From Streptomyces sp. R44 (GTDB lineage Bacteria; Actinomycetota; Actinomycetes; Streptomycetales; Streptomycetaceae): a stretch of DNA of 64,000 nt. Shown piece by piece: positions 1 through 64,000 of the stretch (the first letter of the stretch is position 1; each line of letters opens with the position of its first letter). Location of the stretch: NCBI RefSeq assembly GCF_041053105.1, contig NZ_CP163444.1, positions 1,054,001-1,118,000 of the forward strand, read 5' to 3'. The position numbers and the translations under genes were made by a program. The notes under the pieces were generated by a model, which made no database searches, was not told the DNA's origin, and worked only from the letters and a program-made list of their open reading frames with translations.

Positions 1-2
1 AG

Positions 3-1127
3 TCGCGGGAGGTGCCGACGATGGCGGTCGACCGCCACTGGCGCTGTTATGTCTCGCCGGCGTTCGTCGACCGGACCCCGGTGGAGGAGCTGGCCGGCGT
101 GTGGGTGCACGAGGTGACGCATCTGCTCCGCGATCACCACGGGCGCAGCGACCGGGTGGCGCGGGAGCGCGGTCTCACGGGTTCGGGCGAGCGGCTGCGG
201 ATGAACATCGCGGCGGACTGCGAGATCAACGACGACGTGTTCGGCGACGGGCTGCCGATGCCCGAAGGGGCGGTTCATCCGGCGATGCTGGGGCTTTCCG
301 AGGGGGAGCTCATGGAGGACTATCTGCGGCAGTTCCAGCTCGGCGCGCGGACGAGGGACGCGGGCTGGCTGGACTGCGGCAGCGGCGCCGACGGCCTCGA
401 CCGGGCCTGGGATCTGGGGGCGGACGGCGCCCGGGGCCTGAGCGCCCAGGAGCAGGACGCCGTACGGTTCCGGGTGGCCCGGGCGATCACCGGCCGGCCG
501 GGGAACACGCCGAAGGGCTGGCGGCGGTGGGCCGAGGAGGCGTTCCATCCGCCGCAGGCGTGGCGCGAGTTGCTGGGGGCGGCGGTCAGGTCGGCGGCCT
601 GTGGTTCCGGCGCCGGGGACGACTACTCGTACGGGCGGCCGTCGCGGCGCTCCGCCTCCGTGCCCGGCGCGGTGCTGCCGAGCCTGCGGCGCAGTCCGCC
701 CCGGGTCTCCGTCGTCATCGACACCTCGGGTTCGGTCAGCGACGCCGAACTGGGCAGCGCGCTCCTGGAGGTCGCCGCGATCTCCCGGGCGGTGGGCGGG
801 CGGCGCGATCTGGTCACCGTGCTGCCGTGCGACGCGGCGGCGCGGATCGTCCATCCGTTGTGCCGCGCCGAGGGCATCCCGCTCCTGGGCGGTGGCGGTA
901 CGGATCTGCGGACCGGTTTCGCCGCGGCCCTGCGGGCACGGCCGCGCCCGGACGTGCTCGTGGTGCTGACCGACGGTCAGACGCCGTGGCCGGCCACGCG
1001 GCCGCCGTGCCGGACGGTGGTGGGCCTGTTCCCGCGCGCGCGACGGTTCCGTTCGTGGGACGAGGACGACCCCCACCATGTGCCGGCCGGGCCGCCGGAG
1101 TGGGCCCGGGTGGTCGACATCGGATAG
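3..1127 (+). CDS. Metallopeptidase/VWA-like protein (DUF2201 type), 5' truncated
   Basis: The reading frame is open to the left edge, so the true start probably lies outside the window; the first in-window starts are GTG at 12 and ATG at 21. The N-terminal part has a zinc-peptidase-like HEVTH motif followed by a conserved His-rich stretch (LLRDHHGR). The C-terminal half has a VWA-like core with VVIDTSGSVSD, which resembles a MIDAS DxSxS site, and a later VVLTDGQTPWP strand. This arrangement fits the bacterial 'putative metallopeptidase domain plus VWA-like domain' family (DUF2201), normally about 400 aa and usually encoded next to a MoxR-type AAA ATPase, which would lie off the left edge. The substrate is unknown; a chaperone-like role with the ATPase is an inference from the family. 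Confidence 0.8.
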   Translation, partial: SREVPTMAVDRHWRCYVSPAFVDRTPVEELAGVWVHEVTHLLRDHHGRSDRVARERGLTGSGERLRMNIAADCEINDDVFGDGLPMPEGAVHPAMLGLSEGELMEDYLRQFQLGARTRDAGWLDCGSGADGLDRAWDLGADGARGLSAQEQDAVRFRVARAITGRPGNTPKGWRRWAEEAFHPPQAWRELLGAAVRSAACGSGAGDDYSYGRPSRRSASVPGAVLPSLRRSPPRVSVVIDTSGSVSDAELGSALLEVAAISRAVGGRRDLVTVLPCDAAARIVHPLCRAEGIPLLGGGGTDLRTGFAAALRARPRPDVLVVLTDGQTPWPATRPPCRTVVGLFPRARRFRSWDEDDPHHVPAGPPEWARVVDIG

Positions 1128-1159
1128 ACGCCCCGGAGTGGACGTGACCCGGATCACAG

Positions 1160-1182
1160 GGAACGTTCGGCGCGTACGGGTC
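1160..1182 (+). promoter_or_regulatory. Candidate ECF-type promoter
   Basis: GGAAC at 1160-1164 is followed after 15 bp by GTC at 1180-1182, the layout of SigE-like ECF promoters (GGAAC, about 16 bp, GTC/GTT). It lies about 70 bp upstream of an operon whose second gene encodes an ECF sigma factor, so autoregulation is plausible. It is based on pattern only. Confidence 0.35.
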
Positions 1183-1250
1183 CTCCTTCAGGTGTCGGCG
1201 CACGGGGCGCCTGATGCGATCTCGACCTCGACCCGATACGGAGGGACCCC

Positions 1251-1688
1251 ATGGCGGTCATCGACATCGAGCGGCCTCGTGCGGCCGGCGGCGGGCGTGC
1301 CGTCGCCGTGCTGCTCGCCGTGCTCGCGCTGGTGCACGTCTACTGGGCGACGGGGCTGACGTGGCCCGCCGCCGACGAGCGGGGGCTGTCGCTCGCGGTG
1401 CTCGGCAGTGTCGTGTCCTTCGGGCCCGCGGTGGTGCTGCCGCTCGCGGTGGTCGAAGGCGCTGCCGCGGTCGCCGTGGCCGCCCGGGCGCGCGGGATCC
1501 GCGGTCGGGTCCCGCGCCTCGTAACGTACGCCGTGGCCGGCGGGATGCTGCTGCGCGGGGCGGCCGGTCTGCTGTGGATCGTGGTGGGCCGGGACGGTTC
1601 CGGGGCGGCCTTCCCCTGGCTGAACGCGCTGCTGTACACCCCGCTGAGCCTGGTCTTCGGCTGGACGGCCCTGCGTGCCGCCCGCTGA
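1251..1688 (+). CDS. DUF3995 family membrane protein
   Basis: This 145-aa protein has about four hydrophobic segments: AVAVLLAVLALVHVYWATGL near residues 18-38, a VVSFGPAVVLPLAVVEGAAA region, GGMLLRGAAGLLWIVVG, and a C-terminal segment ending WTALRAAR. The His-x-Tyr-Trp in the first helix and the conserved Trp-Pro are typical of DUF3995, a small actinobacterial membrane family of unknown function. The start follows a good ribosome site (ggaggg). The gene overlaps the following ECF sigma gene by 14 bp, so the two are probably co-translated. It may act as a membrane partner of that sigma factor, but no anti-sigma zinc motif is visible. Confidence 0.75.
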   Translation: MAVIDIERPRAAGGGRAVAVLLAVLALVHVYWATGLTWPAADERGLSLAVLGSVVSFGPAVVLPLAVVEGAAAVAVAARARGIRGRVPRLVTYAVAGGMLLRGAAGLLWIVVGRDGSGAAFPWLNALLYTPLSLVFGWTALRAAR

Positions 1689-2196
1689 GGCCGCAGGTCC
1701 CGTCGACCGGGGTGTCGCGCTCGTCCGGGCCGCCCGGCGGGGCGACACCCTGGCCCTGCACGACCTGCTGGACCACCTCACCCCGTACATCTCCCGGATC
1801 TGTGGGCCCATCGCCCTCGACGACGGGCCGGACGCCACCCAGGAGGCCCTGGTCGCCGTCTTCACCTCCCTGCGGTCGCTGCGCGAGCCCGCGGCGCTGT
1901 ACGGGTGGGTGCGGGCGATCGCCGTACGGGAGGCGGTCCGGGTCGCCCGGCGGGCGGCGCGGGCGCGGCCGGCGGAGCTGCCCGACGTGCCGGAGCGGGG
2001 CGATCCGCAGCTGGCCGCCGACATCGGCGACGTCCTGGCCCGGCTGTCGCCGGCGCACCGGGCGGTGCTGGTGCTGCGGGACGTCGAGGGGATGGACGAG
2101 GAGGCCGCGGCGGCGCTCCTCGGAGTGCCGGCCGGCACGGCGAAGTCCCGGTTGCACCGGGCACGGCAGAGCTTCCGAAGGGCGTGGTCCGCATGA
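1675..2196 (+). CDS. ECF-type RNA polymerase sigma factor
   Basis: The 173-aa product has the two-domain sigma-70 layout. Region 2 is near residues 20-80, with DDGPDATQEALVAVF and a following YGWVRAIAVREAVRVAR. Region 4 is near residues 115-170, with the helix-turn-helix ALLGVPAGTAKSRLHRAR. It lacks the long C-terminal SnoaL-type extension of ECF41 factors. It overlaps the DUF3995 gene upstream and shares an ATGA overlap with the SRPBCC gene downstream, so the three genes form one operon. The target regulon cannot be read here apart from the candidate promoter at 1160. Confidence 0.85.
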   Translation: MPPAEAAGPVDRGVALVRAARRGDTLALHDLLDHLTPYISRICGPIALDDGPDATQEALVAVFTSLRSLREPAALYGWVRAIAVREAVRVARRAARARPAELPDVPERGDPQLAADIGDVLARLSPAHRAVLVLRDVEGMDEEAAAALLGVPAGTAKSRLHRARQSFRRAWSA

Positions 2197-2642
2197 GGGA
2201 CGGGATGGCGATCGACGACGTGCGCCGGCTGCGGGTGATGGGCGCCGGTGTCCGGGGCGCGCGGATCGTGGAGCGGGTGCTGCCCGCGCCGCTGGAGGTG
2301 GTGTGGGGTGTGATGGGCGATCTGGAGGGCGGCTTCGGGGAGTTCCAGCCCGATATGCGGTCGGTGCGGGTGGTGCGCCGGGACGGTGAACGGGTGGAGG
2401 CCCTCGCCCGCAGCCGCTACGGCCTGGGGGCCCGGTTCCACGGGGTGCTGCGGCCGGGCTGGTGCTGGCTGCAGAGCCGGTTCCTGGTCATCGGGATGGC
2501 GGCGGTCGAGGAGGCCGGCGGGACCCGGGTGGCGCTCACCGGCGGCGTCCGTGTCCCGGGGCGGGCCGCGCTGGTGCCGTTCGGGGCGCGCCGTGAACTG
2601 GAGCGGGCCATGGCGCGCCTCGCCGAACGGGTCGCCGACTAG
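2193..2642 (+). CDS. SRPBCC (START-like) family protein
   Basis: The start is set at ATG 2193, which overlaps the stop of the sigma gene as ATGA; the frame is open further upstream but only inside the sigma gene. The 149-aa product begins with a short helix, then RIVERVLPAPLEVVWGVMGD, the typical first strand and helix of an SRPBCC ligand-binding fold, and ends in a long amphipathic helix (ARRELERAMARLAERVAD). Members bind lipids or hydrophobic ligands or act as cyclases; no catalytic residues identify a reaction here. It converges on, and overlaps by 4 bp, the VOC gene on the other strand. Confidence 0.65.
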   Translation: MRDGMAIDDVRRLRVMGAGVRGARIVERVLPAPLEVVWGVMGDLEGGFGEFQPDMRSVRVVRRDGERVEALARSRYGLGARFHGVLRPGWCWLQSRFLVIGMAAVEEAGGTRVALTGGVRVPGRAALVPFGARRELERAMARLAERVAD

Positions 2643-3061
2643 GCCCTGTCCGGGCTGGTGATGTTGACCATCCAGGTGATGCCGAAGCGGTCCGTGCACA
2701 TGCCGAAGACGTCGCCCCACATCTGCTTCTCCAGCGGGACGGAGACCGTGCCGGTGCCGGAGAGCTGCTCCCAGTAGCCGCGGAGTTCGCCGTCGTCCTC
2801 GCCGCTCACGCTGACGGCGATGTTGGTGCCGGGCTGGTGCGGCATGCCCGGGGGGACGTCCCCGGCCATGAGGGTGAAGCCGCTGTCGGTCTCCAGCATG
2901 GCGTGCATGATCTTGTCGGCGTTGTCTCCGGCGTCCTTGTCGCCGAAGGAGGCGCCGTAGGTGTTGAGCGCGAGGGTGCCGCCGAAGACCTCCTTGTAGA
3001 ACTCCATGGCCTGGCGGGCGTCGCCGTCGAAGGTGATGTACGGGTTGAGCCGAGAGGGCAC
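2639..3061 (-). CDS. VOC family protein (PhnB-like)
   Basis: The 140-aa protein starts MPSRLNPYITFDGDARQAME and carries the paired beta-alpha-beta-beta-beta layout of vicinal-oxygen-chelate proteins. The features YKEVFGG, a central LMAGDVPPGMP and a C-terminal MCTDRFGITWMVNI match the PhnB/DUF899-like subgroup often annotated as glyoxalase/bleomycin resistance. The reaction is not known for this subgroup. Length is normal for the family. It stands alone, with the amidase behind it transcribed in the same direction across a gap of about 135 bp. Confidence 0.8.
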   Translation of the reverse strand: MPSRLNPYITFDGDARQAMEFYKEVFGGTLALNTYGASFGDKDAGDNADKIMHAMLETDSGFTLMAGDVPPGMPHQPGTNIAVSVSGEDDGELRGYWEQLSGTGTVSVPLEKQMWGDVFGMCTDRFGITWMVNITSPDRA

Positions 3062-3196
3062 GAGCCTCCCCTTCCGTGACGGGTCGGTGGTTCCGGCCGA
3101 GGCTAGAGGACGGCCCGCCGCCGACCGGTGCGGCGCTTCGGCCGGCGGCCCGGAATTCGACCTGTTGCCCCAACCGGCCGGCGCCTCACCGCACGG

Positions 3197-4651
3197 TCAC
3201 GCGTCCTGGATCCGGCGGAACGGCCGGTCCGCCTCCAGGGTGAACGCCACGTCCAGGAGGGTCCGTTCGCTTCCGGGGCGACCGGAGAACATGACGCCGA
3301 CGGGCAGCCCTCCGTCCGTCGCCCGGGTGCTGGGCAGGGAGATCGACGGGGTGCCGACGACGTTGTCGACGGGGGTGAACGCGACGTACTGGAGGATCCG
3401 CTCGATCAGCGTCGGGTACGGGACCGTCGGGGCGAGCTGGCCGATCGGCGGGGCGGGGTGGGCGAGGACCGGGGTGAGGAGCAGATCGAGTCCGCGGAAG
3501 GCCGCCGCGTACGCGACCCTGGTCTGCTTGAGCCGCCGCAGTACGCCCGGGGTGCGCCGCCAGTTCTCCCGGTACGTATCGCGCAGCCCGCGGCTGAGGC
3601 CGTCCATGCGGTGCCGGTCGAAGTCCTGGCCGAGGGTGCGGCCGGTGGCGCCGAGGAGGAAGGACAGCATCCCCCAGTAGGTGAGGAAGTCCTCGGTGAA
3701 GCGCGGGTCGATGGTCATCTCGACCGGCTCCATGGTGTGCCCGAGCCCTTCGAGTCGCGTCACCGTCTCGGTGACGGCTTCCCGGGTGACGGTGTCGGAG
3801 GCGACGCCGTTCGGCGAGTCCAGGAGGAATCCGATGCGGAGGCGTCGCCCGGAGGGTCCTTCGACCAGGCCGACGGGCGGCAGCTTCGGGTTGCGCCAGT
3901 GGGTCTCGGCGGCGGCGAGGAACGCGGCGGTGTCCCGTACGGAGCGGCTCACGATCCCGTCGACGACGAGGTCAAGGGGCAGCCGGCGGCTCTGGTCGTT
4001 GGGCACGACCCGGCCGCGGGTCGGCTTGAGGCCGACGAGCCCGCAGCAGGCGGCCGGGATCCGGATGGATCCGCCGCCGTCGTTGGCGTGGGCGATCGGG
4101 ACCGCGCCGGCGGCGACGAGCGCGGCGCTGCCGCCCGAGGATCCGCCGGCGGAGTGGCCGGTGTTCCAGGGGTTGCGGACGGGTTCGGCGTTCTCGTACT
4201 CCGTGGTGGGGCTGAAGCCGAACTCGGGCAGCCGGGTCTTGCCGAGCACGGTGACGCCGGTGCTGAGGAACTGCCCGGTGAAGGGCGCGTGCCGGCGCGC
4301 GGCCTTCGGCGTGAAGGCCGCGCTGCCGTGGCCGGTGGGCAGCCCCTGGTGGTCGGTGTTGTCCTTGACGAAGGTGGGGACGCCCGCGAAGGCGCCGCCG
4401 GTCGCGGTGCCGGGCGCCGGGGCGTCGGCGTGCACCTGGACGGCGTGGAGCCGCTCCTCGACGGCCCGCACCCGCTCGGCCGCGTCCCGGGCGGCCTCGG
4501 CGGCGCCGACCTCGCCGCGGCGGATGGCCGCGGCGAGCCCGACGGCGTCGTGCTCCCCCAGGGCGTCGTCCCGGAAGGCGTGCACCCTGGTCTTCTCGTC
4601 GTACGTCGTCACCGTCAGCCCCCGGCCGTGTGGATGGTCGCCCACCATCAT
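3197..4651 (-). CDS. Amidase signature family hydrolase
   Basis: The 484-aa protein carries the Ser-cisSer-Lys triad region of amidase signature enzymes: the lysine in VPTFVKDNTDHQG, the Gly/Ser-rich SAGGSSGGSAALVAAG, and DGGGSIRIPAACCGLVG containing the nucleophilic serine region. Length is typical. It probably hydrolyses an amide bond in a small molecule; the substrate cannot be inferred. The start could be ATG 4651 or 4648, or the GTG at 4612, which has a stronger ribosome site (ggggg) and gives MTTYDEKTRVHAF. No signal peptide is seen, so it should be cytoplasmic. Confidence 0.88.
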   Translation of the reverse strand: MMVGDHPHGRGLTVTTYDEKTRVHAFRDDALGEHDAVGLAAAIRRGEVGAAEAARDAAERVRAVEERLHAVQVHADAPAPGTATGGAFAGVPTFVKDNTDHQGLPTGHGSAAFTPKAARRHAPFTGQFLSTGVTVLGKTRLPEFGFSPTTEYENAEPVRNPWNTGHSAGGSSGGSAALVAAGAVPIAHANDGGGSIRIPAACCGLVGLKPTRGRVVPNDQSRRLPLDLVVDGIVSRSVRDTAAFLAAAETHWRNPKLPPVGLVEGPSGRRLRIGFLLDSPNGVASDTVTREAVTETVTRLEGLGHTMEPVEMTIDPRFTEDFLTYWGMLSFLLGATGRTLGQDFDRHRMDGLSRGLRDTYRENWRRTPGVLRRLKQTRVAYAAAFRGLDLLLTPVLAHPAPPIGQLAPTVPYPTLIERILQYVAFTPVDNVVGTPSISLPSTRATDGGLPVGVMFSGRPGSERTLLDVAFTLEADRPFRRIQDA

Positions 4652-4689
4652 TGCCTACCGGCGGGTAACAGGCGAGGGGAAGGCGGGGG

Positions 4690-5775
4690 TCATCGTCCTT
4701 GGAGCGCCTTGACGTTGTCGCCGAAGGTCCAGTTCTTCGAGCCGTCCCAGTTGGCCGACCAGGTCATCAGGCCCTTGAGGGAGCCGCCGTAGTGGTTCCA
4801 GGCCTGGGCGACGGCCGACGGGGTCATGTACCCGCCACCGGCGCCGGGCTGCGCGGGGAGGCCGGGGACCTGCTTGTCGTACGGGACCTTGACGGTGGTG
4901 CCCTGGATCACGAGCCCGCGGTTCAGGCAGTCGGTCTGGGCGACGAACCCGGCGACCGTGCCGGCGGAGTAGGAGTCGCCGGAGCAGCCGTACATGCTGC
5001 CGTTGTAGTACTGCATGTTCAGCCACCACAGGCGCCCGTTGTCGGCGTACTTCTTGACGATCGGCAGGTACGCGCCCCAGATCGACCCGTACGCGACGCT
5101 GCCGCCGGTGACGTACGCGGTCTCCGGCGCCATCGTCAGGCCGAAGCCGGCGGGCATGCGGGCGAGGACCCCGTCGATGATGCGCACGAGGTTGGCCTGC
5201 GAGGTGGAGAGGGTGCCGATGCTGCCGCTGCCGACGAGGCCGGTCTCGATGTCGATGTCGACGCCGTCGAAGTTGTACGTCTTCAGGATCGGCACGATCG
5301 TCTCGACGAAGCGGTCGGCGACGGCGCGGGAGCTCAGGTCGATCCCGGCGGCGGCGCCCCCGATCGACATCAGGATCGTCGCCCCGGCGGCCTTGGCGCG
5401 GCACATCTCCGCCGGGGTGGCGACGCGGACGGTGCTGTCCATGCCGTCCTCCCACAGCACCGTCCCGTCCGAACGGATCACGGGGAACGCGGCGTTGATC
5501 ACGTTGTAGCCGTGCGCCGCGAAGCGCGCGTCGTCGATGGGTGCCCAGCCGAAGGGCGGGTGGACGCCGTTGGCCGAGCCGTCCCAGTTCTCCCAGTACC
5601 CCTGGAGCACCTTCCCGGCGGGCCTCGGCTTGAGGGCGCAGGTGTCCGCGGCGGCGGAGGACGGGGACTGCGCGGGCTTCGTGTCCTCGGCGGCGGCGGG
5701 GCCGGCGAGGACGGTGGCGGCGAGCAGGGTGGTGAGCCCCGCTCCGAGGACACGGGTGATCCGAGGGCCTGGCAT
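4690..5775 (-). CDS. Secreted GH18 chitinase
   Basis: The start is set at ATG 5775 because an AGGAG ribosome site lies just upstream and translation then begins with a signal peptide (MPGPRITRVLGAGLTTLLAA, cleavage near AGPAAAED). The catalytic domain includes the GH18 signature FDGVDIDIE, whose final Glu is the proton donor, a preceding ILMSIGG strand, and later AMAPETAYV and QYYNGS strands. At about 361 aa it has a single catalytic domain and no carbohydrate-binding module. It should hydrolyse beta-1,4-GlcNAc polymers outside the cell. The DasR-like site about 63 bp upstream suggests N-acetylglucosamine-responsive control, as for other Streptomyces chitinases. Confidence 0.9.
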   Translation of the reverse strand: MPGPRITRVLGAGLTTLLAATVLAGPAAAEDTKPAQSPSSAAADTCALKPRPAGKVLQGYWENWDGSANGVHPPFGWAPIDDARFAAHGYNVINAAFPVIRSDGTVLWEDGMDSTVRVATPAEMCRAKAAGATILMSIGGAAAGIDLSSRAVADRFVETIVPILKTYNFDGVDIDIETGLVGSGSIGTLSTSQANLVRIIDGVLARMPAGFGLTMAPETAYVTGGSVAYGSIWGAYLPIVKKYADNGRLWWLNMQYYNGSMYGCSGDSYSAGTVAGFVAQTDCLNRGLVIQGTTVKVPYDKQVPGLPAQPGAGGGYMTPSAVAQAWNHYGGSLKGLMTWSANWDGSKNWTFGDNVKALQGR

Positions 5776-5837
5776 GCGTGCTCCTGGGGACGTGGGGGGT
5801 GGTCCTGGGCGTGGCGCGCGCTCCAGCAGACCGTAAG

Positions 5838-5850
5838 TTGGTCCAGACCT
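5838..5850. promoter_or_regulatory. Candidate DasR-responsive element
   Basis: The sequence TTGGTCCAGACCT contains the inverted repeat GGTC-CA-GACC and matches 10 of 12 positions of the DasR core TGGTCTAGACCA. It sits 63-75 bp upstream of the chitinase start, where such sites overlap chitinase promoters in other streptomycetes. Binding is inferred. Confidence 0.55.
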
Positions 5851-5913
5851 TTCGTCAACCACCCGTGCGTCTAAGGGAGTTGCCGCGAGGCGGCTTGACT
5901 CCGCGCATCTCCG

Positions 5914-6807
5914 TCACGCCGGAGGCGGTGTCCCCGGGGGCCGCCCGCGGCGTCCCCCCGCACGCATCACCTGCGGAAACTCCTCGTCGATCAGGCGTCC
6001 GGTGAGCGCGCCGCCGAACACGACGACGCCCACGGCGACGAGCCAGGTCTGGATGACGAGGAACGCGCCGAACGGGCCGTAGGTGACGGCGCTGGACGCG
6101 ATCAGCGGGGAGAAGACGAGCCGGGAGAAGATCCGCAGCCCGACCAGCCCGAGCGTGGTGCACATCGCCCCGGGCAGCAGGGCGAGCCAGGCGACACGGC
6201 CGCCGAGCAGCAGGCGCTGCGACCACCAGAAGAACAGCGTGCCGGTGAGCGCGGTGGCGAGCCCACGGGCCGGCGTCCCCTGCCAGAACGAGGAGACCGC
6301 GAACAGGTAGAGGAGCCCGATGAGCACGGCGAGCCAGAGCACGTGCCTCCACCGGGCCCACAGCAGGGCCGGCGGGAGGTCCCAGACCTTCTCGTATCCG
6401 TTCTGCACCACCGTCCCGAACGTCAGGCCGAAGGCGGCGAGCAGGGCCAGGCCGAAGGCCGTCGTGGTCCGCCGCACCTGGCCCGGCAGCGCGAAGAGCC
6501 GCTCGATCTCGGCCCTGGCCGCCTCGGAGACCCCGATGCCGTCACCGAGCCACTGCGCGAACCCCTTCCCGCTGCCCGCGTCGGCGTCCGCCGCCGACAC
6601 GACGATCAGGAGCGGCACCAGGGTGAGGAAGGCGAGCGCCGCGAACCCCAGCGCGCGCTGCCAGAGGCCCAGCTCCCTGACCGGAGCCCACCGGTGCCCG
6701 GCCCGGATCCGGCGAATCCCCCGGAGCATCCGCCCGGACCCGGCCCGGCGGATCGCATCGAGCATCCGCCCGGCCCGGGACCGACGCCCGGCGGGACGGG
6801 AGACCAT
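5914..6807 (-). CDS. YihY/BrkB family inner-membrane protein
   Basis: The 297-aa protein has a basic N-terminus then about six hydrophobic helices, including ALGFAALAFLTLVPLLIVVS, TTAFGLALLAAFGLTFGTVV, HVLWLAVLIGLLYLFAVSSF and FGAFLVIQTWLVAVGVVVFG. This topology and the length fit the YihY/virulence factor BrkB family (formerly called RNase BN), whose molecular role is unsettled. The start is supported by a GGAGAG ribosome site. It is followed at a distance by the chitinase gene, but no shared operon is evident because the chitinase has its own upstream region. Confidence 0.8.
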   Translation of the reverse strand: MVSRPAGRRSRAGRMLDAIRRAGSGRMLRGIRRIRAGHRWAPVRELGLWQRALGFAALAFLTLVPLLIVVSAADADAGSGKGFAQWLGDGIGVSEAARAEIERLFALPGQVRRTTTAFGLALLAAFGLTFGTVVQNGYEKVWDLPPALLWARWRHVLWLAVLIGLLYLFAVSSFWQGTPARGLATALTGTLFFWWSQRLLLGGRVAWLALLPGAMCTTLGLVGLRIFSRLVFSPLIASSAVTYGPFGAFLVIQTWLVAVGVVVFGGALTGRLIDEEFPQVMRAGGRRGRPPGTPPPA

Positions 6808-6864
6808 CTCTCCACGGTAGAACCGCGCCGGTCCGGCAACCAGCGGGTCCGCCCGGCGCCGGCG

Positions 6865-7560
6865 TCAGCCCTCGACGCCGGTGGCCTCGTGCGCGGCGCC
6901 CACGGGCTTGGACTCGGGGGAGCCTCGCTGGCGCAGATAGACGGAGAGGATCGCCATCGCCGCCACGGCCAGCAGCTCCGACTGCCAGTTCTGCAGGGAC
7001 CGGTTCCAGAAGTCGGCGGAGCCGAGGTACGCGTGCCAGGCCACGGGGGCCTGGAGCTGCCGCAGCCGCAGTTCGTTGAAGGCGGCGGCGCCGGAGATCG
7101 ACTGCGCCAGCCAGGACAGCAGGAAGAAGGTGGCCATGACGAGGCCGAGGGACCGGGAGTACACGGCCTGCCGCCAGTCCTTCGTACCGGCCCAGTGGGG
7201 CGAGTCCGGCCGGGCGTGGTCACCCATATGCTGCTCGCGCTCGCTCTCCGTGCCCGCCTTGTGCAGCTCCTTGGACTCCGGGGAGCCGCGCTGGAGCAGG
7301 TAGACCGTGCCGAAGATGTACAGGAAGAACTGGAGGAACTCCGACTGCCAGTTCTCGGTGACGTCGACGGCGAAGTCCGAGGACATCAGGTACTCGCCGA
7401 AGCCGATCTGCTGCAGTCCCTCGACGGCGAGCTGCTCGTTGAACTCCGCACGGCCGGCGACCGCCTGGGCGCCCAGGACGACCAGGAACGCCACCCCGAA
7501 ACCGAGGGTGAGACTGTTCGACCGCCAGAATCCGCCCTTCGGGGCCCGGTCGTCCGTCAC
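6865..7560 (-). CDS. DUF6766-like membrane protein with an internal duplication
   Basis: The start is set at GTG 7560, which overlaps the stop of the 27-aa ORF upstream as GTGA and is preceded by GGAG. The product (about 231 aa, starting VTDDRAPKGGFWRSNSLTL) has about four membrane helices arranged as two repeats. Each repeat has NEQL/NELR, a soluble stretch with SSDF/SADF, then NWQSE, a helix, and LLQRGSPESK or LRQRGSPESK. I recognise it as the actinobacterial DUF6766 type; function unknown. The three genes 8049-6865 are tightly packed and probably one operon. Confidence 0.65.
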   Translation of the reverse strand: MTDDRAPKGGFWRSNSLTLGFGVAFLVVLGAQAVAGRAEFNEQLAVEGLQQIGFGEYLMSSDFAVDVTENWQSEFLQFFLYIFGTVYLLQRGSPESKELHKAGTESEREQHMGDHARPDSPHWAGTKDWRQAVYSRSLGLVMATFFLLSWLAQSISGAAAFNELRLRQLQAPVAWHAYLGSADFWNRSLQNWQSELLAVAAMAILSVYLRQRGSPESKPVGAAHEATGVEG

Positions 7561-7640
7561 CGGTGCATCGCTCCGATCACGCTGAAGTAGGCGAGCCCGC
7601 CCACGACGGTCACCACGCACACGACGAACAGCGTCCGCAC
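7557..7640 (-). CDS. 27-aa single-helix membrane peptide
   Basis: A short frame starts at GTG 7640, two bases past the stop of the lipoprotein gene, and ends at TGA 7557-7559, overlapping the next gene start. Translation gives VRTLFVVCVVTVVGG followed by LAYFSVIGAMHR: one hydrophobic helix with charged ends and a GLAYFxVIG core that resembles small hypothetical membrane peptides seen in streptomycetes. A GGGGG ribosome site lies within the end of the upstream gene. It is too short for automated calling, but the double translational coupling argues that it is real. Confidence 0.6.
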   Translation of the reverse strand: MRTLFVVCVVTVVGGLAYFSVIGAMHR

Positions 7641-7641
7641 G

Positions 7642-8049
7642 TCACGCCCCCTTCAGTACGCAGCTGTACGGCGTGTCGCCCGTTCCGGGCGCGCATCCGG
7701 CGGCGGTCACCCGCCACCCCTCGTCGAACTGCGACAGGAACAGGATGTCGCCGCGGAGGCGGAGCAGCGCCTGCCGGCCGTAGACGTCCACGCTCCGCAC
7801 GGCGCCGCCGCGCGGCAGCTCCTGCGACGGCAGCGCCGCCGCGCACGGCTTCTTCTCCCCCTCTTCGAGCTGCTCACGGCTCTCCGGGGCGAGCAGCCCG
7901 CAGGCGACGCCGAAGTTCCCGGCGGCGAGGGACTCCTCGAAGAACCGGCCCGCGTCGGTCGCTCCGTCCACGCGCGCCTGCGGCGCACCGCAGGCGGACA
8001 GGGCGGCGACCAGGGCCGTCGTCACTCCGATGAGCAGGGGCACTCTCAC
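7642..8049 (-). CDS. Small secreted lipoprotein
   Basis: The start is set at GTG 8049 (VRVPLLIGVTTALVAAL), giving a 135-aa lipoprotein precursor with a lipobox LSAC in which the Cys would be lipidated. The longer upstream frame crosses the PRC-barrel gene on the other strand and is not credible. The mature part has a helical region with FFEESLAAGNFGVACGLLAP and a C-terminal beta domain with DEGWRVTAAGC. This resembles actinobacterial lipoproteins with an NTF2-like fold. Function unknown. It is the first gene of the operon leading to the 27-aa peptide and the DUF6766-like protein. Confidence 0.7.
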   Translation of the reverse strand: MRVPLLIGVTTALVAALSACGAPQARVDGATDAGRFFEESLAAGNFGVACGLLAPESREQLEEGEKKPCAAALPSQELPRGGAVRSVDVYGRQALLRLRGDILFLSQFDEGWRVTAAGCAPGTGDTPYSCVLKGA

Positions 8050-8122
8050 ACCCACAGCCTGCCGGTGCGGGCGGCGTCGGCAAGGGGCGGGAGCCGAATG
8101 GGCACACGCCTCACCTGTTCGG

Positions 8123-8137
8123 GTCACCGCGGGTGAC
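8123..8137. promoter_or_regulatory. Inverted repeat in a divergent promoter region
   Basis: GTCACC-gcg-GGTGAC lies between the divergent lipoprotein gene (start 8049) and PRC-barrel gene (start 8191). It could be an operator for either; no regulator gene is adjacent. Confidence 0.3.
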
Positions 8138-8190
8138 GACGTGCGTACCCCGGCGGCCCACGAGACCATGGAGACGGAGAGGGGTCCCCC

Positions 8191-8544
8191 ATGAGTGAGT
8201 TCGACATCTGGAACTACCGCCCCGGCACCGGGTACCGACAGGGCGTCGACCTCGTCGGCTACAAGGTCGAGGCCACCGACGGCGCCATCGGGAAGATCGA
8301 CAAGCACAGCGAGGAGGTCGGCTCGTCGCATCTGGTCGTCGACGTGGGCGTGTGGATCTTCGGCAGGCGGGTGCTCCTCCCCGCCGGGACCATCGAGCTG
8401 ATCGACACCGCCGAGGAGAAGGTGTACGTCGACCGCACGAAGGACCAGATCAAGGACGCCCCGGACTTCGACGAGGCGAAGTACTCCGGCGAGCCCACCT
8501 ATCTGGAGCAGTTCGCCCGGTACTACGGCCAGCCGCACATGTGA
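8191..8544 (+). CDS. PRC-barrel domain protein
   Basis: The 117-aa protein begins MSEFDIWNYRPGTGY and contains a PRC-barrel core near residues 20-80 (DLVGYKVEATDGAIGKID, then VVDVGVWIFGRRVLLPAG). The C-terminal 35 residues are acidic and aromatic (YLEQFARYYGQP). PRC-barrel proteins of this size occur widely in actinobacteria and are often stress-induced, but no specific role is established. The start follows a GGAGA-type ribosome site. The gene converges on the MFS transporter. Confidence 0.85.
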   Translation: MSEFDIWNYRPGTGYRQGVDLVGYKVEATDGAIGKIDKHSEEVGSSHLVVDVGVWIFGRRVLLPAGTIELIDTAEEKVYVDRTKDQIKDAPDFDEAKYSGEPTYLEQFARYYGQPHM

Positions 8545-8569
8545 GGGCGTCGGACGCGACGGGCGTGCG

Positions 8570-9790
8570 CTACCGGCCGCTCGACGCGCTCTCCCCCAGG
8601 GCCTGCTCCGCACTCTCCGTCCGGCGGTCGCGCCAGGCCGGGACGAGGGCCGTGAGCATCAGGGCTGCGGTGAGGGCGAAGGCCGACGGGTAGCCGGTGC
8701 GGGCCGCGAGGAGCCCGAAGCCGACGGCCCCGACGCCCATGCCCGCGTCGAAGGCGACGTTCCACAGGGCGCTGACGGTTCCGTAACCGGAGGCGGGGAC
8801 CCGCGCGTACATCAGGGTCAGGGTGGCGTTCTGGGTGACGCCGAAGCCGATCCCGAACACGGTGACGCCGATGACGACGGCGACCGGACTGCGGGTCAGG
8901 GCGGTGAGCAGCGTACCCCCGGCCGCGAGGGCGAGGCCGGGCAGGAGGAGGACGGCGGGACCGTGCCGGTCGCCGTGCCGGCCGGCCACCCAGCGGGCCG
9001 CCGTCGCCGCCGCGGACTGGGCGAACAGGGCCGTGGCGACGACACCCGCGGAGGCCGAGGGAACGGCGAGCGGGAGGAAGGTGACGAGGATCCCGGCGGC
9101 GAGGGCGCTGGCCGCGAAGACGAGAGTGGGCCGGAACAGCGCGGCGTTCCGCATCCCCGCCGTCACCCCGAGCACCCGTTCCGAGGCCGGTTCGCGGTCC
9201 GGCAGTCCCGGCACCGAGACGACGGCGGCCAGCGCGGCGACGGCTCCGGCGGCGAAGACCGGCCCGTACCCCACGTGCGCCGCCAGCCACACGCCCAGCG
9301 GCAGCGCCACCAGGGACGGGACTCCGGACACGATGCCGACGATCGCGAGGCCCTCGCCCCGGCGTTCGGCCGGGATGAGCGCGGCCGTCAGGGCGCCGCC
9401 CGCGACGACGGTGAAGGCGAAGCCCAGACCGCGCAGGACACAGACCGCCGTGATCCAGACGGGGCTCCCGGAGGCGGCGAGCGCGAAGGCGGGCGCGCCG
9501 AGGAGGACGAGTCCCGCCCCCAGCACGAGGCGGTAGCCGAAGCGGGCGACGAGCCGGGGAGTGGCCAGCTCGCCGCCGACGGTGGCGAGCATCAGGGCGC
9601 CCGTGGTGAGCCCGGCGGCATCGCCGTGGCCCCCGCCGGATTCCTCGGCGTAGAGGGGGACGACCGACAGGAGCAGATAGAAGCTCGTCGAGGCGCCGAT
9701 GATCGAGACGAAACGCAGCAGCAGCGGCCGCGTCACCAGGGGCGGCCGCGAACCGGCGCTCTCCGCCCGGGAGTTCAGCATCTTGGTCAC
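8570..9790 (-). CDS. MFS transporter
   Basis: The 406-aa protein has about twelve hydrophobic helices and the loop 2-3 pattern of major facilitator proteins (ATPRLVARFGYRLVLGAG), plus a central cytoplasmic loop near residues 195-215 (LPDREPASERVLG). It probably exports a small molecule by proton exchange. The start shown is GTG 9790; a downstream ATG (MLNSRAES) is also possible. It is divergent from a MocR-type regulator with only 46 bp between them, so it is likely that regulator's target. Confidence 0.85.
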   Translation of the reverse strand: MTKMLNSRAESAGSRPPLVTRPLLLRFVSIIGASTSFYLLLSVVPLYAEESGGGHGDAAGLTTGALMLATVGGELATPRLVARFGYRLVLGAGLVLLGAPAFALAASGSPVWITAVCVLRGLGFAFTVVAGGALTAALIPAERRGEGLAIVGIVSGVPSLVALPLGVWLAAHVGYGPVFAAGAVAALAAVVSVPGLPDREPASERVLGVTAGMRNAALFRPTLVFAASALAAGILVTFLPLAVPSASAGVVATALFAQSAAATAARWVAGRHGDRHGPAVLLLPGLALAAGGTLLTALTRSPVAVVIGVTVFGIGFGVTQNATLTLMYARVPASGYGTVSALWNVAFDAGMGVGAVGFGLLAARTGYPSAFALTAALMLTALVPAWRDRRTESAEQALGESASSGR

Positions 9791-9836
9791 ACGAGGACGC
9801 TAGGGGCGGGGCGGCTCGTGGGTAAGATCCGATTCC

Positions 9837-11255
9837 ATGCCTCTGGAGTGGTCCGGTCTGTCGCCCGAGCTGCTCCTCGTCGTCGACCGGGACAGCGGCG
9901 AGCCGCTGCGGTCCCAGCTGGAACTGGGGCTGCGCGACGCGATCCGGACCGGGCGGCTCGGGGTCGGCGAACGGCTGCCGTCCTCCCGTGAACTGGCGCG
10001 GATGCTCGGGGTGTCCCGCGGGCTCGTGCAGGAGTGCTACGCCCAACTCCAGGCCGAGGGCTACCTCGTGACACGCGTCGGATCCGCCACCCGGGTCGCC
10101 ACCGGCGCGGGGACACCGCCGGCGCCCTCGTCACCGCCCCCGGCCCCCGCCCGTCTCATGGCCGACTTCACCTGGGGCGTCCCGGACCTGGCCGGCTTCC
10201 CGCTGGCGGACTGGCTGTGGGCCACGCGCGAGGCGGCACGCGCCATGCCGGCCTCGGCGCTCGGCTACGGGGACCCGCGCGGCAGTGCGGAGCTGCGCGA
10301 GGTCCTCGCCGGATATCTGCGGCGCGTGCGCGCGGCCGCGGCGGATCCGGAACGGATCGTGGTCTGCTCCGGCTACGCCCAGGGCCTCGGTCTCGCCCTG
10401 CGCGCCCTGGCCGGGACGGGCGTCCGCACGGTGGCGTACGAGGACCCGGGCTCGCCGGCCGCGGTCTCCGCCGCCGCGTCCTCGGCGGGCATGGCGGCGG
10501 TGCCCGTGCCGGTCGACGAACTCGGCATCGATGTGCGGGCACTTGACGCGACCGGTGCCCGCGCCGTCGTCGTGACCCCCGCCCACCAGTGGCCCACCGG
10601 TGTCGCCCTGGCACCCGAGCGGCGGGTCGCGCTGATCGAGTGGGCCAGGCGCCGGGACGCGGTGATCATCGAGGACGACTACGACGCCGAGTTCCGCTAC
10701 GACCGGGTGCCGGTGGGCGCCCTGCAGGGGCTCGCCGCCGACCGGGTGATCTCCCTGGGCACGGTGAGCAAGTCCCTCGCGCCGGCGCTGCGCATCGGCT
10801 GGATGCTCTGTCCGGCCGCGCTCGCGGGGACGATCGTCGAGCACAAGCTGCGGAGCGACCGCGGGTCGCCCACCCTGGACCAGCTCGCCCTGGCGGGACT
10901 GATCGAGTCCGGACGCTTCGACCGGCACCTGCGCCGGATGCGGGCGACCTACGCGGCCCGGCGTACGGCTCTGGTGGCGGCGCTCGCCGAGCACGCCCCC
11001 GAGGTCGGGGTGACCGGCCTGGCGGCGGGCTTCCACGCGGTCGCCCACCTCCGGGGGCCGGCCGACGAGCGGACCCTCGTCGCCGCGGCCCGCGCACGCT
11101 CCGTCGGCCTGTACGGCATGAGCGCCTGCCGCGCCCCGCGCACGAGCGCGCCGGTGCCGGGGCCCGTGCGGCTGGTCCTGGGCTTCGGCAACGTCGGCGA
11201 GCGTGCCATCACGGCGGGCGTCGCGGCGGTCGGCGACCTGCTCCGGGGCAGGTAG
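9837..11255 (+). CDS. MocR-type GntR/aminotransferase regulator
   Basis: The 472-aa product has an N-terminal winged helix of GntR type (residues about 15-85, SRELARMLGVSRGLVQECYAQ) joined to a fold-type I aminotransferase domain. The latter has the conserved aspartate region IEDDYDAEFRYDR and the PLP-binding lysine in GTVSKSLAPALRIGWM. MocR proteins sense PLP or amino-group ligands and regulate neighbours. Divergence from the MFS gene suggests control of that transporter. No aminotransferase metabolism genes are adjacent. Confidence 0.9.
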   Translation: MPLEWSGLSPELLLVVDRDSGEPLRSQLELGLRDAIRTGRLGVGERLPSSRELARMLGVSRGLVQECYAQLQAEGYLVTRVGSATRVATGAGTPPAPSSPPPAPARLMADFTWGVPDLAGFPLADWLWATREAARAMPASALGYGDPRGSAELREVLAGYLRRVRAAAADPERIVVCSGYAQGLGLALRALAGTGVRTVAYEDPGSPAAVSAAASSAGMAAVPVPVDELGIDVRALDATGARAVVVTPAHQWPTGVALAPERRVALIEWARRRDAVIIEDDYDAEFRYDRVPVGALQGLAADRVISLGTVSKSLAPALRIGWMLCPAALAGTIVEHKLRSDRGSPTLDQLALAGLIESGRFDRHLRRMRATYAARRTALVAALAEHAPEVGVTGLAAGFHAVAHLRGPADERTLVAAARARSVGLYGMSACRAPRTSAPVPGPVRLVLGFGNVGERAITAGVAAVGDLLRGR

Positions 11256-11320
11256 ACGGCCCTTCGCCGACCGTCGGCCCGGGGCCTCGGAGCGGTTCGA
11301 AAAAAACTTCGGCGCGAGGC

Positions 11321-11345
11321 GAATCCTCTCGGGACCTCCCCGTCT
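11321..11345 (+). promoter_or_regulatory. Candidate ECF promoter for the sigma operon
   Basis: GAATC at 11321 and CGTCT at 11341 have ECF-like -35 and -10 sequences with spacing of about 15 bp. They lie 55-80 bp upstream of the 29-aa peptide gene, which is followed by an ECF sigma gene. An A7 run at 11300-11306 precedes them. Autoregulation would be typical for ECF loci; this is pattern-based only. Confidence 0.3.
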
Positions 11346-11399
11346 CTTATGTGTGTACCGGCCGAACGGGCCGGACCGAATCGGGAGGAAACAGCAATT

Positions 11400-11489
11400 A
11401 TGGTCACTGCCCTCATCGTCGTCGGCGTGGTGCTCGTGGGTGCGTGCAGCTGGCACCTGATGCGGCGCTTCAACAAGAGCCGAAGCTGA
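11400..11489 (+). CDS. 29-aa membrane peptide
   Basis: ATG 11400 is preceded by a near-perfect ribosome site (GGGAGGAA). The product has one hydrophobic helix (MVTALIVVGVVLVGACSWHL) followed by the basic tail MRRFNKSRS, giving a probable N-out single-pass peptide. It lies 41 bp upstream of the ECF sigma gene and in the same direction, so it probably shares the transcript. Function unknown; the strong ribosome site and defined membrane topology support a real gene. Confidence 0.6.
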   Translation: MVTALIVVGVVLVGACSWHLMRRFNKSRS

Positions 11490-11530
11490 CCAGCGCCTGC
11501 GCGCGGGGCGCCTTCCGGTATGAGTAGCGC

Positions 11531-12130
11531 ATGAACCAACGCTTCCCCTGGCCTGACGAGCGGCTGATCAAGGCCGCTCAGGACGGCGACGTCACGTCGC
11601 TCACCACCGTCGTCATGGAATCGCAGCCGCATGTGCGCAAGTTCGCCATATCGCTGTGCGCCTCGCCGCAGGACGCGGAGGACGCGGCACAAGAGGCGCT
11701 GATCATCCTGTACCGGAAGATCGGCACCTTGCGGGCCACCGGCGCGCTCGCCTCCTGGATGTTCCGGATCGTGCGCAACGAGTGCCTCCGGCAGGTACGG
11801 CTGCTCGTCGCCCGACGTGACGAAGTACCGACCGAACCGGAGGCGAGCGCGGAGCCGTCCGCCGAGGAGGCGGTGCTGTACCGGCTGGAGGTGGAGCGGA
11901 TCGCGGCCGCGGTCAGCGCCCTTCCCCGTGACCAGCGACAGGTCCTGATCATGCGGGACGTCCAGGGCCTGCCCGGCAAGACCGTCGCTCACACGCTCGG
12001 CCTGAGCACCGCGGCCATGAAGTCGCGGCTGCACAGGGCACGCGCGGCGCTGCGTCACGCGCTGGAAGCGACCGACCAGGCACCAGATCAGGCCATCGAC
12101 CGACCAGTCGAAGGAGACTCACGACCATGA
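11531..12130 (+). CDS. ECF-type RNA polymerase sigma factor
   Basis: The 199-aa protein has sigma region 2 near residues 25-95 (SPQDAEDAAQEALIILYRKI, WMFRIVRNECLRQVR) and region 4 near 125-180 (LPRDQRQVLIMRDVQGLPG, then TLGLSTAAMKSRLHRARAAL). The two regions are joined by an acidic, alanine-rich linker. Its stop overlaps the start of the next gene as ATGA. No classical ZAS-domain anti-sigma factor is present; the downstream Cys-containing membrane protein is the only obvious candidate partner. Its own ribosome site is weak, so coupling to the upstream peptide is plausible. Confidence 0.88.
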   Translation: MNQRFPWPDERLIKAAQDGDVTSLTTVVMESQPHVRKFAISLCASPQDAEDAAQEALIILYRKIGTLRATGALASWMFRIVRNECLRQVRLLVARRDEVPTEPEASAEPSAEEAVLYRLEVERIAAAVSALPRDQRQVLIMRDVQGLPGKTVAHTLGLSTAAMKSRLHRARAALRHALEATDQAPDQAIDRPVEGDSRP

Positions 12131-12486
12131 AGACCGTGAACATCGTGAAGCCCCCCGAGGGCGTGCAGTCCCCGGTGACCGCACCGTCCGCGACCCGGGC
12201 CGCCGCGCCGTCCGCGGCGCCGAACTTCGCGAGCAAGTCCGTCCCGCGCCACCTGGCGCGCGGCGTCATCGGCTTCGGGCTGATCATCGGCTCGATCGCC
12301 ATGGTGCCCGTCGCCGGCCCGGCCACCCTGCTCGCGGCCCCGCTGGCACTGATCGCCTTCAAGGGCTGCCCCACCTGCTGGATGGTCGGCCTGGCGCAGA
12401 CCATCTCCCGGGGCCGCCTGGAGCGCCAGTGCGTGGACGGCGTCTGCACCCTCACCAAGGCACACCCGGCGGCGAAGCACGACTGA
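12127..12486 (+). CDS. Small Cys-containing membrane protein (DUF2892-like)
   Basis: The 119-aa protein starts with a strong AAGGAGA ribosome site and overlaps the sigma gene by 4 bp. After an Ala/Pro-rich N-terminus come one or two hydrophobic segments (GVIGFGLIIGSIAMVPVAG, LLAAPLALIAF), then GCPTCWMVGL and a second cysteine pair in ERQCVDGVCTL. The helix pair followed by a Cys-Pro motif resembles the DUF2892 tail of YgaP-like proteins. The four cysteines could bind metal or sense redox state, and the position behind an ECF gene suggests a sigma-linked sensor; both points are inference. Confidence 0.55.
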   Translation: MKTVNIVKPPEGVQSPVTAPSATRAAAPSAAPNFASKSVPRHLARGVIGFGLIIGSIAMVPVAGPATLLAAPLALIAFKGCPTCWMVGLAQTISRGRLERQCVDGVCTLTKAHPAAKHD

Positions 12487-12526
12487 AACCGCCCCCGGCT
12501 TCCGGCCTCCTGCCCCGGCCTGATCT

Positions 12527-12556
12527 CCACCCTCCCGAAAGACGTCCGGAGGGTGG
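12527..12556 (+). terminator. Hairpin terminator after the ECF operon
   Basis: CCACCCTCC at 12527-12535 pairs with GGAGGGTGG at 12548-12556 around a 12-nt loop, 41 bp after the stop of the Cys-containing protein. It separates the sigma operon from the PKS promoter region. No U-tract is present, as is common in actinomycetes. The rest of 12487-12798 (312 bp) holds only the PKS promoter and leader. Confidence 0.6.
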
Positions 12557-12691
12557 TGTCACCGGGACCGGAGGCCTCGGCCATGCCCATTTCACACGTA
12601 TGAGACGACCGTCTCATCGAGCCTGCGCAAGAGCCCCCCGGACTATCCGTCACATTCGTTTTGCATACCAACTCGCCGTCCTGGCCATTGG

Positions 12692-12720
12692 TTTACGGAG
12701 CGCCGCCTCGGTGCTAGGGT
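12692..12720 (+). promoter_or_regulatory. Candidate HrdB-type promoter of the PKS operon
   Basis: TTTACG at 12692-12697, a 17-bp spacer and TAGGGT at 12715-12720 fit a vegetative (HrdB) Streptomyces promoter; TAGGGT is a good -10. Transcription would begin near 12727, giving a leader of about 70 nt before ATG 12799. The region 12640-12695 is unusually AT-rich for the window (for example cgttttgcatacc), as promoter regions are. A strong GGGGGGAG ribosome site lies at 12782-12789. Confidence 0.5.
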
Positions 12721-12798
12721 CCGAAACGAGATTGAGACGGGCAGGGCCGCTGAGTCGGCAACGCCGTTGATCGTGCTTCACGGGGGGAGCAGAACACT

Positions 12799-22206
<9,408 letters not shown>

Positions 22207-22260
22207 TCCGACGTCCGCGAAGCCGGACCCTCACCCCTCTCATCCTGTTCGCCGCGGCGC

Positions 22261-22280
22261 GGCGTGCCCCCGGGCACGCC
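22261..22280 (+). terminator. Hairpin between the two PKS genes
   Basis: GGCGTGCCC at 22261-22269 pairs with GGGCACGCC at 22272-22280, and the adjacent GCCCGGGC is self-complementary. It lies in the 142-bp gap between PKS1 and PKS2. It may attenuate or stabilise the polycistronic message rather than end it; the same-strand arrangement and matched docking domains imply co-expression. Confidence 0.4.
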
Positions 22281-22348
22281 GCCCGGGCAGCCATGCCCGG
22301 AAATCCGCGCGCGCACGGCTCCACCACGTCTACGGGGGCTTCACCACC

Positions 22349-25300
22349 ATGACAACAACGGACAACGACAAGCTCGTCGCCTACCTCAAGCGCCTCACCG
22401 TCGACCTCCACCAGTCCCGGCAGCGGGTCCGTGAACTGGAGGCCGGGACCAACGATCCGATCGTGATCGTCGGCATGGGCTGCCGGTTCCCGGGCGGCGT
22501 GGACTCGCCCGAGGCGCTGTGGCGCGTCGTCGCCGAGCAGCGCGACGTCATCTCGGGTCTGCCGACCGACCGGGGCTGGGACCTCGACGGCCTCTACCAC
22601 CCCGACCCGGACCACTCCGGGACGTCGTACGTGCGCGACGGCGGCTTCCTGCACGGCGCCGCCGAGTTCGATCCGGCGTTCTTCGGGATCTCGCCGCGCG
22701 AGGCCCTGTCGATGGACCCGCAGCAGCGGCTGCTCCTCGAAGTGTCGTGGGAGGCCCTGGAGCGGGCCGGCATCACGCCCGGTGCGCTGCACGGCACGTC
22801 GACGGGCGTGTTCCTCGGAGCCATCGCCCAGGAGTACGGGCCGCGGCTCGGCGAGGCGAGCGCGGCCGCCACCGGGTTCGGGCTCACCGGTACGACGTCG
22901 AGCGTGGCCTCGGGCCGCGTCGCCTACACCCTGGGCCTGCAGGGCCCGGCCCTCACGGTCGACACGGCGTGCTCGTCGTCGCTGGTCGCGCTGCACCTGG
23001 CGGTCAACGCCCTGCGGTCCGGCGAGTGTTCGCTGGCGCTGGCCGGCGGTGTGACGGTCATGTCGACACCGGGCATCTTCGTCGAGTTCTCCCGCCAGAA
23101 GGGGCTCGCTCCCGACGGCCGGTGCAAGTCGTTCTCCGCGGACGCGGACGGCACGGCGTGGGCCGAGGGCGTCGGTGTCCTGGTCGTCGAGCGGCTGTCG
23201 GACGCCCGGCGCCTGGGCCACAAGGTCCTTGCCGTGGTGGCCGGTTCGGCCGTGAACCAGGACGGCGCCTCCAACGGCCTCACCGCGCCCAGCGGCCCCG
23301 CGCAGGAGCGCGTCATCCGGGCCGCCGTACAGGACGCCGGGGTGCCCTTCTCCGGAGTCGACGCCGTCGAGGCGCACGGCACGGGCACGGTGCTCGGCGA
23401 CCCGATCGAGGCACAGGCGCTCCTCGCCACGTACGGCAAGGAGCGCGACGGGCAGCCCCTGATGCTGGGCTCCCTCAAGTCCAACCTGGGGCACTCCCAG
23501 GCGGCCGCCGGTGTCGGCGGCGTCATCAAGATGGTCATGGCGCTGCGCAACGCCGAACTGCCCGCCTCGCTGAACGTCAGCAGGCCGAGCGAGCTGGTCG
23601 ACTGGGCCAACGGCGGCGTCGAGGTGCTCACCGCGCCGCGCCCGTGGCCCGCCGAGGAGGGCAGGGTCCGGCGCGCCGGCGTGTCGTCGTTCGGCATCAG
23701 CGGCACCAACGCCCACGTCATCCTCGCGGAAGCCCCCGTCGAGCAGCCGGCCGAGGCGGCCGAGGAGGCGACGCCGGACGGCTCCTTGGAGGGTTCGGGA
23801 CTGCCGTGGATGGTCTCGGCGCGTACGGCGGACGCGCTGGCCGAGGCGGCCGGGCAGCTGGCCGCGTACGTACGGGAACGGCCCGAGCTCACCGCGGCCG
23901 ACGTGGCGCTCTCCCTCGCCGTCGGCCGCTCCGCCTTCGAGTCCCGGGCCGTGGTCTCCGGCGCCGACGGGCGGGACGGGCTGCTGGCCGGTCTGGACGC
24001 CCTGGCCTCCCGGGAGGTCGACGGCGAGAACGGCGTGTCCCCCTCCCGCGCCGTGTTCGTCTTCCCGGGTCAGGGTTCGCAGTGGGTCGGCATGGCCACG
24101 GCCCTGCTCGACTCCTCGCCGGAGTTCGCGCGGGTCATCGCCGAGTGCGAGACGGCCCTCGCGCCGTTCGTGGACTGGTCCCTCACCGCCGTCCTGCGCG
24201 ACGAGGACGGCGCCCCCGGCCTCGACCGGGTCGACGTCGTCCAGCCCGCCTCCTGGGCCATGATGGTCGGCCTCGCCGCCCTCTGGCGTGCCGCCGGTGT
24301 GAACCCGGTCGCCGTGGTCGGTCACTCGCAGGGCGAGATCGCCGCCGCGGTCGTCGCGGGCGGCCTGTCCCTGCAGGACGGCGCCCGCGTCGTCGCCCTG
24401 CGCTCCAAGGCCCTCCGCGTCCTGTCCGGCGGCGGAGGCATGGCCTCCCTGAAGGTCCCCGAGGACAAGGCCGAGGAACTGCTGGCGCCATGGAACGGGC
24501 GCATCTCCGTCGCGGCGGCCAACGGCCCCTCCTCGACCGTGGTCGCCGGCCGGCCCGAGGCCCTGGACGAGCTCCTCGCCCAGTGCGAGGCCTCCGGCCT
24601 GTGGGCACGCCGCATCCCCGTGGACTACGCCTCCCACTCCGCCCACGTCGACGAGATCCAGGACACCCTCGCCCACGAGCTGAAGGACGTCCGCCCGCAG
24701 TCCGGCCGCATCGCCTTCCACTCCACCGTCACCGGTGGCGTACTCGACACCGCCGAGCTCGACGGGGCCTACTGGTTCCGCAACCTGCGCAGCAAGGTGC
24801 GCCTCGCCGAGGTCGTCGAGCAACTGGCCGCCCCCGACGTCGTCTTCGTCGAAGTCAGCGCCCACCCCGTCCTCGTCTCCGGCATCACCGAAACCCTCGC
24901 CGACACCGGCGCCGTCGTCGGCACACTCCACCGCAACACCGGCGAACTCACCCGCTTCGTCGAATCCGCCGCCGAGGCCTGGTCCCACGGCGTCACCATC
25001 GACTGGCCGACCGTCCTCCAGGCCTACCGCGCCCACGCCGTGGAACTGCCCTCGTACCCCTTCCAGCGGCAGCGCTACTGGCTGGAGCCCGAACCCGCCT
25101 CCACCGACGCCCGCGGACTCGGCCTGGCCTCGGCCGGGCACCCGCTGCTCGGCGCCGTGGTCGAGCTGGTCGAGGAGGACCGGCTGGTCTACACGGGCCG
25201 TCTCGCGCTCGACACCCAGCCGTGGCTCGCCGATCACGCCGTACAGGGCACCGTCCTGCTGCCCGGCACCGCGTTCCTCGAACTCGCCATGGCCGTGGGC

Positions 25301-28300
25301 GCGCGGGTGGGCTGGCGACGGCTCGCCGAGCTGACCCTCCAGGCGCCCCTGCTGCTCCCGGCCGACGAAGCCGTACAGCTCCGGGTGACCCTCGAACCGC
25401 CGGCCGCGAACGGGCAGCGGGAGCTTGCCGTGCACTCCCGGCCGCAGGACGCCGACACGGGCGTCCCGTGGACGCGGCACGCCGCGGCGACCCTCGAACT
25501 CGACGACGAGTCCGCGGACTTCGACCTCGTCGAGTGGCCGCCCCCCGGCGCCCACGAGATCGACGTCGAGAGCCGCTACGACACCCTCTCCGAGGCGGGC
25601 TACGACTACGGCCCGGCCTTCCAGGGCCTGCGCGCCGCCTGGCGCTCCGGCCGCGACGTCTACGCCGAGGTCGCCCTGCCGGCCGAGCTGGACGCCACGG
25701 CCTTCGGCGTGCACCCGGCGGTCCTCGACGCGGCCCTGCACGCGGTCGGCCTGCTCCGCGAGGACGGCGGCACCGTCCTGCCCTTCTCCTGGTCCGGTGT
25801 CCGCCGCTACACCGAGGGCGCCGACGCCCTGCGGGTGTGGCTGAGCCCGCGGGGCGACGGGGTGGCCCTGCGCGTCACCGACGCCTCGGGGAAGCCCGTG
25901 CTGTCCGCCGGTTCCGTCACGATGCGGCCGTTCACCGCCGACCTGGCCGCCGGGCGCGGCACCGACTCGCTGTTCCGTGTCGAGTGGCAGCCGGTCCCCG
26001 CCGGCACGGCCGACGCCGAGGTGTGCCTGGTCGCTGATCTGGCCGACGTACCGGACGCGGTGCCGCAGGTCGTCGCCGTCCGATGTCCCGGCACCGACCG
26101 ATGTCCGGACACGTCGCAGGACTCCGACAGCACCGGAGCCGATCTCGCCGGGGCCGCCCATCGGGCGGCGCGCTGGGCGCTCGCACTGGTCCAGGAGTGG
26201 CTGGCCGATGCACGCTTCGCCGGCTCCCGCCTGCTGGTGCTGACCGACGGCGCCGCGGGCCCCGAGGTCGACAGCCCCGCCCAGGCCACCGTGTGGGGCC
26301 TGATCAGGACCGCCCAGTCCGAACACCCGGACCGTTTCGCCCTGCTGGACACGGACGAGGCGCACGACGCCGGGACCGTGCCCGGGGCCGTGCTCACCGA
26401 GCCGCAGCTCGCCCTGCGAGCGGGCGCGCTCCTCGCCCCGCGGCTCGTCCGGCACACGTCCGTCGCCGATCCGACCGGTGGCACCCCGCTCGACCCGGAC
26501 GGCACCGTGCTCGTCACCGGCGGCACCGGCGTGCTCGGCGCCTCGGTCGCCCGGCACCTGGTCACCGAGCACGGCGCCCGACGCCTGCTCCTGGTCAGCC
26601 GGCGCGGCGCCGACGCACCCGGAGCCGAGGAACTCGCCGCCGAACTGTCGGAGTCGGGTGCCGAGGTCACTCTCGCCGCCTGTGACACCGCCGACCGTGA
26701 CGCGCTCGCCCGGCTCCTGGACGGCGTCCGGCTCACGGCCGTCGTCCACACCGCGGGTCTGCTCGACGACGGCGTCGTCGAGTCGCTGACCGCGGACCGG
26801 CTCGCGGCGGTCCTCCGCCCCAAGGTGGACGCCGCCGCGCACCTCGACGAACTGACCGCCGACCACGACCTCGCGGCCTTCGTCCTCTTCTCCTCGGTGG
26901 CGGGCGTGCTCGGCAACCCGGGCCAGGCCAACTACGCCGCCGGCAACGTCTTCCTCGACGCGCTCGCCGCGCGCCGCCGGGCCGCCGGCCGCCCCGCGAC
27001 CTCGCTCGCCTGGGGCCTGTGGGCCGAACGCACCGGCCTGACCGGCCACTTGGACGACGACACCCTCTCGACGCGCGGCATCGCGCCGCTCTCCACCGAG
27101 CAGGGCCTCGAACTCCTCGACCGGGCGCTCGCCGACGACCACGCCGTGCTCGTACCGGCCCGCCTCGACCCGGCCTCGCTGCGCTCCGACGCCCTCGCCG
27201 GAACCCTGTCCCCGCTGCTCCGCTCCCTGGTACGGGTCCCCCAGCGGCGCTCCGGCGAGTCCGGCATGCGCCGCAAGCTCGGCAGGATGTCCGAGGACGA
27301 GGGCCGCCGCCTGCTGCTCGACGTCGTGCGCGCCCAGCTCGCCGCGGTCATCGGCAGCCAGTCGACGGACGGGATCGACCCGGACCAGCCGTTCAAGAGC
27401 TTCGGCATCGACTCGCTCCTCGCGGTGCAGCTGCGCAACCGCCTCAACTCCGCGACCGGTCTCCGGCTCCCGGCCACGCTGGTCTTCGACCACCCGACGC
27501 CGGCCGCCGTCGTGGACTTCACGCTCGCGCTCGCCCGGGAACGTGCCGAGAGCGCCCCCGCGCAGCCCGTCACGGCCGTCGCCCCTCGGACGGACGACGA
27601 CCCGATCGTGATCGTCGGCATGGGGTGCCGCTTCCCCGGCGGGGTGGACTCGCCCGAGGCACTGTGGCGCGTCGTCGCCGAACAGCGCGATGTGATCTCG
27701 GAGTTCCCGGCCGACCGCGGCTGGGACCTGGACGGCCTCTTCCACCCCGACCCGGACCACTCCGGGACCTCGTACGTCCGGCACGGCGGGTTCCTCCACG
27801 AGGCCGCCGAGTTCGACCCCGCCTTCTTCGGGATCTCGCCGCGCGAGGCGCTCGCGATGGACCCGCAGCAGCGACTGCTGCTCGAAGTGTCGTGGGAGGC
27901 CCTGGAGCGGGCGGGCATCACGCCCGGCTCGCTGCACGGCAGTGACACCGGGGTGTTCGCCGGGGTGATGTACCACGACTACGGCGGTGGCGGCCGGCTT
28001 CCGGAGGAGGCCGAGGGCCACTTCCTGACCGGCACCGCCGGCAGTGTCGCCACCGGCCGGGTGGCCTACACGCTCGGCCTCCACGGCCCGGCCCTGACGG
28101 TCGACACGGCGTGCTCGTCGTCGCTCGTGGCGCTGCACCTCGCGGTCCGTGCCCTGCGGTCGGGCGAGTGCTCGCTCGCCCTGGCGGGCGGCGCCGCTGT
28201 GATGTCCACGCCCCACACCTTCATCGAGTTCTCGCGGCAGCGGGGCCTCGCCACCGACGGCCGCTGCAAGTCGTTCTCGGCGGACGCGGACGGCACGGCC

Positions 28301-31300
28301 TGGGCCGAGGGCGTCGGTGTCCTGGTCGTCGAACGGCTGTCGGACGCCCGGCGCCTGGGCCACAAGGTCCTTGCCGTCGTGGCCGGCACCGCCGTGAACC
28401 AGGACGGCGCCTCCAACGGACTCACCGCGCCCAGCGGCCCCGCACAGGAGCGCGTCATCCGAGCCGCCGTCCAGGACGCCGGCGTCACCTTCGCCGGAGT
28501 CGACGCCGTCGAGGCGCACGGCACAGGCACGGTACTCGGCGACCCCATCGAGGCACAGGCCCTCCTCGCCACCTACGGCAGCGAGCGCGACGGCCGGCCC
28601 CTCATGCTCGGCTCCCTCAAGTCCAACCTCGGCCACGCCCAGGCCGCCGCCGGAGTCGGCGGCATCATCAAAATGGTCATGGCCCTCCGCAACAGCGAGG
28701 TCCCCGCCTCCCTCAACATCAGCAAGCCCACCGAACTCGTCGACTGGGCCGACGGCGGCGTCGAAGTCCTCACCGAACCGCGCCCCTGGCCCGCCCGAGA
28801 AGGCAAGGTCCGACGCGCCGGCATCTCCTCCTTCGGCATCAGCGGCACCAACGCCCACATCATCCTCGCCGAAGCCCCCACCGAGGACCCGGCCGAAGTC
28901 CCCTCGGACGCGGACCGGTTGGACGGCGCGGTTCTGCCGTGGCTCGTGTCGGCGCGTACGGCGGACGCACTGGCCCAGGCCGCCGAGCGGCTGGCCGCGT
29001 ACGTACGGGAACGGCCCGAGCTCACCGCGGCCGACGTGGCGCTCTCCCTGGCCACCGGGCGCTCCGCCTTCGAGTCGCGGGCCGTGCTGCCCGGCGCCGA
29101 CGGCCGTGACGGGCTGCTCGCCGGCCTGGACGCCCTGGCGTCCGGGGAACTCGACGGCGTGACCGCGGCTGTCTCCGGCGCGAAGCCGGGCCGCACGTCG
29201 GGCGCTTCCGTCGTGTTCGTGTTCCCGGGTCAGGGTTCGCAGTGGGTCGGCATGGCCACGGCCCTCCTGGACTCCTCGCCGGAGTTCGCGCGGGTCATCG
29301 CCGAGTGCGAGACGGCCCTCGCGCCGTTCGTGGACTGGTCCCTCACCGCCGTCCTGCGCGACGAGGACGGCGCCCCCGGCCTCGACCGGGTCGACGTCGT
29401 CCAGCCCGCCTCCTGGGCCATGATGGTCGGCCTCGCCGCCCTCTGGCGTACCGCCGGTGTGAACCCGACGGCGGTCGTCGGTCACTCGCAGGGCGAGATC
29501 GCCGCCGCGGTCGTCGCGGGCGGCCTGTCCCTGCAGGACGGCGCCCGCGTCGTCGCCCTGCGCTCCAAGGCCCTCCGCGTCCTGTCCGGCGGCGGAGGCA
29601 TGGCCTGGCTGAGCGTCCCGGAGACGCAGGCGGAGGAGCTGCTCGCACGCTGGGAAGGCCGTGTCTCCGTCGCGGCGGTCAACGGCCCGTCGTCCACTGT
29701 GGTCGCCGGTCAGCCCGAGGCCCTGGACGAGCTCCTCGCCCAGTGCGAGGCCTCCGGCCTGTGGGCACGCCGCATCCCCGTCGACTACGCCTCCCACTCC
29801 GCCCACGTCGACGAGATCCAGGACACCCTCGCCCACGAGCTGAAGGACGTCCGCCCGCAGTCCGGCCGCATCGCCTTCCACTCCACCGTCACCGGTGGCG
29901 TACTCGACACCGCCGAGCTCGACGGGGCCTACTGGTTCCGCAACCTGCGCAGCAAGGTGCGCCTCGCCGAGGTCGTCGAGCAACTGGCCGCCCCCGACGT
30001 CGTCTTCGTCGAAGTCAGCGCCCACCCCGTCCTCGTCTCCGGCATCACCGAAACCCTCGCCGACACCGGCGCCGTCGTCGGCACACTCCACCGCAACACC
30101 GGCGAACTCACCCGCTTCGTCGAATCCGCCGCCGAGGCCTGGTCCCACGGCGTCACCATCGACTGGCCCACCCTGCTCGCCCCCTTCGACGCCCGCACCG
30201 TCGAACTGCCCTCCTACCCCTTCCAGCGCACGCACTACTGGCTCGTGAACGAGCCCGCCGCGCCTCGCAGCGCACCGCGAACGGTGGCTCAGCCCATGGA
30301 GCCGGGCGACCTGTTGGGCGTCCGGATGCCGTCGTCGCCGCTCGCGCAGGCGCAGTTCGCCCCGCGGCTCGACCCGGTGGCGCACCCCTGCCTGGGCGAC
30401 TTCGTGGTCGGCGGACGGCCGGTGGTCAGCGCCGGTGTGCTCGTCGAGTCGGTGATCGAGGCGGTGACCGAGTTCGCCGGGACCGGGCCGGTATCCGTGG
30501 AGGAGCTCGAACTCCCCGTCGACCTGGTGCTCGACCCCGTCGGCGTCGACCCGTCGACGGGCGGTGCCGAGCGCGCCGCGCAGCTCGTCCTGGACGCCGA
30601 CCAGTTCCGCTACTACGCGCAGGACTCGGCGGGCGGTTGGCAGCTGCACGCGCACGGCCGGGCCAAGGCCGGTGCGCCGGCCGCGCCCACGGTGACGCTC
30701 GCCCCGGTGGGTTCGGGCCGCGAGCTGACCGGCGACGAGCTGTACCGGATGCTGTGGCAGCGCGCCCTCTACCTGGGCTCCGCCGCCCGCTGGGTGGAGC
30801 GGATCAGGCTCGGCCGGGGCGAGGCCACGGCCGAGCTGCGGTCCGCCCTGCCCGGCGAGGCGGAGCCGTATCTGATCCACCCGGGGCTCGTCGACGCCAT
30901 GTTCCAGACGGCGCTGGTCTGCTTCCCCGCCGACGGCCCCGCCCTGGTGCCGGCCGGTCTGGACCGCTTCGTCCACTACGACCGCGGCGGCGCTCAGGAC
31001 GCGCTTCGATGTCATGCCGAACTGTTCGACGACGGCACGCGGGCGCGTATCCGGCTCCTCACGGCGCAGGGCCGTCTCGTCGCGGAGGCCGACGGCGTGC
31101 GCTTCGTCCCGGCCCTGAACCGGCCGGCGACCGAGCTCGCCGCCATCCAGGCACCCGCCGCCGCCCAGGCGCCCACGGCCGACCTCGTGGCGCCGGTCGT
31201 GTCCGCACCGCGCCGGCCGGCCACGGTCCCGGCGACGCCGGCCCCGGCCGACACCACCGAGGCAGCGCCCGATGCGGTGCGTGCCCTCGTGATCCGCACC

Positions 31301-34300
31301 GTCGCCCAGGCCCTCGGGACCGTGGCGGCCCGGCTCGACACCGGGCAGTCGCTGCAGGCGCTCGGCCTCGACTCGCTGATCGCGATGAAGATCCGGACGG
31401 CCCTGAACCGGGAGTTCGACGTCCTGCTGCCGATGACGGCGTTCCTGAACGGCCGCAGCACCGAGGACATCGCCGGGGACGTACGCGAGAGCCTCGGCGC
31501 CGACAGCTCCGAAACAGAAGCGGAGGCCCCGCGGAGCGCCCCCGCCGACGACGACGCGGAGCGTTACGAGCCGTTCGGTCTGACCGATCTCCAGCAGGCG
31601 TACCTCGTCGGCCGCGGTGACGCCTTCGAGCTCGGCAACACCTCCACCTACTTCCAGATCGAGATCGACCTGGAGAACGTGGACCTGGACCGGCTCTCCG
31701 CGTCCTTCCGGGCGATGGTCGAGCGCCACGACATGCTGCGGGCCGTCTTCACCGCCGAGGGCGAGCAGCGCGTCCAGCGCGAGGTCCCCGCCTATGTGAT
31801 CCGTGAGACCGATGTGTCCGCCCTGGCTCCGGCCGAGCGCGAGGCCGCGCTGACCGCCGTCCACGAGGAGATGCGGCACCAGGTCTTCGACACCGCGCGC
31901 TGGCCGCTGTTCGACGTGCGGGTGACCCGGACCGACGACCGGACGATCCGGCTGCACGCCGGGTTCGACGCCCTGATCATCGACGGTTTCAGCACGTCGA
32001 TCCTGTTCAAGGAGTGGGCCGCGCACTACCGCGGTGAGGAGCTGCCGGCGCTGGAGCTTCGCTACCGGGACTACGTCCGGCAGGCCCGCGAGCTGGAGGG
32101 CGGGCCCGAGTACGACCGGGCGCTCGCCTACTGGCGTGACCGGCTCGACACCCTGCCGGCCGCGCCCCAGCTGCCGCTGGCCGTGGCTCCGTCGAGCCTG
32201 GACCGGCCGGTGTTCCACCACCGCGGTGCGACGCTCCCGAAGGAGGAGTGGGCCCGCTTCAAGGAGCACGCGGCGACGGCCGGGGTCAGCCCGTCCGCGG
32301 CGCTGTGCACGGCGTACTCGCAGGTGATCGCGGAGTGGAGCGCCACGCCCGACTTCTCGCTGAACCTGCTGTACTTCAACCGGCTGCCGCTGCATCCGCA
32401 GGTGAGCGACGTCATCGGCAACTTCTCCACCACGCTGATGCTGGAGATCCGCGACGCGGCCGAGGACACCTTCGCCGCCCGGGCGAGCGAGGTGCAGGCC
32501 CGGCTGTGGAGCGACATGGAGCACAGCCAGGTCAGCGGTGTGCAGGTGCTGAGGGAGCTGAACCGGGCCCGTGGCGCCTCGGTGCGTGCCGCGGCGCCGG
32601 TCGTCTTCACGAGCCTGGTGAACTTCGCGGGCCGGCAGGACACCGAGGAGCGCGGAGTCGTGCAGTACCTCGCGGGGATCGGTGAGAACGGCCGTCAGGT
32701 GAGCAGTTCGGTCCGCACCCCGCAGGTGTGGCTGGACCACCAGGCGGTCGAGGAGGCCGGTGAGCTCGTCCTGAACTGGGACGTGATCGAGGAGCTGTTC
32801 CCGGCGGGCTGCGTCGACGCCATGTTCGCCGCGTACCAGCGGATGCTGCACGAGCTGTGCCGCGACCCGGAGGCCTGGCAGCGACCCCGGCCGGCGCTCG
32901 TACCGGCGGCCGATCTGGAGGTACGGGCCGAGGCGAACGCCACCGACGGGCCCGTGCCCGACGGTCTGCTGCACGACGCGGTGCTCGCGCAGGCCGAGGC
33001 CACGCCCGACGCGCCGGCCGTCATCTCGCAGGCGCTGACCCTGACGTACGGGGAGCTCGACCGCAGGTCGAACCAGGTGGGGCACGCGCTGCGCGCCCAG
33101 GGGGCCGGTCCCGGCGACCTGGTGGCGATCGTCATGGACAAGGGCTGGGAGCAGGTCGTCGCGGCGCTCGGCATCCTGCGGTCGGGGGCGGCGTACGTCC
33201 CGATCGACGCCCGGGTGCCCGTCGAGCGGCTGCACGTGCTGCTCGACAGTGCCGGGATCAGCCAGGTCGTCACCCAGCCGTGGGTGGACGACACGGCGGA
33301 CTGGCCGGAGGGCGTGGTCAGGACCGTGGTGCGCGCCGGGGACACGGGTGAGGACAGCCCGCTCGGCGAGTCCGGCGCCAAGCCGGGCGACCTCGCCTAC
33401 GTGATCTTCACCTCGGGCTCCACGGGGCTGCCGAAGGGCGTGATGATCGAGCACGGCGCGGCCCTGAACACGGTCGTCGACGTCAACGAGCGGTACGGCG
33501 TCACCGCGGCGGACCGGGCTCTCGGACTGTCCGCGATGCACTTCGACCTGTCGGTGTACGACGTCTTCGGACTGCTGTCGGTGGGCGGCGCGCTGGTGCT
33601 GCCCGAACCGGCTGCGCACCGTGAGCCGGCCCGCTGGGCGGAGCTCGTCGCCGAGCACGGGGTGACGATCTGGAACAGCGTGCCCGCGCTGATGGAGATG
33701 TTCACCGAGCACGCCCTGTCGAACGGGCTCACCGGGCTGCCGGTGCGTCTGGTCATGATGAGCGGCGACTGGATACCGGTGTCGCTGCCCGGGCGGATCC
33801 GGCTGCTGCTGCCGGACGCCGAGCTGTGGAGCCTCGGCGGTGCCACGGAGGCGTCGATCTGGTCGATCCTGCACCCCATCGGCGAGGTCCCGGACGACTG
33901 CGTGAGCATCCCGTACGGCAAGGCGATGCGTAACCAGCGCTTCCACGTCCTCGACGGCACGATGCGGCCCTGCCCGGTGTGGGTGCCGGGCGACCTCTAC
34001 ATCGCGGGCGTCGGACTGGCCCGCGGCTACCTGAACGACGAGGTGAAGACCCGCGCGGCGTTCCTGCACCACCCGGTCACCGGCGAGCGGCTCTACCGCA
34101 CCGGCGACATGGGTCGCTTCCTGCCGGACGGCACCATCGAGTTCCTCGGCCGTCTCGACTCCCAGGTGAAGATCCAGGGCTACCGGATCGAGCTGGGCGA
34201 GGTCGAGGCCGGGCTCACCCAGTGCGAGGGCGTGCGCTGCGCCGCGGTCGTCGCGGCGGGCGAGCAGCACGGGCCCAAGCGGCTCATCGCGTACGTCGTC

Positions 34301-35515
34301 CTCGACGAGGGCCGCGAGGACACCGAGGAGCAGATCACCGAGGCGCTGCGCCGGGTGGTCCCGGCGCACCTGGTGCCGCAGCGGGTCCTCGTCCTGGACG
34401 AGCTGCCGCTCAGCGACAACGGGAAGGTCAACCGGGCGGCCCTGCCCGCGCCGGACGAGGTCGCCGTGGAAGGCTCCGGGTTCGTCGCGCCGCGCGACGA
34501 GGTGGAGCGCCGGCTCGCGGAGATCTGGGCGGAGTTCTTCGGCGTCTCCGAGATCGGGGTGACCGCGAGCTTCTTCGACCTCGGCGGGGACTCGCTGCTC
34601 GCGGTCCGGCTGATGGCCAGGATCGCGCGCGGCCTCGGCCGCAGCCTGCCGCTGTCGACGCTCTTCGCCCGTCCGACGATCGAGCTGCTCGCCCGGGCGG
34701 TGCGTGAGGCCGACGGCGGCGAGACCGGCCGCAGGGCGCTGGTGCCGGTGCGCACGGGCGGGTCGCGGACTCCCCTGGTGTTCGTCCACCCGGTCGGCGG
34801 TGATGTGCTCTGTTACGCGGAGCTCGCCGAACTCCTGGGTGAGGAGCAGCCGTTCTACGCGCTCCAGGTGCCGGACACGGAGCTGACCAGCGTGGAGGCG
34901 ATGGCCGCGCACTACGTCACGGCGGTCCGGGAGGCGCTGCCGGACGGTCCGTACCGGCTCGGCGGCTGGTCGATGGGCGGCGTGATCGCCCTGGAGATGG
35001 CGGCCCAGCTCACCGCGGCCGGCGCCGAGGTGGAGCTCCTCGCCGTGATCGACCTGATGGTCGAGCCCGGGCCGGCCGAGGGAGCGCCCGTCTCCGACGA
35101 GCAGTTGCTGTCCTGGTTCGCCCGGGACCTGGCGGGTCTCGCCGGGGTCGACTGGGAGCTGCCGGTGGAGGCCTTCGACGGCCGCCCGCCGGTGGAGGTG
35201 CTGCACGCCGAGGCGCGGGGAGCGGGGGCGCTGTCCGAGGACATCGACCTCGACACGCTCAGCGCCATCGTGGGCCGGTTCCGGAACAACTACCGGGCCC
35301 TGCTGGGCTACGCGCCCAGCGGCTTCGCCGGGCGGGTCGTGTCGCTGCGTGCGGCGGACGGCGGTGCGACGGTCGAGACCGCGAACCGGTGGATGCGGTA
35401 CTTCCCCGGTGACGCCAGCCTCGTCGACGTACCCGGCGACCACTACACGGTGATGCGCGGCGAGCGGCTGCGCGTCCTGGCCGGCGAGCTGCGCCGGGCC
35501 CTCGACGCGCGGTGA
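22349..35515 (+). CDS. Hybrid PKS-NRPS: modules 2 and 3, Cy-A(Cys)-PCP-TE
   Basis: The start is ATG 22349; the 4388-aa product opens with a coiled-coil docking domain ([20 protein letters not shown]). Module 2: KS (Cys208), AT with GHSQGE (Ser660) and YASH (methylmalonyl), DH (His963), B-type KR (TAGLLDD) and ACP (Ser1689). Module 3: KS (Cys1922), a methylmalonyl AT (Ser2380), a DH-like domain in which the catalytic His position is Phe2685 (GDFVVGG), no KR, and ACP (Ser3009), so the beta-ketone should remain. A heterocyclisation domain follows, with [12 protein letters not shown] and the DxxxxD motif [10 protein letters not shown] (Asp3207, Asp3212). The A domain's ten-residue code reads D-L-Y-N-M-S-L-I-W-K, matching cysteine. 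PCP Ser is 4082 and TE Ser is 4208 (GWSMG), with His in GDHYTVM. The predicted product is a thiazoline carboxylic acid on a C11 beta-keto chain, released by the TE. Confidence 0.95.
24062..25008. repeat. AT segment near-identical to 29222-30168
   Basis: The module 2 AT coding sequence repeats in module 3 at an offset of exactly 5160 bp. The stretch 24623-25008 (386 bp) equals 29783-30168 base for base and 24110-24289 differs nowhere from its partner, whereas a patch near 24447-24545 is clearly diverged. Patchy identity is typical of gene conversion. Confidence 0.9.
28226..28883. repeat. KS segment near-identical to 16474-17131
   Basis: This is the module 3 copy of the KS segment shared with module 1. 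It keeps the same rare AAA Lys and AGC usage in [10 protein letters not shown] as its partner, supporting common recent origin. Confidence 0.85.
29222..30168. repeat. AT segment near-identical to 24062-25008
   Basis: This is the module 3 copy of the repeated methylmalonyl AT. Identity stops at 30169, just before the post-AT linker that leads into the inactive DH-like domain. Confidence 0.9.
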
Positions 35516-35521
35516 CCCGAA

Positions 35522-35554
35522 CCGGCCGGGCCGCCCCGCGGGCGGCCCGGCCGG
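35522..35554 (+). terminator. Long GC hairpin after the PKS-NRPS gene
   Basis: A perfect 15-bp stem, 35522-35536 with 35540-35554, has a CGC loop and starts 6 bp after the TGA stop. It could terminate or process the PKS transcript. The hairpin array follows at once. Confidence 0.7.
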
Positions 35555-35562
35555 TCCACCCC

Positions 35563-35664
35563 GGACCGGTTTTCTGCCGGTCCGCCCCCGGACCGGTTTT
35601 CTGCCGGTCCGCCCCCGGACCGGTTTTCTGCCGGTCCACCCCCGGACCGGTTCCGCTCCGGTCC
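35563..35664. repeat. Four tandem 27-bp hairpin repeats
   Basis: Four units start at 35563, 35590, 35617 and 35644. Each is GGACCGG, a 7-nt loop, CCGGTCC, then a 6-nt C-rich spacer. Units 1-3 share the loop TTTTCTG; unit 4 has TTCCGCT and an extended 9-bp stem. Spacing is constant at 27 bp. The array fills most of the 217-bp gap between PKS2 and the monooxygenase. It may act as a tandem protein-binding site, an mRNA 3'-end stabiliser or a terminator array. Confidence 0.9.
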
Positions 35665-35732
35665 GGCCGAACCACCCCGGACCCGTCCCGCGGTTCCGCG
35701 GGCTCCAGGTCCACGAAGTGAGGACATTCCGT

Positions 35733-36851
35733 ATGGGAAGAGATCAGGCCGATCCGACGAGGCGGCCGACGAGCGCGCTGCCGGCGACCGTGCCGGTCGC
35801 CGTCATCGGGGCGGGGCAGTCCGGCCTCGCCGCCGCCTACCACCTGCGGCAGGCCGGGATCCGGTGTGTGCTGCTCGACGCGGGGAGCGAGGTCGGCGAG
35901 ACCTGGGCGCGGCGCTGGGACTCGCTGAAGCTGTTCACGTCCGCGCAGTTCTCCGGCCTGCCCGGTCTGCCCTTCCCCGGCGAGGGGGCGCACTACCCCG
36001 GCAAGGACGAGGTGGTGGCCTATCTGCGGGAGTACGCCGAGCGGTTCGAACTCCCGGTGCTGACCGACCATCGCGTGCTGTCGCTGCGCGAGGACGGGGA
36101 CGGCTATCTGGTGACCACCGCGCACGGCGCGTGCCGGGCCGCCCAGGTCGTGATCGCGACCGGTGCGTTCGGTGCGGCGCGGCTCCCGGACTTCGCGGCC
36201 GGGCTGAGCCCGGACGTGCCCACGCTGCACACCAGCGAGTACCGGGGCGCCGGGCAGGTGCCGCCGGGGACGGTGGTGGTCGTCGGTGACGGCAACTCCG
36301 GGCGGCAGATCGCCGCGGAGCTGTCCGAGACGCACAGCGTGGTGCTCAGCTGCGGCGAGGCCGTCTCTCCGCCCCTGCCGCAGACGGTCGTCGGCCGGGA
36401 CATGTTCTGGTGGATGAGCGTCCTCGGTGTGATGAGCCTGCCGGTGAACATGCAGGCACCGGACCCGATCGTCGGCGACCGGGTGCCGGAGCTCGTCGCG
36501 GCGGGCAGGATGCGCACGGTGGGCCGGATCACCGGGGCCGACGGCGCCGAGCTGCTCGTCGCGGACGGCGAGCGCGTGAAGCCGTCCGCGGTGATCTGGG
36601 CGACCGGTTACCGCACCGACTGGAGCTGGCTCGACCCGCGGATGCTGGACGAGGACGGGCAGCCCCGGCACACCGAGGGCACGGGCGTGCTGCCCGGCAG
36701 CCACTATCTGGGCCTCTACCGGATGCGTACCCGCGGCTCGGCGCTGATCGGCTTCGTCGGCCGGGACGCGGAGCGCGCGGTGGCGGCGATCACCGCAGGC
36801 CCGCAGAGCACCACGACCGACTCCGCCACGGCAGAAGGTGAGCCGTCATGA
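35733..36851 (+). CDS. CzcO-type flavin monooxygenase
   Basis: The start is set at ATG 35733, which has GAGGA 8 nt upstream, rather than GTG 35718, which has none. The 372-aa product has an FAD-binding GxGxxG (VAVIGAGQSGLAAAYHLR) near residue 27, a second dinucleotide motif (VVVVGDGNSGRQIA) near residue 180, and an ATGYRTDWSWL motif near the C-terminus. It belongs to the CzcO/flavin monooxygenase group, which oxidises N, S or activated C atoms or performs Baeyer-Villiger reactions. Position makes it the likely tailoring enzyme of the assembly-line product; thiazoline-to-thiazole oxidation, S-oxidation or alkene/ketone oxidation are the candidate steps. It overlaps the next gene by 4 bp. Confidence 0.88.
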   Translation: MGRDQADPTRRPTSALPATVPVAVIGAGQSGLAAAYHLRQAGIRCVLLDAGSEVGETWARRWDSLKLFTSAQFSGLPGLPFPGEGAHYPGKDEVVAYLREYAERFELPVLTDHRVLSLREDGDGYLVTTAHGACRAAQVVIATGAFGAARLPDFAAGLSPDVPTLHTSEYRGAGQVPPGTVVVVGDGNSGRQIAAELSETHSVVLSCGEAVSPPLPQTVVGRDMFWWMSVLGVMSLPVNMQAPDPIVGDRVPELVAAGRMRTVGRITGADGAELLVADGERVKPSAVIWATGYRTDWSWLDPRMLDEDGQPRHTEGTGVLPGSHYLGLYRMRTRGSALIGFVGRDAERAVAAITAGPQSTTTDSATAEGEPS

Positions 36852-37285
36852 CCACCGCCACCACCACGGAACTCGACGTGCTGGGCGCCCTGTTGGCGTT
36901 CGACTTCATCGGGTTCGCGCAGAAGTCCGCCGCGCTCGACCCCGCCGGCCCGCGGTACGGGCGCGCGGTCGGCGCCGCCTTCGGGATCGCGGCCCGTCGC
37001 CGCTTCCCGAAGGGCGCGACAGCCGAGGAGATCGACGGGTACGTCGGGGAGTTCCTCGGCTCCCTGGAGGCCGGCGCGGAGGACTTCGATCCCGCGGCCC
37101 TCGCCCGCCTGATCGCCGAGGGCCTGAACGAGGCCACGGCGGCGCGCGGCGGTGAGCACCCGGACCCCGAGCGGACGATGCAGGCGCGCCTCGTCCTGAC
37201 CCTCCGGTGGGTACGGGAGCTGGGTCTCGGCCCCGACGAGCAGCGGCAGCTGCTGGCGGAGGCCGAGCGGCTGTCCGCGGCCTGA
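36848..37285 (+). CDS. Unknown 145-aa protein of the PKS-NRPS cluster
   Basis: I do not recognise this protein. It starts ATG 36848 inside the stop of the monooxygenase gene, so it is translationally coupled to it. The sequence is soluble, Ala/Glu-rich and probably all helical (LDVLGALLAFDFIGFAQKSA, ARLIAEGLNEATAARGG, QLLAEAERLSAA), with no signal peptide, membrane segment or cysteine. The coupling suggests a small accessory protein, for example a partner or chaperone of the monooxygenase or an assembly-line helper. A strong bidirectional terminator follows. Confidence 0.75.
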   Translation: MTTATTTELDVLGALLAFDFIGFAQKSAALDPAGPRYGRAVGAAFGIAARRRFPKGATAEEIDGYVGEFLGSLEAGAEDFDPAALARLIAEGLNEATAARGGEHPDPERTMQARLVLTLRWVRELGLGPDEQRQLLAEAERLSAA

Positions 37286-37293
37286 GTCACGGA

Positions 37294-37334
37294 CGAGAGG
37301 CGGCGCCCCGGGTGGTCCGGGGCGCCGCCTCTCG
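37294..37334. terminator. Bidirectional terminator between convergent genes
   Basis: A perfect 18-bp stem, 37294-37311 with 37317-37334, has the loop GTGGT. It lies between the end of the cluster's plus-strand operon (37285) and the end of the convergent acyl-CoA ligase (37338), so it can serve both directions. Confidence 0.9.
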
Positions 37335-37337
37335 CTC

Positions 37338-38990
37338 TCATTCCCGGGCCGCCCCGGGCCCGCCCGGTGTCCAGACGTCCAGCGTCCCGTCCCCGTACAG
37401 GGCGCGCACGGCCCGCTTGTCGTACTTGCCGACGCTGGTCTTGGGTACGGCGTCCACGAAGGACCACCGCTCCGGGATCCACCAGCGTGCCACCCGCCCG
37501 GCCAGGAACTCCCGCAGCTCGTCCCCGTCGACCCCGGCTCCGGGCACCAACGAGACGCAGGCCAGCGGGCGTTCCTCCCAGCGGGGGTCGGGCACGCCGA
37601 CCACGACGGCCTCCAGGACGGCGGGGTGCTCGATGATCGCGTTCTCGAGCTCGATGGTGGAGATCCACTCGCCGCCGCTCTTGATGCCGTCCTTGAGCCG
37701 GTCGCTGACCACGACCCAGCCGCCCGGTTCGATCACGCCCAGGTCGCCGGTGCGGAGCCAGCCGTCGTGGAACTTCTCCGGGGAGTCCTCGGTGTGGAGG
37801 TACGAGCCGGTGACCCACGGTCCGCGGAGTTCGAGTTCGCCCACCGAGGTGCCGTCCCAGGGCTGTTCGCTGCCGTCCTCCGCGATCAGGCGCACCTCGA
37901 CGAAGGGCATCACGCGGCCGCTCTTGGCCAGCCAGTCGACCTCGTCCTCGTCGGGGGTGTCGTGCGGGGGGACGGCGAAGGTGGCGAGGGGGCTGGTCTC
38001 GGTCAGTCCCCAGCCCTGCTTGAGGCGGACCCCGTAGCGGTCCTTGAGCGTTTTGAGCAGGGCGCGCGGCGGGGTCGCGCCGCCGCAGCCGGCGAGCCGT
38101 ACGGCGCTCAGGTCCAGCGGGTGCTGTTCGCCGTGGTGGACCAGGCCGTTCCAGATCGTGCAGATCGCGGCGACCGCGGTGGGCCGCTCCTCGTTGATGA
38201 TCCGGGCGAGGTCGGGGGTGTGCAGCTGCCGGCCGTTCATGATCAGGTCGGAGCCGGCCAGCCAGGCGGCGTACGGCCAGCCCCAGGCGTTGGCGTGGAA
38301 CATGGGGACGATCGGCAGGACGCGGTCGCCGTCGTGCATCGCGAATCCGGCGCCGGCGGAGACGCCGAGCGTGTGCAGGGTGATCGAGCGGTGGCTGTAG
38401 GCGACGCCCTTGGGGTCGCCGGTGGTGCCGGTCGTGTAGCAGAGCGCCGCCGCTTCCCGTTCGTCCAGGTCGGGCCAGTCGAATCCGGGGCGTTCGGCCG
38501 CGAGGAGCTCGTCCCAGCGGTGGACGGCGATGTGCGCGGGGAGGTCCGGGTCCGGTGCGTCGCCGATGACGACGACGTGCCGTACGCCGCCCAGCCGGTC
38601 GCGCAGGGGTCCGAGCATGTCCAGGAGGGTCGCGTCGGCGAGGATGACGGCGTCCTCGGCGTGCTCGACGATGTAGCCCAACTGGTCGGGGTGCAGGCGG
38701 AGGTTGAGGGTGTGGAGCACCGCGCCCATGCTGGGAACGGCGAGGTAGGCGACGAGGTGTTCGGGCGTGTTCCAGGCCAGTGTGGCGACCCTTTCGCCGC
38801 GTTGCACGCCGAGCCGGGCGAGTGCGGCGGCGAGCTGCTCGGCCTGGCGGGCTATGTCGGCGAAGGACTGTAAGGAGCGTGCGGTCGGCCCGTCGGAACA
38901 TCGGACCACCCGGCTCTCCCCGTACACGCGCTGCCCGTGCGCGAGGATGTCGCGGACCAGCAGTTCGCGGTCCTGCATCGTGCTCTTCAT
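37338..38990 (-). CDS. Medium/long-chain acyl-CoA ligase
   Basis: The 550-aa ANL-superfamily protein has the P-loop motif CYTTGTTGDPKGVAYSHRS, the core motif GWGLTETSPLA, WLRTGDLGVIEPGGW, and the C-terminal hinge and lysine region LKDGIKSGGEWIST. Length and motifs fit AlkK-like fatty-acid-CoA ligases. It activates a carboxylic acid as AMP ester then CoA thioester. Codon 40 is TTA (bases 38871-38873), the second TTA in the window; the other is in PKS1. This shared bldA mark links it to the cluster, where it might activate a released acid or supply a precursor. Transcription is convergent with the cluster. Confidence 0.9.
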   Translation of the reverse strand: MKSTMQDRELLVRDILAHGQRVYGESRVVRCSDGPTARSLQSFADIARQAEQLAAALARLGVQRGERVATLAWNTPEHLVAYLAVPSMGAVLHTLNLRLHPDQLGYIVEHAEDAVILADATLLDMLGPLRDRLGGVRHVVVIGDAPDPDLPAHIAVHRWDELLAAERPGFDWPDLDEREAAALCYTTGTTGDPKGVAYSHRSITLHTLGVSAGAGFAMHDGDRVLPIVPMFHANAWGWPYAAWLAGSDLIMNGRQLHTPDLARIINEERPTAVAAICTIWNGLVHHGEQHPLDLSAVRLAGCGGATPPRALLKTLKDRYGVRLKQGWGLTETSPLATFAVPPHDTPDEDEVDWLAKSGRVMPFVEVRLIAEDGSEQPWDGTSVGELELRGPWVTGSYLHTEDSPEKFHDGWLRTGDLGVIEPGGWVVVSDRLKDGIKSGGEWISTIELENAIIEHPAVLEAVVVGVPDPRWEERPLACVSLVPGAGVDGDELREFLAGRVARWWIPERWSFVDAVPKTSVGKYDKRAVRALYGDGTLDVWTPGGPGAARE

Positions 38991-39031
38991 GGTGTGCGGC
39001 CCCTTGGAAGTGCGCGGTGAACAGGACGGGA

Positions 39032-39586
39032 TCAGCCCAGGTACTGGATCTCTCCCAGCAGGGAGCTGCTGACGTGCTCGTGGTCCAGGAGGTTGACGCG
39101 GGCGTTCATCTTGCCGCTGCCGGCCGCGAACTCGTAGTTGCCCGAGCCGCCGATGATCTTGAAGGTGCCGGTGGGGTAGACCATGGTGTCCGAGGTCAGC
39201 GGGGCGGTGAGCGCGTAGCTGATGTTGAGCCGGTCACCGTTGGGCTGGGTCATCGTCGCCGTCCCCTTGATGTCGTACTTGCCGGGGATGGTCGCGGTGC
39301 ACACGACTTCCTTCTGGGCCCAGGTGGCGGTGGTGACCGGTCTGCCGGTGGAGGTCCCCGTCCCGGTGACGTTGTAGCCGTTGCAGCCCACGGTGTCGGG
39401 ATGCGGGGTGGCGACCACCGCGAAGTTGCTGGTGATCTCGACGGTGGGAAGGTACGTCCCGGCGACGATCGCCGAGGGGCCGGTCCCGGCGGCGACGGTG
39501 ACGCCGGTCGTTCCGCCGGTGATCAGCAGCGCTCCGGCGACGACACCCGCGATGCGCGCGGACCAGTGACGGGCAACTGTTGCCAT
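39032..39586 (-). CDS. Secreted allene-oxide-cyclase-barrel-like protein, copy 1
   Basis: The 184-aa precursor has a signal peptide (ARIAGVVAGALLITGGTTG) and a beta-rich mature domain with PHPDTVGCNGY, then VVCTATIPGKYDIKGTATM and TGTFKIIGGSGNYEFAAGSG ending KMNARVNLLD. The GTFxIxGGxGxF pattern resembles the eight-stranded allene oxide cyclase/dirigent-like barrel found in actinobacterial secreted proteins. Two cysteines could form a disulfide. It starts after a good GGGGGAG ribosome site. It is a paralogue of the next gene upstream, and the two promoter regions are also similar. Function unknown. Confidence 0.65.
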   Translation of the reverse strand: MATVARHWSARIAGVVAGALLITGGTTGVTVAAGTGPSAIVAGTYLPTVEITSNFAVVATPHPDTVGCNGYNVTGTGTSTGRPVTTATWAQKEVVCTATIPGKYDIKGTATMTQPNGDRLNISYALTAPLTSDTMVYPTGTFKIIGGSGNYEFAAGSGKMNARVNLLDHEHVSSSLLGEIQYLG

Positions 39587-39710
39587 GTTCTCCCCCGAAT
39601 GCGTCAGCTCAAGCCCAACTACCCTTTGCAGAAGGGCTGTTGGGCACAGCTTCCCCGATCGGGCACCCCTCCGTCGAGACGTTCGACACGCGCGTCGTGG
39701 ACAGAAGGGC

Positions 39711-39743
39711 GGGGCCGGCTCCGACGGTGTCGAAGCCGGCCCC
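39711..39743 (-). terminator. Terminator of barrel-like gene copy 2
   Basis: GGGGCCGGCT at 39711-39720 pairs with AGCCGGCCCC at 39734-39743, and an inner CGAC/GTCG pair extends the stem past a single mismatch. It lies 34 bp after the stop of the upstream copy on the minus strand, so the two paralogues are probably separate transcripts. Confidence 0.7.
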
Positions 39744-39776
39744 GAGGGCGCCGCACGCGCCCTTTCGCTCGTGGGA

Positions 39777-40322
39777 TCAGATCTGCCAGCGGAAGCCCAT
39801 GGAGCCGTCCAGGGCAGCGGTGACGTGGGCCTTGTCGAGCAGGTTGACCGTGGCGTTCATCTTGCCGCCGCCGACCGCCTCGTCGAAGCTGCCGTCGCCA
39901 CCGGTGATGGTGAACGTGCCGGACGGGTAGACCATGTTGCTCGAGGTCACCGGCGCGCTGAGGTGGTAGGTGAAGTAGAGGTGCGAGCCGTCGGTCTGGG
40001 TGACCGTCACCTTGCCGTTGATGTCCCACTGGCCGGGAACGGTCGCGGTGCACGCGTCCTCGGTCTGGGACCAGGTGCCGGTGCCGGCGATCCGGTTTCC
40101 GGTGACGGTCCCCGATCCGACCACCTTGTAGCCGTTACAGCCGACGGTGTCGGGGTGCGTGCTCGTGGTCACCCCATAGTTGGCCGTACCGGTGAACGCG
40201 GTGGCCCCCGGAGGCGGCGTCGTGGCCGCGTTCGAGACGCCGGTCGTGGCGCCGACGATCAGTGCCGCTCCGGCCAGCGCGCCCGCTATGCGCGCCGACC
40301 GACGAAGAGCAAGTGTTGCCAT
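39777..40322 (-). CDS. Secreted allene-oxide-cyclase-barrel-like protein, copy 2
   Basis: The start is set at ATG 40322, after GGGGGGAA; the longer frame from 40364 lacks a ribosome site. The 181-aa precursor has a signal peptide (ARIAGALAGAALIVGATTG) and a mature domain closely parallel to copy 1: THPDTVGCNGY, DACTATVPGQWDINGKVTV, and SGTFTITGGDGSFDEAVGGG followed by KMNATVNLLDKAHV. Conservation of the two Cys positions and the barrel motif shows a duplication. It may be an extracellular binding or cyclase-like barrel; no role is established. Confidence 0.65.
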   Translation of the reverse strand: MATLALRRSARIAGALAGAALIVGATTGVSNAATTPPPGATAFTGTANYGVTTSTHPDTVGCNGYKVVGSGTVTGNRIAGTGTWSQTEDACTATVPGQWDINGKVTVTQTDGSHLYFTYHLSAPVTSSNMVYPSGTFTITGGDGSFDEAVGGGKMNATVNLLDKAHVTAALDGSMGFRWQI

Positions 40323-40595
40323 GATTCCCCCCGCAAATGTCAGTTCTCGTCGAACTGGGCCCACTTGAAGGCCCGTTGACGATCAGTTTCCATGATCGGG
40401 GGCCCTTCCGTCGAGCCATTCAGGCCAGTGGTTCCGGAATCCGGTCACTCAACTCCTTCATACGGACAGCCGGCATGGCGCGAACGTTCGTTCCAGTCCA
40501 TGCGGCGACCGTAGACGGTGCCGCCGGTGATCGGCCACCCCGCCACGCCCGGCTTCATCTGCGCACCGCTCTGGGCGAGTTGACCGGCACGGCTC

Positions 40596-40640
40596 CTGTT
40601 GGCAGAGTGGACAACAAGATATTGTCCACTCTGCCAACAG
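40596..40640. promoter_or_regulatory. Perfect 19-bp inverted repeat upstream of tetR-type gene
   Basis: CTGTTGGCAGAGTGGACAA at 40596-40614 and its exact complement at 40622-40640 flank a 7-nt AT-rich centre (caagata). The repeat ends one base before the GGAGCGG ribosome site of the TetR gene. TTGACC at 40580 with CAGAGT at 40603 could be a promoter overlapped by the left arm. It is most likely an autoregulatory operator, though as RNA it would also form a leader hairpin. Apart from this and the promoter of barrel gene copy 2, the 327-bp gap 40323-40649 holds nothing I recognise. Confidence 0.8.
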
Positions 40641-40649
40641 GGAGCGGCC

Positions 40650-41276
40650 ATGCCCGCCGCACGACGCCGGCGCACCCCGGACCAGGCGCGCGCCGAGATC
40701 CTGGACGCCGCCACCGAGCTCATCGCACGGCACGGACCCGACGGTGTGGGGCTGCGCCGGGTCGCGGAGGCGGCCGGGGTCACGCACGGGCTCGTCACCC
40801 ACTACTTCGGGACCTACCGGGCGCTCGTGAGGGCCGTCCTGGAGCGCGAGAACGAGCGCAAGCGGGAGCTCGTACGGGAACGGATGCGGGCCGACGGCAG
40901 CGTGCCGTACGCGGCCGGCATGACCGAGGTGCTCTTCGAGATCCTCGCCGACGAGCGGTACGTCCGGCTGTGGACGTGGTCCCAGCTCCACGGCTGGGAC
41001 GGCGAGCCCGCCCCGGACTCCCCCACGAACCTCTCCCGCCTGGTCGACGCGATCGAGGACGGCGTCCGCTCGGTGCTCCCCCCGCCCGAGGGTCCCGACC
41101 GGGCGCGGATCGAGAGGGTCGTCCTGCTCGCCATGTCCGGCGCGTACGGCTACGCCCTCGGCCGGCGCTACTGGCTCGCCGACCTCGGCCACGACCCCGA
41201 CGAGCCGGGGCACGACGCCGCCTATCGCACCGCACTCTCTTCCGTCCTCGCCGCCCATCTCGGAGGGTCGACATGA
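40650..41276 (+). CDS. TetR family transcriptional regulator
   Basis: The start is ATG 40650 (MPAARRRRTPDQARAEILDA); an earlier TTG at 40599 lies inside the palindrome. The 208-aa protein has a TetR HTH near residues 10-58 (VGLRRVAEAAGVTHGLVTHYF) followed by a helical ligand domain containing WTWSQLHGWDG and LAMSGAYGYALGRRYW. It overlaps the DUF1707 gene by 4 bp. The palindrome at its 5' end suggests autorepression, with the DUF1707 protein co-induced by an unknown ligand. Confidence 0.88.
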   Translation: MPAARRRRTPDQARAEILDAATELIARHGPDGVGLRRVAEAAGVTHGLVTHYFGTYRALVRAVLERENERKRELVRERMRADGSVPYAAGMTEVLFEILADERYVRLWTWSQLHGWDGEPAPDSPTNLSRLVDAIEDGVRSVLPPPEGPDRARIERVVLLAMSGAYGYALGRRYWLADLGHDPDEPGHDAAYRTALSSVLAAHLGGST

Positions 41277-41836
41277 ACCGGAACGACCTGGACATCCTCG
41301 CCTCGGACCGCGAGCGCCTCGACGCCGAGGAGCGACTGCGGGCCGCCGTCGAGAACGGCAGGCTGCCGCTCGCGGATCTCACGACCCGGCTCGACGAGGT
41401 GCACGCCTCCCGCACCCGGGGCGACCTGGAGCAGGCCTGCCACGGCCTGCCGCGGCCGGGCCCGCGGGACGCGCTCGTGGTGGACCGGCCACCGACCTCC
41501 CGCGGCTTCGTCGCGGGCGTCTTCGGCGGCTTCCAGCGCAAGGGCGCCTGGGTCGTACCGCCCCGGATGACGCTCTGGTCGATGTGGGGCGGCGGCGAGA
41601 TCGACCTCTCCGAGGCGCGCTTCAGCAGCCAGGACACCGAGATCCGCGCCGTCGCCCTGTGGGGCGGCACGAAGATCGTGGTCCCGGAGGACATCGAGGT
41701 CGAGGTGCGGGGGCTCGGGCTCTTCGGCGTCTTCGACAAGCGCGCCGCACGCCGCATCGGCACGCCGGGCACACCCCGGGTGGTCATCAAGGGCCTGGCC
41801 CTCTTCGGCGCCGTCGTCACCCGCACCAAGAAGTAG
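41273..41836 (+). CDS. DUF1707 (SHOCT-like) domain protein
   Basis: ATG 41273 overlaps the TetR stop as ATGA. The 187-aa protein has an N-terminal DUF1707 domain (ILASDRERLDAEERLRAAVE, then GRLPLADLTTRLDEVHASRT) and a C-terminal beta-helix-like part with repeats such as MWGGGEIDLSEARF, LWGGTKIVVPEDIEVEV and GLGLFGVF, resembling the cell-wall-active antibiotic response (LiaF-like) fold. Many actinobacterial relatives combine these two domains. It has no membrane helix. The regulatory link to TetR suggests a response to an envelope or small-molecule stress. Confidence 0.85.
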   Translation: MNRNDLDILASDRERLDAEERLRAAVENGRLPLADLTTRLDEVHASRTRGDLEQACHGLPRPGPRDALVVDRPPTSRGFVAGVFGGFQRKGAWVVPPRMTLWSMWGGGEIDLSEARFSSQDTEIRAVALWGGTKIVVPEDIEVEVRGLGLFGVFDKRAARRIGTPGTPRVVIKGLALFGAVVTRTKK

Positions 41837-41843
41837 CCGGGGG

Positions 41844-43178
41844 TCACGGCGGGATCGCCTCGATCGCGGCCCTCACGTGCCGGAGAACCTCCGGGAGTTG
41901 CCCCACGGGCGGCGTGGCCAGCGCCAGCCGCAGTGCCTGCGGGCGGTGGGGCCCGGTGGCGAAGGCGTCCGCGGTGGACACGAGGATCCCCGCCCCCGCG
42001 AGCACGGCCGCGACGTGGTCGGGGCGCTGGTGGGGCTCCAGGCCGAGCCACACCGTGTACGCGCTCGGGTGCGCGGTGACGTCCATGCCGTCGAGCGCGG
42101 CACGGGCGATGCCCTGGCGGACGGCCGCGTCCTCGCGGCGGTCGCACTCCAGGCGCGTCACCGTGCCGTCGGAGAGCCAGCCGGTGGCGAGCGCGGTGAC
42201 GAGCCCCGGGGCTCCCCAGGCCGCCGCGCGCAGGCTCCGGGTGACCCGTTCCACGTGCGGAGCGGGCAGGACGGCGAAGCCGAACTGCAGGCCGGATGCC
42301 ACGTTCTTCGACAGACCGGCGACGTAACAGGTGCGTTCGGGCGCGAGGGCCTGGACCGGCGGGGGCGGCGACGCGTCGAGGAACGCGTAGGTGCCGTCCT
42401 CGACGATCAGGCAGTCCCGCGACCGGGCGACGGCGACGAGCCGGTCGCGCTGCTCGCGGTCCAGGACCCAGCCGAGCGGGTTGTGCACGGTCGGCATCGT
42501 GTAGACCGCGCGGACGGGCCGGTCCCGGCACAGCCGGTCGAGGGCGTCCAGGTCCGGTCCCGTCGGCGTGACCGGGACCGGCGCCAGGTCGAGGCCGTGC
42601 GCCGAGGCGAGGAGCCTGATGCCCGGGTAGCTGAGCGCGTCGACGGCGAGGACGTCACCGGGCCGGGTGAGGGCGCGCAGGACGACGTCCAGCGCCTGTT
42701 GGGTCCCGCCCGTCAGCAGGACGTCCCGGGGCGCGGCGTCGATCCCCCGGTCGAGCAGGTACGTGGCGACGACCGCCCGGTCGCGCCGGCGTCCGCCCGG
42801 CGGATGCTGGTGGAGCAGCGCCTCGGCGTCACCCGTCGCGGCCAGCGCGCGCAGGGCCTGCCGGAGCAGGCCCGCCTGCCCGGGGGCCAGTGGCTGGTTG
42901 AACGACAGGTCCGCGGTCCGGGGCACGGGCAGCGCGCGCGAGGGTTCGAGCCCGTCGAAGCCGGACTGCTCGCGGACGAACGTCCCGCGCCCCGTCTCTC
43001 CCACGACCAGTCCCATGGCGGCGAGTTCGGCGTAGACGCGGGTGGCGGTGGCCAGCGCGATCCGCCGCTCGCGCGCGAGGGCGCGGTGCGTCGGGAGCCG
43101 GCTCCCCGCCGGGAGGGCGCCGGAGCGGATGGCGGCGGCGAACTCGTCGACGACGGCTTTGTAGGAGGGCGGTCGCAT
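41844..43178 (-). CDS. MocR-type GntR/aminotransferase regulator
   Basis: The start is set at ATG 43178 (MRPPSYKAVVDEFAAAIRSG); the frame open further upstream overlaps the hydratase gene and is not used. The 444-aa protein has a GntR winged helix (residues about 5-70, THRALARERRIALATATRVYAE) and a fold-I aminotransferase domain with the asparagine region MPTVHNPLGW, IVEDGTYAFLD, and the PLP lysine in VAGLSKNVASGLQFGFAV. It is divergent from the enoyl-CoA hydratase gene, with an inverted repeat between them. Confidence 0.88.
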   Translation of the reverse strand: MRPPSYKAVVDEFAAAIRSGALPAGSRLPTHRALARERRIALATATRVYAELAAMGLVVGETGRGTFVREQSGFDGLEPSRALPVPRTADLSFNQPLAPGQAGLLRQALRALAATGDAEALLHQHPPGGRRRDRAVVATYLLDRGIDAAPRDVLLTGGTQQALDVVLRALTRPGDVLAVDALSYPGIRLLASAHGLDLAPVPVTPTGPDLDALDRLCRDRPVRAVYTMPTVHNPLGWVLDREQRDRLVAVARSRDCLIVEDGTYAFLDASPPPPVQALAPERTCYVAGLSKNVASGLQFGFAVLPAPHVERVTRSLRAAAWGAPGLVTALATGWLSDGTVTRLECDRREDAAVRQGIARAALDGMDVTAHPSAYTVWLGLEPHQRPDHVAAVLAGAGILVSTADAFATGPHRPQALRLALATPPVGQLPEVLRHVRAAIEAIPP

Positions 43179-43218
43179 GCGGGGCACCTGCGGAGACGGG
43201 GAAGGGACAGGGGTTGTA

Positions 43219-43246
43219 TCCAGGACAATAGATGGATCGTCCTGGA
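43219..43246. promoter_or_regulatory. Inverted repeat between MocR and hydratase genes
   Basis: TCCAGGAC at 43219-43226 and GTCCTGGA at 43239-43246 are separated by 12 bp in the 121-bp divergent region. On the minus strand TTGTCC could also serve as a -35 for the MocR gene. It is a plausible MocR operator. Confidence 0.5.
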
Positions 43247-43299
43247 CGGCGGCTCCTAGCCTCGGTGCGTCCGCACTCAGGCGAAACGGAGCATCCGGC

Positions 43300-44061
43300 A
43301 TGACGGTCCGCACCGAGCGGGACGACCACGTCGTCACGATCACCCTCGACAGGGAACCCAAGCTCAACGCCCTCGACCATCCGACGATCGACGCCCTGCT
43401 CACCGCACTGGACCGTGTCGAGGCCGACGACCGCGTCCGGGCCGTCGTCCTGACCGGCGCCGGGCACAGGGCGTTCAGCGCCGGTGCCGACATCCCGTCC
43501 CTGGCGGGCAGCATCGCGGGCGGTCCCGAGCGGGCGCTGCGCGAGTTCGTCCGCCGGGGGCACGCGCTGACCCGGCGGATCGAGGAGTTCCCGAAGCCCG
43601 TGATCGTCGCGGTCAACGGCCTGGCGTACGGCGGTGGCTGCGAGATCACCGAGGCGGCGCCGCTCGCGATCGCCGCCGAGCACGCGACCTTCGCGAAGCC
43701 CGAGGTCTCCCTCGGCTTCCCCCCGCCCTTCGGTGGGTCCCAGCGGCTTCCGCGCCATGTCGGCCGCAAGCGCGGCCTGGAGATGATCCTGACCGGCGAT
43801 CCGATCCCGGCGGTCCGGGCCGCCGAGATCGGCCTCGTCAACAGCGTCGTACCGGCCGACGAACTCCTCGGCGCCGCACACGACCTGGCCGGGCGCATCG
43901 TCCGTCACGCACCGACGGCCGTGGCGGCCTGCCTGCGCGCGGTCACCCGCGGCATCAACCTGTCGATCGACGAGGGCCTCGCCGTCGAGGCGGCCTGCTT
44001 CGCCGCCACCGTGCCCACGGACGGCGTACGGGACGGACTGCGGCGGTTCCTCGAACGGTGA
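43300..44061 (+). CDS. Enoyl-CoA hydratase/isomerase family protein
   Basis: The start is set at ATG 43300 (MTVRTERDDHVVTITLD), giving 253 aa, normal for crotonases. The oxyanion-hole segments are present: HRAFSAGADIPSL and VNGLAYGGGCEITEAAPLAI. The Glu in GCEITEA and the one in FAKPEVSLGFPP occupy typical catalytic positions. It acts on an acyl-CoA, by hydration, isomerisation or a related step; the substrate is unknown. It may be regulated by the divergent MocR protein. It ends 8 bp from the convergent carboxylesterase gene. Confidence 0.88.
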   Translation: MTVRTERDDHVVTITLDREPKLNALDHPTIDALLTALDRVEADDRVRAVVLTGAGHRAFSAGADIPSLAGSIAGGPERALREFVRRGHALTRRIEEFPKPVIVAVNGLAYGGGCEITEAAPLAIAAEHATFAKPEVSLGFPPPFGGSQRLPRHVGRKRGLEMILTGDPIPAVRAAEIGLVNSVVPADELLGAAHDLAGRIVRHAPTAVAACLRAVTRGINLSIDEGLAVEAACFAATVPTDGVRDGLRRFLER

Positions 44062-44068
44062 CGGCCGC

Positions 44069-45529
44069 TCAGCGCACCCCCTCCCAGAGTTGCCGTTCCC
44101 CCGCCCGCGGGTCGGCGACGGGGACGGGCCCGGGTGCGGCGCCGAAGGTCATCGTCGTACGGTCCACCTTGTCGTACGCCTTCCAGCCCGGACTGCCCGT
44201 CTTCGCGAAGCGGACCCAGGCCCCGTGCATCGCGTCCGCGAGGGCCTGGGGCGGGTCGGCGCCCAGCAGGGGCGCGTACGAGGGGTCGTGGAGGCGGTCG
44301 AAGACGAAGGGCAGTTCCAGGGCGTGGCAGGCGCCGAGGGCGCCGTCGAACTGCGGGGACCGCCAGGCGAATTCGTAGAGGTACGAGCCGGGCACGGACT
44401 CGGCGAGGCGGACGGCGGGGATCCGGTAGAACCAGTCCGTCGCCACCGCGTCGAGGAGCTCGCCCGGCGTGGCGTCCGGGCGGCCGGCCCGGTAGACGGG
44501 CAGGGCCTCGGCCGGGTCGAGGCCGTAGGCCGCGGTCATCGCACGGAGCCTGGGCTCGGGGAAGACGTGGAGGCGCTCCGTGGGGACCAGGAACAGGCGG
44601 TACTCCTCGCGGTTGCTGCCGATGAGGAGGTCGACCTCGCAGTCCGCGCCGGGGAGCGCGAGCCCGTCCCGCACCGGCTCGAAGGGCATCATGTCGAGGA
44701 CGGCCTCGCCCCATCGCGCCGGATCCGGGTCGGCGGCCACGTCCGTACGCAACTCCGCCTGGGCCGCGAGGAGTTCGTGCCGGGGCACGGACGCGAAGGC
44801 CTCGGGGGTCGCGTCCTCGATCCCCAGTCTCTCCGCCAGGCGGGCCGCGATCAGTGCGGCCGACGACGGGCGCAGGAAGTGGTGGCAGGCGCCGCTCTGC
44901 AGGATCGCCCGGTGGAAGAGACCCCGGGCCGCTTCGGTGGTCAGGAGGGCGCCGATGCTCATCGCGCCCGCCGACTCGCCGAAGACGGTCACCCGGTCCG
45001 GATCGCCGCCGAAGGAGGCGATGTTGTCGCGGACCCAGCGGAGTGCGGCGATCTGGTCGAGCAGGCCCCGGTTGTCGGGGCGGCCCGGAAGGCGCAGGAA
45101 GCCGTCCGCGCCCAGGCGGTAGTTGGGCGTGACGCAGACGACGCCGTCGCGGGCGAAGGCGCTTCCGTCGTATCCGGACGCCGAGCCGGAGCCGTTGGTG
45201 AACGCCCCGCCGTGCAGCCAGACCATCACGGGGAGGCCGGCGCCCGGCTCCGGGGCCGGGGTCCGGACGCCGAGGTTCAGACAGTCCTCACCCGGGATGT
45301 CGTCCTCCGGGATGAGGGCGTCGAAGGGCGGGGCGTAGGGGGCGTGCGGTGCCGTCGGCCCGTGGGCGGTGGCGTCGCGTACGCCCGTCCAGGGCTCCGG
45401 CGGGGCGGGCGCCCGGAAGCGTCGCGGGCCGAAGGGCGGGGCGGCGTACGGGATGCCGAGGAAGGAGGTCACCCCGTCGGGGGAGGTCCGGCCGCGGACC
45501 TCCCCCTGCCGCGTACGGCAGACCGTCAT
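44069..45529 (-). CDS. Type B carboxylesterase
   Basis: The start is ATG 45529, overlapping the stop of the upstream hydrolase as ATGA. The 486-aa protein has the carboxylesterase type B marks: EDCLNLGVRTP near residue 85, the oxyanion HGGAF, the nucleophile elbow VTVFGESAGAMSIGALL, and a late His in LGACHALELPFVFDRL. No signal peptide is present. It hydrolyses ester bonds in small molecules. It is the third of three consecutive hydrolase genes. Confidence 0.9.
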   Translation of the reverse strand: MTVCRTRQGEVRGRTSPDGVTSFLGIPYAAPPFGPRRFRAPAPPEPWTGVRDATAHGPTAPHAPYAPPFDALIPEDDIPGEDCLNLGVRTPAPEPGAGLPVMVWLHGGAFTNGSGSASGYDGSAFARDGVVCVTPNYRLGADGFLRLPGRPDNRGLLDQIAALRWVRDNIASFGGDPDRVTVFGESAGAMSIGALLTTEAARGLFHRAILQSGACHHFLRPSSAALIAARLAERLGIEDATPEAFASVPRHELLAAQAELRTDVAADPDPARWGEAVLDMMPFEPVRDGLALPGADCEVDLLIGSNREEYRLFLVPTERLHVFPEPRLRAMTAAYGLDPAEALPVYRAGRPDATPGELLDAVATDWFYRIPAVRLAESVPGSYLYEFAWRSPQFDGALGACHALELPFVFDRLHDPSYAPLLGADPPQALADAMHGAWVRFAKTGSPGWKAYDKVDRTTMTFGAAPGPVPVADPRAGERQLWEGVR

Positions 45530-46551
45530 GCCGACAGGACCTCCAGGAGTGCCGTGCCGAACTCCTCGGGGCGTTCGAGGTGGACGGCGTGCCCGGCGTC
45601 GGCCACGGCGACCTCCCGCACGCTCCCGCCGGCGGCGGCGTACCGGTCCAGGACGTGACGCGTCTGGGCCAGCATCGGCTGCGCCGGGATGCCCTCCCAG
45701 CCGGGCACCACGCCGATGGCGCCCAGGTGTGCCAGGTCGAACAGGGAGGTGTCGGAGACGATGATGTCGTCCTCGCCCCGGATCCACAGGACCGGCGGCT
45801 TGGGGTCGACGAGGTGCAGGTCGTCGACGCGGAAGTGGTTCGGTGCCATGCAGTTGAGGACGCCGCGCGTGCCGGGCGCGACGCCGGGCCAGGCGGTGGA
45901 CGGCTTGCTGTCGCCCGGATAGTGGTCGTCGCCGAGGCGGGTCGCGAGCATGGACTCGACGTACGCGTCCTCGTGCTCGGTCTCGAACGGCGGCTTGACG
46001 TAGCAGGTCGTCAGGACGGTGCGCGGCGAGGCCTGGGAGTCCTGGCCGCGGTCGCCCTCGGCGAGCAGCCGGACGAACTCCGGGTTGGCCGTGCCGCCGC
46101 CCGATCCGGCCCCGTCCGGGGAGTTGAGGGTGCCGTCCGCTCCGTGCGTGCCGCCGAAGCCGTACGGGGAGACCGGACTGACCAGGGTGACGGAGCGCAC
46201 CGCGGCCGGGTGGTCGCGCAGGAACTGCATGACCACCCCGCCGCCCATGGACCAGCCGACCAGGTGGGCCCGTTCGATGCCGAGGGCCGTGAGCAGCTCG
46301 GCGAGGTCGTCGGCGTAGTCCCGCAGGCCGCGCGTGGCGTCGACGGGCAGCGGGTCGGTGCCGCCGAAGCCGCGCAGGTCGACGGCGAGGGGACGGTACC
46401 GGTCGGGCAGCGTGGTGAGCGTGGAGTGCCAGAACGCGGAGGAGGAGACGTTGCCGTGGACGAAGACGACGGCTTCGCCCTCGGTCCTGGCCTCGGTGAT
46501 CTGCTGGGTCAGCCGGCCGGTGGTGACACGGCGGGTGTGGAGCGGGGTCAT
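45526..46551 (-). CDS. Alpha/beta hydrolase
   Basis: The 341-aa protein has the fold's oxyanion motif VVFVHGNVSSSAFW, the nucleophile elbow LVGWSMGGGVVMQFL, an acid region around WIRGEDDIIVSDTSL, and His in VADAGHAVHLERPEEF. An unusually long Gly-rich lid insertion lies in the middle (FGGTHGADGTLNSPDGAGSG). It is likely an esterase or related hydrolase in the cytoplasm. It is coupled by ATGA to the carboxylesterase and separated from the secreted lipase upstream by the 15-bp repeat array. Confidence 0.85.
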   Translation of the reverse strand: MTPLHTRRVTTGRLTQQITEARTEGEAVVFVHGNVSSSAFWHSTLTTLPDRYRPLAVDLRGFGGTDPLPVDATRGLRDYADDLAELLTALGIERAHLVGWSMGGGVVMQFLRDHPAAVRSVTLVSPVSPYGFGGTHGADGTLNSPDGAGSGGGTANPEFVRLLAEGDRGQDSQASPRTVLTTCYVKPPFETEHEDAYVESMLATRLGDDHYPGDSKPSTAWPGVAPGTRGVLNCMAPNHFRVDDLHLVDPKPPVLWIRGEDDIIVSDTSLFDLAHLGAIGVVPGWEGIPAQPMLAQTRHVLDRYAAAGGSVREVAVADAGHAVHLERPEEFGTALLEVLSA

Positions 46552-46571
46552 GGCGTCGAGGTCCTTGTCAC

Positions 46572-46660
46572 GTGTGGATCAGTCGCGGTGGATCGGTCGC
46601 GGGTGGATCAGCCGCGTGCGCATCGGTCGCGGGTGAAGCAGTCGCGGGTGGATCAGGAGA
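46572..46660. repeat. Six degenerate 15-bp tandem repeats
   Basis: The units follow GGGTGGATCAGTCGC and start at 46572, 46587, 46601, 46616, 46631 and 46646; the second is 14 bp. The array lies between the secreted lipase and the hydrolase, and its last unit supplies the lipase stop codon (46653-46655). It is likely a slippage-expanded tract; any regulatory role is open. Confidence 0.8.
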
Positions 46661-47954
46661 GCCAGGTGGCGACCTGGGCGGCGGCGGTGCTGTGCCAGCC
46701 CAGTTCGAGGTGGTTGGCCGAGGCGATGGTGGCCTTGCCGCCGACGGTGGGGATGCCGGTGCTGTCGAGGGCGCTGGAGACGAAGACGACGCCGTCGCTG
46801 GGGCCGCGGTTCTCGTTGAAGATGCCGACGATGTCGGCGGAGCCGCCGGCCAGGAGGTAGGTGGTGACGGAGGCGGGCACGCCGGCGCTGCGCAGCGGGG
46901 CGATCAGCGATCCGGCGTCGATGGCCGCCTGGATGCCGGTGCCGGCGGTGTAGAAGCCCTGGCCGCCGTAGTAGGTCGTGTACCAGTCCTGGGCAGCGCC
47001 GTCGACTCCGTACACCCCGTCCCAGCGGGCCAGCATCTGGCGCTGCCCGGGGTAGTTGTCCTGGCCGCCGGACGGGGTCATCGAGAACTCGGGGTGTGAG
47101 GTGTAGAGGCCGTAGCAGGTCATGTGGGAGTGCGGGGAGGGTGCGTTGACCTTGCCTCCGCACTCCGGCCAGATGGAGAAGTCGTGGGCCCAGCCGTGGG
47201 CGTACGGGTAGTCGTAGCCGCCGTTCGGGCCGCCGAGGGTGATCAGGCGGCGGACGTCACCGGCGTACGCCCGTCCCCAGGCGGGCTTCAGGGAGGACAC
47301 GTACGCGCGGGTCGACATCTGGCCCTTGCTCCAGCCGACCAGGTCCACCGAGGTGACGCCCAGTTTCGCCTTGATGACGGCGATCGCGTCGCCGACGATC
47401 TGCGCCTGCATCAGGTTGTCGCCCTGCTTGTGCGCGAAGCCGACGGCGAAGACGCGGTGGCCCCGCTCGGCGAGGTACTGCATGAGGCCGGTGGAGGGGC
47501 AGGAGGCCGCGCCGCAGCCGTAGCCGCCCGATTCGCCGGGGTTGGCCCAGGCCCGGTCCGCGGTGTCGTTCGCCCCGTGCACCAGGAGGACGGGGGTGGA
47601 GCGGCTGCCGGTGTTCCAGCCGGGGGCCGAGTAGAGCAGGAACCGGCCGGAGGAAGGCCGGGAGACGCCGCCGAAGTACGTGACGCGCTTGCCGTCCTGG
47701 TCGCCGCGGCCGTCGGCCGGGAAGCCCTCGGTGCGGAAGCCGGTGGTCGTGTCGAGATAGCGCTCGACCCGTTCCCAGCCGTTGCCGACGGTCCCGGCCC
47801 CGTAGCTCGCCTCCAGGGTGAGGTACGGGGGAGGCGTCGCGCCGCTCGCGGCGGCGGGTGACGCCACCACGGCGGCCGCGACGACCCCCACCACGGCCAG
47901 GACACGGGCTGCGCGCAGCCGCCACCGGCGCCCCGGACTCCGTCTGTCGGCCAT
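46653..47954 (-). CDS. Secreted lipase/esterase-like alpha/beta hydrolase
   Basis: The start is set at ATG 47954 (MADRRSPGRRWRLRAARVLA), giving 433 aa with a signal peptide ending near ASPAAASGA. The mature protein has an alpha/beta hydrolase core with VLLVHGANDTADRAW and the nucleophile elbow VDLVGWSKGQMSTRAYV, followed by LITLGGPNGGYDYPYAHGW and a late SANHLELGWH that supplies the His. It resembles secreted actinobacterial lipases of the LipC/triacylglycerol lipase group. Four or more cysteines (GYGCGAASC, ECGG, MTCYG) suggest disulfides. Confidence 0.85.
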   Translation of the reverse strand: MADRRSPGRRWRLRAARVLAVVGVVAAAVVASPAAASGATPPPYLTLEASYGAGTVGNGWERVERYLDTTTGFRTEGFPADGRGDQDGKRVTYFGGVSRPSSGRFLLYSAPGWNTGSRSTPVLLVHGANDTADRAWANPGESGGYGCGAASCPSTGLMQYLAERGHRVFAVGFAHKQGDNLMQAQIVGDAIAVIKAKLGVTSVDLVGWSKGQMSTRAYVSSLKPAWGRAYAGDVRRLITLGGPNGGYDYPYAHGWAHDFSIWPECGGKVNAPSPHSHMTCYGLYTSHPEFSMTPSGGQDNYPGQRQMLARWDGVYGVDGAAQDWYTTYYGGQGFYTAGTGIQAAIDAGSLIAPLRSAGVPASVTTYLLAGGSADIVGIFNENRGPSDGVVFVSSALDSTGIPTVGGKATIASANHLELGWHSTAAAQVATWLS

Positions 47955-48123
47955 GTCGCGGCCTCCCCCACTCGTGCGCCCGTGGCGCGTCCCCCCGCTG
48001 CCCGTCCTGGCAGCGGGTCCGCCCACGGTAGGTGGGCCGACAGACCATGGGGCATGTGGTCACGCCACACAAAGCGAGCCGTCGGCATGGACGGTGACCG
48101 CAGGAGCAGGGGGCGCGGGTGCC

Positions 48124-49743
48124 CTACCGCAGGTAGCCGAGCACCGTCATCATCCCGGATTCCGCGTGGTAGACGTTGTGGCAGTGGATCATCCACAGGC
48201 CGGGGTTGTCGGCGTCGAAGTCGACGTCGAGCCGCTTGCCCGGCAGCACGATCGAGGTGTCCTTGCGCGCGCCGCCGTCCGCGAGCGCGTAGGTGTGGCC
48301 GTGCAGGTGCAGGGGGTGCCACATCGTCGTGCGGTTGACGAAGGACAGCCGGACCCGCTCGCCCGAGCGGACCGGGTGGCGCTGAGCGGGGTCGTACTTC
48401 TTGCCGTTGATGGCCCAGTCGTACGTCATCATCGAGCCGGTCAGCTCGAACTCGATCGTCCGGTCCGGACGCCCCGGTGCGAGCCGTACGGCCTCGGCGG
48501 CCTTCAGCTGCCCGCCGTGGACGACCTTGCCGTCGAGCTCCTTCGGGCGTGCGGAGGCGGTGGGCGCCGATCCGCCGCCGGTACGGAGGACGGCGAGGGC
48601 GGTGCGGTTCTTGCCCTCGGCGAGCGCGGTGAGCGGGAAGACCCCGTTCCCGACGGTGACGATGGCGTCGAGCCGCTCGCCCATGCCGAGCAGGAGCGCG
48701 TCGGCCTTCGCGTGCGCGACGGGGAAGCCGTCGGCGTGCGTGACCGTGAACGCGTGGTCGCCGAGGGCGACACGGAAGGCGGTGTCGCCGCCGGCGTTGA
48801 TGACGCGGAGCCTGATCCGGTCGCCGGGCTTGGCCGTGAAGGTCTGCGGCTGGTCGGGCGTACGGCCGTTGACGAGGTAGTACGGGTGGCCGACGTCCCC
48901 GGCGTCCCCTCCGAGCAGCTCGCTCGTGGCGCCCATCAGCATGCGGGAGGGGCCGGCCGGCTTCGGCGACGGCGACCTCCTCGTGGTCATCGACATGCTC
49001 GACATGTCGTGGCCGGAGCCGCCGTGGTCCATGCCACCGGAGCCGGAGCCGGAGCCGCCGTGGTCCATGCCGCCCATGCCCTTGCTCAGCTCGGCGAGCA
49101 CGGCGTCCGGGGTGGAGCCGTCGACGCCGTCGACCCAGTCGTCGAGGACGATCACCCACTCCTTGTCGTACGCCAGGGGCTCCTTGGGGTCCTCGACGAT
49201 CAGCGGGGCGTACAGGCCGCGGTCCTGCTGGACGCCGGAGTGGGGGTGGAACCAGTACGTGCCGGGGTGGGAGACGGCGAAGCGGTGGTCGAAGGAGCCG
49301 CCCGGCCTGATGCCGCGCCCGGTGAGACCGGGGACCCCGTCCATGTCGTTGCGCAGCGCGAGTCCGTGCCAGTGAATGCTGGTGGCCTCGGGCAGATGGT
49401 TGGCGAGGGTGAGGGCGAGGGTGTCGCCCGCGGTGACCCGGATCTCCTTGCCGGGGAGGTCGTCCCCGTACGCCCAGGAGCGGACGGTCCGTCCGCCGCC
49501 GAGGTCGAGCGGGGTCTCGACGGCCGTGAGGGTGAACCTGCGCTCCGGGCCGGGGCGGCGGAGGGCCTCGGCCGCGCCGACCTCCTTGCCGTCCGGAGCG
49601 AGGTAGTCGGCGCCGGGCGACGTGCCTCCCGCGCCGGCGGAGTGGTCCATGCCGTTCATGGAGCCGGAACAGGCGGTGAGCAGACCGGTGCCGGCGGCGG
49701 CGAGGCCGGCGCCGAGGACGGTACGACGGGTGGGTCGGGACAT
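48124..49743 (-). CDS. Multicopper oxidase (copper resistance type)
   Basis: The 539-aa protein has a twin-arginine signal (RPTRRTVLGAGLAAA) ending in a lipobox-like LLTACSG, so it is probably Tat-exported and lipid-anchored. All copper ligand motifs are present: HWHG, WFHPHSG, HPLHLHGH and the type 1 site HCHNVYHAESGMM. A Met/His-rich insert (GGMDHGGSGSGSGGMDHGG, then DMSSMSM) lies between domains, typical of CopA/CueO-like cuprous oxidases. It should oxidise Cu(I) or organic substrates outside the membrane. The DUF6153 gene upstream on the same strand suggests a copper-handling operon. Confidence 0.92.
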   Translation of the reverse strand: MSRPTRRTVLGAGLAAAGTGLLTACSGSMNGMDHSAGAGGTSPGADYLAPDGKEVGAAEALRRPGPERRFTLTAVETPLDLGGGRTVRSWAYGDDLPGKEIRVTAGDTLALTLANHLPEATSIHWHGLALRNDMDGVPGLTGRGIRPGGSFDHRFAVSHPGTYWFHPHSGVQQDRGLYAPLIVEDPKEPLAYDKEWVIVLDDWVDGVDGSTPDAVLAELSKGMGGMDHGGSGSGSGGMDHGGSGHDMSSMSMTTRRSPSPKPAGPSRMLMGATSELLGGDAGDVGHPYYLVNGRTPDQPQTFTAKPGDRIRLRVINAGGDTAFRVALGDHAFTVTHADGFPVAHAKADALLLGMGERLDAIVTVGNGVFPLTALAEGKNRTALAVLRTGGGSAPTASARPKELDGKVVHGGQLKAAEAVRLAPGRPDRTIEFELTGSMMTYDWAINGKKYDPAQRHPVRSGERVRLSFVNRTTMWHPLHLHGHTYALADGGARKDTSIVLPGKRLDVDFDADNPGLWMIHCHNVYHAESGMMTVLGYLR

Positions 49744-49819
49744 GACGGGGGAACCTCTTGACGTGGTCGTTGCGTGAGCAGGGCGGCGTTCCGCTCGGTG
49801 CGTGGAGCGGCCGGTCCGC

Positions 49820-50239
49820 CTATATGCGCAACAGGGAGAGGCGGGTCAGGAGGGATCCGGGTGGCGTGGGCGGAGGGATCGCCCACAGGGCGTGGGCGAT
49901 GCGCGCGGGCGGCGGTGCGCCGGCTCCGCGGCGGCGTACGAGCACGCCGCGGACGGACAGCAGGAGTCCGATCCCGGCTCCGAGCACGGCCAGGCACACG
50001 GCCGCGGCACCGGCCGCCCCGTGCGCGGGCGCGGGCTGCTTCGCATGGCCGGCGTGGGCCCCCGTGTGCTCCTCCGAGGCTGCGGACACGTGCCCGCCCG
50101 ATTCGTGCGCGGCGTCCGCCCGCTCGCCGGGGTGACCGAGGACGTGCATCAGCACGATGCCGACGAGCAGCACGGCGGCGAGCACGAGACGGCTCCACCA
50201 CGTCGCCGCCCTCGGGCGCCTCTTCACCTCTGACTCCAC
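49820..50239 (-). CDS. DUF6153-type His-rich membrane protein
   Basis: The 139-aa protein has an N-terminal helix (RLVLAAVLLVGIVLMHVLGH), a His-rich external loop (AAHESGGHVSAASEEHTG, then AHAGHAKQPAPAHG) and a second helix (AVCLAVLGAGIGLLLSV). The His loop could bind copper on the cell surface. DUF6153 members are frequent in Streptomyces. It precedes the multicopper oxidase on the same strand with a gap of about 76 bp. Confidence 0.75.
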   Translation of the reverse strand: MESEVKRRPRAATWWSRLVLAAVLLVGIVLMHVLGHPGERADAAHESGGHVSAASEEHTGAHAGHAKQPAPAHGAAGAAAVCLAVLGAGIGLLLSVRGVLVRRRGAGAPPPARIAHALWAIPPPTPPGSLLTRLSLLRI

Positions 50240-50273
50240 CCGGCCATCATACGGGGAGGGGGTATGCGACGGA

Positions 50274-51053
50274 CTAGGCCGGGTCCGCCGCCTCGTCCTC
50301 GCGCGGGGCGGCCGAGGCCAGGATGCGGTCGAGCAGCGCGTCGAGGCCCTCCGTCAGCTCCTGGTAGCCGCCCTTCTCCGCCAGGGCGGGCACGGTCGCA
50401 CGCAGCCGGGGAAGCTCGTGGGCCGGCATCAGGTGCAGGCCCAGGCGGAACGCCGGATCGGGCTCGTCGGGGTTGTCGACCATGGCCCGCAGGTCGCTGA
50501 AGATGTAGCCGAGCACCCAGGCGGTGACCGCCCGGTACGCGGTGACGACGCCCCGTTCGTCGAGCCCGGCGCGCTCGAGGAGGGCCAGGACCCGCTCGTG
50601 GGCCTTCAGGACCGCGAGTGGGCGGCGGGCCAGCGGGACGGCGAGGAGCCGGGTGGCGAGGAGCGGCACGACGTGCGGGTGGGCGAGGGAGACGCGGTAC
50701 AGGGCGCAGGCGCCGCGCAGGAGTTCGGCGCGCCACGCGGGCAGGTCGGGCGATTGGCCGAGGGGGGCGGGCTCCTCGCGGTCGAGGTCCGCGTGCAGCT
50801 CGATGTAGAGCTGTTCGACGAGGCCGTCGAGGAGCGCGTCCTTGCTGGGTGCGTAGCGATAGAGCGCCATCGCCTCGACGTCGAGTTCGGCGGCCACCCG
50901 CCGCATGCTCAGGGCGGACAGGCCCTCGTGGTCCACGACGTCGAGGGCGGCGGCGAGCACGCGCTCACGGCTCAGCCGGCGCCGGCCGCGGCGGCGCTCC
51001 GTGCTGTGGCCGATGTCCACCTTCCGGCGGTCCGGCTGGGGGCTGCTGGCCAT
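50274..51053 (-). CDS. TetR family regulator with tetracycline-repressor-like C-domain
   Basis: The start is set at ATG 51053 (MASSPQPDRRKVDIGH). The 259-aa protein has an HTH near residues 28-75 (RERVLAAALDVVDHEGLSAL, then MRRVAAELDVEAMALYRYAP) and a TetR_C-like ligand domain with LLRGACALYRVSLAHPHVVP. It is divergent from the envelope-glycan operon that begins at 51241, with a 187-bp AT-rich region between, so it may regulate that operon. It may equally serve the copper genes downstream of it, which lie in the same direction. Confidence 0.85.
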   Translation of the reverse strand: MASSPQPDRRKVDIGHSTERRRGRRRLSRERVLAAALDVVDHEGLSALSMRRVAAELDVEAMALYRYAPSKDALLDGLVEQLYIELHADLDREEPAPLGQSPDLPAWRAELLRGACALYRVSLAHPHVVPLLATRLLAVPLARRPLAVLKAHERVLALLERAGLDERGVVTAYRAVTAWVLGYIFSDLRAMVDNPDEPDPAFRLGLHLMPAHELPRLRATVPALAEKGGYQELTEGLDALLDRILASAAPREDEAADPA

Positions 51054-51145
51054 GGGGTGCCTCCGGCTCGACGTCGCACTGCGACTGGTACCGACTATAT
51101 CCGAACGCCTTGAAGGCATATATTTACACCATAAGTGGACATTTA

Positions 51146-51174
51146 TTGACAGGCATGACAAGGCGGCGCAATAT
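51146..51174 (+). promoter_or_regulatory. Candidate promoter of the glycan operon
   Basis: A consensus -35 TTGACA at 51146-51151, a 17-bp spacer and CAATAT at 51169-51174 lie about 70 bp upstream of ATG 51241. The region 51095-51190 is far more AT-rich than the rest of the window (for example catatatttacaccataa). GCCTTGAAGGC at about 51109 is a small palindrome that could be a regulator site. Confidence 0.5.
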
Positions 51175-51240
51175 GTATGTTTAACGCGTAGACGTACGGC
51201 GACAGCGCGTCTGCCCCGTCCTCCGCTGGAGGCCGCTGAC

Positions 51241-53856
51241 ATGGACGGCAACCGCATCACCCGCACCGAGTGCTCCGAGCTGAACGACCCGCAGCCACGC
51301 TCCCGGCCCCGGCTGACCCTGGTCATCCCGACGCGCAACGAGCGCGAATCCGTCCCGCTGCTGCTGAGTGCCCTGGAACCCGCCTTCGACGGGCTGCCCG
51401 TCGAGATCCTCTTCGTCGACGACAGCGACGACGACACCCCGGCAACGGCCGCGCGGCACGCCCCGGCCTGCCGGCTACCGGTCCGCATGCTCCACCGGGA
51501 GAGCGGCGCCCGGGAGGGCGGCCTGGCGGGTGCCGTCCTCGCGGGCGCACGCCACGCCCGGGGCGCGTGGGCCCTCGTCATGGACGCCGACCTCCAGCAC
51601 CCGCCCCAGGCCGCCGCCGCCCTCGCCCGCACCGCCCTCGGACACGGCGTCGACATCGTGGTCGGCACCCGCTACGCAGGGTCCGGATCGACCGGGGACG
51701 GACTCGACGGCCCGACCCGGCGGCTCGTCTCCCGCGGCAGCACCGTGCTCGCCAAGACGGTCTTCCCGCACCGTCTCGCCGGCGTCAGCGACCCCATGAG
51801 CGGGCTCTTCGCCTTCCGCACCGCCGCGATCGACCTGGACCGGCTCAGCCCCCTCGGCTTCAAGGTGCTCCTCGAACTGCTCGTCAGGCACCCGGGCGCC
51901 CGCGTGGCCGAGGTCTCCTACCGGTTCGCGCCCCGCGCGGCCGGCACGTCCAAGGCCTCGCTGCGCGAAGGGCTGCGGTTCCTCCGTCACCTGGCCCGGC
52001 TGCGCCGGCCCGAGCCCGGCGGAAGTCGCGGCGGCGGCCGGCAGGCCGCACCCGACCGCCCCGGCCTCGGCACCACCGCCCGGTTCTTCGCCTTCGGACT
52101 CGTCGGCCTCAGCGGCATCGCCGTCAATACCGCCGCCCTCTGGTTCTTCCACACCGTCGTGGGACTCCATCAGCTCCTCGGCGCCACGCTCGCCACCCAG
52201 GTGTCCTCCCTGTGGAACTGGGCCCTCCTGGAGACGCTCGTCTACCGCGGCGGCCAGGGCGGCGGCAGGCGCGCGGCCCTCGTCCGCGGCATCGCCTTCC
52301 TCGCCCTGAACAACCTGCTGCTGCTCGGCCGCCTGCCCCTCCTCCAGGCGCTCGTCCTCGCCGGGGTCGGACTGCTCACCGCCAACGTCATCAGCCTCGT
52401 CGTGCTCTTCGTGGTCCGGTTCCTCTTCAGCGACCTGCTCATCTACCGCGGCCGCCGCGACGACGGAGCCCGCCGCGACCCCGTGCGCGTCCTCGTGGCC
52501 CCCGGCGCCACCCTCCCCGGAGCCCCGGAACCCAGCGCCACCACCACGGCGCCCGAGGCCCCCGAGGCCGCCCCGGCCCACCCCAAGCGCCCCCGGTACC
52601 TGACCTACCGCTACGACATCGCCGGCACCGTCACCATCGGCTCCCAGATACGCCTGCCCGAGCTGGAGTTCTTCCGCGCCCAGTGGGTACCGCCCGACTC
52701 CTGCGACATCACCGTCCGCGTCGGCGACGTGGGCCGCCGGTTCCCGCGCCACCGCGCGGTCATGACCGAGATCCCCGGCCGCGGCGCACCGCAGCCCACC
52801 ACCGTGCAGTACGAGGAGCAGCTCGGCCGCCTCGGCGCCAACTTCCGCGTCGACATAGGCACCCCCATCGACGTCGTCGTCAGCCCGCTCCTCGCCCGCT
52901 CCCCGCACGTCGTCTACACCAACGTCCTGGAGGCGCTGCTGCGCTTCGTGCTCGTCTCCCGCGGCCGGATGCTGCTGCACTCCGCGTGCGTCGAGCTCGG
53001 CGGCACCGGCGTGATGCTCTCCGCGCTCACCGACACCGGCAAGACGTCCACGGTGCTGCGGCTGCTGAGCGAGCACGACGGGCGGTTCCTGTCCGACGAC
53101 ATGACCGTCGTCGACGCCGGCGGCAACGCCCTGTGCTTCCCCAAGCCGCTCACCATCAGCGCGCACACCCTGCACGCCGTGCGCTCGGACGACCTGACCC
53201 CCCGCGAGTGGCACCGGCTGCAGCGGCAGAGCCGCCTGCACTCCAAGGAAGGCCGCTCCTTCGCCTTCACCCTCGCCCGCCACAACCTCCCCATCATGGG
53301 CATCAACGCGGTCACCCAGATCGTCGTCCCGCCGCCGAAGTACGCCGTCGACCGGCTCGTGGACTGCCGGCTGAGCAGCGCGGTCAAGGTGACCGAACTG
53401 TTCGTCATCGAGCGCGGCGAGCCCCGCCTGAGCGAGCTCGGCCACGAGGAGACCGTCAGCCGGCTGCTCGTCAACACCGAGGACGCGTACGGATTCCCGC
53501 CCTTCCGGTACTTCGCCCCCGCCATCATCGTCGACGGGCTCGACCACGCCCGGCTGCGCAGCCGCGAGCGGGACGTCCTGTCCGGCTTCCTCTCCGGCGT
53601 CCGGACCCGCGTGCTGGCCTCCGACCGCTTCGGGTGGGCCGACGAGATACCCCGGCTCCTCGCCGTCGACCGGCCGTCGGTCAACGGCCGCCGGGTCCCC
53701 GGGGCCGAGGAGAGTCCGTGGCCGCACTGGGAGCCGGAGACACCCGGGGGCGCGGCACCGCAGCCCGTGCGCTCCGGCCTCGGGCCCCTCTCCACCGCCG
53801 TGCCGACCGACCCCCGCTCCTCCCGTACGAACGACCCCGGTGGGAGGACGCCATGA
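51241..53856 (+). CDS. GT2 glycosyltransferase-GtrA-HPr kinase-like fusion
   Basis: The start is set at ATG 51241 after GGAGG. The 871-aa protein has three parts. Residues about 25-255 are a GT2 domain of the dolichol-phosphate-mannose synthase type (LTLVIPTRNERESV, VDDSDDDT, VMDADLQHPP, and a terminal AGTSKASLREGLRFL). Residues about 280-405 are a GtrA-like four-helix membrane domain (FFAFGLVGLSGIAVNTAALW). Residues about 455-800 include an HPr kinase-like P-loop ATPase: LLHSACVELGG, then SALTDTGKTSTVLRLL with the Walker A Lys at 601, then FLSDDMTVVD. GT2-GtrA fusions are known polyprenyl-phosphate glycosyltransferases; the kinase-like extension is unusual to me. It is likely to make a polyprenyl-P-sugar donor used by the next gene. 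Confidence 0.85.
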   Translation: MDGNRITRTECSELNDPQPRSRPRLTLVIPTRNERESVPLLLSALEPAFDGLPVEILFVDDSDDDTPATAARHAPACRLPVRMLHRESGAREGGLAGAVLAGARHARGAWALVMDADLQHPPQAAAALARTALGHGVDIVVGTRYAGSGSTGDGLDGPTRRLVSRGSTVLAKTVFPHRLAGVSDPMSGLFAFRTAAIDLDRLSPLGFKVLLELLVRHPGARVAEVSYRFAPRAAGTSKASLREGLRFLRHLARLRRPEPGGSRGGGRQAAPDRPGLGTTARFFAFGLVGLSGIAVNTAALWFFHTVVGLHQLLGATLATQVSSLWNWALLETLVYRGGQGGGRRAALVRGIAFLALNNLLLLGRLPLLQALVLAGVGLLTANVISLVVLFVVRFLFSDLLIYRGRRDDGARRDPVRVLVAPGATLPGAPEPSATTTAPEAPEAAPAHPKRPRYLTYRYDIAGTVTIGSQIRLPELEFFRAQWVPPDSCDITVRVGDVGRRFPRHRAVMTEIPGRGAPQPTTVQYEEQLGRLGANFRVDIGTPIDVVVSPLLARSPHVVYTNVLEALLRFVLVSRGRMLLHSACVELGGTGVMLSALTDTGKTSTVLRLLSEHDGRFLSDDMTVVDAGGNALCFPKPLTISAHTLHAVRSDDLTPREWHRLQRQSRLHSKEGRSFAFTLARHNLPIMGINAVTQIVVPPPKYAVDRLVDCRLSSAVKVTELFVIERGEPRLSELGHEETVSRLLVNTEDAYGFPPFRYFAPAIIVDGLDHARLRSRERDVLSGFLSGVRTRVLASDRFGWADEIPRLLAVDRPSVNGRRVPGAEESPWPHWEPETPGGAAPQPVRSGLGPLSTAVPTDPRSSRTNDPGGRTP

Positions 53857-55478
53857 GCCGTCCCACGTACTCCCCCGCCGACACCGACGCGCGGACCACC
53901 ACCCCCGGCCCCGAGGCCCACCGCAGCGTCCGCCCGCGCCGGCGCCCCACCGCCGACCGGATGGTCCGCACCGTCCTCCCGCTCACCGCCATCCTCGCCC
54001 TGGCCGCCTTCCTGCGGTTCTGGCAGCTCACCCAGATCGGCTTCAACAGCGACGAGGCCGTCTACACCGGCACCGCAGCCTCCCTGGCCGGCGACCCGGC
54101 CATGCAGCCGGTGTTCCCCGTCTTCCGCGCCCACCCCGTGCTGTTCACCGGCTTCCTGTCGCTCTTCCTGCGCGGCGGCACCGACGAGTTCACGGCCCGC
54201 GCGGTCGCCGCCGTCGTCGGCGTCGTGACCGTCGGCGTCACCTATCTCCTGGCCCGCAGGCTGTACGGCCGGGGCGCGGGGCTCGCCGCCGCGCTGCTGC
54301 TCGCCGTCATGCCGTACCACGTCGTGGTGACCCGTCAGGTGCTGCTCGACGGGCTGATGACGCTGTGCGCGACGGTGGCGCTCTACTGCGTCGTACGGTA
54401 CGTGCAGGCCGACCGCGACGGGCTGCCCTGGCTGCTCGGCGCCGCGGGGGCGCTCGGGGCCGCCGCGCTCTCCAAGGAGACGGCGCTCGTGCTCGTCTGC
54501 GGCCTGTACGTGTTCTTCGTCCTCAGCCGCTCGGTGAAGATTCGCTGGCGGCACGCCGTACTCGCCACCGGCCTCCTCGCCCTCGTCGTCGTCGCCTTCC
54601 CGCTCGCGATGTGGATCTCGGGCCGCACCGCCACCGGCCAGCACTACCTGCAGTGGCAGCTGTTCCGGCGGGCCAACCACCCGATGGGCTTCTACGCCAC
54701 CACGGTGCCGCAGGTCCTCGGCTGGGCCGTCCTCGCGGCCGCCGTCATCGGCCTCGTCTGGCTGCGCCGCCGCAACGGCTGGCGCGAGGCTCTGCTGCTG
54801 TGCTGGATCGCCGCGCCCGTGCTGTTCTTCACCCTGTGGCCCGTCAAGGGCTTCCCGTACCTGCTGCCGATCGCGCCGCCGCTCGCCGTGCTCGCCGGCC
54901 GCACCCTGGGCGCCCTGGCCGGGCTCAAGCCGCGCGTCGGCCGGCTGCGGGTGTCGCCCCGCCGGCTGTCCGCCGCCGGCGCCGTCCTCGTCGCGCTCGC
55001 CGTCGCGCTCTCCCTCGCCCTCCCCGCGGCCGGCCGGATCACCGCCACCCCGACCGGCTCGTTCCTCGCCGGTTCCGGCGGCCTCGCCGGCGGCCGAGAG
55101 GCCGGCCAGTGGGTGCGCGACCACGTGCCCGGCGGGGCACGGCTCCTCGCCGGCGGCCCCTCCGTCGCGAACGTGCTCCAGTTCTACGGAGGCAAACCCG
55201 TCTCGGCCCTCTCGGTGAGCGTCAACCGGCTCTACCGCAACCCCTCGTACACGCCGGTGCCCAACCCCGACCGCGCACTGCGCGACGGCGAGTTCCAGTA
55301 CGTCGTCTGGGACTCCTACACCGCCCGGCGCGCCCCCTTCTACGGCGAGAAGATCCGGCAGCTGGTCGACAAGTACCACGGCAGGGCCGTCTACACCTCC
55401 CCCGTGCGGGTTCCCGCGTCCTCCGCCGACCCGACGCCCACTCCGGTCATCGTCATCTACCAGGTGCGTGTGCCATGA
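53853..55478 (+). CDS. GT39/ArnT-like membrane glycosyltransferase
   Basis: ATG 53853 overlaps the upstream stop as ATGA. The 541-aa protein has about ten to eleven membrane helices, an early acidic loop (GFNSDEAVYTGTAASL) typical of GT-C enzymes, and a C-terminal extracellular domain (GREAGQWVRDHVPGG, LQFYGGKPVSALSVS). It belongs to the GT39/dolichyl-phosphate-mannose protein mannosyltransferase superfamily. It should transfer a sugar from a polyprenyl-phosphate donor, plausibly the one made by the preceding GT2 protein, to an exported acceptor such as one of the anchored proteins encoded downstream. Confidence 0.88.
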   Translation: MSRPTYSPADTDARTTTPGPEAHRSVRPRRRPTADRMVRTVLPLTAILALAAFLRFWQLTQIGFNSDEAVYTGTAASLAGDPAMQPVFPVFRAHPVLFTGFLSLFLRGGTDEFTARAVAAVVGVVTVGVTYLLARRLYGRGAGLAAALLLAVMPYHVVVTRQVLLDGLMTLCATVALYCVVRYVQADRDGLPWLLGAAGALGAAALSKETALVLVCGLYVFFVLSRSVKIRWRHAVLATGLLALVVVAFPLAMWISGRTATGQHYLQWQLFRRANHPMGFYATTVPQVLGWAVLAAAVIGLVWLRRRNGWREALLLCWIAAPVLFFTLWPVKGFPYLLPIAPPLAVLAGRTLGALAGLKPRVGRLRVSPRRLSAAGAVLVALAVALSLALPAAGRITATPTGSFLAGSGGLAGGREAGQWVRDHVPGGARLLAGGPSVANVLQFYGGKPVSALSVSVNRLYRNPSYTPVPNPDRALRDGEFQYVVWDSYTARRAPFYGEKIRQLVDKYHGRAVYTSPVRVPASSADPTPTPVIVIYQVRVP

Positions 55479-56968
55479 AGCCGCTGACCGTCCGTCTGCT
55501 GACAGCGCTGGCCGGCGCGGCACTGCTGCTCGGCCCCACCACGGCGGCGACCGCGACCGGTGCCGAACCCGGCCCCGACCCGGGCCGCGGCGCCGCCGCC
55601 GAACACCGCGCGACCACCCCCGTGCAGCACTTCATCTACGTGATGCAGGGCCCCCGGACCTTCGACAACTACTTCGGCACCTACCCCGGAGCCGACGGCA
55701 TTCCCGCCGACGCCTGCCAGCCGCGCACCGTCGGCGGCCCCGCCTCCGACTGCGTGCGGCCCTACGCCCTGCACGCCAAGGCCCCCGCCCCGCTCGCCCC
55801 GAGCCGCAGCATCATCGCCCAGCAGATCAACGGCGGGCGCATGGACGGCTTCGTGTCCGCGTACACCCGGCAGGGCCGGGACGGCACGACCGTCATGGGC
55901 CACTACGACGCCCGTGACGTGCCGTTCGACTGGGCCGCCGCCGACCGCTACGTGCTCTTCGACAAGTTCTTCGCCTCCGTGCCCTACGGCACCGCCACCG
56001 AACGCTCCTACTGGGTCTCGGGAGCCGCCCCTTCGGCGGGCGGCCGCACCACCATCTTCGACCGGCTCCAGCAGGCCGGGGTCAGCTGGAAGTTCTACGT
56101 CGAGGACTACCGGCCCGGCGAGAACTACCACGCACCCGGCGCCACCCAGCCGGTACGCGCCCCGCTGCTCGGCTACGCCCGCTTCGTCGACGACCCCGCC
56201 CTCGCCTCCCACATCGTGGACCTGGACCAGTACTACCGCGACCTCGACAACGGCACCCTGCCGTCGGTGGCCTACATCGCCAGCTCCGGCTCCTCCGAGC
56301 GCTCCGCGCGGGCCATCCCGCCCGGCCAGAAGCTGATCCGCTCGCTGGCCACCCAGCTCGCCCTCAGCCCCTACTGGGACAGCTCGGCGCTGCTGTGGAG
56401 CCACGACGGCTCCGGCGGCTGGTACGACCACGTGGCCCCGCCCGCCGCCGCCGACGGCCCGCGCGGCCTGCGCGTCCCGGCCCTCCTGATCAGCGCCTAC
56501 GCACCTGCCGGGCACATCGACCACCGAGTCCTCGACTCCTCGTCGGCGCTGCGCTTCATCGAGGACAACTGGAACCTGGCACCCCTCGGCGGACGGGACA
56601 CCACCGCCGCGAGCCTCGCGGCCGCCTTCGACTTCTCTGCCGCGCCACGACCCCCCGAGGTGCTCGCCGTCCCCTCCGCGCGGCCCGTCGTCCGGCCGGT
56701 GAACGCCACCGTCGTGTACGCGGTCTACGGCGGCGTCCTCGGCACGGCCGCACTGCTGGTCGCGGGCACCGTCCTGCTCACCGCCCGCAGACGCTCCACG
56801 GCCCCCGCGGCCCCGGCCGACCGGCCGGCGTCCGGCCCGTCGGCTCCGCGCGGCGAGTCCGCTCCGTCCGGCCCGTCCGCTCCGTCCGGCCCGTCCGCTC
56901 CGTCCGCACCGTCGGCTCCCTCCGACCCCTCGGCGCAGTCCCGTGCGCCGGAAAGGAGCCGGCCGTGA
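55475..56968 (+). CDS. Membrane-anchored phosphoesterase-family protein, probably inactive
   Basis: ATG 55475 overlaps the upstream stop as ATGA. The 497-aa precursor has a signal peptide (TVRLLTALAGAALLLGPTT), a domain of the phospholipase C/acid phosphatase (phosphoesterase) family, a C-terminal helix (VYAVYGGVLGTAALLVAGTV) and a Ser/Pro-rich cytoplasmic tail. Family members have VMQENRSFDNYFGT, where Glu and Asn bind metal; here it reads VMQGPRTFDNYFGT. The distal LLWSHDGSGGWYDHVAPP keeps the Asp and His positions. Loss of Glu-Asn suggests a binding or altered-activity role. It sits in a glycan operon among other anchored proteins. Confidence 0.82.
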   Translation: MKPLTVRLLTALAGAALLLGPTTAATATGAEPGPDPGRGAAAEHRATTPVQHFIYVMQGPRTFDNYFGTYPGADGIPADACQPRTVGGPASDCVRPYALHAKAPAPLAPSRSIIAQQINGGRMDGFVSAYTRQGRDGTTVMGHYDARDVPFDWAAADRYVLFDKFFASVPYGTATERSYWVSGAAPSAGGRTTIFDRLQQAGVSWKFYVEDYRPGENYHAPGATQPVRAPLLGYARFVDDPALASHIVDLDQYYRDLDNGTLPSVAYIASSGSSERSARAIPPGQKLIRSLATQLALSPYWDSSALLWSHDGSGGWYDHVAPPAAADGPRGLRVPALLISAYAPAGHIDHRVLDSSSALRFIEDNWNLAPLGGRDTTAASLAAAFDFSAAPRPPEVLAVPSARPVVRPVNATVVYAVYGGVLGTAALLVAGTVLLTARRRSTAPAAPADRPASGPSAPRGESAPSGPSAPSGPSAPSAPSAPSDPSAQSRAPERSRP

Positions 56969-58200
56969 ACCGCCGTACCGCACGCCGCCACGCGGCCGCG
57001 CTCCTCGCCCTGCTGACGGCACTGCTCCTCGGCTTCGCCGGGCCGGCCGCCGCCGCCCACCCCGCCGTCGCCGCCACCGGCACCGGCACGCACCGAGCCG
57101 ACCCGAACGTCACCGTCACCATCCGCACGGTCCCGGCGGTGCCCGGCGTCCGGCTGGTCTTCGGCGGCCAGTCCCTCGTCACGGGCTCCGACGGCACCGC
57201 CACGTACACCGGCGCCCGGACCGCGGACCGCCAGTCGCTGCGCCTGCTCGACACCTCCGTCGACACCCCGGACGCCCACTACCGCTTCACCCGCTGGGCG
57301 GGACAGCGCGACCCGCAACAGGCGTTCAGGAGCCACGTCGACGGGCTGCCGCTGCGCGCCGACTACACCATCACGGCCGGCTTCACCGTGCAGTACCCGG
57401 TGACCGTCGCCTTCACCGACCAGCACGGCGCGCCCCTGGACCCGTCCCTGGTATCGGCGGTGCAGGTCAGGAGCTCCGACGCGCGCATCACCGATCTGTC
57501 CGTGTCCGGGACCACCTGGCTGGACGGCGTCGTGCCCGTCTTCCGCAACAGCGGCCTGACGCCCGTTCCGCTCGACTACACCCTGCGGAGCCTCGTCTAC
57601 GACGGCGTCCAGCTCGCCGGCGCCGGACGGCAGGGCTTCCGGCCCGGCCCCGACCGGCACCTGACGTTCACCGGCGCCTTCCACGACCTGACGGTCACCG
57701 CCCACGACGCGCTGTTCGGCTCCGCGACGGGCGACAAGGCCACCGTCACCGACCCCGCAGGGCACGTCACGACCGTCTCGCTCGGACCGGACCACACCGC
57801 CGTCCTGTCGCACCTGCCGCGCGGCCGGTACACCGTCGAGGTGAAGGCCCCCGGCGGCAGCGCGAACCCGCGCGAGATCCAGCTGTCCCAGTCGGTCACG
57901 GCCGACGTGACCGTGGTCAGCCTGACCGACGTCCTCGTCCTCGCCGGTGCCGGCCTGCTGCTCATCGGGATACCGGTCGTGATCCGGCTGAGGCGCCGGA
58001 CCCGCCGCACCGCCGCGGGCCCGGCCCCCGGCAGCGGCCCCGGCACCGGCAGTGGCACCGGCAGCGGCGTCGGCAGCGGCAGCGGCGTCGGGCGGGGCGC
58101 CGGCGGCCCGCGTGAGCCCGTACCGGCGGAAGAGCCCGAGCAGCCGGAGGGAGCGGAGAAGGCGCCCCCCACCCCGTGCCCCGGGGCGGCGTCCCGATGA
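56965..58200 (+). CDS. Membrane-anchored beta-sandwich-like surface protein
   Basis: GTG 56965 overlaps the upstream stop as GTGA. The 411-aa precursor has a signal peptide (AALLALLTALLLGFAGPAAA), a long Thr/Val-rich extracellular region that looks like several beta-sandwich domains (for example TVTIRTVPAVPGVRLVFGGQ, TVAFTDQHGAPLDPS, LSHLPRGRYTVEVKAPGG), a membrane helix (VLVLAGAGLLLIGIPVVI) and a Gly/Ser/Thr-rich tail. The segment FGGQSLVTGSDGTATYTG resembles Cna-B/carboxypeptidase-regulatory-like folds. I cannot name a family. It may be an acceptor or scaffold for the operon's enzymes. Confidence 0.7.
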   Translation: MNRRTARRHAAALLALLTALLLGFAGPAAAAHPAVAATGTGTHRADPNVTVTIRTVPAVPGVRLVFGGQSLVTGSDGTATYTGARTADRQSLRLLDTSVDTPDAHYRFTRWAGQRDPQQAFRSHVDGLPLRADYTITAGFTVQYPVTVAFTDQHGAPLDPSLVSAVQVRSSDARITDLSVSGTTWLDGVVPVFRNSGLTPVPLDYTLRSLVYDGVQLAGAGRQGFRPGPDRHLTFTGAFHDLTVTAHDALFGSATGDKATVTDPAGHVTTVSLGPDHTAVLSHLPRGRYTVEVKAPGGSANPREIQLSQSVTADVTVVSLTDVLVLAGAGLLLIGIPVVIRLRRRTRRTAAGPAPGSGPGTGSGTGSGVGSGSGVGRGAGGPREPVPAEEPEQPEGAEKAPPTPCPGAASR

Positions 58201-59417
58201 TGCGGCGGCTCTGGGCCCTCCTCGCCGCACTCCTCCTGTGCTGGCCGGGCCTCAGCGCCGCATCGCCGGGCCCCCGGCCCGCCGTCGCGCCCCCGACCGG
58301 CGAGGTCTCCCGTCCGCCACTGCTCGCCTACTACTACCAGTGGTTCAGCCCCGGCTCCTGGCAGCGGGCCAAGACGGACCTGCCGCTCGCGGGCCCGTAC
58401 TCGAGCGACGACACACAGGTGATCGACCGCCAGATCACCGAGGCCAGGTCCGCGGGGATCGAGGGGTTCATCGTCGGCTGGAAGCACGGCACCGTGAACG
58501 ACCGGCGGCTGCGCAAGCTCGTCGAAGCCGCCGAGGCCAGGAACTTCAAGCTCGCCATGATCTACCAGAGCCTGGACTTCCACCGCCGACCGCTCCCCGT
58601 CGACCAGGTCGCCGCCGACTTCCGGTACTTCCGCGACCACTTCGCCGACAGCCCCGCCATGCTGCGCGTCGGCGGCCGCCCGCTGACCGTCTGGAGCGGG
58701 ACCTGGCGCTATTCCCACGACGACGTCGCGACCGTCACCTCCGGCGTCCGCGGCGAACTGCAGGTGCTGGCCAGCGAGAAGAACGTCGACGGCTACCGGC
58801 GGATCGCCGACGTCACCGACGGCGACGCCTACTACTGGTCCTCCGCCGACCCCGAGACCACCCCCGGATACGCCGAGAAGCTCCAGGACATGGCACGGGC
58901 CGTGCACGCCGACCACAAGATCTGGCTGGCCCCCTGCTCGCCCGGCTTCGACGCGCAGCTCGTCGGCGGCACCAGGCCCGTCCCCCGCCGCGACGGTGCG
59001 ACGCTGGCCGCCACGTACGCGGCCGCGCTGCGCTCCTCGCCGGACGCCATCGGGCTGATCAGCTGGAACGAGTTCTCCGAGAACACCCATGTCGAACCCT
59101 CCCGCGACCACGGCGACCGCTTCCTGCAGGTGCTGCGCGACCTCCGCGGAGCCCCCGCGGCCGCCGCGTACCAGGACAGCGGGAACAGCCCCGTCCGGCC
59201 GGTCGCCCGGCCGGACCCCTCCCGCGGCTACTGGGCGCTCGTCGGCGTGGCCGTGCCCCTGCTGCTCGTCACCCCGCTCGCGGTGCGCCGGCTGCGCGCC
59301 GCCCGGTCGTCCGGCCCCGCCCCTGGCGAGCAGCGGCGAACGGACCCCGGGCGAGCGGTCAGCAGGTCACCGGCGTCGACGTCCCCGCCGTGTTCCCGGC
59401 CAGATCGCGCGCCCTGA
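58197..59417 (+). CDS. Membrane-anchored GH99/GH71-like glycoside hydrolase
   Basis: ATG 58197 overlaps the upstream stop as ATGA; the next codon is also ATG. The 406-aa precursor has a signal peptide (LWALLAALLLCWPGLSAA), a catalytic domain with the early LLAYYYQWFSPGSW, then GIEGFIVGWKHG, AMIYQSLDF and the terminal-strand motif LISWNEFSENTHVEPS, and a C-terminal helix (YWALVGVAVPLLLVTPLAV). The WNExxExTxxEP motif is that of GH99/GH71-like endo-acting alpha-mannanases and alpha-glucanases. It may trim or remodel the glycan built by the upstream transferases. Its last 59 bp overlap the convergent phosphatase gene. Confidence 0.85.
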   Translation: MMRRLWALLAALLLCWPGLSAASPGPRPAVAPPTGEVSRPPLLAYYYQWFSPGSWQRAKTDLPLAGPYSSDDTQVIDRQITEARSAGIEGFIVGWKHGTVNDRRLRKLVEAAEARNFKLAMIYQSLDFHRRPLPVDQVAADFRYFRDHFADSPAMLRVGGRPLTVWSGTWRYSHDDVATVTSGVRGELQVLASEKNVDGYRRIADVTDGDAYYWSSADPETTPGYAEKLQDMARAVHADHKIWLAPCSPGFDAQLVGGTRPVPRRDGATLAATYAAALRSSPDAIGLISWNEFSENTHVEPSRDHGDRFLQVLRDLRGAPAAAAYQDSGNSPVRPVARPDPSRGYWALVGVAVPLLLVTPLAVRRLRAARSSGPAPGEQRRTDPGRAVSRSPASTSPPCSRPDRAP

Positions 59418-61143
59418 CCTCGTAGGTGTACGAGGCCGGGCAGACGGCCGTCTTGTCGCTGAAGGTCAGCACCGTCTGCGGAACCGTGGCCAGGTACGTC
59501 CCGTCGCGGTACACGTCGTACGTCGCGAGCTGGGTGTCGTCGCCGCCCGCACCCCACGTCAGCTTCATCGTGGTGGAGGCGGTACGGGTGACCGTCAGGG
59601 GGGAAGGCGCGGACGGAGGCGTGCCGTCGGCGGAGAAGTCGTAGGACAGCGTGTCGAACGAGTTGCCGAGGGAGTCCGTCGGGGTCACCGTCAGCGTCGA
59701 GCCGAGGACCGAGACGAGCAGGAAGTGGTGGACGTTCGCGTCGGCAGCGGGGATCGGCACCGAGGAGGGGCAGCGCTTGCCCGCGTTGGCGCTGTAGGAC
59801 CAGCCCAGGGCGTAGGCGTCCGTCGGGTCGCAGCCGTGGCCGCCGACCGAGCTGAGCTTGGCGCCGGCGCCGCCGGTCACATAGCTCGGCACGCCGCCGG
59901 GCGGGGCGACGTTGCGCTGGTAGATGTGCGCGTGGCCGTTGAAGACGAGGTTCACGCCGTTGTCGTGAAGCAGCTGTTCCAGGGTGTCGGTGCTGCCCGG
60001 GTTGTTCTTCAGGTACTCGTCGTCCGGCTCGGTGGGGTCGTCGGAGCGCAGCGGGAAGTGGAAGGCGGCGACCTTGACGCCGCCGGGGTGGGCGGCGAGG
60101 TCCTGCTGGAGCCACTGGTACTCGGCCGAGGAGGTCGTCCAATGGGCGGCCGCGTCGACCTGGTAGATGTCGCAGTGGTCGGTGCCCTCGCAGTTGTTCC
60201 CGTCGGCGTTGCCGACGTTGCCGTCGCTCCAGGACGTGTCGAGGACGTAGAACCGGACGCCGCCGCTGCTGAAGGCGTAGTACGTCGTCGGGTAGCTCGC
60301 CGGGGTGCTGCCGAAGAACGACGGGTAGCTGACCTGGGAGTAGACGCCGTTCGAGGCCGCCGTGACAGCGGGCTGCGGCCAGGTGGGCAGGAACGTGGTG
60401 TTGCGGCCGTGGTTGCCGTTGGTGGAGAACATCGGCAGGGTCTGGCCGGGCGCCGCGTAGTACTCGGGCGCGAAGACGCCGCTGATGTTGACGCCGGTCT
60501 GCTGGAGGTCGCCGTAGTTGGTCTGGTTGCCGCTGGGGTAGGCCACGTCGCCGGTGGACAGGGCGAAGCGGGCGCCGCTGGCGGCCAGCCGGGACATGAC
60601 GTTGGCCTGGTCCTGGTTGAGGGCCCCGCTGTTGACGCCGTTGCTGGTGGTGTCGCCCCAGTCGCCGAGCACCGCGAACGTGAAGGGGGCCGGCGAGCCG
60701 TCCGGCACCATCGTGGTGAACGCGGGCGAGGAGTTGGTGCCGAGCAGGTCGATGGGGGTGGCGTCGCCGGTGAAGACCCGGTAGCAGTACGGGGTGTCGG
60801 GGCTGAGGTTCGGCACGGTCACCGAGTTGCTGTACTCGGTGACCCCGTTGACGGTCATGGTGGTGCCGAGGGTGGCGGACGTGACCGAGTTGGCCGTGCA
60901 GTTGCCGAGCGGCCCGTACTTCACGGTCTGCCGGCTGCGGGTGCTGGTCGCCCACGTCACCCGGACGGAGCCGGGTGTGAGATCCGTCAGGTAGGGGGCC
61001 CGGGTGAGGACCGGGGAGGCGCCGGGCAGGTCGGCGTGGGCGGGGGCGGTGCCGAGGGCCGCCGACAGGGCACCGAGCGCCACGGCGGCGCCGGCGAGGT
61101 GGAGGCCTCGGCGGTGGCGTCCGACGGATGCGAACACAGGCAT
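59359..61143 (-). CDS. Secreted purple-acid-phosphatase-like metallophosphoesterase
   Basis: The 594-aa precursor starts after AAAGGAC and has a signal peptide (LAGAAVALGALSAALGTAPA). An N-terminal fibronectin-III-like domain (PYLTDLTPGSVRVTWATS) precedes a calcineurin-like phosphatase core with all metal motifs: VLGDWGD, STGDVAYPSG, NGNHGRN, AAFHFP and NGHAHIYQR. A second Fn3 domain (residues about 505-594, APSPLTVTRTASTTMKLTW) ends the protein. The layout is that of actinobacterial purple acid phosphatases. The 3' end overlaps the convergent GH99-like gene by 59 bp. Confidence 0.92.
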   Translation of the reverse strand: MPVFASVGRHRRGLHLAGAAVALGALSAALGTAPAHADLPGASPVLTRAPYLTDLTPGSVRVTWATSTRSRQTVKYGPLGNCTANSVTSATLGTTMTVNGVTEYSNSVTVPNLSPDTPYCYRVFTGDATPIDLLGTNSSPAFTTMVPDGSPAPFTFAVLGDWGDTTSNGVNSGALNQDQANVMSRLAASGARFALSTGDVAYPSGNQTNYGDLQQTGVNISGVFAPEYYAAPGQTLPMFSTNGNHGRNTTFLPTWPQPAVTAASNGVYSQVSYPSFFGSTPASYPTTYYAFSSGGVRFYVLDTSWSDGNVGNADGNNCEGTDHCDIYQVDAAAHWTTSSAEYQWLQQDLAAHPGGVKVAAFHFPLRSDDPTEPDDEYLKNNPGSTDTLEQLLHDNGVNLVFNGHAHIYQRNVAPPGGVPSYVTGGAGAKLSSVGGHGCDPTDAYALGWSYSANAGKRCPSSVPIPAADANVHHFLLVSVLGSTLTVTPTDSLGNSFDTLSYDFSADGTPPSAPSPLTVTRTASTTMKLTWGAGGDDTQLATYDVYRDGTYLATVPQTVLTFSDKTAVCPASYTYEVRARDLAGNTAGTSTPVTC

Positions 61144-61439
61144 TCACGGGTCCTTTCAGCCTCCGTCGCGGCCTGCCGGAGGCGTCGGCCAGGAGACGGT
61201 GGGGACGGAGGCACCGTCGGAAGGTAGGCACGCCCGGGGGCTTGGGCGGGTCGGCGCGGCCGGGCCGTCGTGACCGGGCCGTCGCATTCACCCGATCGGG
61301 GCGCGTGGTGTCTGCCGGTCGGGCGACAAGCCGTGTCCTTCGGTCCCGACCGCCGCCCGGTACGGGAAGAAGGGACAGGGCCCAGGCCCCGCACCCCTGC
61401 CTGGGGCTGCCCTTTCCGCCGCTCTCTTGGAGGCCCCCC

Positions 61440-62567
61440 GTGCCGGCACGCGACTCGCAGGACGCCACCCGCCGTCGGTCCGTCGGCCGGCTGCGGGCGA
61501 TCCTGGCGGCGGCCGCCGTCGCCGCCTCGACGGCGGCCGCGCCCGCCGGTGCCGCGACTCCGGTGCCGCCGCAGCAGGACGACGCGACCGACCGTGCCTA
61601 TGTCGCCAACGCCACCGCCAGGACGGTGTCGTTCCTGGACACCGACGACCGGACCGTCACCCACACGGTGTCCGTGCCGTCCGGCGCGGCCGATGTGGGC
61701 GTGTCCCGGCGGATGCACCGTGCCTATGTGCCGGGCGGCCATGACTCGCGCACCGTCAGCGTCATCGACACGAATCGGGCGAGGGTCGTCGGTCACATCC
61801 GGGTCGGTGACCGGCCCGAGGGAGTCGCCGTCAGCCGTGACGGCCGGCGCGCCTACGTCACCAACGCCGACTCCGGGACCGTCTCGGTCATCGACACGGC
61901 CGGGAACCGGGTCGTGCGCACGGTGCGGGTCGGCACCTTCCCCAAGGGCCTGGCGGTCTCCCCCGACGGCGGTCGCGTCTACGTCGCCAACCTGCTCTCC
62001 GGCAGCGTGTCGGTGATCGACGCCCGCCGGGGCCGGGTCGTGGCGACCGTGGAACTGGGCACCGGAACCGCCGCCTACGACGTGGCCGTCAGCCCGGACG
62101 GCACCCTGGCGTACGTGAGCACGGGCAACGGGACGGAGTACGTGTCCGTCCTCGACACCCGCGCGGCGACCGTCCTCGACTCCGTGCCGGTCGAGGCCGG
62201 CGCGGAGTCGCTGGCCGTGGCGCCCGACGGGTCGGAGGTGTACGTGTCCTCCGGCTTCGGGAACGAGGAGGTGTCGGTCATCGACACCGAGATGGGCACG
62301 GTCGCGCGCAGCTTCCGTGTGCCCGGCGGCGCGGAGGGCCTCGCGCTCGGCTACGAGGGGCGGCAGATGTACGTCGCGACCGGGCTCGGTTCGCGGTCCG
62401 CGGTCTACGTCGACACCGAGACCGACCGGGTCATGGGCAGCACGACGGTCGGGTCCGGTCCGATGAGCGTGGCCGTCGAGGCCGAGCCGGAGCCGGTGGC
62501 TCCGCGCGCCGGTACCGGACGGCGGGTGCACTGGCAGACCGGCCAGAAGCAGTCCGGCACGCGCTGA
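61440..62567 (+). CDS. Secreted YVTN beta-propeller protein
   Basis: The start is set at GTG 61440, which follows GGAGG; the longer frame runs upstream into the divergent phosphatase's promoter region. The 375-aa precursor has a signal peptide (LRAILAAAAVAASTAAAPAG) and about seven propeller blades with the repeat pattern AYVTNADSGTVSVIDT, each followed by a VAVSPDG-type turn. YVTN proteins bind surface or secreted partners; no enzymatic residues are known. It is 296 bp from the divergent phosphatase gene and 11 bp before the DedA gene, with which it may be co-transcribed. Confidence 0.88.
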   Translation: MPARDSQDATRRRSVGRLRAILAAAAVAASTAAAPAGAATPVPPQQDDATDRAYVANATARTVSFLDTDDRTVTHTVSVPSGAADVGVSRRMHRAYVPGGHDSRTVSVIDTNRARVVGHIRVGDRPEGVAVSRDGRRAYVTNADSGTVSVIDTAGNRVVRTVRVGTFPKGLAVSPDGGRVYVANLLSGSVSVIDARRGRVVATVELGTGTAAYDVAVSPDGTLAYVSTGNGTEYVSVLDTRAATVLDSVPVEAGAESLAVAPDGSEVYVSSGFGNEEVSVIDTEMGTVARSFRVPGGAEGLALGYEGRQMYVATGLGSRSAVYVDTETDRVMGSTTVGSGPMSVAVEAEPEPVAPRAGTGRRVHWQTGQKQSGTR

Positions 62568-62578
62568 GCGCCGGCGCC

Positions 62579-63247
62579 GTGCCCATGACGACCCTCGCGA
62601 CCGGAGTCGACTGGTGGTCGCCCGACTACTGGATCTCGACCTTCGGTCTGATCGGCATCCTGGTCATCGTCTTCGCCGAGTCGGGGCTCTTCGCCTTCCT
62701 CCCGGGCGACTCGCTGCTCTTCACGGCCGGCCTGCTCGTCGCCGACGGCCGGTACATCCACCAGCCGCTGTGGCTGGTGATCGTCCTCCTCGTGGTGGCC
62801 GCCGTGCTCGGCGACCAGGTGGGCTACGCGATCGGCGCGTTCTTCGGGCCCAGGCTCTTCAACCGGCCGGACTCCAGGTTCTTCCGACGGGAGAACCTGG
62901 ACAGGGCGCACGAGTTCCTGGAGAAGTACGGGCCCAAGGCGATCGTCCTGGCCCGTTTCGTGCCGATCGTGCGGACCTTCGCGCCGATCGTGGCGGGGGC
63001 CGGGCGCATGAGGTACCGCACGTTCCTCACGTACAACGTGATCGGCGCCGTCGGCTGGGGCGCGGGCGTCACGCTCGCCGGTTACTGGCTCGGCCGGGTC
63101 GGCTTCGTCAGGGCCCACGTCGAGATCATCCTGATCGCGATCGTCCTGCTGTCGTTGGTCCCGGTGGTCCTCGGCGTCCTCAAGAGCCGCCGCAAGGCGA
63201 ACGAATCCCCCACGGACAGCCCGCGGTCGTCTCCCCGCGACCGCTGA
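62579..63247 (+). CDS. DedA family membrane protein
   Basis: The start is GTG 62579 or ATG 62585. The 222-aa protein has the DedA (SNARE-associated/VTT) layout: FGLIGILVIVFAESGLFAF, then LPGDSLLFTAGLL, a membrane segment with GDQVGYAIGAFFG, the conserved FVPIVRTFAPIVAGAGRM, and GYWLGRVGF, ending in a basic and Ser/Pro-rich tail. DedA proteins include undecaprenyl-phosphate and phospholipid flippases. Such a role would fit the nearby polyprenyl-phosphate glycosylation operon, but no direct link is shown. Confidence 0.9.
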   Translation: MPMTTLATGVDWWSPDYWISTFGLIGILVIVFAESGLFAFLPGDSLLFTAGLLVADGRYIHQPLWLVIVLLVVAAVLGDQVGYAIGAFFGPRLFNRPDSRFFRRENLDRAHEFLEKYGPKAIVLARFVPIVRTFAPIVAGAGRMRYRTFLTYNVIGAVGWGAGVTLAGYWLGRVGFVRAHVEIILIAIVLLSLVPVVLGVLKSRRKANESPTDSPRSSPRDR

Positions 63248-63416
63248 CACGGCGGACGGCTGAAAGCCGGTCTTCCTGCGCACGGAGCCGACGCCCTGTC
63301 CTGTGACATCCGCTGACGTACGGGACATCTGAGGGCGCGATACCAGCCAACTCACCCTGACGTAATGACATGTTAACGCAACCATGGCACTCTTCTGAGC
63401 GTTCTCACGCAGAGAT

Positions 63417-63435
63417 CATGCGCGTAACGCGCATG
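63417..63435. promoter_or_regulatory. Perfect inverted repeat upstream of the M4 protease gene
   Basis: CATGCGCG-taa-CGCGCATG lies 117 bp upstream of the protease start. The 304-bp gap 63248-63551 also has an AT-richer patch around 63361-63380 (cgtaatgacatgttaacg) that is a likely promoter. The repeat may be an operator downstream of that promoter. Confidence 0.5.
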
Positions 63436-63551
63436 CCCTCAGCGGAAGTTGATGGCACATCACTTCATCGGTCCCCCACCGGACGGCTCGTCACCGATCC
63501 GCCCGATTCCCCAACGGCCGAGGCTCTCGGTCGTCTTCCAAGGAGCTCAGA

Positions 63552-64000
63552 GTGAGACGTTCCCCCCGAAAGGCTGTCGTCGCAGGAGTGCTGACAGCCA
63601 GTGCCGCGATGCTCGCCGCGGCGCTTCCGGCCGGCACCGCCCATGCCGGCACCGACACTCCGGTCCCGGCATGGGCCCGGAGCGCTTCCGCCGATGCCGC
63701 CCCCCGCGCGGGCGCGCTGCAGGTCAAGCTCAGCCCGACCGAACGGGCCGCCCTGATAGCCGACGCCACCGCCCACCGCGCCGCCACGGCCAGGGCCCTG
63801 GGCCTGGGCGCGCAGGAGGCACTGGTGGTCCAGTCCGTGCTCAAGGACGCCGACGGCACGGTGCACACCCGCTATGACCGCACCTACGGCGGCCTGCCGG
63901 TGCTCGGCGGCGAGCTGATCGTGCACACGGCCGCGAACGGCACCGTCAAGGACGTCACCAAGAACACCAAGGCCACCATCGCCGTCGCCTCCACGAAGGC
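63552..64000 (+). CDS. M4 family metalloprotease precursor, N-terminal part only
   Basis: The frame starts at GTG 63552, six bases after AGGAG, and runs off the right edge. The visible 149 codons encode a signal peptide (VVAGVLTASAAMLAAALPAG, cleavage near AHAGTD) and the start of a thermolysin-type propeptide with the FTP pattern: VQSVLKDADGTVHTRYDRTY, then GGLPVLGGELIVHT. The catalytic HExxH domain would lie beyond the window. This matches secreted neutral metalloproteases of Streptomyces, so an extracellular, growth-phase-regulated protease is expected. Confidence 0.82.
   Translation, partial: MRRSPRKAVVAGVLTASAAMLAAALPAGTAHAGTDTPVPAWARSASADAAPRAGALQVKLSPTERAALIADATAHRAATARALGLGAQEALVVQSVLKDADGTVHTRYDRTYGGLPVLGGELIVHTAANGTVKDVTKNTKATIAVASTK

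Follow-up and report, generated by a model that had tools for sequence, protein, structure and literature searches.

An actinobacterial operon that may encode a three-component extracytoplasmic glycosylation system with a kinase/phosphatase step and a trimming hydrolase

The closest described relatives of the locus considered here are the three-component glycosylation systems of the GtrA/GtrB/Gtr and CsbB–GtcA–YfhO types, which, in the portions of the published accounts available to us, combine a GT2 polyprenyl-phosphate sugar synthase, a GtrA-family membrane protein and a GT-C enzyme acting on the outside (PMC11127046, PMC7389260). The available part of the first of these accounts also covers the polyprenyl-phosphoribose pathways (mycobacterial arabinan and undP-ribofuranose), in which the carrier lipid bears a phosphorylated sugar that loses its phosphate before a GT-C enzyme transfers it; PRPP is the source of that phosphate, and the ribofuranose system takes it off with a HAD-type module (PMC11127046). 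Further points of comparison are the Streptomyces Ppm1/Pmt pathway, with its polyprenyl-phosphate-mannose type donor and PMT-clan transferase, and HPr kinase together with the HprK-related kinases.

In the window (the whole 64,000-nucleotide stretch of Streptomyces sp. R44 DNA that was analysed), reading of the open frames revealed five plus-strand genes from 51241 to 59417, with a 4-nt overlap at each junction (4/4; Table 1). Their domain families include a GT2 domain with an acidic metal motif, a GtrA domain and a GT-C enzyme, i.e., the full trio of the three-component systems as far as the above sources describe them. The operon differs from these systems in the fusion of GT2 and GtrA to an HprK-like domain, and in the addition of an anchored phosphoesterase, a beta-rich protein, a GH99-like hydrolase and a linked metallophosphoesterase. 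Relative to the polyprenyl-phosphoribose pathways, again as partially described, the proposed kinase would add the phosphate here and a secreted phosphatase would remove it. The type of donor and of transferase is shared with Ppm1/Pmt, but the domain fusion, the lack of a matched C-terminal PMT domain, the rarity of the locus and the extra enzymes set it apart. An earlier note on this DNA knew of no described system with this gene set, and our literature search found no published pathway with it; for the donor-maker, transferase and hydrolase roles that the note proposed, there is support from both the families and the motifs matched. We consider the chances evenly balanced that these genes constitute a three-component extracytoplasmic glycosylation system with a kinase/phosphatase step, which we infer, and a trimming hydrolase; the note's interpretation as a whole is partly supported.

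Table 1. Coordinates of the operon and its neighbors in the window (gene limits from the open reading frames)
Feature	Position	Strand	Basis
Gene 1: polyprenyl-phosphate-sugar synthase (GT2), GtrA/DPMS membrane domain, C-terminal HprK-like domain	51241..53856	+	Pfam, alignment, motifs
HprK-like domain of gene 1	about 52585-53694	+	weak profile matches, motifs
Gene 2: GT-C glycosyltransferase, PMT_2/GT39-like, N-terminal GFNSDEAVY motif	53853..55478	+	PMT_2 83.0 bits (cut-off 26.1)
Gene 3: membrane-anchored PF04185 phosphoesterase, predicted pseudoenzyme	55475..56968	+	186.5 bits (cut-off 23)
Gene 4: membrane-anchored beta-rich protein, sub-threshold CarboxypepD_reg-like part near C-terminal anchor	56965..58200	+	
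Gene 5: membrane-anchored GH99/GH71-clan hydrolase, WNE-x2-E glutamate pair	58197..59417	+	Pfam, profile
Purple-acid-phosphatase-like metallophosphoesterase, predicted secreted	59359..61143	-	Pur_ac_phosph_N and Metallophos; signal peptide by eye
Divergent TetR-type regulator	50274..51053	-	ORF; family by eye

The frame of gene 1 has a possible earlier start at 50905; the tabulated ATG is plausible because TGGAGG ends 8 nt upstream of it and the starts picked for relatives align near it. All four overlaps recur in loci L035, L036, L077 and L078, while L066 keeps those at the three junctions among genes 2–5 and L080 those after genes 2, 3 and 4 (L006, which has frameshifts, was left out of the scoring). 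This recurrence bears out the overlapping arrangement described in the earlier note and indicates that the overlaps are more than chance. Gene 1 is found in only 7 of 392 genomes of the genus. The gene set also occurs in another class (genome G299) and another family (G822, where it is cut by a contig end), and both set and order are conserved across two classes. Thus, this is a rare gene set, present in part of Streptomyces and in two further lineages of actinobacteria, with the order in other genomes whose absence the earlier note would have counted against itself. No relatives of gene 3 were found among viral contigs. A plasmid origin of the operon is likewise unsupported: of the 146 plasmid records that gene 3 retrieved, 0 reached 80% query coverage, gene 5 retrieved only 3 weak records, and the HprK segment and gene 4 retrieved none.

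In gene 1, the GT2 domain (PF00535, 75.3 bits) carries the acidic metal motif VMDADLQH, and the GtrA domain (PF04138, 36.2 bits against a cut-off of 26.1) has TM-like segments within residues 282-401. Residues 136-509 align with residues 24-367 (of 374) of the Pyrococcus dolichol-phosphate-mannose synthase 5mlz (E 6e-45), which has the GT2 and GtrA/DPMS membrane domains in common with gene 1; the latter adds the C-terminal HprK-like domain, a part that the earlier note had named without assigning it a role. In this domain, the H, the Walker-A GKT and the DD follow in the same order as in HPr kinase and the HprK-related kinases, from which it differs in its fusion to a membrane domain and in scoring under all curated cut-offs: Hpr_kinase_C reaches 15.1 bits against the Pfam cut-off of 33.3, and the curated HprK-related models 17-23 bits against 125-240 (HprK_rel_A, 22.6 against 200). 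These matches are weak yet consistent in 4/4 aligned members. The window version reads HSAC-x13-TDTGKT..SDD, with equivalents in relatives, and the H / TDTGKT / SDD motifs are kept in 9/9 sources read, across classes. We take His, Walker-A GKT/S and DD in this order to be the HprK kinase motifs, and it is these motifs that suggest a putative kinase; a profile of the domain found no match in the PDB at E 0.1, and its structure model (pLDDT 29.5) was too poor for a fold search. A weak HprK relative in G447 (L067) was set aside because its neighbors, among them a gene that looks ATP-grasp-like by eye, differ from the genes of the operon.

The transferase encoded by gene 2 matches solved PMT chains in a profile search (best E 2.2e-7), and the motif G[FL]NSDEAVY is present in 8/8 sources having the gene. 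Gene 5 scores higher with GH71 (56.3 bits, cut-off 34) than with GH99 (40.5 bits, cut-off 33) in Pfam, and its profile ranks endo-alpha-mannosidase structures first (4acy, E 2.7e-20). Its E292/E295 pair is invariant in 4/4 aligned members and has the three-residue spacing of the catalytic glutamates of GH99, which are E404/E407 in human MANEA (from the part of PMC11025385 available). Gene 4 has no Pfam match over the cut-off and is conserved in L035, L036 and L066 at 45, 54 and 29% identity, respectively; its profile gave weak PDB matches only (best E 0.013, a cell-wall surface anchor protein), and its structure model (pLDDT 40.8) was too poor for a fold search.

Genes 3, 4 and 5 had been credited with a signal peptide and a C-terminal anchor each. 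The anchors stand, as C-terminal hydrophobic segments at residues 413-431, 311-329 and 345-363, respectively, but an N-terminal segment reaches the threshold only in genes 4 and 5, that of gene 3 being below the threshold used, although by eye it resembles a signal peptide. The earlier note considered the anchored proteins possible acceptors or scaffolds. Gene 3 has a Ser/Pro-rich tail, but this sits C-terminal to the membrane helix and is predicted to be cytoplasmic; it is therefore an unlikely acceptor.

Alignment of gene 3 with 2d1g/8yk5 and relatives shows changes from EN to GP, DD to DG and EHP to ERS in the window, at what we take to be the active-site positions of PF04185 enzymes (EN, E-H-P and an acidic pair). 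These sites are lost in 7 of the 8 loci carrying the gene; L066 retains EN, EHP and DD, making G299 the single genome with intact sites, and the 20 kb read at this locus contain no metallophosphoesterase. The description of gene 3 as a degenerate phosphoesterase therefore holds for the window, but not for the G299 copy, and even in the window the presumed nucleophile position is still T. Assuming Thr/Ser to be the nucleophile of these enzymes, this position, placed by eye, is T or S in 7/8 loci (S in L066, I in L036), for which reason some residual activity is possible. A decaying pseudogene was rejected, as the dN/dS of 0.36-0.49 is similar to the 0.31-0.73 of the other four genes (rough values from a simple counting method in GC-rich DNA, against L035, L036, L077 and L078).

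The metallophosphoesterase lies tail-to-tail with gene 5, with a 59-nt overlap; it was left out of the earlier note, beyond whose coordinates it falls. It carries GDxG/GDxxY/GNH/GHxH, presumably the motifs of the purple acid phosphatase-like metallophosphoesterases. Of the 392 genus genomes, 5 have its subfamily; each of them belongs to the 7 that carry gene 1, and the gene is always adjacent (hypergeometric 2.8e-10, with kinship ignored). The other two, G120 and G746, have C-terminal remnants beside gene 5, with 49 and 31 matched residues, respectively. G120 has a different metallophosphoesterase, 28-30% identical, which may be inactive given GNKE and GNSH in place of GNHE and GHxH; thus, neither phosphatase of this genome looks intact. 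The gene is convergent with the operon in the window, L006/L076, L078 and L079, the sixth gene with a 4-nt overlap in L035, and the second gene in L080. In L079 (G681), a different PMT-like gene and one for a 296-aa protein stand in place of genes 2–5; gene 1 and the metallophosphoesterase remain. Hence, the metallophosphoesterase looks like a sixth component of the system, though it could instead serve phosphate scavenging.

The observations proper are the order and overlaps of the genes, the state of the motifs and the co-occurrence. In the system proposed on this basis, the GT2 domain, working at the inner face of the membrane, would charge polyprenyl phosphate with a sugar that is probably mannose, and the fused HprK-like domain, cytoplasmic by topology, would phosphorylate the donor, either on its lipid-linked sugar or elsewhere. 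The GtrA domain would anchor the synthase and may aid the crossing of the donor, the sugar of which the gene 2 enzyme would transfer outside. The phosphate would also come off outside: in G299 through the gene 3 enzyme, which looks intact, and in Streptomyces and G822 through the secreted metallophosphoesterase, the anchored gene 3 pseudoenzyme perhaps being retained for binding or scaffolding. The gene 5 hydrolase may trim or free the glycan, and the gene 4 protein may bind or display it. More specifically, we tentatively propose, as a doubtful but serious possibility, that the phosphate is a removable tag on the lipid-linked sugar, added inside by the HprK-type kinase and removed outside by a phosphatase after export or transfer, with the unrelated metallophosphoesterase having replaced gene 3 upon loss of its sites. 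If true, a kinase–phosphatase cycle would operate in lipid-linked sugar export, giving direction or timing to flipping and transfer; we know of no described three-component system with such a cycle. One conserved operon would then offer a natural comparison of an intact with a degenerate phosphoesterase accompanied by its likely replacement, in a small, defined gene set that is testable in laboratory Streptomyces.

Unlikely, in our estimate, is three-component glycosylation without any phosphate step, in which GT2, GtrA and GT-C, the defining trio of the known systems, decorate a protein or polymer at the surface, the HprK-like domain only regulates the synthase as a sensor of ATP or sugar phosphate, and the metallophosphoesterase hitch-hikes. 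The sub-threshold HprK scores and the reduction of the phosphatase to remnants in G746 and G120 would fit this, but the kinase-type residues are conserved across classes, and the three different placements of one phosphatase subfamily speak against hitch-hiking. The HprK-like domain might also act as a polyprenol kinase on used carrier, allowing the fused protein to supply itself with polyprenyl phosphate, while the secreted phosphatase acts elsewhere. Its fusion to GtrA, seen also in L066, where GT2 is separate, would place such a kinase at the lipid; however, transfer from a polyprenyl-phosphate sugar already gives back the phosphate form, so there is little need for it, and the linked phosphatase is left unexplained, making this improbable. 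Equally improbable is an accessory copy of the Ppm1/Pmt pathway for ordinary protein O-mannosylation. A canonical protein O-mannosyltransferase (Pmt) has a PMT domain and a C-terminal 4-TM domain, and gene 2, despite its PMT-like family and the DPMS-like partner, has no C-terminal PMT domain among its matches; the presence of gene 1 in so few genomes of the genus also argues against this. Ppm1/Pmt is known in S. coelicolor, and the part of its description available to us mentions neither a GtrA–HprK fusion nor an anchored hydrolase or pseudo-phosphoesterase (PMC5882110). A mannan- or glucan-foraging locus, whose anchored hydrolase and phosphatases digest phosphorylated mannans outside while the glycosyltransferases serve self-marking, recalls the mannan- or glucan-degrading bacterial GH99 and GH71 enzymes (PMC11025385, in part) and the divergent sugar-type ABC transporter (by eye) upstream of gene 1 in G822 (L080, 11419-14681), but is very improbable, with inspection by eye revealing no sugar-uptake genes next to the operon, either in the window (44-64 kb) or in the L066 stretch, and the hydrolase gene overlapping the synthase gene chain in 6/6 loci scored (window, L035, L036, L066, L077, L078).

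A scan for promoters and terminators gave nothing above chance. The divergent TetR-type gene, for which no match was found at L035, L036 and L079, also adjoins the operon in L006/L076, L077 and L078, and is a possible regulator of it.

All five reading frames of the operon, and the 4-nt overlaps that the earlier note had described at its four junctions, were recovered as stated from the window, whose source genome (G000) is a single contig of 8.89 Mb. The arrangement extends to relatives: genes 1–5 are complete and in the same order in G056 (locus L035), G120 (L036), G653 (L076), G746 (L077) and G720 (L078). The 4-nt overlap likewise recurs at all four junctions in L035, L036, L077 and L078. 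The G653 locus was taken as identical to that of S. diastatochromogenes (L006), and the two were counted once; L006 was left out of the overlap scoring on account of frameshifts. Several genes of this locus show frame changes in the S. diastatochromogenes record, which are perhaps assembly errors.

The system is sparsely distributed. With the HprK segment of gene 1 as the query, 7 of 392 genomes of the genus matched at E ≤ 1e-20, namely G000, G056, G120, G653, G681, G720 and G746; an earlier sample of the genus gave 10 matching genomes in 199 at E ≤ 1e-3, three of them strong. At the latter threshold, 30 of 396 genomes in a phylum sample matched, with strong matches confined to the own genome and G299, a member of another class (E = 1.8e-69). 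The G299 segment in turn recovered two of 394 genomes of the window's class at E ≤ 1e-12, the own genome and G822, which belongs to another family; G299 gene 5 matched just G299 itself among 66 genomes of the G299 class. Gene 4 of the window found matches in 6 of 41 relatives, all of 20–23 bits and over the C-terminal part apart from that in the own genome. Gene 5 had matches in 10 of 61, and those in the own genome and in G056 alone were strong.

The GT2 and GtrA parts of gene 1 (P0001 residues 136–509) align with the Pyrococcus dolichol-phosphate-mannose synthase 5mlz (E = 6e-45). In all four members aligned, the C-terminal part gave weak matches to the HprK-type models HprK_rel_A, HprK_rel_B and hpr-ser, with E = 4.3e-6 at best; the score of the window's protein lies far under each of their cut-offs. 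Its HSAC...TDTGKT...SDD motifs are present in 9/9 sources if variants of the first motif are allowed (HSAT in L077 and L078, HAAC in the G299 locus, L066). Pfam finds gene 2 to resemble PMT_2, assigns gene 3 to the PF04185 phosphoesterases and gives no family above the cut-off for gene 4; a CarboxypepD_reg-like part was detected in gene 4 of L066 (E = 0.0013). Gene 5 passes both the GH71 and GH99 cut-offs. A four-sequence profile of it matches the endo-alpha-mannosidase 4acy (E = 2.7e-20), and the E292/E295 pair is invariant in that alignment.

Gene 3 had been described as a degenerate phosphoesterase, and alignment with 2d1g and 8yk5 agrees: the window reads GP, DG and ERS at the conserved EN, acidic-pair and E-H-P sites, whose residues are presumably metal-binding or catalytic, going by work on AcpA and PLC. 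The EN position is also GP in L077, L078 and L006, GG in L036, GD in L035 and DQ in L080 (the G822 locus). The acidic pair is DG in L006, L077, L078 and L035, and DS in L036 and L080. The third site, scored in the loci other than L077, is ERS in L006, L035, L036 and L080, and ETS in L078. Because these positions are changed, gene 3 is, by its sequence, degenerate in 7 of the 8 loci with the gene, the exception being L066, which retains EN, DD and EHP. By eye, the presumed nucleophile position falls on T in five of these loci (the window, L006, L077, L078 and L035), on S in both L080 and L066, and on I in L036 alone; the T or S counts against a dead enzyme.

A purple-acid-phosphatase-like metallophosphoesterase, convergent with gene 5 in the window, is a candidate sixth component. 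The L035 protein shares its Pur_ac_phosph_N and Metallophos domains, and that of L080 combines Metallophos with fn3. With the L035 protein as the query (E ≤ 1e-40, up to four candidates scored per genome), 5 of 392 genomes of the genus had the subfamily: G000, G056, G653, G681 and G720. All five belong to the seven with gene 1, and in each the gene adjoins the operon. The probability of this co-occurrence by chance is 2.8e-10 with kinship ignored, and the five genomes represent about three lineages, judging by arrangement and HprK identity to the window (93–95% versus 75%). In L035, the start of the gene overlaps the gene 5 stop by 4 nt. Both G746 and G120 have a C-terminal remnant or match beside gene 5 (see table), and in L077 other genes occupy the place of the body. 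G120 also has a different, fibronectin-rich metallophosphoesterase; with GNKE and GNSH at metal-site motifs that normally read GNHE and GHxH, this one may be inactive.

Three loci depart from the common order. In G681 (L079), gene 1 is kept and genes 2–5 are replaced by another PMT-like gene and one for a 296-aa protein without a Pfam match. The two replacement genes share a 4-nt overlap, whereas gene 1 and the PMT-like gene have none of this kind. In G822, the metallophosphoesterase is the second gene of the operon, followed by genes 2, 3 and 4, the last longer and matching at 25–30% identity, and by a signal-peptide-like frame cut by the contig end before its identity as gene 5 is readable. 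Here 4-nt overlaps occur at genes 2–3, 3–4 and gene 4/cut frame, and at neither junction flanking the metallophosphoesterase. In G299, a separate GT2 gene precedes GtrA–HprK and genes 2–5, with 4-nt overlaps at all three junctions among the latter; the 20 kb at this locus hold no metallophosphoesterase, and elsewhere the genome gave weak matches only (best E = 1.6e-8).

Searches of the open-licence literature yielded nothing on GtrA combined with HprK or HPr kinase, on a pseudoenzyme/PLC operon, or on a polyprenyl kinase/phosphatase pairing. Papers on GH99 with Streptomyces or dolichyl-phosphate mannose concerned other subjects by title and abstract, and titles and abstract openings on GH99/endomannosidase/actinobacteria and GtrA/flippase mentioned no such gene set. 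HPr-kinase-like enzymes do figure in papers on lasso peptides.

At its core the operon holds a predicted glycosylation unit of the three-component type (PMC11127046, PMC7389260). Since kinase-type motifs adjoin a lipid-sugar synthase, and a secreted phosphatase stays with gene 1 even when genes 2–5 are replaced, we suggest that a phosphate would be added inside the cell and then removed outside. There is a precedent in the phosphoribose pathways (PMC11127046), where different enzymes act and a sugar on the lipid carrier bears a phosphate that it subsequently loses. A glycosylation pathway with a phosphate step is the best account of these sequences, held at about even confidence; the strict version, in which the phosphate would serve as a removable tag on the lipid-linked sugar, seems rather unlikely.

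Coordinates of features in the window and related loci
Locus	Position	Strand	Feature
Window	51241–59417	+	Genes 1–5
Window	59359–61143	-	Metallophosphoesterase
Window	59359–59417		Tail-to-tail overlap of gene 5 and metallophosphoesterase, 59 nt
L077 (G746)	6296–6388	facing operon	31-residue C-terminal metallophosphoesterase remnant beside gene 5
L036 (G120)	5771–5917	facing operon	49-residue C-terminal metallophosphoesterase match beside gene 5, 55% identity, E = 3e-11
L036 (G120)	3364–5466	operon strand	Fibronectin-rich metallophosphoesterase, at least 461 nt downstream of operon
L079 (G681)	7900–10847		Replacement of genes 2–5: PMT-like gene, whose C-terminal bacterial-Ig-like part scores just below cut-off, and gene for the 296-aa protein
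L080 (G822)	11419–14681	divergent from gene 1	By eye, binding protein and permeases of a sugar-type ABC transporter, upstream of gene 1
Window	between 50283 and 63205		Two segments collinear with S. diastatochromogenes JAPTYK010000001.1 (20.9 kb of the record compared), 90% and 87% DNA identity
Window	48124–49743	-	Multicopper-oxidase-like protein (by eye), outside the finding
Window	61128–62567	divergent from metallophosphoesterase	YVTN beta-propeller-like protein (by eye), collinear in S. diastatochromogenes
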